Assembly: GCF_037975245.1 (NCBI RefSeq) | Contig: NC_092568.1 | Span: forward strand, 8,319,001-8,383,000 | Length of the DNA stretch: 64,000 nt | Source of the DNA: Apostichopus japonicus | Lineage: Eukaryota > Echinodermata > Holothuroidea > Aspidochirotida > Stichopodidae | Direction: 5' to 3' | Part shown: positions 1 through 64,000 of the stretch, piece after piece | Layout of the letters: every line of letters begins with the position of its first letter | Position numbering within the stretch: position 1 is the first letter of the stretch | Program-made: the position numbers and the translations under genes | The notes under the pieces: model-generated | Databases searched by the model: none | Told to the model about the DNA's origin: nothing | Seen by the model: only the letters and a program-made list of their open reading frames with translations

Positions 1-1450
1 TGTCAATCGGATACCCTCTTCATCTCAAATAGATGGATTAGCGATAAACCGACACGGCACGATTACCAGCTAGCAAACCTCAAAACAAACTAATAACTTA
101 TGACATTGATGAGAGGATGAGTGTCCCCCTGGTTTAAATTGACAAACCCTTCTAACAGAGATGTCAGTTTGGCTTTGTATATCAGTTTTGGATCATTAAA
201 GAATTGGTCTGTTATGACGAGCTTAAGGTATCTCCAAAAAATTATCAATAATGAAAGGTCCTGCAAGGCTTGTACTGGGATACATGGTATATGTATGGAC
301 GTCACTTTAAATCTGTCAGTAAAGGCCTTTAATACATAGAAACAAAGCATTGTCAGAAGTTGTAACTTTTAGTCCTTTCCTGGGGGATTTGACCGTCCAA
401 AGTTATTCTTGGACCACTATCGTCTCAAGAAGATGGATAAGTGATGCACTAAAATACAGAACAATTAGCTTCTAGCAATTATATATGGAATGTTTTACCC
501 CGTAGTTTGATAAGTCGATGAAACTGTGAGATCAATCAAGATGAATATGTCATAGCACCTTGATGTTACTATGGTTACACTACATGATTTCATAGGACTA
601 TATCGGTTATACTTGGACTATTACACAAGGTCACCAGATATTGGGCCCATAGTTTTAAGAAACTGTAATTGTTAAAGACATTCCAGACTAATATCCTAGG
701 AGAGGTTTTGTCCATCCAAATTATTCCACTGGTATCTAAAGTAGATAGATAAAACTTGGTAAACTGATTGAGAAAGATTCCTTTCTAGTTAGCAGTATAT
801 ATGTTTTACACATGTGGTCTGAGTCAAGTTGATGAGTCTGTGGGAGTGATCAAGATTGAGATGTTATAGCACCTTTTCTACCACCACAATTAAGATACAC
901 ATGGATTTGTAGGCTTATCTTGATTTAGTAAACTTAGAGATGGATGGAGTATCGTAAACAAAGGTCCCGAATATGAGTCCCAGGGTTTTAGAATTCTGAA
1001 AATGCAAAGAGTAATTTCCTCAAGGTTTTGACCATTATCCAAATTATTCCAAGACCGCTGTCATTCTCAAGTACAATAGATGGATTAGTGGTACACATTA
1101 GTAGCACAAAGGGATTAACAGCATAAACAGATTAAAGGAGAATGCTTTTCAGGCTTGAGGTTTATCTTGCTAAGGTTACGATGGACTTGAAGTCATAAAA
1201 TGTATGCATGGGATTGGTAAGAATTGAGTCCTTTCTGAAAACTAGGGTTGAATTAATACCATAATTTGTAAAGATTTGAACAGCATACAAGATAAACATC
1301 AAATTTCCTTAGAAGAAAATCAATATTGGGCCCAGATTTTGTATACAAGAAATTATGCTTTTAATAATACTTTGCTAGAGATACATGACCATCTACTGTA
1401 TTTAAAGACTCAGGCCAGAATTATAACAAATAGATAGATCAGTGGAAACC
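1..1450. repeat. Degenerate tandem repeat, period about 320 bp
   Basis: Similar blocks recur at roughly 1, 395, 715, 1035 and, more weakly, 1415. Each contains a phrase like 'CCAAATTATTCC', then 'CTCAAG..GATGGATTAGTG', then an 'AGCAC' phrase. Examples are 'AAGATGGATAAGTGATG' near 430 and 'AATAGATGGATTAGTGG' near 1075. Copies differ a great deal, so this is an old array cut by the left edge of the window. I see no coding potential in it. Confidence 0.5.
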
Positions 1451-4400
1451 ATACTTAATATGAAACCTCAAAGCATAATCATATGAAACTTTAAAACTTG
1501 ATATATATTAAACTTTCAAACTTGATATGAAACTTAATATAAAACTTATTTATGAAACTATGTTTAAGCCTTAATATTCTCAGATTCTAACCTTAACTGT
1601 TTTGGCATGAAATCGCATTCAAATTCAGAGTAAAATCTATCAACTAAGAGCTACCTCAAAGTAAAAGGTAATACCAAATTTTCATTGTGGACAACATGTG
1701 TACATATTTACCACAGCTATATTTGCAATGCGGTGCAGAATAGTACACAAAAAGGTCAACTTTTTATAGCAGTTTTTTCCACATGCATGAACAGAATGAT
1801 TGAACAGGGAGGCTAATATTTAAACATTAGGATTATAACAGTGAAAGAAATGAACTTCAAAGTACAGCACTACTATATAGAATGAACTAAAGGTTTCAAT
1901 GGGGTAGGAACATCGAGGTACCCCACGCACATAGCAAGCTGTTGATGGAGGCTTGTTGAGGTATAACTACTTTATACAGGCCAATGCTTAAACAATTACA
2001 TAGTGTTGATTGAACAACTCGTTATAAAACCTGTAGCATCACAACATTGATGATGTCTGCAGTCTTGAAGCAGCTGTCGAAGACTTCAGCACTGATTGCT
2101 AAATTGAAATTATACATATTCTGGGATATATATCACAGGCTAGGTTCCCGCTATGAAAATTATCAAATTTTAATCAGTGATAGTTTGGCAAACTCATATA
2201 ATATAGAACCCTACAAATCTTTGAAAAATTAATGACCAAATCTGAGAAAGTCATGTATTAAGTACAAGACGAATGTTAACACTCTACAAACACACCAAAA
2301 TATCAAAGGAACAGTTTGAGGTCACAGTAGCAAATCAAACATTGAGATATATGGCAGCTCCCTGTTATAGAGGTCTACAAGACCATGTCCGTGTTATCTC
2401 ACAAATTAATTGGACAAGTTGATTTTTTTTTTTTTCAATGGAGTTATTCGTCAGAAGTATCTCTATCACATAAATTGAAGATCCTGGTTTGGTTTACTTT
2501 TCATCTTTCATAAATATTTAAACTTTACTTAAGGAAATTATGTCACAATTTGAACTCATGGCAAAGTAAGCTGGTTTTCCAATGATGTTACACAGTCAAG
2601 TTAAAGGAGGTGCAATTCCACACACCATATTTGATCTGAGATATATGACAGCAAATGTTTGTTATGCTCATCCATTCCAGAACCGAATTAAAAGAAAAAT
2701 GTTGTTCCATAATTTGGGAGATGTCATGGCTCAAACATCACAGTACATCAGAGCTTGCCTCAATTATGTCAATGTGTCATGTCCTGGTGTCATTTATTAG
2801 CAGATGAAATGTTTTCATATTTCTTTCTGTCCTTCCTTCCTTCCTTCTTTTATAAATTCTTTGCTTCATTCATTACAGTTTGTTTTTTCAACACCCATAG
2901 AATTATTTGGAAAACTACAAAAGGCTAGCACAACAATATGTTTATGCAGCACCTTTAACAATAATAACAAACAAGTTAAACAGGGGGGGAGAACCTTTAA
3001 ATGAAAACAATAGTCGTTTCTGGGTCTATGACATCATCTTTAGACTTACTTAAGTCTTAATTCTCCTGGAGTAAGACAAAAATTAATAAAACATCCATAA
3101 CAGCTAACAAACGGAAAATTTTCTTCTTAGGTGTTAAAGGAAAGGGTTCATCACAAGCTTCTGTATCACTCGGTTCGAAAATATTGGTTTGATATTCAAT
3201 ATAAATCAGGAAAGATGAATAAGTTTGGTTAATACCCACACATTAAGACTTTAAATATATATAAACCATTTTTTACTCTGATATAATCCAGTGAAAATGC
3301 CGATATATATGGTCTGTGATGTAGAGCACCCTCAGGTCGTGATAGACATAATTAAAAAAATAATTATGTGATGAGACTTGTCTCCGCCGTCATTGACATA
3401 AAAAAAAATATGAAGACCCGTCTCAACCTTTCTGCAACTGATAAAAATTACTTCCAAAAAGAAATAGATAACCTTAAGATTCTGATCAAGTTCCTGATTC
3501 AACCGTTAGTTGCCTATCAATTTTGTATGTGACATTGAATGGGACGAGGCATTAATCTGTTATACATGAAGGTTCTATAATTGGATATGTGGTTCTTTCA
3601 GTATTACTAAATTAACCAGATGTGTCAAAAATATTTCATCTGACACAAACCAGTGCTCTTAGAGGATATGCAGCATCAACATCTTTTAATCTCTTTAGAA
3701 AAGCCTGTTACTTTTCAAAAAGGGGTCATGACAGGACATCAACATCAAAAATTATAATACTTGGTTAATATGTAATAGAAGCCTGATATCTATATTTCTC
3801 ATATATTTTGCAATTTTCAAATGTGATTGCTTGACACTTACTGAACCTAAAAATACAATTTTAATTACTGTTAATAATCATGAAGTACTACCCCCATGAC
3901 AGCATATATGGGTCAATCCAGGCCAAATCAACAGATTTTTGGGTCAATTCCACATCAGAATTGCCTGAAATTGATATGCCACATGTCTCAAAGGATGAAA
4001 TTGGGCCAAAAAACTTTTGGTTGCTAGGAAAAGGCCATGCCTAGCAACCAAATCCAGGTTGCATTTTAAGAGCCCTAACTTTGGAGGCATCTTTTGCATA
4101 AATGTAAAGTATTTTATGTCTGATTTTGCAGATATTGTGGAAGACATGTGAGCAGTCTTCTGATTTAGCTAATTTTCAGGAAAATTTACAGTCTAAATTT
4201 TTTCGTAACAAGTAGTTTAAAATGGCAGAAAATGAGATAGGGGCCTTAACTTCTTGGCTTTAGCTTACAGGTGCTTAACAATTAAGAGGGTGGTACACTA
4301 GCATAAGGACTACCAATAAACTGTATTTTCAGGGTCATATGCCCAACAATGTCTGTGAACATCGCCCTCAAAAATCACATTTTACCAATATTTTGTGCAT

Positions 4401-6792
4401 TTCAAGGTCAACAGGGTCCGGGGGGGGGGGGGGTTAAAGAGTTTTAGACTGAACACTTTTAATACATACATGTCAATAGTTTCTTATGTTATTTAACATG
4501 GACTCATTGAAAGAAGAAAGATTTTTGCCCTCGCAAGCATGTTTCTGTAGAACTGATGTAACTCTCATATATACCAATTTAAGCTGCTCATCAGAGCATT
4601 AATAAATTGTAAAAAAGATGTTTAACTCATTATTTGCATCATAACTATAAATGTCTTACTAGTTATGTATTGAAAACCACAGATAAACCATTTAATTATG
4701 ACCAAATTTGTACACATAAGTGATATATGGGCAGTAACACTTCTCTGAAAGTAAACACATATAAAGTGATATATAAGGAATTATAACTTCTATGAATGTA
4801 TACATGTATTGAAGTATCAATTCTACGATAGTAAACATATAAACAAATCCATGGAAGTATCCAGTGAATAATACATTATCCTGTACAACATATCACGGAA
4901 ATGTGATGCACTATGGGTAATTTTGCAATCCAAATCTAAAAGATGTTCATAGCAAACTTTGCAGTTAATACCTTTGAGAAATAACTAAGAATATCAATCA
5001 CTAACTGGCATGTATGAGACTATTTTTAATGTACCTTTAATATCTTCATTCCTTTCACCAGTCCTGCATGATACCACAAGTTTGTGATAAATTTGACACA
5101 AAAAATGCAACTACTTTGAGTGATTGACATTCAAAAAACAATTTTCCAACCAAATCTGAAAATGTCACTTGACAACAACCAGTTTATATCTACAAATATT
5201 GGTTTGATTTGGATTGATATTTGCCATAATTCCATGACATTTGTCTGTGTATTGTGATAACTTTAGGCCAGATGTTCCCATTCCAAAAGAAACTGAGTTT
5301 ACTTTTTATAATATTGTATTATTTTGTCCTTCAAATATGAGAACATTGTCGTGTTTACATAAGTTCGGTCTACGTACTTCTACGTACCTATGCACTCAAG
5401 AATGTAAATATTATCAAAGAATTTTATCGTCTCATATTCGGGACACGATTTGCGTAATGGTCAAACATAAAGACAAATGGGACAATCAATGCGAAAAAGA
5501 TTGTATAGCCCATCTGTTGTATGATATCACTTTACTTGGCCTTTGCAAAATACAAACTCTTAAAAGCATCTCTCACAAAAAGAGCATTGACAAATAAAAA
5601 GGAAGCAAATTTTACTTGTTGGTGTAAACATTTATGATTTTTTTTTTATGATCGGGTCTGTCATTTTGAACAATGCTGTAAAGAGGAACAAAAGTCTTAA
5701 GCTTCAGACAAAAAATCAAAAATATAGAAAATAATAATAATCTCTCGCTTTGCTCTGCTGCCAAGGTATAAGACTCTCGTCCAGCATCGCATCCAATTTA
5801 AAACCAATAAATATGTCCATTTTATTTTGGGGAATAGCTTTGATTGGACATCAAATTTCTTTGATATTTTCTTTGACATCAAATTTCAATTGCTAAGCAT
5901 GAGAAATGATGCAACTAAAATGACTTGTAATTATGCTAAGGTGTGATCAAATTAATTTGAAAGAACTACAACTGGTAAAGCATCCACTGCACAGGTAAGG
6001 GAAGTTTATGATCCTCCAACCAATTAAAAGCCACGTTACATAAAGCCTGTCCACGTGATTTGTTGCTATGTGAACAAGTAATCATCAAACTTGACATGAA
6101 CATACATTCCAAAAGGGATTAAAGTTATCACAGTAGCTGTCACCTGAGAACGTAAGCTAAATATACCAACCAGGTACTTCCTTGTCGGAGGTAGATGGAT
6201 CGGATATAAACTTCTCAGTAACGATGTTCACTGATGATTACGTAAATATACCAGGCTTAAGCTCTCATTTCTCTTTTTTCTCTACAGGTCATTTAATTGC
6301 TTGGCTTATCCGTCCAGGCCAAACTCTGTTGAGAGGAACAACGATCTTGGGAACGACCTGAACATGACAAATGGTGTCTGAGCTTCGTCAATGAAACACT
6401 GAAGGAGGCCATTCGGACAATTGAGATGACAGAAAAGCTGCATTCTGCACGTGTATGACAGGGGACCTTCAATGATTCGGTTCGAATCATCGGTAGCAAT
6501 AATTGAACGAGATGCTGCCAGATGTTTAATGACACTGGAAAAAGTGAACGACCTATTCACGTAACAAATGAAAAGTGAGCAATACGTCCAAAGATATGGA
6601 ACAAAATGATCATGTGAACGAAGAATCAAATGAAATAGTATTTACATTGCAACACTGAAAACCCAATGGTATATTTTTGGTCTCCACAGTAACCAGTCAT
6701 AACCAATGATGTGTGAATAATGCCAATGGTTTTGTAAACAGGGAGCTAAATGAACAAAGTGACTGGTTTAAGAAACTACTACAAGCAACAGA
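1451..6792. other. Non-coding stretch left of the GPCR gene
   Basis: No exon with family resemblance was found on either strand. The ORFs here are short and AT-rich, without recognisable domains. There is a poly-G run near 4420-4433 and a small pyrimidine-rich CTTC repeat near 2830-2850. If PARP1 continues to the left, this is part of a PARP1 intron. A possible 3' splice site (TTTTTTCTCTACAG) near 6275-6288 could begin a 5' UTR exon of the GPCR, but that is a guess. Confidence 0.4.
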
Positions 6793-7881
6793 ATGGAGCC
6801 CATACAAGAAATAACAATACCTGTTGACCAGTACACATGGAATCTAACAGCCGAAGACGTATTAAACTTTCCCCTTCCTAAAACCTTCCAATCATTCCTG
6901 GATCTGACGTTTCTGATCGTTTTTGTCGTCGTCGGATCCCTGGGGAATATGTTAATAATCGCCGTTTACCTCAAAAACCTGCGACGCAAACAATCGACTG
7001 CCAATCATTTTCTGTGCAGCTTGGCGATGACTGACTTGATGGTGTGCATGGCGTTGATCCCGGCCCACATCTACTTGGAGGTGGTTATGATGGACCGTCA
7101 GATAAACCGACTGGAGTGCAAGATCACCATGGTCTTTTGGCTGCAGACGCTCCTGTGTTCCAGTTGGATCTTAGTCGGTATCTCGGTGGACCGCTATTAC
7201 TCCCTCTGTAAACCGTTCGACATGGGTATTCAGATGAAACTGGTCAAACGGATCCTATTCTGCATATGGCTGTTTTCCGTCGTGGTCGCGATACCGGCCG
7301 TGGCCTACTACGACGGGCCGGGTTGTTCCTACGTACCGGGCCAAGGGACCACCCTCCGGGTTTTCCTCGTAATGTGGAACTCGACGCTGACCTTATTTTT
7401 ACCTCTGGCTATCATTATTGGAGCTTATCTCAGAATATTCTGCTTACTTTCCAAACGGAACCGGACAGCCAAGTTTCAATTAGGTCGCGGGCGGCTGATG
7501 CACCAGACCAGATATGTGGTAGCTAAACGGCTTCTGCTCGTAATATGCGTCTATACGCTGTGTTGGTTGCCGAGGACCATATTGGAAATTTTCTTTGCAA
7601 TAACGACACAGACGTACTCGCGACTTTCGTTTGGTGTCTACCTCTGTACCTGGGTGATTCCTTACATGAACTCAGTTCTTAACCCACTGCTCTACTCCAT
7701 GATCAATCCTTCATTTAGGAATCAATGCTGGGAGATCATAACCTGTGACTGTTCTAAGAAAGTAGCGTACACAGCCGAGAGTTGGATTCATAGGGCGGCA
7801 AACGGTTCCTTTGGACAGAGTAGCTCTCAGAAACAGAGTAGCTCTCCTAGAACTAAATCCTTTCCTGGGACATGGGTCTAG
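6793..7881 (+). CDS. Class A (rhodopsin-family) G protein-coupled receptor, single exon
   Basis: A complete intronless ORF of 362 residues for a plasma-membrane receptor signalling through G proteins; the ligand is not identifiable. Family hallmarks are all present. TM1 carries G51-N52. TM2 carries the LAMTD motif, with D81. The TM3 cysteine C109 is expected to pair with ECL2 C178. The DRY motif is at 133-135, the TM4 tryptophan is W159, CWLP is at 257-260 in TM6, and NPLLY is at 297-301 in TM7. An N-glycosylation sequon (NLT) lies at residue 17 in the short N-terminus. The C-tail has cysteines at about 312-320, possible palmitoylation sites, followed by a Ser/Gln-rich end. The start is supported by A at -3 and G at +4 and by a normal N-terminus length. 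Overall it looks like the peptide/amine branch; I cannot assign a subfamily. It runs opposite to PARP1 and may lie within a PARP1 intron. Confidence 0.93.
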   Translation: MEPIQEITIPVDQYTWNLTAEDVLNFPLPKTFQSFLDLTFLIVFVVVGSLGNMLIIAVYLKNLRRKQSTANHFLCSLAMTDLMVCMALIPAHIYLEVVMMDRQINRLECKITMVFWLQTLLCSSWILVGISVDRYYSLCKPFDMGIQMKLVKRILFCIWLFSVVVAIPAVAYYDGPGCSYVPGQGTTLRVFLVMWNSTLTLFLPLAIIIGAYLRIFCLLSKRNRTAKFQLGRGRLMHQTRYVVAKRLLLVICVYTLCWLPRTILEIFFAITTQTYSRLSFGVYLCTWVIPYMNSVLNPLLYSMINPSFRNQCWEIITCDCSKKVAYTAESWIHRAANGSFGQSSSQKQSSSPRTKSFPGTWV

Positions 7882-10733
7882 TGGAGACGCATATCAATGT
7901 TTAGAGGGCATTAGCAATCCATGAACATTTTATACCCACCTCAACATTGCCTTAACAATCTTTCTTCTGGGTAGAGGGTGGGGGGGGGGGGGGAATAGGC
8001 AGAAGAGGATTGAATCAGTGTTGGGCGTGGATTGTCCAAGCAACATGGAACGTGTGACTTTGATTTGAGGAAGTACACCTCAAAATTACCTCAAAACATC
8101 CTCACAAATCAACAATCTGTGTGTTCTGTACTGCAATTTTGTTTACGATTAACAAAATGGCACTTGCCCTTTATCAAAAAGGGAAAAATAATTAACAAAA
8201 AGAGCACACTACTTATATCTGTTAGGTGCTTTTCTGAATTTTCATGGAATTTGAGTTGCTCTATACCCTCACTTTCTTAATGACCATGAGAGAAAATATC
8301 TCTTGATTAATTAGTTAAAAGCATTGAAGCTACAGAACTGTAGAGCTAATTAAAATAACAATTGCTATAACTCAGCAAATTTTTTCAAAATAGGGCCAAA
8401 AGTTTAATAATATATTAAGTGGTCAGTGTAATATCTCATTTTGTATTAAATATGATGAAGAGCCCAATTTTTTTTATTGTTTTCAAAATATTGACTGGTT
8501 CAAGAAAATTAAGCATGACCGGATTACAGGTACTGCTGTTCTCATTTCTGGTATTTATGAACAAAATATATCACATTTATCAATGCAAAAATGCTTCAAA
8601 CAGAAATTTTTATTAAAAGTACTCCATGATTTGCTAACGGTGCAAAATGACTTCGAGGGAATCTTGATTTCGTCCATTGTCATCCTTAACTTTGAACGAC
8701 ACTCTGTTCACCGGTAATGGTTATGCAAATTAGCAAACAACCACAAACTACTGTTTCCAGACCACGTCTCTAGAAGCAATTTTCTGATTTTTCACCCCCT
8801 GCAAACCCCTCTACTTCACCATGGGATACATCAAATTTTCCTTGTTTAAACATTCAGCCCTTATTTATTTTCAATTCTCAAAATATCTCTGACGAAAAGA
8901 CCAAATACATCAAGAAGTAACCATTAAAGTAGCTATATATAATGTTACAAAGTTTCTCTCCTTTAAAACATTTCCTTTCCATGGAATGAAACTCCCAGAC
9001 AAGAGTGAGGTGCTAGGTTTTTATCTTTTTGAATAACTGCCGCATTACTTGGCAAGAACTGTAAAACTGACTCTGGTTAAGCTACGATTTTTTTAAATAC
9101 CTCAGAGCACTAGAAAGAGCTCTTTGCGTAATTGACTTTTACTTATTTACTGCAACATCGGGCAGATTTCTCTCCAGTCTCGTTATCACGAAGCATATGT
9201 ACCTTGGCAGAAATGAGAAAAGGTGATTTACTTCCAAGGTACCCCTCACCCCCCCCCCCTCTAAATGATCCAAACACTCACAACCTAATGATGACATTGT
9301 ACGACCTAGCATGTCCATTTGGCTGTGTGATTTTTTTGAGGTGAACATTTTCCACACAACTAGCTGATTGATGTAGAACGAGTGCATTAAGGTTTTCAAA
9401 ACATTCTGTCAGAGGTGGTATGATCGGAGAGTTGCGACTCACTCGTCCATTAAAGACATATCATATTCACTTGTAGACACCAACCAATTATGTCACTGTA
9501 AGAAGTTTTTGAAAAAACATTTTTAGACTCCAGAATAGCCAGTCTTACTGTGTAGAATATAGTCACATAAGATGCACCGTGAAGCCATCGACCTTCCCTA
9601 ATTGAGCGGACACGTCAGTCCTTCCCACCAGGCTTTCGTAAATTATTGTTCATGAATGAATGCACTAATTTAAGAACCTTGTCTTCACCGTAAAGTACAC
9701 GCTACAGAATACACTCTGACACAAGTTCCAGTTCAATGACTGGTATTCGAAGAAGAAAAATCGTCTGTCACATTCTACTCACACTTCCAAATATTTCAAC
9801 TTGCGTATGCCTTGTATGTTATTCTTACTTTCACTTAACTATGACAGGGTAGTCAGAGGAAATGAGCAAGATGGGGAGTTTAAAAATATAAAATAAATTC
9901 CTACAATTTTGACATTCAAAACACTTTCATGTAAAACAAGGGCACCGTATCTCCCTCCGCTACACTTAACATCTACCGACAGAGATTTTCATTTCTAAAT
10001 GTGCCAAAGTTCAGCCGTTACAGACTTAGCGATGCAACCATCCTCGACGTACCTTCGACTTTTCACTTACGTCACAGGAATTAAGACTAATAAACGGAGG
10101 AGAACTCACTTCTTTCATTTTATCGACTGACATCATTAAACAGGAGAAGAGACAATTTTAAGTAGTTCTCGTGCACCGGCACTTACGAGCAAATGGAAAA
10201 CAACAAGACATCATCGTAAAATCAGTCCATCGTCTGAACAAGTTAATTCGCTATTAAACAGTCCATGAAATGAAGATGTGTTTTTGGAGAGAGTATAAGT
10301 TAAGAATGAAGATACTTAGTTTTGGACCATTTCCAACATTTATATGTGAAGTGGTTGAGTACGTCCGACACGCCTTTAGAAAAGCATCCATTACGTCAAT
10401 TTTGTTTTTTATTTGACTAAATAATGTCCATAATCGATCGGACAGAAGATTATTGCAAAGTTTATTGGGAACATATAGCATTGTCTGACTTTACACTCTA
10501 GTAGTATGAGAGGCAAAGAAACTTCTTCTTTCTTGCTTTGGTGTGTTAAAGTACAGGATCGAATTGAAACTTTTGTGAAGCTAACATATAAGCATTCTTA
10601 ACAGGTGGTTCATAAGATGAGGGATCTGAAACGATCTGTTAGCAAGCCCTGAAAACTGTAGATAAATTTTCTGATGAATAGAAATATCCCACGACCCACT
10701 TTTGAGTCGCGCCCAGTGGTTTTCGGACTGTTG
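7882..10733. other. Non-coding stretch between the GPCR gene and the hAT-like element
   Basis: It begins with the presumed GPCR 3' UTR, which includes a 14-bp G run near 7980. No conserved exon was recognised on either strand. I looked on the minus strand here, and from 1 to 11,700 generally, for the missing PARP1 WGR, helical and catalytic exons and did not see them. A C-rich run lies near 9250. Confidence 0.45.
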
Positions 10734-11226
10734 CTCTAGTACCGGGGTTCCCTAACTGGGGTGCATGAACCCCCAGGGGGTGCGTGAGTCCATCCCAGGG
10801 GGTTCGTGAGACGTTTCTGAAAGTCAAAACTAGAGTACTTTTTGTTGAACTAAAAACTGATATATTATATAATTTAGTAATGCACAAAAGTTGACAAACT
10901 CTTTTCGCGTTCCATACGCATATGTTGCCATAGTAGTATAGTGCCGTGCATGTGATAAAAAACAGGAGCAGCCGTCTCATCAAGTGTGATGGGTGATCGA
11001 TGCGTGATACAATTCGTGATCTGATCTTGAAGTTTCCAAATAAATATTTATTCATCTCTTGTTTTTATTTCATTACAATATTACACTATGAACGTGATCT
11101 TTTACGAAGCACTGTTATAAGTATTATAGTATAATAATGACTCAGATCGTGTCTCGAAAAGTTGGGGGTTCGTGGACAACTCTGACATCCACTGGGGGGG
11201 GGGGTTAGGGAAACCCTGTTCTAGTA
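10734..11226. mobile_element. hAT-like non-autonomous DNA transposon with 8-bp target duplication
   Basis: The element body is about 10742-11218. The left end reads CCGGGGTTCCCTAACTGGGG. The right end, reverse-complemented, reads CAGGGTTTCCCTAACCCCCC, an imperfect terminal inverted repeat of the type seen in hAT elements. The flanks are CTCTAGTA on the left and TTCTAGTA on the right, an 8-bp target duplication with one mismatch, which is the size hAT transposases make. At 477 bp with no transposase ORF it would be moved in trans. Confidence 0.8.
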
Positions 11227-11738
11227 CATATGACCATAGGCTATACGCTCAGTTTTCAAACACCTATTAAAGTGGCCTGCGAAACGTAGCGTACATTAAG
11301 AAATTAAGTCTCCTAGACGTGCTCTTTCTACCTATTGGAAATGACAAATTTCGCTCACTGTTTAAATCAGGTCGATTTTAGTGTCCTAAAGAAATTAAAA
11401 CTGTGCGTAATTTAATTAAAGCTTCATGTAATCCTTGAGGTCATTCATTTGCATATCAAAGAGACTGATACAAAACAAAGCGTTTGCACACCAAAAAAAT
11501 ACGATTTAATGGTGGAAATTAGACAGTTTGGACACAAGGAAGAAATTTCGTCTCAAAAAATGGCCAAACTTTAAAGTCATTCTTCTGTGACTGAAACTTC
11601 ATGTCATCACATAAATATCAAATCTATGACTCCCATATCAGTATCACCTTGTGGTCAGACTGAAGACATGATACAGAAACTGCTGTTCAAAATGGTCAGA
11701 CGAACAACCTTTCCTATGAAAACCATTCCCATACTTAC

Positions 11739-14700
11739 CCGAGTCAGGATCAACAGCGCCCCCACCTTTGATGGTCATCTTCATTGACTTGGGTGCACTT
11801 TTTACATATGCATCTAGAATAAAAAAATATAAACAAAAAATGTGTAAATCATGACTATTTACACCTTTTTGTTCCTTTTGGAGCATGTTTTTACAATTAG
11901 GAAGACCACTTCAGCTAGATGGGAAAACCATGGATTTTCTCCTGGATGAAATGCTCTCCTTACCTCGACCGGCCAAGAATCAAAACCACGACCTCCCAGA
12001 TGTAAGTAAGTATATGTAAGTACTGCTAATGCAGCTACATTCATACACTCGACCATAGTAACTACAGTAAGACATATTTTAATGATGAATAGATCTTATG
12101 TTGGAATCACTGCTTAAGAATTTAAAGCAGTTTACAATTGTTAAGGAACCCACATTAACTCATTACAACTCTGTTAAAACAATTGTTAAGGGACCCACCC
12201 ACATTAAGTCATCACAACTCTGTTAAAATATGAATGTCTTGCAATTTGGAATTACAATCTGAAACTTTATCAGGAAGTGTACTTAAAAGGAAAAGGGTGA
12301 GCAACAAATTTACTGAATATCTATCGATTCTGTGGCCTCAGAGTTTATAACTCTTATGACTTTTGGATGGCCCTTGGCATTATCTTCTAACACCAAATAA
12401 TGACTTTGTTTGCTTTTTATGACTTGTCTAACTATTAATTCTTAAATGGCATTAAGGTTAGGATAAGGCTAAAGAGCACTTTCACTCACAGTGATATAAA
12501 CTTATATATCTTTCAGCTAAGTGAATTTATCGGGAGAGAGAAGGTCAAAGACAGTATATACCTTCATAAAGCCAAACCAATCTTTCTAGTAAGGGGTACT
12601 TGGAGAAACATGACAATAGTCCTCAATCGTCAGGCAGGTAAATCGAGACTTGTCAACCTGTTGATTGCACTGTACTGAAAATATGTTTTATTTGTGATTC
12701 TGATTGTCCATGACCATGTAAAATGGCATAACTGAGTACATTATACTACAGAAGGTATTTTCTTTCTTACAGAGATTAAAAAAGCTTCCTTGCTTTTTAT
12801 TTCCCCTTTCTTTTTGTTTCTGACAATATCATATATTTGCATTGTATAGGATATGTTCCTTTGTCTGTGTCAATAATCTGCATAATGCCACATCAAGAGA
12901 ATCTCGACGACCAGCAAAGTCCTTTGCGAGGCAGCTTTTACTTTCAGCACAGCATTGACTTTGTCTGTCCTTAATTTCTGGAATTTTAAACTATAGCAAC
13001 TATTTAGAATTTGTTTATATTTATGAGTCTTTGTATTCGATAAATCAAGTTTCCTTAACATCTCAGCCACCAGACTCATTGCTCTTAATTGTTTTAAGTG
13101 GAATTTAATAACTATTCCTCCAGGTGGGCTAGTTTGGTTGGTTTCATTTTATAGTTCTAAAACTTTCTCATTGATTAATTGGGGCTTGTATTAATTAATG
13201 TGTTAAGTCCACATGAAACCTCTGGTTATTCCAAATACTTGTTTTCCTCAGTGGTTATTCCAACTGGAACTCACTTGATGCATTGTTGCCCCCCCCCCAC
13301 CCCCAGAAATGGCAATTCACAAAAATGAACCCATGAGGTAGGGCAGACAGAGGTTCAAACGACAACAATAAAACTACAACCAAACATTAGTAATAGATTT
13401 TTGAAAACCTACAGCTGTTTACGAGCCTTTTAATGAAGTCTTCCTTTATAAACGTTAGATATTCTGTGTACAATAACAGTACCTCCCTTTATCTTAAGGG
13501 GAAGGGTCTGTGATCTCAAATCAATGACAGTATAGATAGCCAAACATCATCTTTACCACATCCTTCCTATGGCTATTTATGGCAGTACACATCGGTGTAA
13601 AATTGTTGTTTACAAACAAGACAATAGAGGACATTATTCCCCATTTATTTTGAGGATATTTGTGGGTTTTTTTTTCATAAGAAGTTGGGCATCTTTGGTG
13701 AGAACAATTTTTAGCTTCAATTTGGCTGAAGATATTTCATTACTACTTTAATGACATAAGGTTACTGACTCATTTCCTTGGCTTACCCTCCAATCTTTTC
13801 GTCGTGGCCGATTTACGGACACCATCCACAGTTGTCTCCGCAATTCTGTTGTGCGGCTGAAGAGAGGAGATGAAACATAAATAGCATGAAAAAGGCATGG
13901 ACAATGAAAGGTGGTATAAATACGACTGGTTACCAACGTTCTGGTGAGGAGTAGCATGTCACTAGCGAATTTTATACAAAGATATCAAACAGAAGGGTTA
14001 AAAAGTGGACAGTTATGTGCAAATTTTAGTCCTTGCGAAGTATCAAACTTTTACTAAAATCAATTCCAAAAAGTTGCTTAAAGGCATTGAAGACTCGCCC
14101 CAAACCCCGTGCCGCGCTCTGAAAAAGTTAACTTTCCGTTGCTTGCAAGTAAAGTTTTCTTCTTGTCGCTACAAAATGCAGACAGTAATGAAACGTGATA
14201 CCTTGTAATCTTTTATCTAGACCTGAGATGTCCATCGCTGCTATGTACACTGTGTTGTGGTTATTGACCGTAGCTGTATGTATTGACTGTACACTAGTGT
14301 CTAATTACCGACGGTAGCAAGCAGTGTGAGTGTATTTTCTGGGATCAATGGTGGTGTCTAACACTTCTGTTACACCTCATTCGAAACTAGGTCAGATTAC
14401 CGGCATGAGACTTTTCTTTGTGCGCGAGTCTTCACTCCCTTTAAAGTAAAGAGGAACTTACATCAGAGCCCCAGTCACAGATGCTATGTTCTGTTATTTG
14501 TAGTGCAGCGCCCCCAGTTTTCACAGATTGAAGAAACTCCTCAGAAACAACGTGAACGTCACATTTCTTGGCATCTTTTATCTTCTTTGTCATCTTCTCA
14601 ACTTCAGCTGCAAGAGACCGTAAGGATGAATTTATATTACCCTTGTAAAAAGTGATATTACTAATAGTGTAATTAACTGAGAATCCTCAGCATGTGTACC

Positions 14701-17700
14701 TTAACTGAAGTTTGTTGAAACAATTCTGTTTTTTTTCCACCCCATCTCACTAGAAACTGCGACAACTACAGCGCAACTAGAAGCAACTGATTATGCTAGC
14801 AGGACGAGAAAGACAAAACTCAAATAATAATGGCTGGCAGGGTAGGATGGTGACCACTTTCTTTAACCTGGTGGAAGAATTAGGACATCTTCACCACAGT
14901 AGATCAAGGATTCAAGCAGGACTCAAAAGATGGTTAAAGAAGGTGATATTGGATTGTTAAAAATAAACAACGTAATGAAAAATTGGGTGGAAGCAAATCA
15001 AATAAAGGTTTTTATTCCTCTTTGTACAACACACTTGGTAAAACAAGAGTTATTTGGGCCAGTTACTTGGTAGTTACATCGACCATTTTACTTTGCGCAT
15101 TTCCAGTTGGAATTATGCAGGGAATACTTCAACAGCACCCTCTATTGGCAACCTATCAGTGACTTTCAAATTTTCTCCCATATTTCATCAATGAGTATAA
15201 TATAGTCAACATCTCGTAATACACAAAGTATGAAGTCGAGTGTTTGGGAAGATTTCAACAACAATTTCACTTTGAGCAAGTGCGGTTGGGATTAAGAAAG
15301 GGTTTACTGCAATAGCACCCTCTAATTCCAGACTCTCTTACTCCACTCACCTTCGTTACTGATGACGCATGCGACCGACGGGGTTACTGTAGCAACAACT
15401 GATCCACCCAAAGATTCTATTTCAGTTTTGAGTTGTTGTTTGGTCTTGTTGAGTTTCCCCTGCACAACAATCTTACAGCCTTCGAGCACCTTCTTCTCAC
15501 GACTGTAAATAGTGAAAGTAAAAACCAAATCGGGTTAATGGTCATATATTATACACATGGGAATATTAGCAGAACGAGATGCCAATATCAAATTGTCCTT
15601 CTAAACTTTATCCTACCTTACTAAAATAGCTTTCCATCAGATGGGATCATGACAGTGTGTGATATGACTTTTTGTATGGTTTCCAGTGGCGTAACATATT
15701 AGGCAAAAAGGTTGAAGGGAAACTTTCACAAATTTATTTACTGAGTTTTGCCTGATTCCTCCTTTCCAGTTACTGTTGTTTATTTAATTTTCCTTTTAGT
15801 AGACAGGGAGGACAGACAACTTAATTAACGAGAAACCTTCTTCTTCAGCCTTCCTCCAACAACACATTTGGTCTAAAGGATTTGATTTGTATTTATTCAA
15901 AGTCATACCAAAGATGGCAATAAATTAATAAATCTCAAAACTGGCAGATGTAATTCAAGTACTCCAAGTAACTTGAATCCTCAGGAAACTTCTCCACCTT
16001 CACCTCCCCCTTTCCCCCCCCCCCTACCCCCAACCCAAGAAACCTATCTTTCTCTTGCAGATTATCTCACCTTTCCTTGGACTGTGATGAGGAACCAGCG
16101 ACTTCAGTTTCAGGTGGGAACACTCTTACTCCTTTGTTGTAGGGTTTGAATTTAAACGATCCACTGAAAGGAAAATGTATAACTAATATCTCACTGTTGA
16201 AAGGACAGATTTAACATTAATAGTTACCATAGATTACAAAGAAAACTACAGAGATCAATCTTCATCACATAGATTTTGATACAGCAAAACACAAATGGTT
16301 ACAGCACAAATATTCAGAACTACATTCAAAACCTAATACAAGGCATACTCATATGTAAATTATATTCATTTATTTTTCATTTTATTTTTTTTATAAAATT
16401 ATCAACTAGGATGAGATTGCTACCAACTTCCAAATCTGTTCCAAATTAGATATCCATCCCTTAGTTGGTGGCTATCTGTTTCAAACCTTTTCTTTCTTTC
16501 TTACAGAAAGCCACTGTTACCCTTGCATACCTTGTAACCCACACAACACCCCGCTCACATTTAATACCTGAAGTCAGAAAGCAGCAGAGAATAGATTTCT
16601 AGGAAAATTTTAATTGATTAATCTGAGATCTCCTCTAATCTATGATACCACAATTATAAAAATCCATCATACTTGCTTCCCAAAAGCTTGACACATGATT
16701 TGTTTCAATATTCCCAGAAATCAGTTGAGTTGTTTCAATAGAACATATTGATATCCAGTAGCTACATTAAATATCCCATTTTGTAATGTAGCTTTCAAAC
16801 ACTTGGTCAAATATGCCTAATTGTGGACTTTACCCTCATACTAATTCACTACTTTAAAACAATCTGACAAAACTTGCATAATAGTCATATGTCCTTACCT
16901 ACAACGGCAGCATGGCATTTAGCTATAACATCTAATAAACACAGTTGGACCATAAATCAGATAATGTGTGGATTTAAATGGTGTGAAGACTTGCGCACAA
17001 AGAAACGTCTCATGCCGGTAATCTGACCTAGTTTCGAATTAGGTGTAACAGAAGTGTTAGACACCACCATCGATCTCAGAAAATACACACGCAGCTTGCT
17101 ACCGTCGGTAATTAGACACTAGTGTACAGTCAATGCATAAACAGCTACGATCAATACCCACAACACAGTGTACATTGCAGCCATGGACATCTCAGGTCTA
17201 GATAAAAGATAACAAGGTATTACGTTTCATTTCTGTCTGCATTATGTAGCGACAAGAAGAAATATTCACTTGCAAGCAACGGAAAGTTAACTTTTTCAGA
17301 GCACGGCACGCGGTTTGGGGCGAGTCTTCAATGCCTTTAATGCTCACACATATTCATATAACTCAGATTATCATCTGTCATGATTAGTATGGCCTTAATA
17401 ATATAATATGTTTATATATGCTTAATAGTACAGCATCAACATACCATTGTGTATCACATCTGAAACATTATTTGACCATGAACCTAACACTTTGTTGATT
17501 TCATACTGATATACTGATATTCATTAACCATCCCACTCATTATCTAATTTCGATAACATGGCCAAATTTGCCTCTACCTTCATTATCAAAATACTATTTT
17601 GTATCGATGTAATCACATTTCCTGGCAGATACACTTGATAATTTGCAGGTTTTATTTATTTTTTTTCGTACTCACAGATATTCATTATCTGAGTACGCTT

Positions 17701-20700
17701 TTGGAATAATCCATGTAGTTCTTTTGGCCTCACGAGTGACATTTTGACATTTTGTCCACCCCGACAAGTTTCCTGTGCATCGATAGCCAACGCCTGTACT
17801 GCTCGCTACGAGTTGACCATCTTTACACTCCAAGCATCTTTCCAGAGCTCCAAATGCCATTCCATCGGCAACACGATCCAGAAGCTAAAACAGGACATAT
17901 TCAACATGAAATAGTCTATTAATGACAATTTAAGTAATAACAACAAAACATGTAGCGTTTCTTAACACTGATATATTTCTGCTGTTGCACTGCAGTTTTC
18001 TTTGATAAAGTGATGGTTACCAATCGATAGCTGAAACTGATAAAATATTTGTTGATTCTTTTATACTGCTTTCAGAAGATGCTCTATTTGCTGACAAAAA
18101 CACTGATTTCATATAGATACTCCATGTGATTAACGCAAGAATCTATACAGTTCTTTCCCCAAAGAACAACAGGATGTAGAAAACTCTATGGAAGCCTTCA
18201 ATGTTTTTTAGTTGAAAATGTTACAAAAGATGTCTTCTTTTAAGAATTACAGAGTTGTATCTATTGGAATGATTCTTATTCTTTTGTTTTCCCTGTTTGT
18301 CTCTGAGAAAATCATTCCTTGTAACTTAAACATGGCATGACTATGTTGCTACGACCGATTGTTTACAACAAAACAAACTGCAAACGTTAATCAACAAACT
18401 TGAATGGCGTTGCATTAGAAAGTGTCATTTTTCACTGGCAGTTAGTTCATAGACACCTACCTTGGCTTCCCCAGTGGGTAAATCTTGGTTATTTGCAGTC
18501 AGTAAGTTCTTCAAGTCCTTGTTTGCCACATTCTTGTAGAGTTCATCCCGGATTTTCCAGAGAAATTCACTCTGGACCTGAAAGAGAGTGACTATCCTTG
18601 GGCAGTGAAGTTCATACAAAACAAAGTTTGGTGCTATATATGGACTGAAAGCTTTAAAACACATTATACACCATAAAATTGAAGGTCTATAGATTACTAG
18701 GTTCATTGGCAGGAACCCAGTTAGGGGAGGGGGGGTAAATGTCTAACCAATGTTCAGTGGTGTTCAAGTTGCTGCCTCTGGTGGCACCATACCGGCTTGA
18801 ATATTCTTGCTGTGGGGTCATGACCAACCCCCAGTCCTCCAAAATCATGACCTTGGGGATAAAATGTCATTTCTAATACTGCAGTTATTTCCACTATGAC
18901 TGTCTGTTAATGTGCACTGACATCTGAAAATCTCATTCAGCATTCAGTTCTGTGTTAACTAAAGATATGTGTATGCATAGAATTTTTTGTCATTCCAATT
19001 TTTAACATGGAAACCGAAAACAACTCCTGCACAGCTGAATAAACGGAAATTTGCTACCTACTTCTGTAAACATTTCATTCCAAAAATGGCACGGGTATGT
19101 GTTATATTTCACCTTTGTATATTTCAATACTCAACGGACACTTTCTCTTTTGGTGATGTTAAATTCTGCAGTGCGTCATATCTTGACAGGCCACATGTTT
19201 AATGTTGAAGACTTAACTGTTTTTTTTTTACCATTTTTTCTTACCATTTGTGAAAACAAAATCGATTGCAGAGTGTCAACCAAGATCTCCTTTATAAATA
19301 ATTTGATTGATAAATACTGAACGGAAATTTGTTTCCCTATAGAATGGCCATTATAAAAGTTGGTCTTATGATGTTATTTTGTAGCAGTTGCAAGATCACT
19401 TGAGGTTAAACATGTAGTGTTAAATAATTTGGTTTTTGTAACAAGAAAAGATATTATGGAACGACATGAAAAGGGAGGACATTTTACATCCAACAATGGC
19501 CGTCAAAAAGACTAGAATAATTTTAAAAATCTAAATCCTTGAATATGACTATAGAACCTGAACATGCTCTATGGAAACAGACAGCGCAAGGATGCTGAAA
19601 TGGTGGTAGCAGGTGAAAAGGAAAAGTAGCTAATAATGTGCAGTGGGATATGCAGATGGGAACATCAATATGGCAAAATGGGAGAACATAGTGACTCAGG
19701 GGGTGCAGAGAGAGGGACAGCAACAGTGTAGACAAACACATGGAGATGCTTCATATGGCCTTCAGGTATTAACATTTGTTTGAATGACCTCAACTTCCCA
19801 CAAAGGGGAATTGTGTTGTATTTTCATCCTCTTTTATCCGGCAATAACTGAAAGTGTAACATCGTAAGAAGTTTAACGTCAAACTCCAGTTCAAATAATT
19901 TCAATAGAAAATCGAACACAGCAAACAAAAATATCCATGGCACATAGTTTGGAACAATTTCAACAAGGACCAAAGGGGACAACTCAACAAAATCTAAATT
20001 CACTTCTCCCCACCCCCCCACACCCCTTCCAAGCCTACCTATCAGCCTCTATGAAGCATATCCACTTTAAAACTGCCTTTTTATAGATTAGCAAATATTG
20101 GTAGTCTAAAAAACACTGCCAGGGAAGACCATTAGAGTGAATATCACACTCTAGGCAACAATTTCCAAGTTTTTGAGTTTTCAACTTTTAGCAAAAAGCA
20201 GTCAAATAAGATGTAAAATATATATGAATGTATGGTAGCACTATGATTGTTTAATAAGTGTGCCTAACTGGTTTCTTCTCCATTTCGATTTTGTTCTGTC
20301 TCTCAATCTGCATTTCTTTTCCTGTTTTATTTTTATTATTCACATATGACAAGATGTACAAAAATAATAACAGAGATTTCATTATATCTTAGCAAAAAAA
20401 TGTTTTATTGACAAAATCAAAGGTAAAAATGAAAAAATGCAGGCTTTGTATTGCAAGACAATGATTGGTTAAATTGTGGACGTGTAGACAATTGTGATTC
20501 ACTGAACTGATAAAAGTACATAATCATTGTTTTATATCCAAACTTCCTTATTATTAAAGCGACCATTATTGATTTATACACCCACAGTTTACCTCATTAT
20601 CATATATATGTCCTATGCATGTTAATACAAGCAACAGTTTAAAGATCAATCACTTTATTTATTTTGTTCATTTGTCCTCAGTAAACTTAGAAACATCCAG

Positions 20701-23700
20701 AAATATTGATGAATTTCTCAAAGTTCAAGTACGACGGAGAATTTGTCAATATATACTATATATTACGTATACTGTCGTTGATCGGTACACCGCAGTCGAA
20801 AGCCATAACGTCTATGGAATTTCATCCACGTGTGTTATAAAGAAAATGAAACTGCATACGTATTACGTTATGATATGATTCATATCTCACACTTGCAAAA
20901 AATGAAGCAATAAGGCAACCTATGGACACGTCACCAAATTAAAACAAGAGTAACAGAATGAAAGTAAGGATATCGTTTTGGAAGGTGCTTCAACCCCCAA
21001 CTAACACATACAACTGTAACGTATCAACAAACACATACAGCTGTTTAAACATATTTAGAGCTCAGTTTTTGCACTTGATCTGCCTCTGACCCACTAATGT
21101 TTAGGACTCGAAAATGCTTTATACGTATTTCAGTCATTAGATGGTACATGTTCTTGTGTATATTGTCATACAATTATATGCAATTCTCTCTTAACTTACA
21201 CACAGTACCGAAAACATAAAAAGAGGTATATACTCTTATCTGTAAAATGTTCTTTGATGGGTTCAGAGAACCACATAGCTTGTCTGAGATTTTACATGAT
21301 GAGCTGTAATGTAAACATAACCATTTATAACTTGTTAACCAGAGTTGTGACATGTTGCTTCTTTTTATTCTGGTAGAGTCGAGTCATAAATGCCAGTGAT
21401 TTCCTGACATGAGTCAAGGCGATAAGAGCACAGACTATTTTGTGTTCACTTCACGTTTTGAAATTTAGCGTCTCGAGTCACAACTCCTTACTACACTGCC
21501 TGTTACAGTTAGTGGGAGGGTCGTTTATCTGTTGTACAAGACTGCAAGACTTTGCACCGGTGTACAAAACATTGGAATTACAATACTTGCTCTCAAGCTG
21601 TGAATATCATGAGAATAACCGTTCTATGAGTGTCAGAGAAATGCTCAAAGGGTGTAGAATAAGAGCACTGTGACCATTTTTGTGTATATATATGTTGGTT
21701 TTCTTCAGAGTGGGTTCATTTCATTTCCTGTGTTTGTAGAAATGCGCACCAACACGAACCACTGAATAGTAAGCACCACAATTTAACAAATAATGTGGTT
21801 TAGTATAAAAATACTGCAGGAAAGGAAAAACAACCACTGGATAAATAAGTAGTAGCAATAACATGTGAAAAGGCATAAATCATTTAAAACTTTGGTATTA
21901 GCTATTACAGTACAATGGTTCTTGTACTGGATACTGTAAAATAGGGAGATACTGTTCGATAAGAATACTAATTAAAAAAATATGAAATAAGAAATACAAT
22001 CATACTGCTGCAGATTACAAAGAACATCTGTTTTCTTTTGCCTTCATTGTCTTAACCCATAAAATAAACCAAACCATGGTTACATATTGATAAGATATCA
22101 TCAAAACTTGTGTGAAATTTAAAACAGTATTTATAACATTATTATAAATGCTTTCTTGTAAACCTGGGATGATTTCTGGTTGACTACCAACTATGTCCCC
22201 AATCGGTAAAATAAACCCAAAGGGATATGATGTTTTGATCACTCTTTAAGAACAATTCAACTTCAAGCAGAAATGTGACTTGTTAGTTCCCTCTAATTTA
22301 GAGTTTACATTCTTGAACGGATTCTACGTTCACTGTAACAACAGAGATGAACCACAAGCACAAACCACAGAGCCCATATAAAAACTTAAATGTATTTTAT
22401 GGTACGGTAGCACATTTCTAAATGCGAGGCTAATTAGGATCTTCACCTTCAATCACAGTCAGTAGAAGAATCAGCTAGACAATCAAATTCATAGATCACA
22501 GGGAAGTTCTATTAACTCCAAACTTCCTTTCGGGATAAGACGTGTGTAACTGCTAACTAGATGAGCTACAGTGTATCAAATGATAAACTGTTCCCTACCG
22601 TACTAGCCTTATGCGTTTAGCTACATTCTGTTAATTAAACCACACTATTAATTAAGTACATTTTGCATCATTTGAACGGCAATATGATCTACAGAATTTA
22701 AGACAAAAGGATAGCAAGAGAGTAGCAATTTACTCATTTCCACGATTGAGGATTCTATGAAATGAAAGTTTCCCATTTATTTGTCACAAAATCTTGTGAG
22801 TTTGGGTGACCAAGTAGGTATATGGAAAATATGACACCTGGGGTGGCAACTAGCTCGACAGGAAGCAGTAGCCGCGAATATATGACAAGATATGTACGAC
22901 TTAAAATTTAGAAATTTGGCAAGATTTGGAGAGGAAATAAGTTTTTTGGCAACTGAATTTCAGAAGAGAGCTGGCATTGGTAATGTTAAAAGAGAAACAA
23001 TAAAATTTCTAAAAGATAAAAGTTAATAAAAAAAATAAATAGAGCAACATCTTTAAAATATAGGGTGGGATAACATGGATAAAATTATCAAGATAGTCTC
23101 AGCTGCAATAAAAGTTAGAATATGATTAAAAATCAGGGGGGAAAAAATTGCACAGAACACTATTGTTTTCAGTGAGCTAATATTTCAGCAGATGTAATTT
23201 GGAGTTCGTTCATTAACAAAGACAATTGAAGAAAAGATCTTGAAAGTTGCATTTTGTCGAGCTAAAAAACAACCTATGTTGAAGACGTTTCCCTGCATAT
23301 TGATTTTAGGTGGGATTTTAAATTAAAAGACACGTCATTCCCTTTGGTGCAAAATCATTTGCCGTCACAGGAACGAATAAATCTAGTCGCTGAATTACGA
23401 GCTGGCTTCTGATATTGCTACCTGGTTCAAATAAATTTCTAAATATAAATAACTGCCTTATGAGAGCAAAATTAATGTCATAGCACAAAGATGGTAGATT
23501 GTGGGATTAAATACCAGGTGGAGCTATATGGAGCTGGCGAAAATATTACCTTCTAGTTATATAGATCAACATTACTCTGGTAAACAGTAAGTGAATGTGG
23601 AGAGTGGTAGAATACAGCTATGAAATGAAGCAATGAAAAGCGTCATAGCAATCTTCAGACTATTACAACCCAATCAGCTGATTGGATAATCCAAAGCATA

Positions 23701-26700
23701 GTAGAAAGATTAGTTCTATCTGACATTGGCTGCTCTTTTTCCTCTCTTTTTGTTAAATTTCAACACAAAATCACCTTTCACCTCTCAAAGCTGTAGGAAT
23801 CAATCCTCTGAGTTTTATAATACTTTCAAAAAAATTTAAAGACAAAAGTTATTCAGTGAACATATGGTGGAAGAGTTGATCATATGAGTCTGCTTTACAA
23901 ATAAAAATCACTTATAAATTATAAAATAGAACTAAAAGACTCAAAGGGTATAGTAGAAAGATCATAATTTAATTTCAATTTCAGTTAAAATTACACTGAA
24001 CTGCATTGCATGCCATTGTTCAGTATGCCTATAGTCATTACGGTGGGTATTAGATCATTACATGTTTCCTCCACTTCCTTGATTTAGATCAGACGCCCAC
24101 TTCTCAAGCCCAAAACAAACAAAAGCAACACAAGTAAGAGAAGTTCAACTAAAGACTGTAACACTACAATATAACAAATGGAAGTATATTTCCCTTTCAA
24201 AGGGATGCAAAACTTAAGGCTTTTATGAAGAAAAAAAAGGACCAAAATGTCTTAGAAATTTCCCAGCTGCGTTGGAATTGATTATTATCATGATGGAGAA
24301 TGACGTTACGCACAGGTGGTATCACCATCGTCTTCGCGCCATTTTATTTAGCGGCGGAGGCTTTCCCCTTAGGTTTAGTGTTCTTTTTATCCTTGCTTAC
24401 CTTCATAGCGGTCTCCTCTTTGCTAAGGACAGGTTTTTTGGGTTTACTCTCGGCTTTCGCCTTCTTCGGAGCTGGTCCTTCATCTTTGGCGCTCGATTTT
24501 CTCTTTCTGCACAAAATACAAAATAAGATAAGCTTAAAAAAAAAAGAAAAGACATACACACAATTTTCCATAGTTACATGAATTAAATGATCAAGTAAAG
24601 CACAGGGTTACTACACCTCCGCAATTTGTCCTGGACCTGGGCGTGTCCTCTTCTTTTCTAACATAAAATTAGCAATCCAGGTGGATTGACAAAAATTTTA
24701 AAAATGTCTAGAGTTTTAGATTGTTCCAACACAGAAGTAATGCATACAGTGGGAGAGCTTTCTCAACAGTGATTTTTGGACACCTAGCTAACTACAATTT
24801 CATCACAGAACAGTAAATTGTCAATGGTGACATTCCTTGAACCATTCTGATCTTACGTTGACATTGAGCTTTTAGCTACAAATCTGATACCGTTTTCACG
24901 AAGCGATCAAAATGTTACTGTTTTTTCCCACAAAGAGCAAGGAGAATTCCTCTATTTAGATCACTCCTCCAGGCCACCACAATTTGTCTTTCTATCTTAA
25001 GATAAAATATGGTACATTACCTTGGACCTTCACAAATAGACCAAAAAAAAAGGTCACCGACATGTTTTGATAATTTAGTGTACTATTTCAGCATAGTTTC
25101 TGTATAATGCGTACAGAGCTACTGCTGTCATATTATATGGGGGATCCTAAGCAAAGTAGGTCCTGCTATAGTCTAGCTGCATGGGTAACGGTTATGTGAA
25201 AGTTTATCAAATATCAACTATGATACACAAATTATTAACACCATTAAAGCAGCTGAATGGTTTAACATCATAAATGGTTTACATGGTTACATAAAAAGTA
25301 CATAAACTGTTCTCTGTCTTGTGTAAGAAGTCGAAAATTAACTGGTGAGTGAACCTCCACCACGATTCTAATATGCAAAGAACGTTAGGCTACATACATT
25401 AGTGTGGTAGGATTCATTTGTTTCGAGAAGCGACAGTTTGTGATAACATCATAAAGCAAACATAGTAAAAGTAGCTGTACAGAGATAATTTAGATTCTTA
25501 GTATATATATCACCAAATTTAACTCTGAAAACATGTAACATGATACTCTGAGCTACATATCAAGGATAGGATATTGGATACAACATCCTATTTGACTGTT
25601 ACAGACTCGAACCACTTTAAAAGAAAAAAGGAACAGTGTTCTGTAGTGAAGTACTCTTAACCATAACCCTGAGCCCTTCTTTCTGGGCAAAAAAATTTCA
25701 CAAACTTCAAAGAAACAAGGGAACCATCTCTGAGTGATAAACATTAACATAACATGTTTCCCTCTAACTTAGTATGCTCTGTACGATCAGACTGGGCTCA
25801 CCCTAGCTTCTTCTGAAGTTCTTTCTGGTCTTCATCTTTCAGCTTATCAAACCCAGGAATGGCACTTGCAACACCCATTGAGGGCCAAGCGAGCTCCTTG
25901 AGTCGGTCTTCCTTGCAGAAGCAATCAACGTGGTGCCACATGTCCAATGGCCCAGGGATCCCCTTGGCAACAGCAGCTGCAAGATCTCGCTTTGAGACTC
26001 TGACAGTGTCCTGTGATGGACCAAAATTGATGAGAAATATCTTACAAAAATTTCTATGGTATTTCTTCTCAATCCAAAGGTCATTGCAAACAGGGATGTC
26101 TGGACCGACTTCAATATAGACATGTTGTAACTGCACTTAGTTTTGGGTGACATAACATGCTCTTTGGGTGACATAACATGCTCTTTGGGTGACATAACAT
26201 GCTCTTTGGGTGACATAACATGCTCTTTGGGTGACATAACATGCTCTTTGGGTGACATAACATGCTCTTTGGGTGACATAACATGCTCTTTCTTAAAAAC
26301 ATACCAGGATTTGTCTCAATAACCAACCGTGAAGAGTTCGCATTATCCAATCTAAATGTACAACACTAATTTAGTTCCTTAATTCAGTACCATGTGTAAT
26401 AGAAAATCTAGTACCCACATCCTTTTAATTTGCATAGGTCATAACAGCAGGGCTAAGTTAACAGTGAATGTGGACCACTTTGACAAGTAAGCCTGTAGTG
26501 CCACTTTCTCAGAAAACTATGGCGCGAGAAAATACTTTCTGTACGCCTGGAGAATATATAAATATTTACTTTAAGGGAATAAATATAATTTCCAGGGAAT
26601 ATAATGTGTATACATACATATATATATAAATATGTATAAAATGTATTTTTGAAGTTAACCATGTATGTGTTATGCAAGTACAGCATATATATATTTGTAC

Positions 26701-28658
26701 GTAATATATTCCGCTTTCTCGTGCCATAGAAAACAATCATTACAAATCAACATTTAGTGAACACCACTGCCTTTAGTACAAGGATGAACAGGTTACCTTT
26801 ACAATCTTCTCATCACACGCCTTGCACTTGCTACGGTTTGATTTAGCGTACTCCACGGCAAAGTCTGACAACATGTGAATCTTCGGTTCCCCCGATCCAT
26901 CTTCTTTCTTTCCCTTCTTTGAACTAGTTGCATCATCCTTCCCACTGATCTTATCTTTAATCTTCTGTTGGTCCTCCCAACGAAGACCATCGACGCCGCC
27001 TGAAATGTTGTAGAAGAAAGTCAACAAACTCAAGATTTATGCCTTGTTATGCATGTCCATTATATTCACGACTGTACCGATCTCCAACTCTGCACAGTAG
27101 GTTTCGCAGTATGAACAAGTCTTGCTATGCAACCCTCTACAAACTTGCTTAAATTAAAGAAATTTGGGTTAAATAAGAAAAGTAGACATGATATAAATTC
27201 CAAATGAGTAGGAAAAGAACCAGAAAGCACTTGAGTGTGCTTACATCAAGACTTTGAAGCAGATTTCATTTCCTGGATGATGTTTGTTTTGTTGAAGACA
27301 TACCGAGCCCCTTCACAAAACTAAACCGAAATGAATTTGACCAAACTTTGTCCAATAAAAGAAAATCATAGGATTGGAGAATTCAGATTAATATTAGCTT
27401 TATAGAGTTATCATGATTAAAAGATTTTCAGACTTTGACCACTGTTGTCATCATGTGACCTTTGCCTTTGACTGACCTTTGATCGAGGATTCTTGTACTC
27501 ACCATGCTGGATCTGCATACAGTACCAAATATGAAGTTCAACAAAGATGTACTTTGTGAGTTATCATGTTTACAAAGTCTTCAGACTCTGACCTAGCTCT
27601 GTTGACCCCAAATGATGTTGAATTCCACAGGAAAAGAATAAGGTTCTTATACTCTAAAGACAAATCCAAATACCAAGTATGAAGTTAATCCACCTTGGAA
27701 CTATTTTTATTTACGGTGCTTACAAGCAAGTGTCACATACACACACCATTACCATCGCATATATTTGATTCCTTCTGCCTCCGGCAAGGAATAAAAAACT
27801 CTTGCTTTACTCACCAATTTCATTGACAGCTGAGGCACGACAAATGGTCCAGAAGCAACTGAAGTGATACCAGTTTGGCATCTTTCCATCAAAATGAGGC
27901 GACTGTTGAAATGTGAAAAAAGATGTGATCGTAAGGTTTGCTTCTGATTCCTTCAATGAATTGCTTTCCCTATGGGTGGCCGTCAGCTCTTACTCCTCTG
28001 GTACACTTTGAGATGCAACACAAGTGACAGTCATTTGTTGATTAGAGTTGACTAAGAGAAATGGCATGTTATTAACTGCAAGTTTTGGAATATCAATGAC
28101 TAACAGTACCACTGAAAAAAGAGCTGTGGCAGTGTGGGGTTGTGATAGGACTACAATAGTTACAAATAATTCTTCTTTCGGTGTGGTTTAACTTTAGAGG
28201 GGAATGAATATGCATGCATGTCCTGCATTTTAAAGAACAAGCATTCTGTGCCGGTAACTTATCAGCACTTTAGCATATAAATTTGTCTATAGCCAAACCA
28301 TGTCGGAGGCTTTAGCGGTAACAGTCAGTCGTATGCCTAATCCTATACTGCTCACAACCCTGGTACCTGGAATTCTTAAAATGACCTTTACTTAAGCCTT
28401 GCACTATTCCGCTTCAAGCTTTGTGGCCTAATATTGCATACTAAAAGAAAGAGGTATGCTATTACACTCAGTTACTATTACTAATACTAGCGTTAGCCTA
28501 CACTACACTACACTACTACTAACGTAAAACTAAAACCTTACCTGGATCATCCGAGCGAGACGCAATGACTCTTTAGAAATCTGCGTTTTACATTTCTTGC
28601 ACGACGATCGATTACTTTTGGCATATTCAGCCATGAACGGGTATTCTATCTCACTCAT
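11739..28658 (-). CDS. PARP1: Poly(ADP-ribose) polymerase 1, N-terminal 12 coding exons (3' part outside the window)
   Basis: A nuclear DNA-break sensor that makes poly(ADP-ribose) from NAD+. Exons (minus strand, 5' to 3'): 28542-28658, 27815-27902, 26797-26999, 25802-26010, 24401-24506, 18461-18577, 17676-17884, 16071-16163, 15351-15502, 14462-14607, 13787-13856, 11739-11813. Every junction has a GT donor and AG acceptor and phases join, giving about 528 residues in frame. Zinc finger 1 has C20, C23, H52 and C55 (CKKC, then WYHFSC). Zinc finger 2 spans exons 3-4 (SKCKAC, then WHHVDC). A Lys-rich nuclear-localisation linker fills exon 5. The third zinc/PADR1 domain follows ([16 protein letters not shown], then C..C..YRCTG..WTKC), then BRCT (exons 9-10), and the start of WGR ([14 protein letters not shown]). 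Length to this point closely matches vertebrate PARP1. The WGR core, regulatory and catalytic exons were not found. The ATG has A at -3. Confidence 0.95.
14078..14444 (-). mobile_element. TTAA-flanked MITE, copy A (in PARP1 intron 10)
   Basis: 367 bp. The ends read TTAAAGGCATTGAAGACTCG and, inverted, TTAAAGGGAGTGAAGACTCG. It is inverted relative to copies B-D and has the same interior, including 'ACACTAGTGTCTAATTACCG' and 'GTAGCGACAAGAAG' (reverse strand). Its right end lies 17 nt inside the PARP1 exon 10 donor at 14461. No ORF for a transposase. Confidence 0.88.
14700..15350. repeat. PARP1 intron 9 segment with a diverged short duplication
   Basis: Two related stretches of about 60-70 bp lie near 15085-15150 and 15265-15335. 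Each has 'TTGGRATTA' followed by a phrase like 'CARYAGCACCCTCTA' at the end. The rest of the intron shows no exon. The duplication is weak and may be a piece of a larger interspersed repeat. Confidence 0.3.
16974..17340 (+). mobile_element. TTAA-flanked MITE, copy B (in PARP1 intron 7)
   Basis: 367 bp with TTAA at both edges and inverted ends TTAAATGGTGTGAAGACTTG and, reversed, TTAAAGGCATTGAAGACTCG. The interior matches copies A, C and D along its whole length with scattered substitutions. Its left end has more changes than the others, so it is probably one of the older copies. Confidence 0.88.
18578..24343 (-). other. Long PARP1 intron 5, nothing coding recognised
   Basis: About 5.8 kb between PARP1 exons 5 and 6. 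The few ORFs are short, AT-rich and lack domains. There is a G run near 18725. I found no nested gene, tRNA or clear transposon in it. Confidence 0.5.
24344..24400 (-). other. PARP1 exon 5 read-through extension with an early stop
   Basis: The exon 5 donor (AAG|GTAAGC) lies at 24400/24401. Directly downstream the frame stays open for 18 more codons, then TAA at 24344-24346. The extension is Lys/Ala-rich ([18 protein letters not shown]) and resembles the basic linker it continues. If the 5.8-kb intron were retained or a local poly(A) site used, the product would be only the two DNA-binding zinc fingers plus a basic tail. The open frame is seen; use of this form is inference. Confidence 0.4.
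26143..26292. repeat. 21-bp tandem repeat, seven copies, in PARP1 intron 3
   Basis: The unit TTTGGGTGACATAACATGCTC repeats seven times with essentially no differences between copies, so it is recent. It starts about 130 bp upstream of the exon 4 acceptor (26011). On the minus strand it is an open frame repeating MSPKEHV, but in a different frame from exon 4 and upstream of its acceptor, so I read it as intronic. Confidence 0.92.
27400..27800. repeat. Diverged interspersed repeat, two units of about 155 bp, in PARP1 intron 2
   Basis: Two related blocks each start with a 'GAGTTATCATG' phrase (near 27404 and 27559). A phrase 'TTCAGACT.TGACC' follows, then further 'TGACC' phrases, then 'TTCTTGTACTC' or 'TTCTTATACTC', then 'ATACCAAGTATGAAGTT' or a close variant. 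The block ends near 27775 in 'CCTTCTGCCTCCGGCAAGGA', followed by ATAAAAAA. The tail resembles the 3' end of a retroposed repeat common in marine invertebrate genomes; that comparison is from memory. Confidence 0.45.
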
Positions 28659-30160
28659 TTTGCTCAGTTTAGAGTTTCAACCGAGATAATTTCCAGCAGT
28701 AATGGCGTAGAAAGAATGAAACGTGGGCAGATTGTTGTGAATGTGTACTACGTAATACAGAGTATAATAGTACTAGTACTACAGAGTATATACAGAGTAC
28801 ACGGAGGCAATTGCTATTAGCACTGTGTGTTGTGAAAACGAAACCATGTGCTGACCCCTAGGGCCCTATGTTGACATCTTCATGACGTATGCTCAAATTC
28901 GCGCGGAAAATAGTAGGCGTGGCCCCATGAAGTTGTCTTGTAAACAAAAAGTTTTGGCCAATGAAACAGCGTTACCGAAGGAGTTTCTTGAAGGGGGAAC
29001 TATTAAAACTCATTATTTAAGAAGCCACTTTGACGTATATTTTGATTTATATTTTCATACAGGATTCCATGAATTCACTGAAAACCAACGTTTGAAAAAG
29101 TTTATGAGTTTTGTGAAAATAACCAGTGGCACAAGTTTTAGAGGAGGGGTGGGGGGGGGGGGGTTGGGGGCTTTCATGGGAATGGATATTGAATCAACAA
29201 TTTTGGCATGACATGGCCTTGTTCCATAGAAAGGGCTTTGGGTTGCCTTTAACAAACTGATCCTGTTCCTTTTTCAATGAGGTAAGCAATTAAACCTTTT
29301 TGACAGGCCAGACATGATCTGGTACTCAATGCAAAGTACACCACCAGTTGATAAACTGCTCTGTAGTTGTATGGAAAATCACAAGGGCTACAAATGTTAA
29401 GGCAAACTTTTCACTTGAAGAAGCTGGTTATGTTCATCAACATATTGTATTTCCCACCTGTTTCACTGAAATTACTAGTGATGAAATCGGGTACCTGTGA
29501 ACCAGGGGGACCGACCGAACAAATTACTACCCAGTCCACAACTTTACTTCGTAAACATCCTTCTCAATTTTCGATTGCATTTTCATTCAAATTAATGAAA
29601 GGGAGGGAAAAATTCATATGTATTCTTCCGTAATTTCATCCTTTTAGTGATATCCCCCCTGAAAATAACTATTTCAATGGTATATAAAAAAAAATTAAAA
29701 ATCCATGAAGTATTTCTTCACATCCCAAAAGTAGTATATAGTTACAGAATATCTTCATTAGTTGATTAAACTCTTCAGCCTTGATTCCAATATCCAAACT
29801 AGCTAGGCTCAGTAGATCTGCTATAAAAGTGTGTTAGGTGAAATACCTCTTTATGATATGATCCCATAAATGCAATCACCTGCTTTAAACCATGCCTTAA
29901 TTACTCAATGTTCCTACAATGATCAAACATAGAGAAACACTCTCACCTATACATTGGTTATGGAAAGTGTCTATAGACCAAATAAAATTGTAATACAATA
30001 ATTTAGATTTTTAAATATACTTCAATTTTAATTCTTTGATTGCTCATAAGTTTTATATTTCAAATTTCAATGTATCATTATTATATATTAAATTGTGATT
30101 TTAATAGTTTCTTTGCTTCTTTGATAATGTAAATTCAAATTTTCAAAAGTTTCGAAAGTT
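28659..30160. other. Intergenic region between PARP1 and the acidic-repeat gene
   Basis: It contains the PARP1 5' flank (28659 to about 28850) and the 3' flank of the next minus-strand gene. A 16-bp-scale G tract lies at about 29148-29163. An ORF at 28882-29211 (+) spans that G run, has no domain and is not believed. ATTAAA on the minus strand at 30100-30105, about 56 nt after the acidic-gene stop, could be a variant poly(A) signal. Confidence 0.4.
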
Positions 30161-33100
30161 TTAAGACCTTGAGAGCTTTTCAAAGAATGCTACTTTAAGT
30201 TTAGTCAGCAATCCACCTCTGCCTCTCTTGCTCTTTTTCTGAGTGTTAGTGTTAAATTTAGCAGACTTCTTTGAGCTTGACATGGTTTCAAACATCTTAA
30301 TACGGTTTCTAATATTAAACTTTTTCTTTGGACTATCATTGTAAGACTGAATTGATTCAGGTTGAAGCGGGACAGCTGTTGCATTTCTTATTTCTTCAAA
30401 ATGGAGGATGGTTTCCTTGGTATCACCATGCTCTGGTATCTTTTCATTACTTTCTTTGGCTGCAGAAATCAAGGATTGATTCAGTTTAGGTTGAAGTTGT
30501 TCTTTGCTCACTTTGTTGATCTCTTTAAAATGAAGGATGGTCTCCTTGGTATCACCATGCTCTGGTATCTTTTTGTTATTTGATTTGGCTGCAGGAATCA
30601 AGAAATATTGATTCAGTTCAGGTTGAAGTTGAACTTTGCTCACTTTGTTGATCTCTTCAAAATGGAGGATGGCCTTTTGAACATCCCTATCCTGTTGCAT
30701 CTGCTCATTATCCAGATTGGCTGCAGGAATCAAAGCTGAAGATTTCTCTTCAACTGCAAATTTTTCAAAGAGGTGAACTGCTGAAGACACTGATACATCT
30801 TGGGTGAATGCTGAGATGGTCGGTTGCTTGATGAATGATGTCGAGGAGGTATTGTTGAAGAAGCTGATTTTCTCTGATATGTTCTGACGAGACGGGTCTT
30901 CATATCCACTGGAGACACTGGAGATGCTGAATGTATCATCTAGTGATGAGATGGAGCCTTCGCACCCCAGGGCGGAGTCCTCAGACAAGACTTCATTTTC
31001 ATCTGGCGGGGAAAAAATACTATTCTGACATTCAGTCATATCTTAACTGTTGGATAGTTTATTATATTTTTTATAATTTTTAATATATAATTTATTAATA
31101 TTTTGAAGCAATTTAGATTTTATTGATTTTTTATGATTATTGGGTCAGTGATTTTACCAAACCATAACTCAAAACATGGTAAGAATTGATCAGGCTTTAA
31201 AAGACAGTTGACAAGGTTGTTCCATCATATGAACATTAATTATTGAGTGAATAATGGTTGTTGTTTTTTAGTCCAGATCATTTTTAACATAACACAAAGA
31301 TTACATGCAAAAGAGAAAGGTAAAATTGTTAAATTATTATACCTTCTCTTCTTATTACCTGATGGGAGCTTAGTATCCATATAGTATCATATATTTATAA
31401 TGGTACTAATTCAATCTTAGTTCAGTTCATATTATAGCTGCCTTGCATGTTTGCATTTATGCTGCACCTTGTCAAGCTTGCATAGAATTTTCCAATGTGA
31501 TATCAAGTAAATCCTTCTCTTAAGTGGTATGTAATGTTCCTTTAAGATCATTTGTTTATCCATGCTATTACAATTACTGTGGGTATCTTTACTCTCAACC
31601 CTGACATAGAAATGGTTAATAAGGACTGCATGCAAACTGAGGATTGACTAGCTAATAGTTATTAAGTACATAGGATTTGCATTCATCAGGTCACTGGATT
31701 TGAATCTTACTATAGCCAACAATATCCTTGCATCTTTAAAAATTTGTGAATCATTTCTGTGTCAATTTTCTCTTCATTATTTCTTCTCTGCAGCATAGAC
31801 CATGTCTACTGATTAAGCTATTCTTTATGATATTTCATGAGATTAGGTACATTACTTCAAAATGGATATTAAACCACATCACTAAATATTGGAAGGAGTA
31901 TAAAATATTACTGACCTGAAGGTGTTTCCTCAAACTTTAAATCCCATGTTAAGGGGTATTGTTCCATGGGCCCTGGTGATATGACATCTGCTTGCTGTAA
32001 CTCATCCAGTCCATCACTGGTGCAAGCCACAAATCCTGATCCAGTATCATCTGTTGTATGGTCAATGACGTTGACGTTTTCACAGCTACTTTCTTCGGAG
32101 AAAGTCTCTCTTATATCACTTACAGATGTCTCAACTGTAGGTCCTTGCACATTGGTGGATAATATGCTTGGAATCAACATGTCAGTTAGAGCTGAGGATT
32201 CCTCTTTGTTGTCTTCCTCTGAATCAAGGTTTGATGCGGTTAATTCAGACATTCTTGGGGTAACAGAAATTTCAACTGTAGCATCTTGTACCGTTGGAGG
32301 TGTTTCCTCTTGTTGTGAAATGTTACGAACATGTTCTATGCTGTTGTTTGGAGGAGACGTTGGTTCCATGTAGTCTACGAGTGCCAGTCCCGATTCTCTC
32401 AACTCAGCCAATGGATCATAAGGCCAAGCAAGTTCATCAAGACCTCGATCCAGTGACATCTCCTGGAACATTCCATCAGCCATCATCATCAAAGCTGAGA
32501 GGTTATTCTTTCCTGCTACCTTGGGAAGGGATCTCTTCAGACTCTGACGGACTGAGTACATCAAGTCTGTGTCCAGATGGACAGGTTTCTCAATCTTTAC
32601 TCTAGGCTCTGGTTTCCTCGCTCGAAGTTCTGCCTTCGTCTTGTGTAAATTAACAAGAGCTTCCAGGTATCGGTCACTGATGAACTGTCGTCTCATGCCT
32701 TTAGCAATGCAAGATTCCAAGAGCTCTTCCTTCAGTGTTTTGTTGCATGAAGTGTCATTAGAAGATGAAGAGCTGTTGTGCATTCCATCCTCTGAACACT
32801 GATCACGTTTATACACAGAGGCATTGTTAGCAGCATCTGGGCACCATTCCGGATCAGTTTCAGGGGTGACTTCTTCATCAGATGGTGTTGATCTTACTTC
32901 TCCCACAATTCTTTGTGCCAAATCAGCTGGTTTAACATCTGTTGTCTTGAAAGGAACAGAGTAATTCAGATTATGTACAGATTTCTCACTTGAGAGATCC
33001 GCACAACTTTCTGAATCAACCTCATCCATAACAGTGTCCTTACTTGCTGTTTTCTTGTCATCTGAAAGCTGGTTAAATGAGTCAGCAGAAAGAGAAGAGC

Positions 33101-36100
33101 TGTTGTCCATCCCATCTTCTGAAAGCTGATCAAGATTATACACAGATGCATTGTTAGCAGCATCTGGGCACCATTCCAGATCAGTTTCAGGGGTGACTTC
33201 TTCATCTGATGGTGTTGGATTTACTTCTCCCACACTTCCTCCTTGCTTGAAATAAGCTGGCTTAACATCTGTTGTCTTGAAAGGAATAGAGTAATTCAGA
33301 TTATGTACAGATTTCTCACTTGAGAGATCCAAACACCTTTCTGAAGCAATCTCGTCCACAATAGTGTCCTTACTTGCTGTTTTCTTGTCATCTGAAAGCT
33401 GGTAAGATGTGCCAGCAAATAGAGAAGAGCTGTTGTCCATCCCATCTTCTGAAGTCTGATCAAGATTATACACAGATGCATCGTTAGCAGCATCTGGGCA
33501 CCATTTCAGATCAGTTTCAGGGGTGACTTCTTCATCTGATAGTGTTAGACTTACTTTTTCCACACTTCTTCCTTCTACCACATCAGCTGGTTTAACATCT
33601 ATTGTTATGAGAGGAACAGAGTCATTCAAATTATGTACAGATTCCTCACTTGAGAGATCTGAACACCTTTCTGAAGCAATCTCATCCACAATAGTGTCCA
33701 TACTTGCTGTTTTCTTGTCATCTGAAAGCTGGTAAGATGTGTCAGCAAAAGGAGAAGAGCTGTTGTCCATCCCATCTTCTGAGAGCTGATCAAGGTTATA
33801 CCCAGATGCATTTTTAGCAGCATCTGGGCACCATTCCTGATCAGTTTCAGGGGTGACATCTTCATCTGAAGGTGTTGGTCTTACTTCTCCCACAATTCCT
33901 CTTTGCTCCAAATCAGCTGGTTTAACATCTGTTGTCTTGAGAGGAACAGAGTCTTCCAGATTATGTACAGATTTCTCACTTGTGAGATCTGAACAACTTT
34001 CTGAAGCAGTCTCCTCCACAACAGTGTCCATACTTGCTGTTTTCTTGTCATCTAAAAGCTGGTAAGATGTGTCAGCAAAAGGAGAAGAGCTGTCATCCAT
34101 CCCATCTTTTGAAAGCTGATCAAGGTTATACCCAGATGAGGTATTAGTAGCCCCTTGGTACCTTTCCAGATCATCAGAAGATTTGACAATTCCCTCATCC
34201 TGCATGTTCAAACCAAGATTAAGGACAGGCGTTTCACCCACGCAAGTTTTGGCCAACTGACAATGCGAACGTGGAGACTTCAGCTGACCTCCATTCTCAT
34301 GCGCTGTTGGGTTTTCTTGTGGGAATCTATCAATTACAGGCTTAGATTCTCCAATGATTGAGGAAGGCATGTGAGTATGTTTGTTATCTTCTTTGGAAAT
34401 GTTCACGTTCTCAGTCCCTGAAGGAGTTGATGTATTGACCATAGGCAGTTGTGACTCCGCAGATTTAGTCACAAGTTGGCTTCTGACATTAGACGTTGGT
34501 TCCATGTAATCTACGAGGGCCAGTCCCGATTCTCTCAACTCAGCCAATGGATCATAAGGCCAAGCAAGTTCATCAAGACCTCGATCCAGTGACATCTCCT
34601 GGAACATTCCATCAGCCATCATCATCAAAGCTGAGAGGTTATTCTTTCCTGCTACCTTGGGAAGGGATCTCTTCAGACTCTGACGGACTGAGTACATCAA
34701 GTCAGTGTCCAGATGGACAGGTTTCTCAATCCTTACTCTAGGCTCTGGTTTCCTTGCTTGAAGTTCTGCCTTCGTCTTGTGTAAATTAACAAGAGCGTCC
34801 AGGTATCGGTCACTGATGAACTGTCGTCTCATGCCTTTAGCAATGCAAGATTCCAAGAGCTCTTCCTTCAGTGTTTTGTTGCATGAAGTGTCATCAGAAG
34901 ATGAAGAGCTATTGTCCATTCCATCTTCTGAAAGCTGATCAAGATTATACCCAGATGCATTGTAAGCAGCATTTGGGCACCGTTCCAGATCAGTGTCAGG
35001 GGTGACTTCTTCATCTGATAGTGTTGGACTTACTTCTTCCACAATTCTTTGTGCCAAATCAGCTGGTTTAACATCTATTGTCTTGAAAGGAACAGAGTCG
35101 TCCAAATTATGTACAGATTCCTCACTTGAGAGATCCCAACACCTCTCTGAAGCAATTTTGTCCACAACAGTGTCCATCCCATCTTCTGGCAGCTGATCAA
35201 GGTTATACACAGATGCATTGTTAGCAGCATCTGGGCACCATTCCAGATCAGTTCCAGGGGTGACTTCTTCATCAGATGGTGTTGATCTTACTTCTCCCAC
35301 ACTTCCTACTTCTACCACATCAGCTGGTTTAACATCTGTTGTCTTGAGAGGAACAGAGTCATCCAGATTATGTACAGATTTCTCACTTGAGAGATCTGAA
35401 CACCTTTCTGAAGCAATCTCGTCCACAGCAGTGTCCTTACTTGCTGTTTTCTTGTCATCTGACAGCTGGTTAGATGAGTCAATAGAAAGAGAAGAGCTGT
35501 TGTCCATCCCATCTTCTAAAGGCTGATCAAGATTATACACAGATGCATTGTTAGCAGCATCTGGACACCATTCCTGATCAGTTTCAGGGGTGACTTCTTC
35601 ATCAGATGGTGTTGGACTTACTTCTCCCACAATTCTTTCTTGTTCCAAATCAGCTAGTTTAACATCTGGTGTCCTTGGAGGAACAGAGTCATTCAAAGTA
35701 TGTACAGATTTCTCACTTGAGAGATCTGAACACCTTTCTGAATCAGTCTCATCCATAACAGTGTCCATACTTGCTGTTTTCTTGTCATCTGAATGCTGAC
35801 TAAATGTTTCAGCCAAAGGAGAAGAGCTGTTGTCCATCCCATCTTCTGAAGGCTGATCAAGATTACACCCAGATGTGGTATTAGCAGTATCTGGGCATCT
35901 TTCCTGATCAGAAGATTTGACAGGTCCCTGCATGTACGAACCAAGATTAAGGACAGGCATTTCATCCATCTTAGTTTTGGCCGTCTGACCATGTGAATAT
36001 GGAGACTTCAGTTTCATTCGGTATCTTGCAAATGGGTTTGCAAACTTAGCAAGATCTTCTTCTTCTTCTGAATCTGAGTCCTCATTTTTGTAGGCCATAT

Positions 36101-39100
36101 ACCTAAATATTTTCTTCATCTTCACCTCAGTAAATTCCGTTCCCTTTCTATTACTACCTGATGATTCCTTTTGAGCTTGCTTTTTGCTCTCCTTAATAGA
36201 TGCCAACAGCTCCTTGTAGACATTTGTGTTCCTTCTCTGAGAAACTGGGGCAACATTGCGTCCACTGACATGACGATCGTTTTGTTCGATAACGTCCTTG
36301 AATGTAGTCTGTTGGCAAAGCAAAAGTACCAATAAGTGGCATATTCATATTTTCTTCCCCTTCATAACTTCTACACATCACAACTGATAAGGATAAGGCA
36401 ACTTTTAAATGATGAAGATATTGTATCTGTATCTTTTCAAAGTTTGCCAACAAATCACAGACTTTGATAAGTTGTTCATATGGCATGTCAATTTAACTTA
36501 TTATTTACCTTTTTGTTTTGCCTATACAGTAACACAATTGTCATCAGAATTAACCAAGAATATGCTAGAAAGCCAAATAGTGGTCACTCATTTTTCTGTC
36601 ACTTTCAACACATTGGTACTCTTTTGAATGGTCTAATAGATACCCCCACCCCCGCCCCAGTCCCGCTCAATGCCAGGAATAATTTTTTTTAAAACAGTAC
36701 TTATAGGCAGTACCTTTTCAGCAAACTATAATTTCAGACCATAAACTTACTACATAAGAAAAAATATGGCATACTAGGAAATATAGCAAAAAGTGTCCTT
36801 AAGAGTCCTACAACCTAAAAATAGGGTCATGTGCACAAACTTAGCTTGAGTTAACAAGAATTTTCCGCCTGATTCTGGGAAAAATCAATGCAAATAGTAA
36901 ATTGGACACTTAAATTGTAAAGTAGCTTGTCATATATTTTCACATCTCATCATGTCATCAGTTAACTCTTGAAGGGCTTTGTGACACAAAATGAAATGAG
37001 GTTCATTAGAGTTAACTTTACAAGACATTTCTGTCTGATCCTGGGAGAAATGAATGCAAATGGTTAAAACAGACATTAAGATTGTAAAGTCCTGCGTCAC
37101 ATATTTTCACATTCCATAATTTCATCAAATAACTCTTGTAGACGTTTGAGACAAATATAATGAGATTGACACCTTTTGCTGATTACTTCCTACTAGCAAT
37201 AAATAAAAGTTTTGTCCAAGGCTCAGCTTGCAGATTACTTACCATTGCAGGAGAGGATTTCTCCCCATCAGCTGGTGGGCTCAGCTTTTCTGACTTGACC
37301 ACAACTTTCCGTTGACCAGTTGGTTGAGATGCGGATGTTACAGCAGTGAGATTTGTAGCAACTGCACTGCTAATGCCATCTGGTACTGTAAACCCATGCC
37401 TAGACATGACTCTGTCCATAGAAAGAAATTATCAAATGAACAATTATTAGTCATTAATTCTAATCAACTATTCTAACATTTATTGCTAGGCAAGTATTCT
37501 TCATTTGAGTTTCAAAAAGGGCATGATCATGAAATAGGTCTTACAATATCATCCCTGGAGAATCCTGGATAATAGTATAATCTGCAAATCATTGAAATAG
37601 TGTTGTGTTTTTTTTTTTTTGGGGGGGGGGGGTAATTGCATTGCTAAAAAGAATGGTTCGGTTAACTAATTGATTTTACTGTATATTTCAATGCAATATA
37701 CATAAATGTTAGTGTAATTCAGAAAGCCTGAATAATCTGATTTATGTACAATGAAGAAGAAAGGTATTATTAGAACAACACAACAGTGCTACATCATGAC
37801 CATATCCATTAAAGTAATTAAATGGCTCCAAATATGCTGAAAATGTCATATAACAGTCAGCCATGTTCAGACTACAACATGTACCTAGCTCATTTAGCAT
37901 GGGGGAGTCAGAATTAATTCAGACTGTAGTTTTGGATCAAATTTAAACAAGCTTAATTAGCATGTTAAAAACTTGGGGACAATGCTGATGAGAATGTACT
38001 TTTATTTTAAATTTCTAGAGCAATATGTGAATACAAAACCACTTACTTCTTCATGCACTCATCCAAGAGAGCCCTCAACTCGCTCCTAACATCTTCCCGA
38101 CTTCGACCTCTCAGAGAACGGGTCTTCACCAGCATCATTAGGTTTTGAAACCTTGGATCTGCCACGGACTCCTTCATAAATTCACTGATCTATTATGGAC
38201 AATGAAACCATGAATTGTTAAAAATGACATCATTGAAGATTACCATTGATTACAGTAAGAGTAGACAGTCCCTCTATCATCCCCACAAAGAACTTACTTT
38301 CTACCCACTTCACTCTCTTCTGATTACAGGGTATAAATCTGTGCAATTGTGCATCAGCTTGGCAGATTTCTATAGCAACTTTGGCATGCAAAAGTGTACC
38401 AAAAATGTATTTAATTCTTGGAAATAGGAATTTTTTTTAAAAGAAACCACACACAACCACTCCTAGTGGCAATAGAATGCCTTGCAAAATTGAAGTTCAT
38501 CAAAACACCATGCAATTGTTACAGAATTAACAGTATTTTAGTTATTAATATTCTTTTTTATTTTATTGGCATGTTTTTTTTTTTTGGGGGGGGGGGGGGT
38601 TAATGAGGTCGGCAGAGAAGGATCAGATTGACTTAAAAGACTGTTGGGTATGAGTCTAAGTTAAAGGCTCAAATCAACTTTGCATCAAATGGTACCTACA
38701 AGAAAATGGTACCAGATTTAACTTAGAATATATGTCTTAAAGATCAGAATGATTGAAAGACTGTTCTTATTGACAATTGCCTTTCTGGTCTCATTATATA
38801 TTTCCACAAAAACTCTCAATTTTGAGTAAAATATTACTTTGATGTACGTGGTAGGGCATATATCAGTACCACATAAATTAAGTCAAGCCTGTCACTACCT
38901 AGCCTACACTTGCTATCCTTAGCCTGCTACCCCCCCCCCCAGCCTCCCCTGCACACACAAAAGCCACTCTCCACTGCTTCCCATCTATTTTAAAATCATG
39001 GCACTAAGTGTAAACATTTCAACCATGCACACAAAAGTCAAATTTATTTATTTGAAAGGCATAAATCCATGCAAATATGTAATATTCTAAAAAATGTAAT

Positions 39101-39582
39101 ATCCCAAAAATGTAAAACATGTGCAAAAATGTAATAAGCATATTTGGAATGAAACAAGGGTAAAGTAGGCCTAAAGTTTGTCTCAGTGACATGGTTCTTT
39201 TCTTATAAGATCTGGACATTAATTAGTATTTTAAAGGAATATTCACATAAATATATTCTATCAGAGTTCAGACTTTACCAGTAGCATGGGCCATTGACAA
39301 TGTACCATGTTGTTACATTTTCAGGCCTATAGGCCTAATGCACAAACTGTCTTAATATTTAGGTCTAGCGTATCATTGGGGACGCACTTGAAGTTACAAA
39401 GGCGCGCTATATATGAGCACGGATCGCGAGTAACTTAGCCTAACGTTGGGTATATATATACGAGACCTAGCCTAGGTTAGAATCTGAAGATGAGGCTAGC
39501 GTGCGCGTCAATTAATTAATCGCAACGAAAAATGGCACACTAAACTAAACACATATAAACTTACCATCATATCATCATCCAT
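30161..39582 (-). CDS. Unrecognised very acidic, internally repeated protein, five coding exons, about 1,854 residues
   Basis: Exons 5' to 3': 39565-39582 (MDDDMM), 38047-38189, 37243-37411, 31916-36308, 30161-31002. All have GT/AG borders and joining phases. I do not recognise the family. The first 55 residues look helical (ISEFMKES..., then SELRALLDECMKK). The 4.4-kb fourth exon holds about nine Asp/Glu/Ser-rich repeats of about 78 residues. Each has a CPDAANNASVYNLDQ-like phrase, then DGMDNSSS, DDKKTASKDT, SERCSDLSSEKSVHNL and SDEEVTPETD. It also holds two nearly identical 125-residue conserved-looking modules (KTLKEELLES..., then LMYSVRQSLKRSLPK, then DELAWPYDPLAELRESG, ending VDYMEP). 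The final exon has three repeats of about 42 residues (ETILHFEEINK) and a Lys/Arg-rich C-terminus. No signal peptide or membrane segment. Probably cytoplasmic or nuclear; function unknown. Confidence 0.8.
32350..32757 (-). repeat. Conserved module, copy 2 (distal) within the acidic-repeat protein
   Basis: Encodes the 125-residue block from KTLKEELLES to VDYMEPTS. At the DNA level it is almost identical to the copy at 34492-34900, in contrast to the more diverged 78-residue repeats around it. It is the part of the protein that looks like a folded, helical domain. Confidence 0.85.
32800..36000 (-). repeat. Coding repeats of about 78 codons in the acidic-repeat gene
   Basis: About nine units, recognisable by the codons for (E/K)WCPDAANNAS or its variants and by SVHNLxxS(V/I)P. 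One unit (near 35160-35240) is internally shortened: DGMD is followed directly by TVVDKIASER. The array is interrupted by the 125-residue module at 34492-34900. Differences between units are mainly substitutions and in-frame losses, so the reading frame has been kept. Confidence 0.8.
34492..34900 (-). repeat. Conserved module, copy 1 (proximal) within the acidic-repeat protein
   Basis: Partner of the copy at 32350-32757, with only a handful of base differences by eye (for example ELQARKPEPRVRIEK here against ELRARKPEPRVKIEK). The two are 2.14 kb apart in the same exon, which suggests a recent internal duplication or ongoing gene conversion. Confidence 0.85.
37608..37632. repeat. Poly-T/poly-G junction
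   Basis: Thirteen T followed directly by twelve G, in intron 2 of the acidic-repeat gene. A like junction lies at 38574-38599 and another on the opposite strand near 43812-43835. Confidence 0.9.
38574..38599. repeat. Poly-T/poly-G junction
   Basis: Twelve T followed by fourteen G, in intron 1 of the acidic-repeat gene. Same form as at 37608-37632. Confidence 0.9.
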
Positions 39583-41156
39583 ATTGCGTTTCTGATAATG
39601 CTATCGATGTTCTAAAACTTCACTTACAGACAATAGCTACGTAATCGCCAAAAGAAGTGACTCTCCCGAGACTTGATGAGCTGTTGCTATGTTAGTGTTA
39701 GCTTACAATGTACGTACGTACAGTTACCCTAACTACGTGTTGAAATGTATCAATGTTTATGCGGCCGATAACCTAACCGATGACATAGTAACTAAGCTGT
39801 ACCATTGCAGAAATAGGGAAACAAGTTTTACAATTTTTATGAACGTTTAGGCCTTCCGCTTACAAGTTTCACTAAATATACTATAAATACAAATATAATA
39901 TCACAAATAATGTGTACTGATTAAATATGAGAAGAACTACCGAAATTTTCTAGCAAATTTCATAAAACTCTGTTTTTTACTCAGCGAATATTACCGTATT
40001 GGATAATCAATTCGTTCATCAATCGGAGATGACATAGTGCGCATGCGTGACAGACCGGTTGGAATCACACATATTTATTTCTCTGTGGTTGTTACCACCT
40101 ATCGGTACCGCCAAAGAACTATAGACAGTTCTTTTGCCTATCACACACACACACACACTAAAACCTATATACAAACGCCAAGGCTATGATAAAATGTATC
40201 GTTTTGTCGGGGTACGCTTTCTGTTTAAACGGCAAAAAAACTGAAGATTCTCGTTTTCACACTGCCTATCATCTTGAAAAAATCGTCTTAATTTTGAAAA
40301 TACAGTTTTGTCAAGATGCACTAACCATATAACTAAACGTCAAAATTCTGAGAATTACTGTTTGGCATACCGTCTTTACAATGTGCACGTCACTGAAAAT
40401 CTGAATTTATTGTTTGTTTTATTGTTCTTTATCAAGTGGTCACCAAGTTTTGTGGACCATCCTATCACGTTATATTCTTATTAAGACTTGATTTAATAAA
40501 AGCAAAACAAAAACACAATTGGGTAGGCTATCTTTCATTATATTTCAGAGGTCTTTATCAAAGAAAAATATGAATCCCCGGAAAGTTGCCAAACAAACAT
40601 AGTAAACATGATGGTGTTGGATTAGAATATTTATTTCCAACTCTATGGTAACCATGCATAATATGCGGCGGGGTTAATGATTTCTCCAAACGGGGATAGG
40701 GGCGGGAGATGTGAGAAGTATCGGTATAGATACTTTACTACCACCGCGAAATAGAGGTGCATAAGAAAACAGAAAACAAAGGTATATCGAAGAAACACGT
40801 AAATAATATTAGACAAACAGCTCAAATTTAAAGAGAAATGTTGGTCATAGGGTACCAGGTTCTAATGTCCCTCTTTATTTTTAGTTTAATAAGTAGCAAT
40901 AAAGGCAGGGGAATTAAAACAAAATATAGGGAGGGGGTAAGCCCAGTATACCTTCCAGTATCACATAATATGATCAGTGAATTTACGACCAATAAGTAAC
41001 GAAATTATTGTATAAATTTACTGGCAGAAATACTGGCGTTTTTTGTCTTTTTTTTTCAACCATCAAGAATTGGCAGGTAGGCCTATGCCGTAGATACAAA
41101 AAATTCCCGAACTAATTATCTCTTTTTCTGCCGTCGCAAGGAAGAGATATACTCAC
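39583..41156. other. 5' flank of the acidic-repeat gene, no gene recognised
   Basis: Contains the promoter side of the minus-strand gene that starts at 39582, and a short (CA)n microsatellite at about 40141-40158. Short ORFs (for example 40643-40825) have no domain. No clear exon follows the orphan ORF at 41157 on the minus strand. Confidence 0.4.
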
Positions 41157-41404
41157 CTGTCGAGCAATACTCGAGCGACCTCTGAGTCGCTCGGCGGCGA
41201 CTTCTTCACTTCGCTCCATCTTTCTGCTTGACTCCCTATGTAAATACGGGTGGCTTCATACCTTCTCTTCTTAGTTCTCATCCATTTTCTCTTTTCTGGT
41301 GAAGTTATAGGTTTCTCAAACACTTGTATTTTCCTTTTGAGCTCTTCTCTATAAGTTCGCTTCCATGATATAGAGTTACTTTTCTCTGCCGGCGTCGTAA
41401 GCAA
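41157..41404 (-). CDS. Orphan basic exon-like ORF (partial gene or remnant)
   Basis: An open frame on the minus strand, closed upstream by a stop at about 41414-41416 and ending at a good donor (CGACAG|GTGAGT) at 41156/41157. It has no in-frame ATG at its start; the frame begins from TTG, or from an acceptor-like CGGCAG near 41388. The product is basic (KRKWMRTKKRRYE) and ends in TRIYIGSQAERWSEVKK and SDSEVARVLLDR. That ending looks like a short helical module I have seen before genome-wide in uncharacterised zinc-finger-like proteins of marine animals (from memory, not checked). No partner exon was found downstream. It could be one exon of a longer gene, or a fragment of a dispersed family. 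Confidence 0.35.
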
Positions 41405-41797
41405 CCCATGACATCATTACGTAAGGCGTACTACATCACTATGCTTGGTTGTTGTGAATGAATCTATTTTAATGAATGTCTCAAAAATAAACATCTTAAC
41501 TATTTACTGATTGATTGAATTCAAACTAGTGGATTTAGGGGACCTGCATGCGATTAATTTACAGAAGGAATTCGTCGGAAGACACTCTACTCATTATCTG
41601 CAAAAAGTCTTTAATTACTCGCCAATAAACGCTCTTGGCAGGGAAAAAATTTGGCTAATATCTAAGTTTACTGTATTGTGATTGATACAAGTAAAAAAAA
41701 ACTCGATGGACATGTCAAAAGGCTGGGAATTAAAACCGTGACAAAACGCAAAAAGCTGCATTAATTTTTCACTTTGTTTTACGATCAAGTGTTGAGC

Positions 41798-41852
41798 TAA
41801 CTTAGTCAAGTCTAAATTACTTGGTCAAGTATAAAGACTTGGTCAAGTCTAA
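41798..41852. repeat. Three tandem copies of an 18-bp unit
   Basis: Units read roughly ACTTGGTCAAGTCTAAAT, with one to three changes per copy. The sequence between genes around it is otherwise unremarkable. Confidence 0.6.
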
Positions 41853-41974
41853 ATATTTTCTGTAAGGGAGATGGGTTTTGCAAATGCTGAATATAAAATA
41901 TTGTAAGCTCTTAACTTGACCTGATTGGTTACAGTGTCAACATTGGTAACAGTGTCGACACTGTTAACATTCTA

Positions 41975-42375
41975 CCGATATGAAAAGAAACAAAGCAAGG
42001 GCGTAGGAACCGGGGGGGGCTGGGGGGCGCCAGCCCCCCCAGTGAAAAATGTGGAGGGGCGGAAGTATCATTCCGCCCCCCCCCGCTTCGCCAGTCAGAA
42101 AACCCCTTTTTCATTTCCAAATGAGAAAAAAAACCTCATTTGGAGCACCAAATTGCATCTAAGGCCAGGTGAAAATACAAAATTAAGTTTACAAAATGGA
42201 GTGGGTGTTGAAGTGTGCTATATTGCACCAAATCGCATCTGAGGCCACCTGGAAATGCAAAAAAATTCCAAAGGGGAGGGGGACACCCCCTCCCCTTAGA
42301 CCTCTCCCCAGGTCGGCCATCAGTCTTCAGCCCCCCCACTCCAAAGAACCTTCCTACGCCACTGAAACAAAGAAA
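41975..42375. repeat. G/C-tract-rich interspersed repeat
   Basis: Starts with 'GGGCGTAGGAACCGGGGGGG' and carries long poly-G and poly-C tracts. An internal duplicated phrase occurs twice: 'CACCAAATTGCATCTAAGGCCAGG' shortened here to CACCAAATTGC at 42146, and CACCAAATCGC at 42228. It ends at 'CCTTCCTACGCCACTGAAAC'. Both edges carry complementary phrases (GGGCGTAGGAAC near the left; TTCCTACGCCACTG near the right), as expected of a palindromic or inverted-ended repeat. The short ORFs over it are shadows. Confidence 0.6.
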
Positions 42376-44361
42376 AAGAAAAGTCCTGGATCAGCCCCCG
42401 AAGACAATACTAACGATAAATTCTGACTGCAAAGTTATGATTACATGAGTATTTTATTTACATACATTCTACACTTGAAATACATATAACATAGTGCCCT
42501 TACACATTCCTGTTATGTTTTCTGCTTTGTGATATATTGCTACTATAATCTACAATGTACAAAAATATACAACTTTCTTTAACACTTTGCAAATCAATTG
42601 ATAACAACATCAAGTAATTGATTGCAAACAGTTTACCAACAAAAAAAAAATTTACAGAAATTTTTGATTTATGATATGTGATCTGTATAAAAATCTCTGA
42701 ATCAAAGTCACACGTAAAAGCACAGCGCTCAGAAGCATACAAAACATTCTGTGTGATTTGTATGCAGAAGCTCTGGATGATTAACTCAAAAGTTCCACTT
42801 GACGAACGATTAACAAGCTTTAGAAAGCACAGGTTCATGTGTTTTAAACAATTTTGGTTGACTTGGAAACTCCTGACAAATGCATCAAACGATCTATTTT
42901 GCCATCATTACGAATATAGTGATCAATTCATGGTGGTTCCATCTCGATGGTACTAAAACTCATAGCAACAGTATGTCAAGCTTTGTGGAACTAGATAGGA
43001 CAGATATGATAACACCCTCTATTAAGTATATTCACCATCTGATCAATAAACCTAATCCAATCAATAGATAAAGATTAGTCAAGGATCAAAGCTCATTAGT
43101 TTTTTGGGTACATTAAATCAATCACTCTTGTAACTATTAATTAATCAACAGATCCACTTAAAAATTATAATTAAAAAAATATGATCACTTTCTTTACAGA
43201 CATTAAAACTAATCAATAAAAAACCTTATCCGATCAATACATAAAGATTGTCCAAGGATCAAAACTACTTTGTTTTTTTGTGTACATTAATGCAATCACA
43301 TTTGTAAACTATAAAATGATGAACAGGTCTACATGAAAAATATTATCAATTTCTTTATCAAAAATTTGAGACAAATTAAAAGATAGTTATGAAAAGGTCA
43401 AACCCACAACGGTGTTTCTATACATTCGTGTAACTGTTTACTCTTGAACCATTAATTGATGAATTCAAACCAATCAATGTTTCATAGCATGAGGTAACTA
43501 GAAATGGAAGTTATCACTCTTTCCACCACCAATGGAATAATGAAGCTAATTGAACCAATGCAAACAGAATAGTTGTGGTGAAAATTAACACAGCCATACA
43601 CTCTTGAAACAGGATCAAATTAAAAATGGCCATACTTTCAAAATTTCAGCCCCCACCCCACCCCCCATTATCAGATATCAAAGTTTGATTTTAAAAAATG
43701 CATGAGAATATTTTTCCAAACGTGATAGAAAAAAGGATCTTTAACACCAATTTCATAGAAAATTTAGTTCCAAAAGTGAATGAATTGCAAATAAACCATA
43801 GAATCTATAATAACCCCCCCCCCCCCCAAAAAAATAATTAGCCAGAGTTAAAAATGTTACACAAAAAAAAAACATCTATTAAATGTTGAATTCAACAACA
43901 TACTCAAAATTTGAAAATGTAATGCAAATGATTGTCTACAAATACCTGTGTGGATATAAATATATAAATATTTTTCAATAATACACATTTTTATGATAAC
44001 AGCTAAAAAGTATGAAGAAAAATTCACTTTAGAAAGATGTTAATTAAAGATCTAGCTACTTTGAAAGTGAGAAATTGCATTTCCATTTAACAAGCCTTGT
44101 ATATTTACAACATCTAATTAACACAAATCTCATTAAAATAAATATGTTTGCCATATCCTCCCTGTGTAGAAAATATCACCTTCATGGAAATAAATCAATC
44201 ACATGGGAGTAAAGAATAGCTTGTTTGAACCCTCATTGCTTTTGGCGAAGGCCAAAGGTCAATTGAGTTCTACGGCTGTTAATATCAGACATAGGGACGG
44301 CAACGCACAGACTGCAGTTGGCTACGGTTCTTCTCCATGACGTATCTTCAAAATAAACAGT
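42376..44361. other. Likely 3' UTR and 3' flank of the CFAP97-annexin gene
   Basis: Very AT-rich, no coding exon seen. A minus-strand AATAAA at about 42457-42462 could end a long 3' UTR; nearer signals are also possible. An inverted-orientation poly-C/poly-A junction lies at about 43812-43835. Confidence 0.35.
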
Positions 44362-47300
44362 CTAGGTCTTGTCCTGTTTTTCATTCACATCAACTGCTAA
44401 ACTTTGCTGGAAACAAGAAGAAAAAAATGAAGGTTATTTACAAAAATAATAATAATAATAATTAATTAACAGTTCTTATATAGCGCAACTTACAATAAAG
44501 TCTTGCCGCGCTGTACTTAACCTTGGTCATTGGTAACTTGTCACACCTACACACCAAAGTGTGCAAAATTCAAACAATCTCTCCTGGGGCACCACAGTGC
44601 ACCACAGCCACATGTCCCCTGGGGGACTTCCCATAGGGTGCAGCCACAAACCGGCGCACGCAACTATATTTACAAGTCAGTGAAATCACCTCGCAAGTCC
44701 TCATTTATACACCTGGGAAAAGAGAGGCAATGGAGATAAAGTGCCTTGCCCAAGGAAACAACGCAATGATCTGGCCAGGGCTCGAACCTGTAATCCTTAG
44801 ATCACAAGTCCACTGCCTTAACCACTTGACCACAATGCCCAAAAATGAGCAAGGATCTTCTTCTATACTACATCAATCCAGGTCATAGATGATGATCTAA
44901 TTACCCTTAAATCTCATTTGTCTTCTCTCTAAATTTAGCATGTCTTACCAAAATTTGAATTAAAGTTTCAAAAGAGCTCTGCAAAGCAAGAAACAAATGC
45001 TCTTAGGGTGGCAGTAAAATGCATGTTGATTTGTGAACATTAGTGACCATTATTGTGACTTTTTAGCAGATTTTGGGGTGATATTACTGATGACCTTAAA
45101 GCAAGAATCACGCAGGGTTGGGAAAGGCTTCAAGGTTAATGATGATAAAACATACTCAAGAATGACAGCATCAAATGGGAACATCATCTACTTTATTGCA
45201 GTGACAGAACTTTGGTGAAATTTTAACAAAGCCACTTGAACATGATAATCCTTGAGACCAATATTTGTGACTTTTAATATCAATGAAGTTTAAAAGTATA
45301 CACAATTTTTTATGAGGTAAGAGTAGGTACCTGTGCTTCGAAAGGATAGGAATATGAACCAGGGGATTATGGGAAGTGGATCGAAATGATATTAGCTTTG
45401 TCATAACAGAAATATTTTGAAGGTATTGTCAGTTTGGGGTATACTATATCATTGTAAAAATCATTTTGGACTATCTAGCATAGCATTGGGAATAAGTTAA
45501 ACTGTTCTGCATAGACAATCGATGTATTGAGTGTTCTGTGACTCTCAGCCTGCTGACTGAACACCACCCGACTCAACCTTTATAACATGGATATTTGAGG
45601 ATATCCCGGTAATGTGCATGTGCTTAAGGTTATGCCTAATCAGGTATTTGCCAGTTTTCAGTTGTCTGCTTCATTCGTGGAAATTCAACTCGTCGTGTTT
45701 CCCCGAATGCATTTGATCTAAAACAGGCATTGGTTGTTAAAAAAACAGTTGTTGTGTTTGCTCGTCAGTCTTTTAGTATGTGCTGATCAGTTGTAACACT
45801 ATCGGTATTCACAAGGTAAAAAAAAACTCGGCCATGACAGTCAAGTTGAGTTGGGTCAAATGTGGCGTACTATGTCCGGCTAAAATACACTACAAATTCT
45901 TACATTTTCTTTCTCAATCTCCTTCACCTCAGCTTTCCTCTCCACTCTCGGACTCTTCAAGACAGCCTTGGCTAAGGGATTATCTGCTGGCATCGCCACA
46001 TCCATATCTGGTGGCGGTCTCTTCAGAGGCTTAGGGTACGGAGGAAGCTGGCCCTTTGTTTTCGGATTCAAGTCTTGTTGTTTCTAAAAAATAAAATGCA
46101 AAACTTAATGAAATTTTGTACACCTCTGAGTCTTCTGACTTCCTGTTTGCAAAATTTAACAATGAAAAGAAAATAAGTGAAACTATTCACAGATCACACT
46201 TGAACTATGAACCTCATAATGTACTAGACTTCAAAGGGGCAGGCTTAAATAAACACGTTTCCTAGCATTTTGGTCATCATCAAGTCATGCCTAGTTATAC
46301 TTTGTAACATAGTCCCTTTTAAAAAATTTCACCAATATAACTTCAACAATACCTAGACAGAAATTTCAAAATTATTTGTGAAAATATCCTACAGAAGAAT
46401 CTCTTCAATATTAAATAATTTCACTTTTTTTGTTGTTGACCCTTTTGAACTTACTTCTTTCGGCAATTCTGTTGGTGGCTTGTCTGGGTTGCCATGGACA
46501 ACAACCATCTGTACCAATGCTTTCTTGCAAGTCATCCGTAGCCGTTTATTGATACCATCCATGAGAGTTTCCCCAAACAATCTCTTGAAGGCTTTCCTAA
46601 TCAGTGCCATATCGACCTGTAAATGAAAAACAAAACGAGTTTAAATGAGTACATAACACCGTAGCAACCCACCTGATGGAACTAAATAATGACAAAAAGG
46701 TTACTTTGATAAAATGGCCACAAAGTTTCAAACATTTCAAAGAGTGTTTGTATCAACATTTTTAACTTTACAAGTTTTAGCCTGTGGAAAAATTTCATCA
46801 TTTTTGGACAACCTTTGTCTTCCCAAATTTTGATGGTGACGTAAACTGGGCAAAAAAGTCTTCGACGAACTTTGGTTCCATGAAATGATGTTTTTCAGTC
46901 CCTTTAATTTGAACATGTTTGGATTATTGGGCTGTGACAGTTTTGTTGTCTGAACATTTTTTCTCTTTGAAGAGACAAAGGCAATTGAAGTAATACACTA
47001 ACGTGCATATTGAAATTGTATCGATGATAGAAATCCCAACTTAAATATCATCACAGAATGAAGGCAAACAAAATATTTAAATTTCATTTAACATATTGTT
47101 ACATCACATTACCCCAACTGCAGTTTGTCCGATATTATTAGATGTGTTAGACTGAATATTGAATATGCAGTTTTCAAAATTGTACTTTCTCCGAAAGAAA
47201 TGAAATCATCAAAGAATGAAGCAATTACAAGTTGCTTTAACAATTTCATGAGATAAAACAATGATCTACAAAAGAAAAAGAAAAAAGTGGTACTGACCTC

Positions 47301-50300
47301 TGACCTCATGATAATTATGCGCATAACTGTCTCTTCGTCACCGCTTGCTTGGAGATTTACCTGTATCTGCTCGGCAAGGAATTGAGGGCAATCACTCAAA
47401 CATTTCACTGAAATTTGAAATCGAACAAAGATAGATTGAATATAAAAAAAGTGTAATCTCTAATGCTTAAAGTTCATCTTTGACTGTTATATATGTATCA
47501 GTAAGGGAAATATCTTTGATGCTTGCATAAAGATGCTTGTTGAAGTGTTCGTAAGAGTGGCCATTACTGGACCGTCTAGCAAACTTGGGGCAATATTGAT
47601 GATCTCAAATGAAAAGCTTTATATTTTAATAGATGATATTGTAGGCATTCGTAGGAAAAAACATAAACATTTTCTCGTCATTTGATGCAATTTCAACAAA
47701 ATCTTGATCAAAGTAAGAAACCCTACAAGATTTCTTTTATGAAATCAAAATCAACTGGAGATTTAAATTTAATCTTGCCAAAGCACTTTTCCCCAAAAGT
47801 CTTGATCACAAATCAATAACATTCAGAATGGTCCTTATTATTTCAAATTTAGTTAGTCTAAGTAATTGTATTGTTTTATTAGTCTAGTTATCAAACAGTA
47901 TCAAAATAATCTAAGAGCCATTTTTGTGCATATGTTGACAGTGACTACTAAACAGGATTGCAAAGTGAGCTGTGGTAATTATACTCACCCAATGAGACCA
48001 TAGCATCACGGTAGTCTGCCACGAGCAACCTCTCAATCTCCTCCAGAGAGCTTTTACCAGTTATCTGTTTTCAGGGAAACCAAAAGCAAATGATTAACAT
48101 AATTTGCCAAATATTACAGAATGAAAGAAATGCAAGCTGTTGATGTCCATCAACAGATGTAAGAAAGGAGAAAAAAACAAATCCAAGTTGGTTAGCAGTG
48201 AAAATTGTCACTGTATGCCAAATTAAATTGAAGAATTAGTGTTAGAAAAACCTTGCTAAATTTCCTCCAAATTTGCTCACTAGTATATGCAACTTCCTGC
48301 TATTGTTTGCAAAGCAGAAAACAGAGCACACCAAATACATACAGGTTAAACAAGCATGACAAAAAAAAAGTAGGGATGTTCCTCCTTTTTAAATTGGTCC
48401 AAAAATGAATATAGAATAAAGGGCTAAAAAATGTTAACAATAAAACTTTCAATGTGACATCCACAAAACATAGCTCTCTCTCTACAAGGTAATAATGTTA
48501 CCTGTTCATAATTGTGCAGGACAGTTACGATATGACTCCAGCTTGCTGTCTGTAGTAACTCAGCCATTTTTCCAGAATCTGCATTCCAACGGTCTTCTTC
48601 TTGGGTTGCTATCAGCTGCTCGGTGTCTTTATCAGCTGTTTCTTTGTCAATACTTGTAGATTCTGATCTGGTACCCTAAACAAGGAAATATGGATTGATT
48701 AAATCACCGTTTCCATTCACAACAAAATCAATAAATGCACCACTACAAGCAGGGCATTAATCAAAAACAGGAAATAATGGGTCTTGTATGTGAATTTGGT
48801 ATCCCTGCTCAAGGGAGGAATCCAATGCAAGGGTCGGATGGTGGGGGGAGGGGGGGGGAGTGTTTTCTTGATTGCAAGTTCTCACATGCATATGGTATCG
48901 ATTTTCAGCTTTGAAATGTAACTTCATTGACACAATATTGTTTTGGTGCATGTCTATAATCCAGCCATACAACATTATTTGTTTCATTACAATGACAGAA
49001 CAATGCCTACTCACTTAAACAATGTTATCTCTTCACTACTGCATAATGTTGCCTAAAACCCACAATGACCATATGATATTGAAGGACATTTTACATTCTC
49101 TTAATAAAGGAACATATACTGAATTATCCATACAAAGAAGTATTTAAAACAAGTAGTCTTACCTTCACTATGGCAAGAAGCAAGTATCTCAGCTGACCTT
49201 TGACCTCTGCTTTAATATCCTCCTCAAGCTCTATGCTGTATTTTGTTGCATAAGCTGACCTTATTGCACCTAACGCCTGTTAGTGAAGAGAGTGTTACAG
49301 ACATGCGTAATGTTTTATCTAAACATATATGTATATATAGCACTAACAATAGCAGGACTTGTAACAGACACGCAGAAATGCCCCCTCGACATGATTAAAT
49401 GCGTAAAAGTACCAGCAAATGCAAGATTTCCTAAGTTACTCACAAATCATGCAGTTCTAGTTTAAGTTTTAAGAAAGTGAGTTTCAAAATTTACAGTAAT
49501 TAACTAGAACATACTGATTAGAGTGACCACAATTTACATCAACATCTACATTTATGTGTCAAAAAAATTTCAGAACAAGAACAAACTATAAAAAAAGGCT
49601 ATAGACACAGACTGTACTGCCCAGACCGAAACCACCATCCACAATGTCTTAAATCAATTCATCCCACTTTCTCTCCATGCTAACACCAACCCCCCCCCCA
49701 CCCCCACCTGTAAATTAATATTATTTTCTGTATCACCTTCATCTAGGTACATCTCATGCCTCACCATCATGGAGAGTACTGCATCTTCTTGAATGCATAG
49801 AGAAATATAGAAGAAAAATTAATTTCTTTGCTGAGAACTTACCCCATTGTTTCTTGTACATAATACCTCAACCAAGGTTTCTGTAAAAGGCCCTTGACCC
49901 TGAAAACAAAAAGGAACAAATACTTTCAGGAAATGTATTACCACAAAATGTCTGCTATGTATTGGGACTTGTATTCAAAGAGGTAGTATAGTAAAGCTAA
50001 GACATATTCTTTATGGGGGCAAATTATCAATAATAAGCTGTGTTTGAATTGACAATATCCATTAGACCTCTCTGTGAAGAAGCAGTCTTTATTCAAACTT
50101 CGGATTGATGAGTACGGGTGATGGTGTAGTAACTATTACGATTCTTACGATACAAAGAAATCACATTGAAACAATACCATGACATTTACTGTTTAAAACC
50201 CTTCTGAAGATTAGCTTTCTTTTCTTTGTAAAAAATTGTCCTGAACAGATCAATACCACGTTGGTAACTGTTAACTTAGAAAATGGGACCACAAGATGGT

Positions 50301-53300
50301 CGATATTCACCCCTAGACATTAGGAAAACAATTTGGGGTTGTGTGTGGGGGGGCCAATGAATGCTATGTGGTTTATTAAGATTTGGAGTTGCAAGTTGAC
50401 CACCAAAAGAGAGGGGCAAATGACTTTTTGGTGCTTGGAATTAAGTATTTGGGGTTGAAAGTAGACAATAACCAAAGAAAAATGGTTGTATTGACTAAAT
50501 TTTACATCAGGAAATGTTCATGGAGTGGGGGGAGGTAAATTTCTGTTTCATATCTTTGCCCTAAATTGATTTCATTCCAGGATTTTAATTGTCCCAATAA
50601 AGGTTAATAAACATGGTTTGTCGGGGTCAATGAAGGATCAAGAAATTCCATAAATGTATCAACACCTGGTTTAGAATCTTTCTGAAGATTAAGTATTTCT
50701 CCTTCTCAAGAAACTTTTCTCTACATACATAGTTTACAAAAGACAACGGTCGTAACGAAGGAAAACAGTAAAAACCTCAACTATGTTTATAAATTTTTAA
50801 AAGAGAAAAATTTATATTAAAAAAAAAAAAAAAAAATTTTTGTAAAAAAGAACATTGATGAATATTTTATGAAATTGTGTGAGCAAATAACAAACAAGGA
50901 AAACAAACCTTGAGAGCAGAATGGATGGACATGGCATCATAATCCTGTCTGCTGGTCAGCAGAGCTGAGGTCAATGTCTGGAAGTCATCATCTAGCTGGG
51001 AAGACAACTCCTCCTCAAGATTCTGGAAATAAATATTGATCTTGTTTAAAGGGTGTGAAGACTCGTGCAAAATGAAACGTCTAATGCCGGTTATCTGACC
51101 TAGTTTCGAATGAGGTGTAACAGAAGTGTTAGACACCACCATCGATCCCAGAAAATACACTCACAGCTTGCTATCGTCGGTAATTAGACACTAGTGTGCA
51201 TACAGTACATACAGCTGGGGTTAATACCCACAGCACAGTGTACAAACGGGATGGACATCTCAGGTCCAGCTAAAGATAACAAGGTATCACTTTTCATTAC
51301 TGTCTGCATTTTGTAGCGACAAGAACAAAACGTCACTTGCAAGCAACAAAAAGTTAACTTTTTCAGATGGCAGCACGCGGTTTGGGGCGAGTCTTCAATA
51401 CCTTTAAAGATCACATCAATACTGGCCACAAATTTTCATTCACTAACGGTTCACTAAGATCTTGTATCAAAAGTGTGTTCGTGGATGTTTCTGACCATCC
51501 AAATGATTAAATTACATTTCGGAAGGTTAAGTTAGAATATTAAAATAGTTCAATCAAAGGAAATGTTATTTAGGTTGGTGTTTAACTTCTTGGTTGAATT
51601 TGGAAACATGGTTTTTCATAATCGTGTTAGTCATAATAAACTTCAAATCAAACACACCCATTCCCCTCCCCCACCCCCCCCCAACCCCCGTCCTGTGAAG
51701 TGCTGATATTTACCAACAGGCAAGAAACATTTTGAATAGCACACTCCACAAAGGTACTTATTAGCCATGTTATCACACACACACGTTTACTGACTACTGA
51801 ACAGTTAATTCCATACAACAGAGGTAAATTTACATCTGTGGACACAAACAATGTTTTCCTGAATTAAGTCTACACACTTACCAGACCAAACTGTTCTTCA
51901 AATTTGACTTTGGTCTGCTGTCTCTGTGAAAACTTTCTTTTGGCTAAAGTATTAGTTACGACTACTTCGGGTTTTCCTGTTGAAAATAAAACAAAGGAAA
52001 GAAATCAACATCTTCCTTTTCCCTTCTTGTAGTTGGTGGGCTTGGTAATATGATGAACCACATGCAGGATGTGAGCAACAAGGGGTCAGAATAATGACCC
52101 CCTCCCCCCCCCTCACAGCATTTCCCACCTCCTTCCTCATTCCAGAATGAAATGATTCATGTACCACACAAAGATCAAGGTGCTCAAAATGTTACAATGC
52201 AAACACTTCTCCTGTAAAATTTGTTGAACATTTTTTATTGTTTAAAAATATATTTCATGAGCATTTTTTGGGGATAACTTTAAATAACTTTAAATTTCTG
52301 AACCACCACTTTTAAGTAAAAGCTCCATGAGACAATGGATACTAAGACACAACATTACTCACCCATGCCTTTGGTTGCCTTAAAGAGTTTCACAGCTTCA
52401 TCTTTCTCGTCATAATGCGCAGCTTTGGCAGCAGCTTCTTTCTGTACGAAAAAAAAAGAAATAACAGAGGCTAGCTGCATAAAGGGAAACAAAATAGACA
52501 AATCCTTCAGCTTTCTGAACTAAGAAAGACAAAGGTAAGCAGACCCCCCTCCCCCCAACACTAGGGGGAAGGGAAATCCATGTATCCCGTATAAGTTTTA
52601 CAGCAATGAGTTTCTGGGGGAACAGGATTGAACATTGGTCGGAATCTTGCCACCCTCCTCCCCCTCCCATACTCCCCAATTACAAACATGTGTACAGCTG
52701 TAGGGGTTTTCCTGGCAAGGGAGACTGATGTTGTATTATTAATATGTGCAGTGGCAGAACTTCTGAGGTCAAGTTTATGTCATACAACTCACCCTCAAGT
52801 GTTCAGGTGAGCATAGATAACATATATTGTTAGATCATAACTAATATACAGTAATGAATATATCTTTGTGTTTAGTATAGTCATAGATCTTAAGTGTTAA
52901 ATCATAACTAATATAATGAATATATCTTTGTTTTTAGTATAGTTATAGATCTCAGGTGTTAGATCATAACTAATATAATGAATATATCTTTGTTTTTAGT
53001 ATAGTTATAGATCTCAGGTGTTAGATCATAACTAATATAATGAATATATCTTTGTGTTAAGTATAGTTATAGATCTCAGGTGTTAGATCATAACTAATAT
53101 AATGAATATATCTTTGTTTTTAGTATAGTTATAGATCTCAGGTGTTAGATCATAACTAATATAATGAATATATCTTTGTTTTTAGTATAGTCATAGATCT
53201 CAGGTGTTAGATCATAACTTATATAATGAATATATAATTTGTATTTATGAGTGATGAATTCACTGTCAACAGTTCAACCATGCTCATCCAAATTCTTTCC

Positions 53301-56300
53301 AATATCATTGTAAATAATCTAATGTGGGATTTCAGTTTGCAAAAGATTTGCACAACACTATTTAGTTTTAACACTCCTTTTACCTTTTTCCTTTCTAGTT
53401 CTTTCTTCCTCTCTGTTCCGAGAACTGGTAACCGTGGCAGCCTCCGCCTTCTGGTTTTGACAGGTCTTTTTGAGATTTTTAGTTCATCCTAAAATAAACA
53501 CCCACACAAGAAGCAAAAAGGAGACACAGAATGTTATCAGCGACAGAAAAAAAGGTAATTAATTTGACATTCTTGATAGTATTGTATTCTTACCGGACTG
53601 AAACTCTGTTGTTGCTAAGGGGATAATAAATTGTCTCCCAGCAACTAAGAAATCTCAACAGGGTTCTCAGCACTTTTTTTATCTTTCCATTGTAATGATG
53701 TTTATAACAAACATCTACAATTATTAATTATCCGTTCAATAAAGCACACATTAAAATATCTGGGTTTCTTTCTGACTTCAACAACTTCGTATCAAGAATA
53801 TTGCAAAGCCCACTTCTGGATACAGTGGTGATTCCTTGGGTGTGTGATTTTCTTTCGCGATGAACGTTAATTGTAAGCAATATGGTGGATACAAAGGGCA
53901 GTGTAACAAACACAAGCATTATTGAACGAGTTGTAACAATAGTTTCCATATGTGTCCCCATCACAACAAGACAGTATTTGACATTTTCATATCTTTTTTT
54001 TCCTTTCTTTTAGAGAAGGGTCTGTGACGATGTAAAGTTTGATATAAACTAAGAGATAACAATATATGTAAATCTACAGTCTGTCCTCATTATTTACAAA
54101 CTAATCAAATTTCTTCTGTAAGCTCTCATTAAGGGATTCATTCAAGGACATGTTGATTGAACAAACAAGAGAAGCCAAACAGAACAAAACATAGAAAAAC
54201 AACTGTGCTGTGCCACATCCTAATTACTATCGTTTTGTTCAATTCTTGGATGGACGTATCTGTGCATCAGAAATACACACTATTGTACACTTAAAAGGTA
54301 TTGCCCCCAAGTATGCTAGAAAGTCGGATAATGGCCACCCTTGCTTAAAATTTCAAGAACAAAACAAAGCATTTTAATGCCTCTAAAAGTATTTATCACC
54401 ACTGAGGCACAAAATTGTCTGTTTAAATAATCTTAAATGTCTGGGACTAATGTAGAGGACCAGAGAGTCAAGGAAAGGACTATTGAAAACATCTAGCATT
54501 TTTTGGGGGGGGGGGGGGGAGAGAGGAGGTGGACTATGACATATTAACACTATATCTGCATGTGATGTATTTTAGGGATAATATGTTGCTAATATCTATG
54601 TCTTTGTTTCTGAGTTATGAAAATTTGGTATGTGCATTTCCCACTACCCACCCCCCCCCCCCTCCCCCATATACATCAAAACAAGTTTGCTTTTTAATGT
54701 TTCTTACCATATTTGGCATTCTATCGTCATCATTAATAGATTTCTCTGAAACAGCTGCTTGAGAAGGGGCAAGATTGGAACTGGTCTCTCCTATAGTTGA
54801 TACCTTGTCATAGTGAGCTCTCTTTTGAGTGATAAAGGAAAGAAGAAAGAAAATTAAACATGAATAGATCTTAACTTCATAACAGAGAGGATCGCTCTCC
54901 ATATGAATTAGTCAGGAAACGTGTTTATTCTATTCCTATCAATGTGTGCTAGCTGTGACAGTATTAATATCTAGTGATAATCTAATAACATGCATAGCAG
55001 CCATTGTTATATAAAACAACTAATTCTGATGTTGTTTAATTAATCCTTCTTTTAAAGTTTTAGAGATATAATATTCACCGTTTTTCTTTTATGCCTGTCT
55101 TCTGCGTAATAAAATAGAGCCTCTTGCTCGTTCATTCCCCGAACATCCAACTGAAAGTTCTTTGTAGCACTGTCTTTCAGTTCCAAGAAGTAGTTATGCA
55201 TTAAATATTCATCCTCCTGGGAAGTTGAAAACAAAAGGTAAAATTATGGATTAAATGACATACTTTAACTGTAGTTTTTTTGTTCGTTTGCCCGTGTTCA
55301 AACTGTTGATCTCCAACAATTCGACAATGCTTGCATACCTTCGACCAATCACATCAACAAAGAGCAGAACTGCACGACTAACTACGACTCAAATCAACTA
55401 AACGATTGTGAGCTGCATAATTGTGGATATTACTGCAGTTTGAACGAGCTTACAACTACAAATGATTACTATGTAGCCAGTCGTTAAGTGGAGTTTGATT
55501 CAGTATGGTAAAACACAACAGGTTTTTCAAACAGGCTATCTGCATTGGTAGTCAAATGTGCAGTTTTGTTCCTGGCTACAACTGCTCAGTTTCAACAAAT
55601 ATAACCGATCAGTGAGAAATATTTTTTACACATAGCCTATCCCAGCACCAGTCACACAACACAGCATGTTCAGAGTCCACTCGCCAGTCATTCATCGTGC
55701 TGGAAGTTAGCTGTACATACCAACATGGGTCTTGAGGACTACCAAAAAACTGGATAGATCATATGACAGTTCAGTGCACAATGTGTTTTTCTCAGTCTTC
55801 TTCAGGCTAAATTATTTGACCCACTTGAGGTGATCAACTAATTTTTGTCTCACAAACTTCGAACCTTCCATTGATACTATAAACATGTTTCCAAGAAAAA
55901 AATATGTTTTGGTACGTTCAAAGTTTCTACTGTGCGTCATGGACAAAAACTCTAAGTTTGCCAAATCCAATTACAACCTGCCCAAACTTACCCACTCATC
56001 AGTATCATAGTGTGATGACCTATTCTGCAACCTCTTCAGCAGCTTCTGATTTTCTTCCTGGATTTTCTCCTTCTCATCGTTAAGCTTAAGCTCGTTAAGA
56101 CTGTCGGTAAGATGAATGAATTAAGAGGGGTCAAATACATTTGTACCACAAAAGGAAGGGCCGCCAACTAAAATAAGCTGAGCTAACCGTATAACTTATA
56201 GAAAACTGACTTGTAAGTTATAAACAAAATTTTACAGACATATACTGTAAAATCATATAAAAAAGACATATAAAATCAAATTAATTTTTCAAGTTAATTT

Positions 56301-57495
56301 TGCCTTTTGTTGACCAGAACAAATCAGAGGAAATATCTCTATGGTAAAAACTGACCTTAATAAGGCTTTAAACATTTATATTACTTTGTTCTCATTTGAG
56401 TATGTAAGTATATTACAAACTCACTAATATCCGTTTCAATATAGCCTGCCATTTGTCTCTACCTTTGAAGATACATTCTTAATGGTATCTTGCTTGGGGT
56501 AACTACCCCCTGTTGTTTCCCTCAAAATTGTTGTTAAACAAGGACTTAACATTTTCAGGTAGTACTCCTATGTATATAATATACTCACCTCTTTGAATGA
56601 AGTTCATAATCATAATTCCAATTGTCCAGTTGTCCCGTTGACCTCAAAACATTTGTCAATTTGGCCAGTAGGATTCTATTTTCATAGTCTATTGAAGCTT
56701 GTCTTTCTTCTTCACTCTGGAACAGTAGTTACAAAATTTATTTTATGAATCAAGCATGAGACAACACATAAGTGGACAAACAGCATACATAATTCCTTCA
56801 AATTTCCAGATAAATCCTCGGGCCACAGATCCCCAATGTTGCAGCTTGTTGCACCATTTCGGTCTTTACTACGTAGAGCAGATCTACTTTACATGTTCCC
56901 AAAAATCTTTCAATATTATTGCTCTGATATGACTTTCTGGCAAACTTGCAAAATATATATCTGTGATTTTAAATTTGGCCAAAGCTGGATTCATGAGTAA
57001 TTTACAAAACCTGGGTTTGGATAAGAAAACAAATTCTTAGTTCTTATTGCAAACAGTATACAAAAAAAATCACAATATTACAATAACATGTTTACATGAT
57101 TGAAACTCACCTGCATTTTCTTCAAATTTACTTTTAGATGTAAAAATGATTTTGGCTTCTTAGTATCTAGCCCTGATCTCATTGCCTTTTTCTGAAAATT
57201 AGGAAAAAGATTATTTGAAGACATTTAAACTTACAAATCAACACACACACAAAAATTGAATAACATATATAGGGAAGAGTATAATTTTGGCAAATAATTT
57301 AAGTTAACAATTACCTTCTATCAGCCTAACTTTAGGTTAGGTCAGTCTAATATTAAACCTTACTAACTACTAATACTATTAGTAACAGTTACTGTGTTAG
57401 AGTTAATTTTGGCCTACCTTCTTTACGTGTAGCTCATATGCTCTCTGGTTCCACCTTTTCTGCAAGATGTTATTAGCTGTTGGAAATCCTGGCAT
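44362..57495 (-). CDS. CFAP97-domain/annexin fusion protein, 18 exons, about 652 residues
   Basis: Exons 5' to 3': 57418-57495, 57111-57191, 56589-56716, 55992-56100, 55079-55216, 54708-54821, 53384-53488, 52363-52441, 51882-51976, 50909-51022, 49843-49899, 49163-49276, 48502-48675, 47989-48064, 47298-47407, 46455-46616, 45904-46083, 44362-44406. All splice borders and phases agree. Residues 1-132 form a CFAP97 domain (RQASIDYENRILLAKL, HSKSLNELKLNDEKEKIQ, EENQKLLKRLQ), a family found in ciliary and sperm-tail proteins. Residues about 252-578 form four annexin repeats, for example DEAVKLFKATKGMG, DDDFQTLTSALLTSRQDYDA, TLVEVLCTRNNG and DEETVMRIIIMRSEVDMALIRKAF. The type II Ca2+ loop G-x-G-T of repeat 1 reads GMGK, so Ca2+ binding may be weakened. 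The tail is Pro/Lys-rich. An in-frame ATG ten codons upstream (57525) has a poorer context. It may link membranes to the axoneme; this is inference. Confidence 0.88.
44441..44845 (-). mobile_element. tRNA-derived SINE
   Basis: On the minus strand the head (44845 to about 44762) is tRNA-like. It has an A-box-like GTGGTCAAGTGGTTAAGGC and a B box GGTTCGAGCCC (44778-44788). The body follows, and a 3' tail of (ATT)n ends at about 44446. The head most resembles tRNA-Ser-type sequence, but it is not a functional tRNA because the stems do not pair cleanly. It lies in the last intron of the CFAP97-annexin gene, tail first, about 40 nt from the acceptor of the final exon. Confidence 0.85.
51046..51407 (+). 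mobile_element. TTAA-flanked MITE, copy C (in CFAP97-annexin intron)
   Basis: 362 bp with ends TTAAAGGGTGTGAAGACTCG and, inverted, TTAAAGGTATTGAAGACTCG. The interior is the same as copies A, B and D. Its left end is 23 nt from the acceptor of the annexin exon at 50909-51022, so the element supplies sequence next to, and perhaps including, the branch-point region. Confidence 0.88.
52830..53240. repeat. 62-bp tandem repeat, about 6.5 copies, in CFAP97-annexin intron
   Basis: Starts of 'TTAGATCATAACTAATATAA' fall at about 52830, 52897, 52959, 53021, 53083, 53145 and 53207. The spacing is 62 bp after a slightly longer first unit. Copies are nearly identical, AT-rich and carry GATC/AGATCT sites. 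It lies between the exons at 52441 and 53384 with no coding frame. Confidence 0.93.
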
Positions 57496-57525
57496 TGTTA
57501 CTTTTTTAGCTGTATCACTTAACAT

Positions 57526-58320
57526 ACAGTTTAACAGATCGCTTTCTGTTCCAGTTTTCCTAGTCCAAGCTTCAAAATGAGTACCACGGCTCGTAATATT
57601 ATATTGGTAATGTAGCGTCCTAACAGCAGTACTAACACGTCATAAACAGTGGTACATTCAACACAATCACAACATAACGAGGTCTCCCATATGTTCCGCG
57701 TGTCAGGTCTGATGTTATTATGTTGACCTCAGACGTTTGATAGTGACTCCTGATCGTAAATTTATAACCGTGAGTTTCAGATGTCACCAATATCTCTCCT
57801 TTCAGAAATTTACTTTTATCTTTTTATTAAGAACTAAATTCAAATATGAACAAGCTTAAATCTGTTTAACTGTCCTGTACTGTAACTGTACTGTTCGTAA
57901 TCCAAGCACATGAAACGCAATTCAACACAACACGGCAACAACAGAGAAGTTTGGAAAACTTTCACACTGAGTTGTGTACAAGCACCGCTATGGTAACCGA
58001 TCACAGTACGCTTTCACTAATTGATTGACAGGTGCATTGATTGTGCGCTATGGAGGCGTGGTATAGGGAGCAAATATCCTGCGGCGCTTTCTGATAGTTT
58101 CTTCAAGGAGCACAAATATAATTTACCCTATATTCGAGCGATAGTAATAGAAAGAAAACAAGATTTGCCAAGTGAGCTAAAGTAATCAGACGCGAACGTT
58201 TATGGGATGGCCTACCATAAACGTTTCACCAATGGCAAATGCAACCCGCTGTTCACAGGTCAGGGCAGGGAGTGTGTTCAGCGAGTTAACTCCCTGGTTT
58301 GTTAGAGCAGTAGAGTAGCA
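57526..58320. other. 5' flank of the CFAP97-annexin gene
   Basis: No ORF of note. It contains the likely promoter of the minus-strand gene; I see no clear TATA element. It ends at the inserted palindrome element. The final 31 bases contain CTCCCTGGTT and TTAGAGC, phrases that recur just right of the element. Confidence 0.4.
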
Positions 58321-58354
58321 TATGGCAAGCCGTTTTAACATTTTCCTCTCTATT

Positions 58355-58775
58355 CTACTTAAGTAGAATTAATTCCACTTAAGTAGAATACAATTAAGCT
58401 TAAGTGAAATGAATTGCACTTAAGTAGAATTGCATTTTACTTAAGCTTAATTGTATTCCACTTAAGTGGAATTCATATTAGCTTAAGTTCAAACGGTTTT
58501 TGTCTACATCGTATTTTACTTAAGTAAAATACAATTCTACTTAAGTAAAATACAATTCTGCTTAAGTAAAATTCAATTCTACTTAAGTAAAATGCATTCT
58601 GCTTAAGTAAATTCAATTCTACTTAAGTAAAATGCTATTCTACTTAAGCAAAATGGCTTTTCAATTTCACTTAAGCTAAATTGCATTTTACTTAAGTGAA
58701 ATAGAATTACGCTTAAGTGAAATGTGATTGGTCAATTTATTTCACTTAAGTAAAATGCAATTTAGCTTAAGTGAA
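58355..58775. repeat. CTTAAG-palindrome array, left
   Basis: Units of about 18-24 bp in the pattern TTYACTTAAGTRAA or TTTAGCTTAAGTGAAA, separated by short ATTGCATT or ATTGTATT-like spacers. Nineteen CTTAAG cores are counted in about 420 bp. The inner end carries two copies of GTGATTGGTCAAT (about 58723 and 58777), an inverted CCAAT-box-like motif. Confidence 0.9.
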
Positions 58776-59689
58776 ATGTGATTGGTCAATCAGTATGCTA
58801 CTCATTGCGTCACTGTACTTGCCGCGAAGTCCGACTTTGTATACTATTATAGGTACCTCGCCAAGTGTTCATCCGCTCAATAGGTTAACCATTGTCAGAA
58901 AAGAGGTAAAAGTACATAACGTAAAGCTTGTTTAAGCATGTTATCATTTACTGTCATCGTTTTTTCTGCCTTTATATGAAAGAGCATAATTTTAAGTACA
59001 GATGGTGTGAAAATAGGGAGGATCGAAGGTGATATAAACCATTTTAAAAATCTTTGGTTAAATGTTGATATTACTCCGAACGAGCATATGGAAGGGTTCA
59101 GTGTGATAAACTTGCTCCTCTTCTAGCTCATAATCTAAACGGTCATGATATGGAAGTTTGCAATTGCCATGATAGGCCAAGAACACAGCTATCATGTGGT
59201 GGGTAGAATATACCAGATGAAAACTTCTATCTATGCTTTGGCAGGTCTTGAAAGTGACGAGTTTAGTGTGTAAGTCAATGGAACAATTAATTGTGATGCG
59301 AGACCTATAGAGTTACGTTCAAGACGTACTAGTTACGTAACCATTTGCGGCCATTCCCCCATACTGCGATACTTTTCCAGCGTCCGTTGTGTATATACGA
59401 ACATAACACCATACTTATCCTTATCAAATGAAGCAAAGCTATGTTTATCACTGAGTCTGAACGTTAGACATTTGGTAAATGCAGCCAGCCAATAAATCGT
59501 TGCAAACTGTTGCTGATGCAGTTGGAACTTTTGAGGGCAAGGGAACAACTACAACACGACATACCACCAAGCAGTGGTACTAGTAGTAGAAGTACCACAA
59601 GGCATGGCACCATGTGAACATTGCCCCCAGACCAATCACTTCTCCGCACGACGTAAATGTTATAACGGCTTGCCATATCCTTCAATTCC

Positions 59690-60120
59690 ACTTAAGCTAA
59701 ATTGTATTTTATTTAAGTAGAATTGAATTTTACTTAAGTAAAATGCAATAGTATTCTACTTAAGTAAAATACAATTCTACTTAAGTAGAACACAATTTAG
59801 CTTAAGTTAAATTCAATTTCACTTAAGCTTAATTGTATTCTACTAAAGTAAAATACAATTTTACTTAAGTAAAATTCATTTAGCTTAAGTGAAAAAGAAT
59901 GACATTTTTACTTAAGCTAAATTCAATTTTACTTAAGTAGAATTGCATTTTACTTAAGTAGAATACAATTAAGCTTAAGTGAAATTGAATTTAACTTAAG
60001 CTTAAAAGAAAGTGGTAATTTTACTTAAGTGGAATACAATTAAACTTAAGTAAAATGCAATTCTACTTAAGTGCAATTAATTTCACTTAAGCTTAATTGT
60101 ATTCTACTTAAGTGGAATTG
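59690..60120. repeat. CTTAAG-palindrome array, right
   Basis: Same unit type as the left array, eighteen CTTAAG cores by eye plus several one-base variants such as ATTTAAG and CTAAAG. The variants show that copies are decaying around a shared palindromic core. Confidence 0.9.
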
Positions 60121-60175
60121 GTTCTATTTAAGTAGAATAACGAGGTAAATGTTAAAACGGCTTGCCATAGTAGCA

Positions 60176-62375
60176 GCTCCCTGGTTAGAGCTGGTCTATG
60201 GCGGACCATCTGTATCAGATTTATACTTGCATTTTAAAATGACATAGACCAGTCGATTCCCCGTGACCTGAAACAGATGCCTACCCACACGCCCCTATGC
60301 TGGTAAGGGTAACTAGTGTGCAAGGAGAATTTCGTTGGGGCATCCCGCTGAGGACCCAAAAAGTTAGGCTTTTTTTCCTGCCCGAAAGGGGTACATTAAT
60401 AGATCAACATGACTTGTGTGGACGAATTTCAATACCGTGTACGCACGCACCAACTTTCCTTTGGAAGTTAATACGCATATCATTCATTCATTTTAATAGA
60501 TCATGAAGTTCGTAGGTGTTCTCGTTCCTTCCTTGTATTTCTAGGTTTGCAGTTATATTACCTTGTATTCAAATAACTTAATGTTTGCGTTTGGTTAACA
60601 AGTTTATCAAATGTAGAGAAATAGAAATTGACTAAGCTTAAAATACCGTACCTGTAGATGAATGTAGTGAGCAAGTTATGAAATTTAATCTATTTTCTAC
60701 ATTCCGTCGCCCTGATACATGCCATATTAGTATTAATAACATATAAATACTAAATTAGAAAACTTTCTATTTCTATCAGTCGCAGATTCATGGGATGTGG
60801 GGTGTTACCCCCCCCCCCATCCCACCCACCCACACACAAACACAAATATTAATAGTATTAGTTATTTAACTATTTTTAAACCTCATTTATAGCCTACATA
60901 TGCTTCAGAATGCACAGTTTCACGTTTAGTTTTTCTTTCCTTTATTGTCTTGGGAGGGGAGGGAAAGTCCCCAGATCCCCCTACAAGGGTCTCGGCTACA
61001 CCGACCGTTAGGAGTACACCCCTCCTTTTGAAATTCCTGGATACGTCTCCTTCTGTTTTCGTTTACTATATGGAGTGAACGTTGACTTAAAGGGAGTGAA
61101 GACTCGCGCACAAAGAAACGTCTGATGACGGTTATCTGACCTAGTTTCGAATGAGGTGTAACAGAAGTGTGAGACAGCACCATCGATCCCAGAAATTGCA
61201 CACACACCTTGCTACCGTCGGTACTTAGACACTAGTGTACAGTCAGTACATACAGCTGCGGTCAATACCCACAACACAGTGTACATAGCAGCGAATAGCG
61301 ATGGACATCTCAGGTCCAGATAAAAGATAACAAGGTATCATATTTCATTACTGTCTGCATTTTGTAGCGACAAGAAAAAAAACTTCACTTGAAAGCAACG
61401 GAAAGTTAACTTTTTCAGAGGGCTGCACGCGGTTTGGGGCGAGTCTTCAATGCCTTTAAGTCAAATCGCGATGAAATAATTATTCCATTCGACTAAATAT
61501 ATCGTCACCACTGCAGACATTTTGCCATATAATTAATAATTACATGCAGATATCATAGGCCTATGTAGGAGTGTTCCAGTATTTCCGACTTTTTCTACCT
61601 TGTTTGAAGTGAGATTTAATTTATTCAGGTCAACGACCTGCATGTATTTGATTTTGTTGGTATCGAATATGATTCACCAAAAGCTTGTAACACGCTCAGG
61701 AACAACGGGATTTATGTTTGGACGGTCAAAACAGTTGATAAGAAAATGTTTACAAGTAGAAATTGGTGGCGCTCATCCTAAACAGCGTACGGTTCCTGTA
61801 TATGCGCTATAGGAAAAACGAAGGTTACCACCGCTCGAAATCGGAAATTTCGAACTTTTCCGACTTTTACACATCATTTAGATAGTGAAATTTGACGTTT
61901 TGTTCGCCTTTGAATGTCATTACTATCAGATGTTATAGCCTCAAGCGGTAACGTATCGAAATTAAATAATATCAAACAATAACTGCTCTAACAAATATTT
62001 GACAGGTCATTTATTATGTAACGATGTAGAATTTACTTTTATCAATTTGGGCATTTGATAGATACATTTTGATCGATTTATCTGTGCGATGAGGAAATTA
62101 CCACAACGTGACAACGAGGTGATTATAGCGGCGTTTTACACGGGGAACAGCCACGTCCCCATACGTCTCTTTGCATTGTGCGCTTATCGCGCGCGTAAGC
62201 CGCGCGTGGTCTTCATGAGTCTGTAACGCATTTGCGTTAATTGTGCGTTTTGGCGTCCTACTTTTTGAAAGATCAGCTGCGTGTCAATAAACAATGGGGA
62301 TATTATTTTTCAAATGATTTTGTTTATAGCTTCAAACCTGCAAGTTGACTCAGCCTATAAGCTGGTGTTTTCAAA
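60176..62375. other. Intergenic region between the foldback element and the right-hand gene
   Basis: Contains MITE copy D and a C-run near 60809. A CpG-richer stretch at about 62130-62260 (repeated GCGC and CGCG) probably belongs to the promoter of the plus-strand gene starting at 62376. The ORFs here are short and without domains. Confidence 0.45.
61087..61459 (+). mobile_element. TTAA-flanked MITE, copy D (intergenic)
   Basis: 373 bp with ends TTAAAGGGAGTGAAGACTCG and, inverted, TTAAAGGCATTGAAGACTCG. It has TTAA at both edges and shares its interior with copies A-C. A small insertion near 61290 (GCGAATA) separates it from the others. Confidence 0.88.
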
Positions 62376-63507
<1,132 letters not shown>

Positions 63508-64000
63508 GTGACCATTTTTGTTGGCTATTTCGACAACAGCGTAAACTTTGTTTTTAATAGAGGGCGATATTCACTTTTCAGGATTAGAGTTCCTTTATAG
63601 AGATCAGATATAGATATGTTTAGAAAAAAGGTAGAAGCGTCCCAGCATAACGAGTTTTTCTAGCTATGCATGCACCTCACACTGGCGGCAAAAGAGCATA
63701 CTTCAGGATATTCTTATAAATCTTTTGGTGTAACTTAATTCGTGTAAATACTTCAGGTAGCAAGGGAGATATGTGATAGGACATAGTATGATACAATGTA
63801 TCCAAGCTAATAAAGTACACTGAACGTTTGAATATCGTAACTAAAACTGCATGTGTCTAGACTATGACTGCCAGTTCAGCTGTGATAATCATGCTGAGCT
63901 ATTTGGTGTCTTTGCTATATACGCAGACCCTTATATTAATTATTGTAACTCTTCTCGTCCCCGACCCTCTTCTCCTTCTGCCACACTTTCAATTCCTGTT
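63508..64000. other. Intron of the right-hand gene, running off the window
   Basis: Follows the donor CAG|GTGACC at 63507/63508. No further exon was recognised before the right edge. Confidence 0.45.

Follow-up and report, generated by a model that had tools for sequence, protein, structure and literature searches.

A predicted sea cucumber gene joining a CFAP97 domain to a four-repeat annexin core that has lost its type II Ca2+ loops

CFAP97D1 has been described as an external protein of the sperm doublet that goes together with TSSK6 and EFCAB3; TSSK6 is located outside the seam, and its loss removes both CFAP97D1 and EFCAB3 (PMC13066092, PMC11779644, PMC13406575). Two of the solved structures that we use below, 8snb and 8otz, are structures of sperm doublets (PMC13066092), and doublet integrity is reported to require members of the CFAP97 family in both mouse and fly (PMC7444823, PMC10425847). 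A KIAA1430/C17orf105 gene also appears in the apical-organ table for Nematostella (PMC4300403). On the annexin side, the flagellar proteins that we found described so far are those of protists. According to the available text on diplomonad annexins, alpha-14 giardin and Spironucleus annexins 3 and 12 are located in flagella, and Spironucleus annexin 13, which has lost its four type II sites and carries an additional domain, was seen in an anterior structure and not in flagella (PMC4863580). Literature searches of open-licence papers, made mostly by title, found no prior record of an architecture in which a CFAP97 domain and an annexin are united.

Here, we describe such an architecture as predicted from the genome sequence of the sea cucumber Apostichopus japonicus. 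The assembly comprises 671,581,487 bases in 35 contigs, one of which, C35 (16,099 bases), is a mitochondrial genome: its COX1 translates well under the echinoderm code, and its gene order (COX1, ND4L, COX2 ... CYTB, followed on the same strand by ND1, ND2 and the large rRNA, all but the rRNA identified by eye) agrees with that of sea urchins and sea cucumbers. The window, a stretch of 64,000 nucleotides of contig C8 (8319001-8383000) to which all positions below refer, contains on its reverse strand (57495-44362) 18 exons that give one joined frame of 1959 nt, encoding 652 amino acids with a single terminal stop (Table 1). All 17 introns are GT-AG and the phases agree throughout, and the 18 exons with matching borders and phases that had been proposed in a first-pass annotation were all reproduced at their coordinates. 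A profile search of the joined translation, which that annotation had put forward as a check, placed both models over their Pfam cut-offs (25.6 bits for Hmw_CFAP97 and 25 bits for Annexin). Hmw_CFAP97 (CFAP97/Hemingway) matches residues 23-121 over profile positions 1-100 of 100 (E 5.6e-18, 66 bits), and the annexin model matches four stretches that correspond to four repeats (E 5.2e-41, 139 bits).

Table 1. Exons of the predicted CFAP97-annexin gene, with their content and the evidence for each (window positions)
Exon	Position	Strand	Content	Evidence or remark
1	57418..57495	-	start codon, residues 1-26, CFAP97 N-terminus	intron position and phase match the C10 paralogue
2	57111..57191	-	residues 27-53, CFAP97 domain	Pfam and paralogue introns
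3	56589..56716	-	CFAP97 domain, ENRILL stretch	Pfam, genome match, paralogue introns
4	55992..56100	-	CFAP97 domain end (SLN...ENQ)	Pfam and paralogue introns
5	55079..55216	-	residues 133-178, past the CFAP97 domain	match to sea urchin sperm-doublet CFAP97 reaches residue 143
6	54708..54821	-	linker, residues 179-216	1st of 626 candidates between exons 5 and 8
7	53384..53488	-	basic linker (RRRR, KKELERKK), residues 217-251	weak acceptor; 12th of 626 candidates
8	52363..52441	-	annexin repeat 1, first helix	ends in AB-loop Gly, phase 1, like other annexins of the genome
9	51882..51976	-	annexin repeat 1, GMGKPE loop	Pfam and annexin comparison
10	50909..51022	-	annexin repeat 1 to 2	Pfam and annexin comparison
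11	49843..49899	-	annexin repeat 2, GQGPFT loop	Pfam; codon score at background
12	49163..49276	-	annexin repeat 2	sole piece of the locus among the matches listed in the genome-wide annexin search
13	48502..48675	-	repeat 2-3 linker and repeat 3, RWNADS loop	Pfam, annexin VI alignment
14	47989..48064	-	annexin repeat 3	Pfam
15	47298..47407	-	annexin repeat 4, ASGDEE loop	Pfam, annexin VI alignment
16	46455..46616	-	annexin core end	Pfam
17	45904..46083	-	C-terminal tail, proline-rich, basic	composition count
18	44362..44406	-	tail and stop codon	short; codon score weak (reached by 423 of 3633 null stretches)

Among solved structures, the N-terminal part matches five chains that carry the CFAP97 name, of which the best is the sea urchin CFAP97 in 8snb (2.8e-26, residues 2-143), followed by CFAP97D1 in 9v10 (5.9e-17) and 8otz (1.1e-16), and then by 9e2g (1.4e-10) and 9e78 (1.4e-8). 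The domain and the N-terminal layout are alike in these chains and in the sea cucumber protein. However, the five chains are just 158-231 amino acids long, whereas about 500 amino acids, including the annexin core, follow the domain in the sea cucumber protein. The best solved match of that core in a phmmer search is annexin VI (1m9i), and its repeats agree with those of annexins in number (four), length and order. Annexins usually bear a short N-terminal head, in place of which the sea cucumber protein has the CFAP97 part.

The introns, which were compared by eye, point to both families. Introns 1, 2 and 3 have the same position and phase as those of a CFAP97 paralogue on contig C10 (compared from printed flanks), so that all three introns within the domain lie at positions of the CFAP97/Hemingway family; a second paralogue, on C15, has only the third of them in common (exon 3/4, phase 2). 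In the annexin half, introns 8 (phase 1, in the loop Gly), 9, 10, 13 and 15 match some annexins of the same genome in position and phase, although the annexin pieces on C1 and C6 are uninterrupted where introns 13 and 15 would fall. Intron 11 (exon 11/12) is an extra one that is absent from the other annexins compared. Because these introns are common to a CFAP97 paralogue on the one hand and to annexins of the genome on the other, both halves appear to have kept old introns. The joint would precede the exon with which annexin repeat 1 begins.

The fusion seems to stand alone in this genome. A search with the whole protein found no second copy among the 20 best matches scored, 17 of which are the gene's own exons; the other three are two CFAP97 exons, one on C15 (3.1e-9) and one on C10 (0.098), and a piece of an annexin on C6 (0.77). 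Genome-wide, the annexin search gave at least 34 matches, 33 of them outside the fused gene, on C1, C6, C9 and C19. The CFAP97 search gave at least four, a lower bound since it missed the fused gene's own exons; the other CFAP97 matches lie on C10, C14 and C15, contigs for which no annexin matches were listed. When matched to the sea urchin protein in 8snb, the C15 gene reaches 244 bits (139 aa) and the C10 gene 191 bits, compared with 96 bits for the fused gene, which is on these scores a putative extra, more divergent member of the family, the C15 gene corresponding more closely to the sea urchin protein. In prokaryote genomes and viral contigs, 52 and 23 stretches, respectively, matched the search pattern and none was confirmed by tblastn, as is expected for an animal gene.

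Whether the two halves belong to one gene depends on the linker encoded by exons 6 and 7. Codon scores were trained on 1111 codons taken from 28 segments elsewhere in the genome (5 out of 33 were dropped for stops), and were compared with stop-free stretches of introns: the score of exon 6 is reached by 3 out of 838 such stretches, that of exon 7 by none out of 1007 and that of exon 8 by none out of 1805. Note that exon 11, which we accept, is at background (1713 out of 2729), and that exons 2 (257 out of 1696) and 18 (Table 1) score weakly, so the codon measure misses true exons too. Both linker exons are phase 0-0, as the joined frame demands. With splice matrices built from 14 other introns of the same gene, and therefore not independent of the gene under test, exon 6 ranks first (18.1) and exon 7 third (10.9) among the 72 phase 0-0 candidates between exons 5 and 8. 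When candidates of any phase are admitted (n = 626), 11 rank above exon 7, eight of which overlap exon 6 and three exon 7 itself in other frames or lengths, with none elsewhere.

As a control, phase 0-0 candidates were scored in the 14 other introns, where none out of 147 equals or exceeds exon 7 and likewise none out of 147 exon 6, and in the upstream flank at 57.7-63.9 kb, where 2 out of 137 reach exon 7 and none reaches exon 6. Downstream, at 36.0-44.3 kb, 12 out of 176 reach exon 7 and 4 out of 176 exon 6; this stretch, however, overlaps an open frame of 1477 amino acids and so probably includes true exons that belong to another gene. The acceptor of exon 7 is weak, ranking at the 63rd percentile when compared with the other AG sites of the locus, which makes the coding case for this exon less clear than that for exon 6. 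Taken as a whole, the linker scores above chance, though unevenly, with exon 6 looking clearly coding and exon 7 less so. In addition, 143 terminal and 65 first exons were scored between the CFAP97 and annexin halves, and none of them makes a convincing end or start of a separate gene. Judged from the sequence, it is very probable that the fusion is transcribed as one mRNA from one gene. The order that had been claimed for this locus, a CFAP97 domain followed by a four-repeat annexin in a single reading frame, is borne out by the frame, the Pfam matches, the introns and the coding scores of the linker, and the same evidence, including the shared introns, upholds its description as an unusual domain architecture.

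Such a gene might nevertheless yield two products, the fusion together with either a shorter annexin that begins internally, at 54902, or a form that contains CFAP97 alone and ends in intron 5, which we regard as possible but rather doubtful. The frame opened by the ATG at 54902 continues into exon 6, read-through of exon 5 reaches a stop after KRKTVNIISLKL, and an AATAAA lies at 54929. However, the inner start, the read-through stop and the polyA-like motif are possibilities that the letters offer and nothing beyond that, and both AATAAA and ATTAAA are frequent by chance in AT-rich introns.

It is improbable, in our view, that a CFAP97D gene and a degenerate annexin gene, lying next to each other on one strand, have been joined on paper only. 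The shortness of the solved CFAP97 chains and the weak acceptor of exon 7 would fit two genes. Moreover, annexin genes often begin with tiny exons, and a tiny initiating exon, hard to find from sequence, could exist here as well. The exons that such genes would need were nonetheless poor candidates. The best of the 143 terminal exons after exon 5 (9.8) is the DNA of exon 7 in another frame, with an acceptor score of -3.4. Of the 65 first exons, the two with the highest scores (9.7 and 6.8) begin ahead of exon 6 or within it, in the frame of that exon, and thus would still use the end of exon 6, while the third best scores just 4.3. Moreover, the joined frame requires phase 0-0 exons between the halves, which exons 6 and 7 both provide.

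We therefore treat the locus below as a single fused gene, whose annexin half departs from annexins generally in its Ca2+ loops, all of which have lost the type II form. The loops of repeats 1-4 read GMGKP, GQGPF, RWNAD and ASGDE, compared with GFGSD, GIGTD, KWGTD and GLGTR in the first core of annexin VI. At the cap positions, the alignment with annexin VI places Q, E, L and R against E, D, E and D, so that only repeat 2 has an acidic residue. The type II motif G-x-G-T-[DE] occurs nowhere in the 652-amino-acid protein and hence in none of its four repeats. Elsewhere in the genome, the looser G-T-[D/E/N/K] is found in 21 of the 29 annexin segments for which a locus was available (out of 33 listed), and seven of the remaining eight each cover the second half of a repeat, a part that does not include the loop region. 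The first-pass annotation had remarked that the loop of repeat 1 lacks its Thr (GMGK), which is true but understates the case, since the type II loops of all four repeats are gone. With four repeats and five introns at annexin positions but without type II Ca2+ sites, this half is best classed as an annexin by descent and not as a Ca2+-binding annexin.

As all four loops are lost, a Ca2+-switched membrane binder is unlikely and a Ca2+-independent scaffold is the likelier role; we hold it probable that the annexin half would act without Ca2+. The same annotation had suggested a Ca2+-controlled membrane tether on the axoneme. The annexin core is indeed complete, with its four repeats, and the flagellar Spironucleus annexins 3 and 12 are reported to keep canonical loops, annexin 3 also binding phospholipids (PMC4863580). 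However, the decay of the type II loops in every repeat and the retention of an acidic cap in repeat 2 alone speak against Ca2+ binding and against Ca2+-dependent membrane binding, and we consider the tether highly improbable. Least likely of all is that the annexin half is decaying without a role, as the loss of every Ca2+ loop might suggest, together with how far this half has diverged from the genome's other annexins (E 0.77 for its best outside match among the matches listed). The 18 exons are free of frameshifts and stops, and for eight out of the nine exons 8-16, all but exon 11, no more than six null stretches attain the codon score.

The placement of the annexin on the axoneme, which had been proposed along with its Ca2+ function, fares better than that function, which is unsupported: it is plausible because the relative CFAP97D1 sits on the outer surface of the doublet. 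We consider it reasonably likely that the fused protein would dock on the doublet, in which case the C-terminal annexin could be left in the space between the doublet and the membrane. The docking of this divergent CFAP97 copy is itself carried over from its relatives. Lys and Arg make up 21 of the 82 residues of the linker and 17 of the 86 residues of the tail, and 15 of the tail's 86 residues are Pro; a basic linker and a basic, Pro-rich tail may favour contacts with tubulin or with acidic lipids.

The annexins of diplomonads offer a further comparison. Their flagellar members share the location proposed for the fusion but have kept their Ca2+ loops, whereas Spironucleus annexin 13 resembles the fusion in its lost loops and added domain but, unlike the proposed axonemal protein, was not seen in flagella (PMC4863580). 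The available text of that account makes no mention of a CFAP97 domain (PMC4863580), and the diplomonad annexins and the fusion probably arose independently. Spironucleus annexins 3 and 12, being flagellar with intact loops, lend no support to a loop-less axonemal annexin (PMC4863580).

We suggest, with moderate confidence, that the best explanation overall is one fused gene encoding an axoneme-docked, Ca2+-independent annexin scaffold. A CFAP97D-type gene would have become fused, by way of introns, with an old annexin gene that had introns of its own, ahead of the exon that opens repeat 1. The N-terminal CFAP97 domain might dock on the outside of doublet microtubules and the basic linker might space the annexin core from it, with the loop-less core serving as a rigid scaffold that could hold an axonemal, tubulin or membrane partner without Ca2+. 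The sea urchin AnnexinA (SPU_019139), expressed in the apical tuft and ciliary bands, could be a counterpart of the fusion. It is tempting, though tentative, to speculate that the protein is a conserved echinoderm component of the axoneme, in which an annexin freed from Ca2+ and set on an outer-doublet module would permanently link the doublet surface with the ciliary membrane or with a neighbouring complex, with the sea urchin annexin as a possible counterpart.

If transcripts confirm the fusion, it would represent a new sort of axoneme protein. It would also be a clear example of two genes having been joined with the survival of introns from both parents. Little is known so far about how the axoneme is attached to its membrane and to its side complexes, and an animal gene that ties an annexin to a doublet-docking domain would make such a link testable.

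Besides the probable CFAP97-annexin fusion gene, the window holds several other features, which are collected in the table below, among them an intronless rhodopsin-type GPCR frame.

Other features of the window
Feature	Position	Strand	Description
GPCR frame, rhodopsin-type	6775-7875	+	367 aa, without introns; Pfam 7tm_1, E 5.7e-38
Dispersed repeat	14362-14652, 50867-51160, 60929-61231	+, -, -	related open frames at three sites, by eye
PARP1-like gene fragments	17675-17884, 26776-27036	-	Pfam matches
Open frame	31914-36344	-	1477 aa; no Pfam match at E 0.001
Tandem repeat	52828-53247		intron 7 of the fusion gene; 62-base unit, 6.7 copies
Two arrays	58352-58790, 59681-60000		ACTTAAGT-based units immediately upstream of the fusion gene; the second extends to the limit of the scanned stretch

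The intron 7 tandem repeat is flanked by linker exon 7 on one side and exon 8 on the other, and one of the three dispersed-repeat copies, as judged by eye, falls inside intron 9. By eye, frames in the stretch that holds the 1477-aa frame seem to be internally repetitive. Among the PARP1-like pieces, Pfam identified a PADR1 zinc ribbon (6.2e-17) and a partial PARP zinc finger that was under the cut-off (3.8e-7).

Elsewhere in the genome assembly (G000), five COX1 matches were found on the small contig C29 (31,219 bases; L006, L007), in addition to the mitochondrial contig C35. C29 probably represents either mitochondrial copies or a mis-assembled concatemer.
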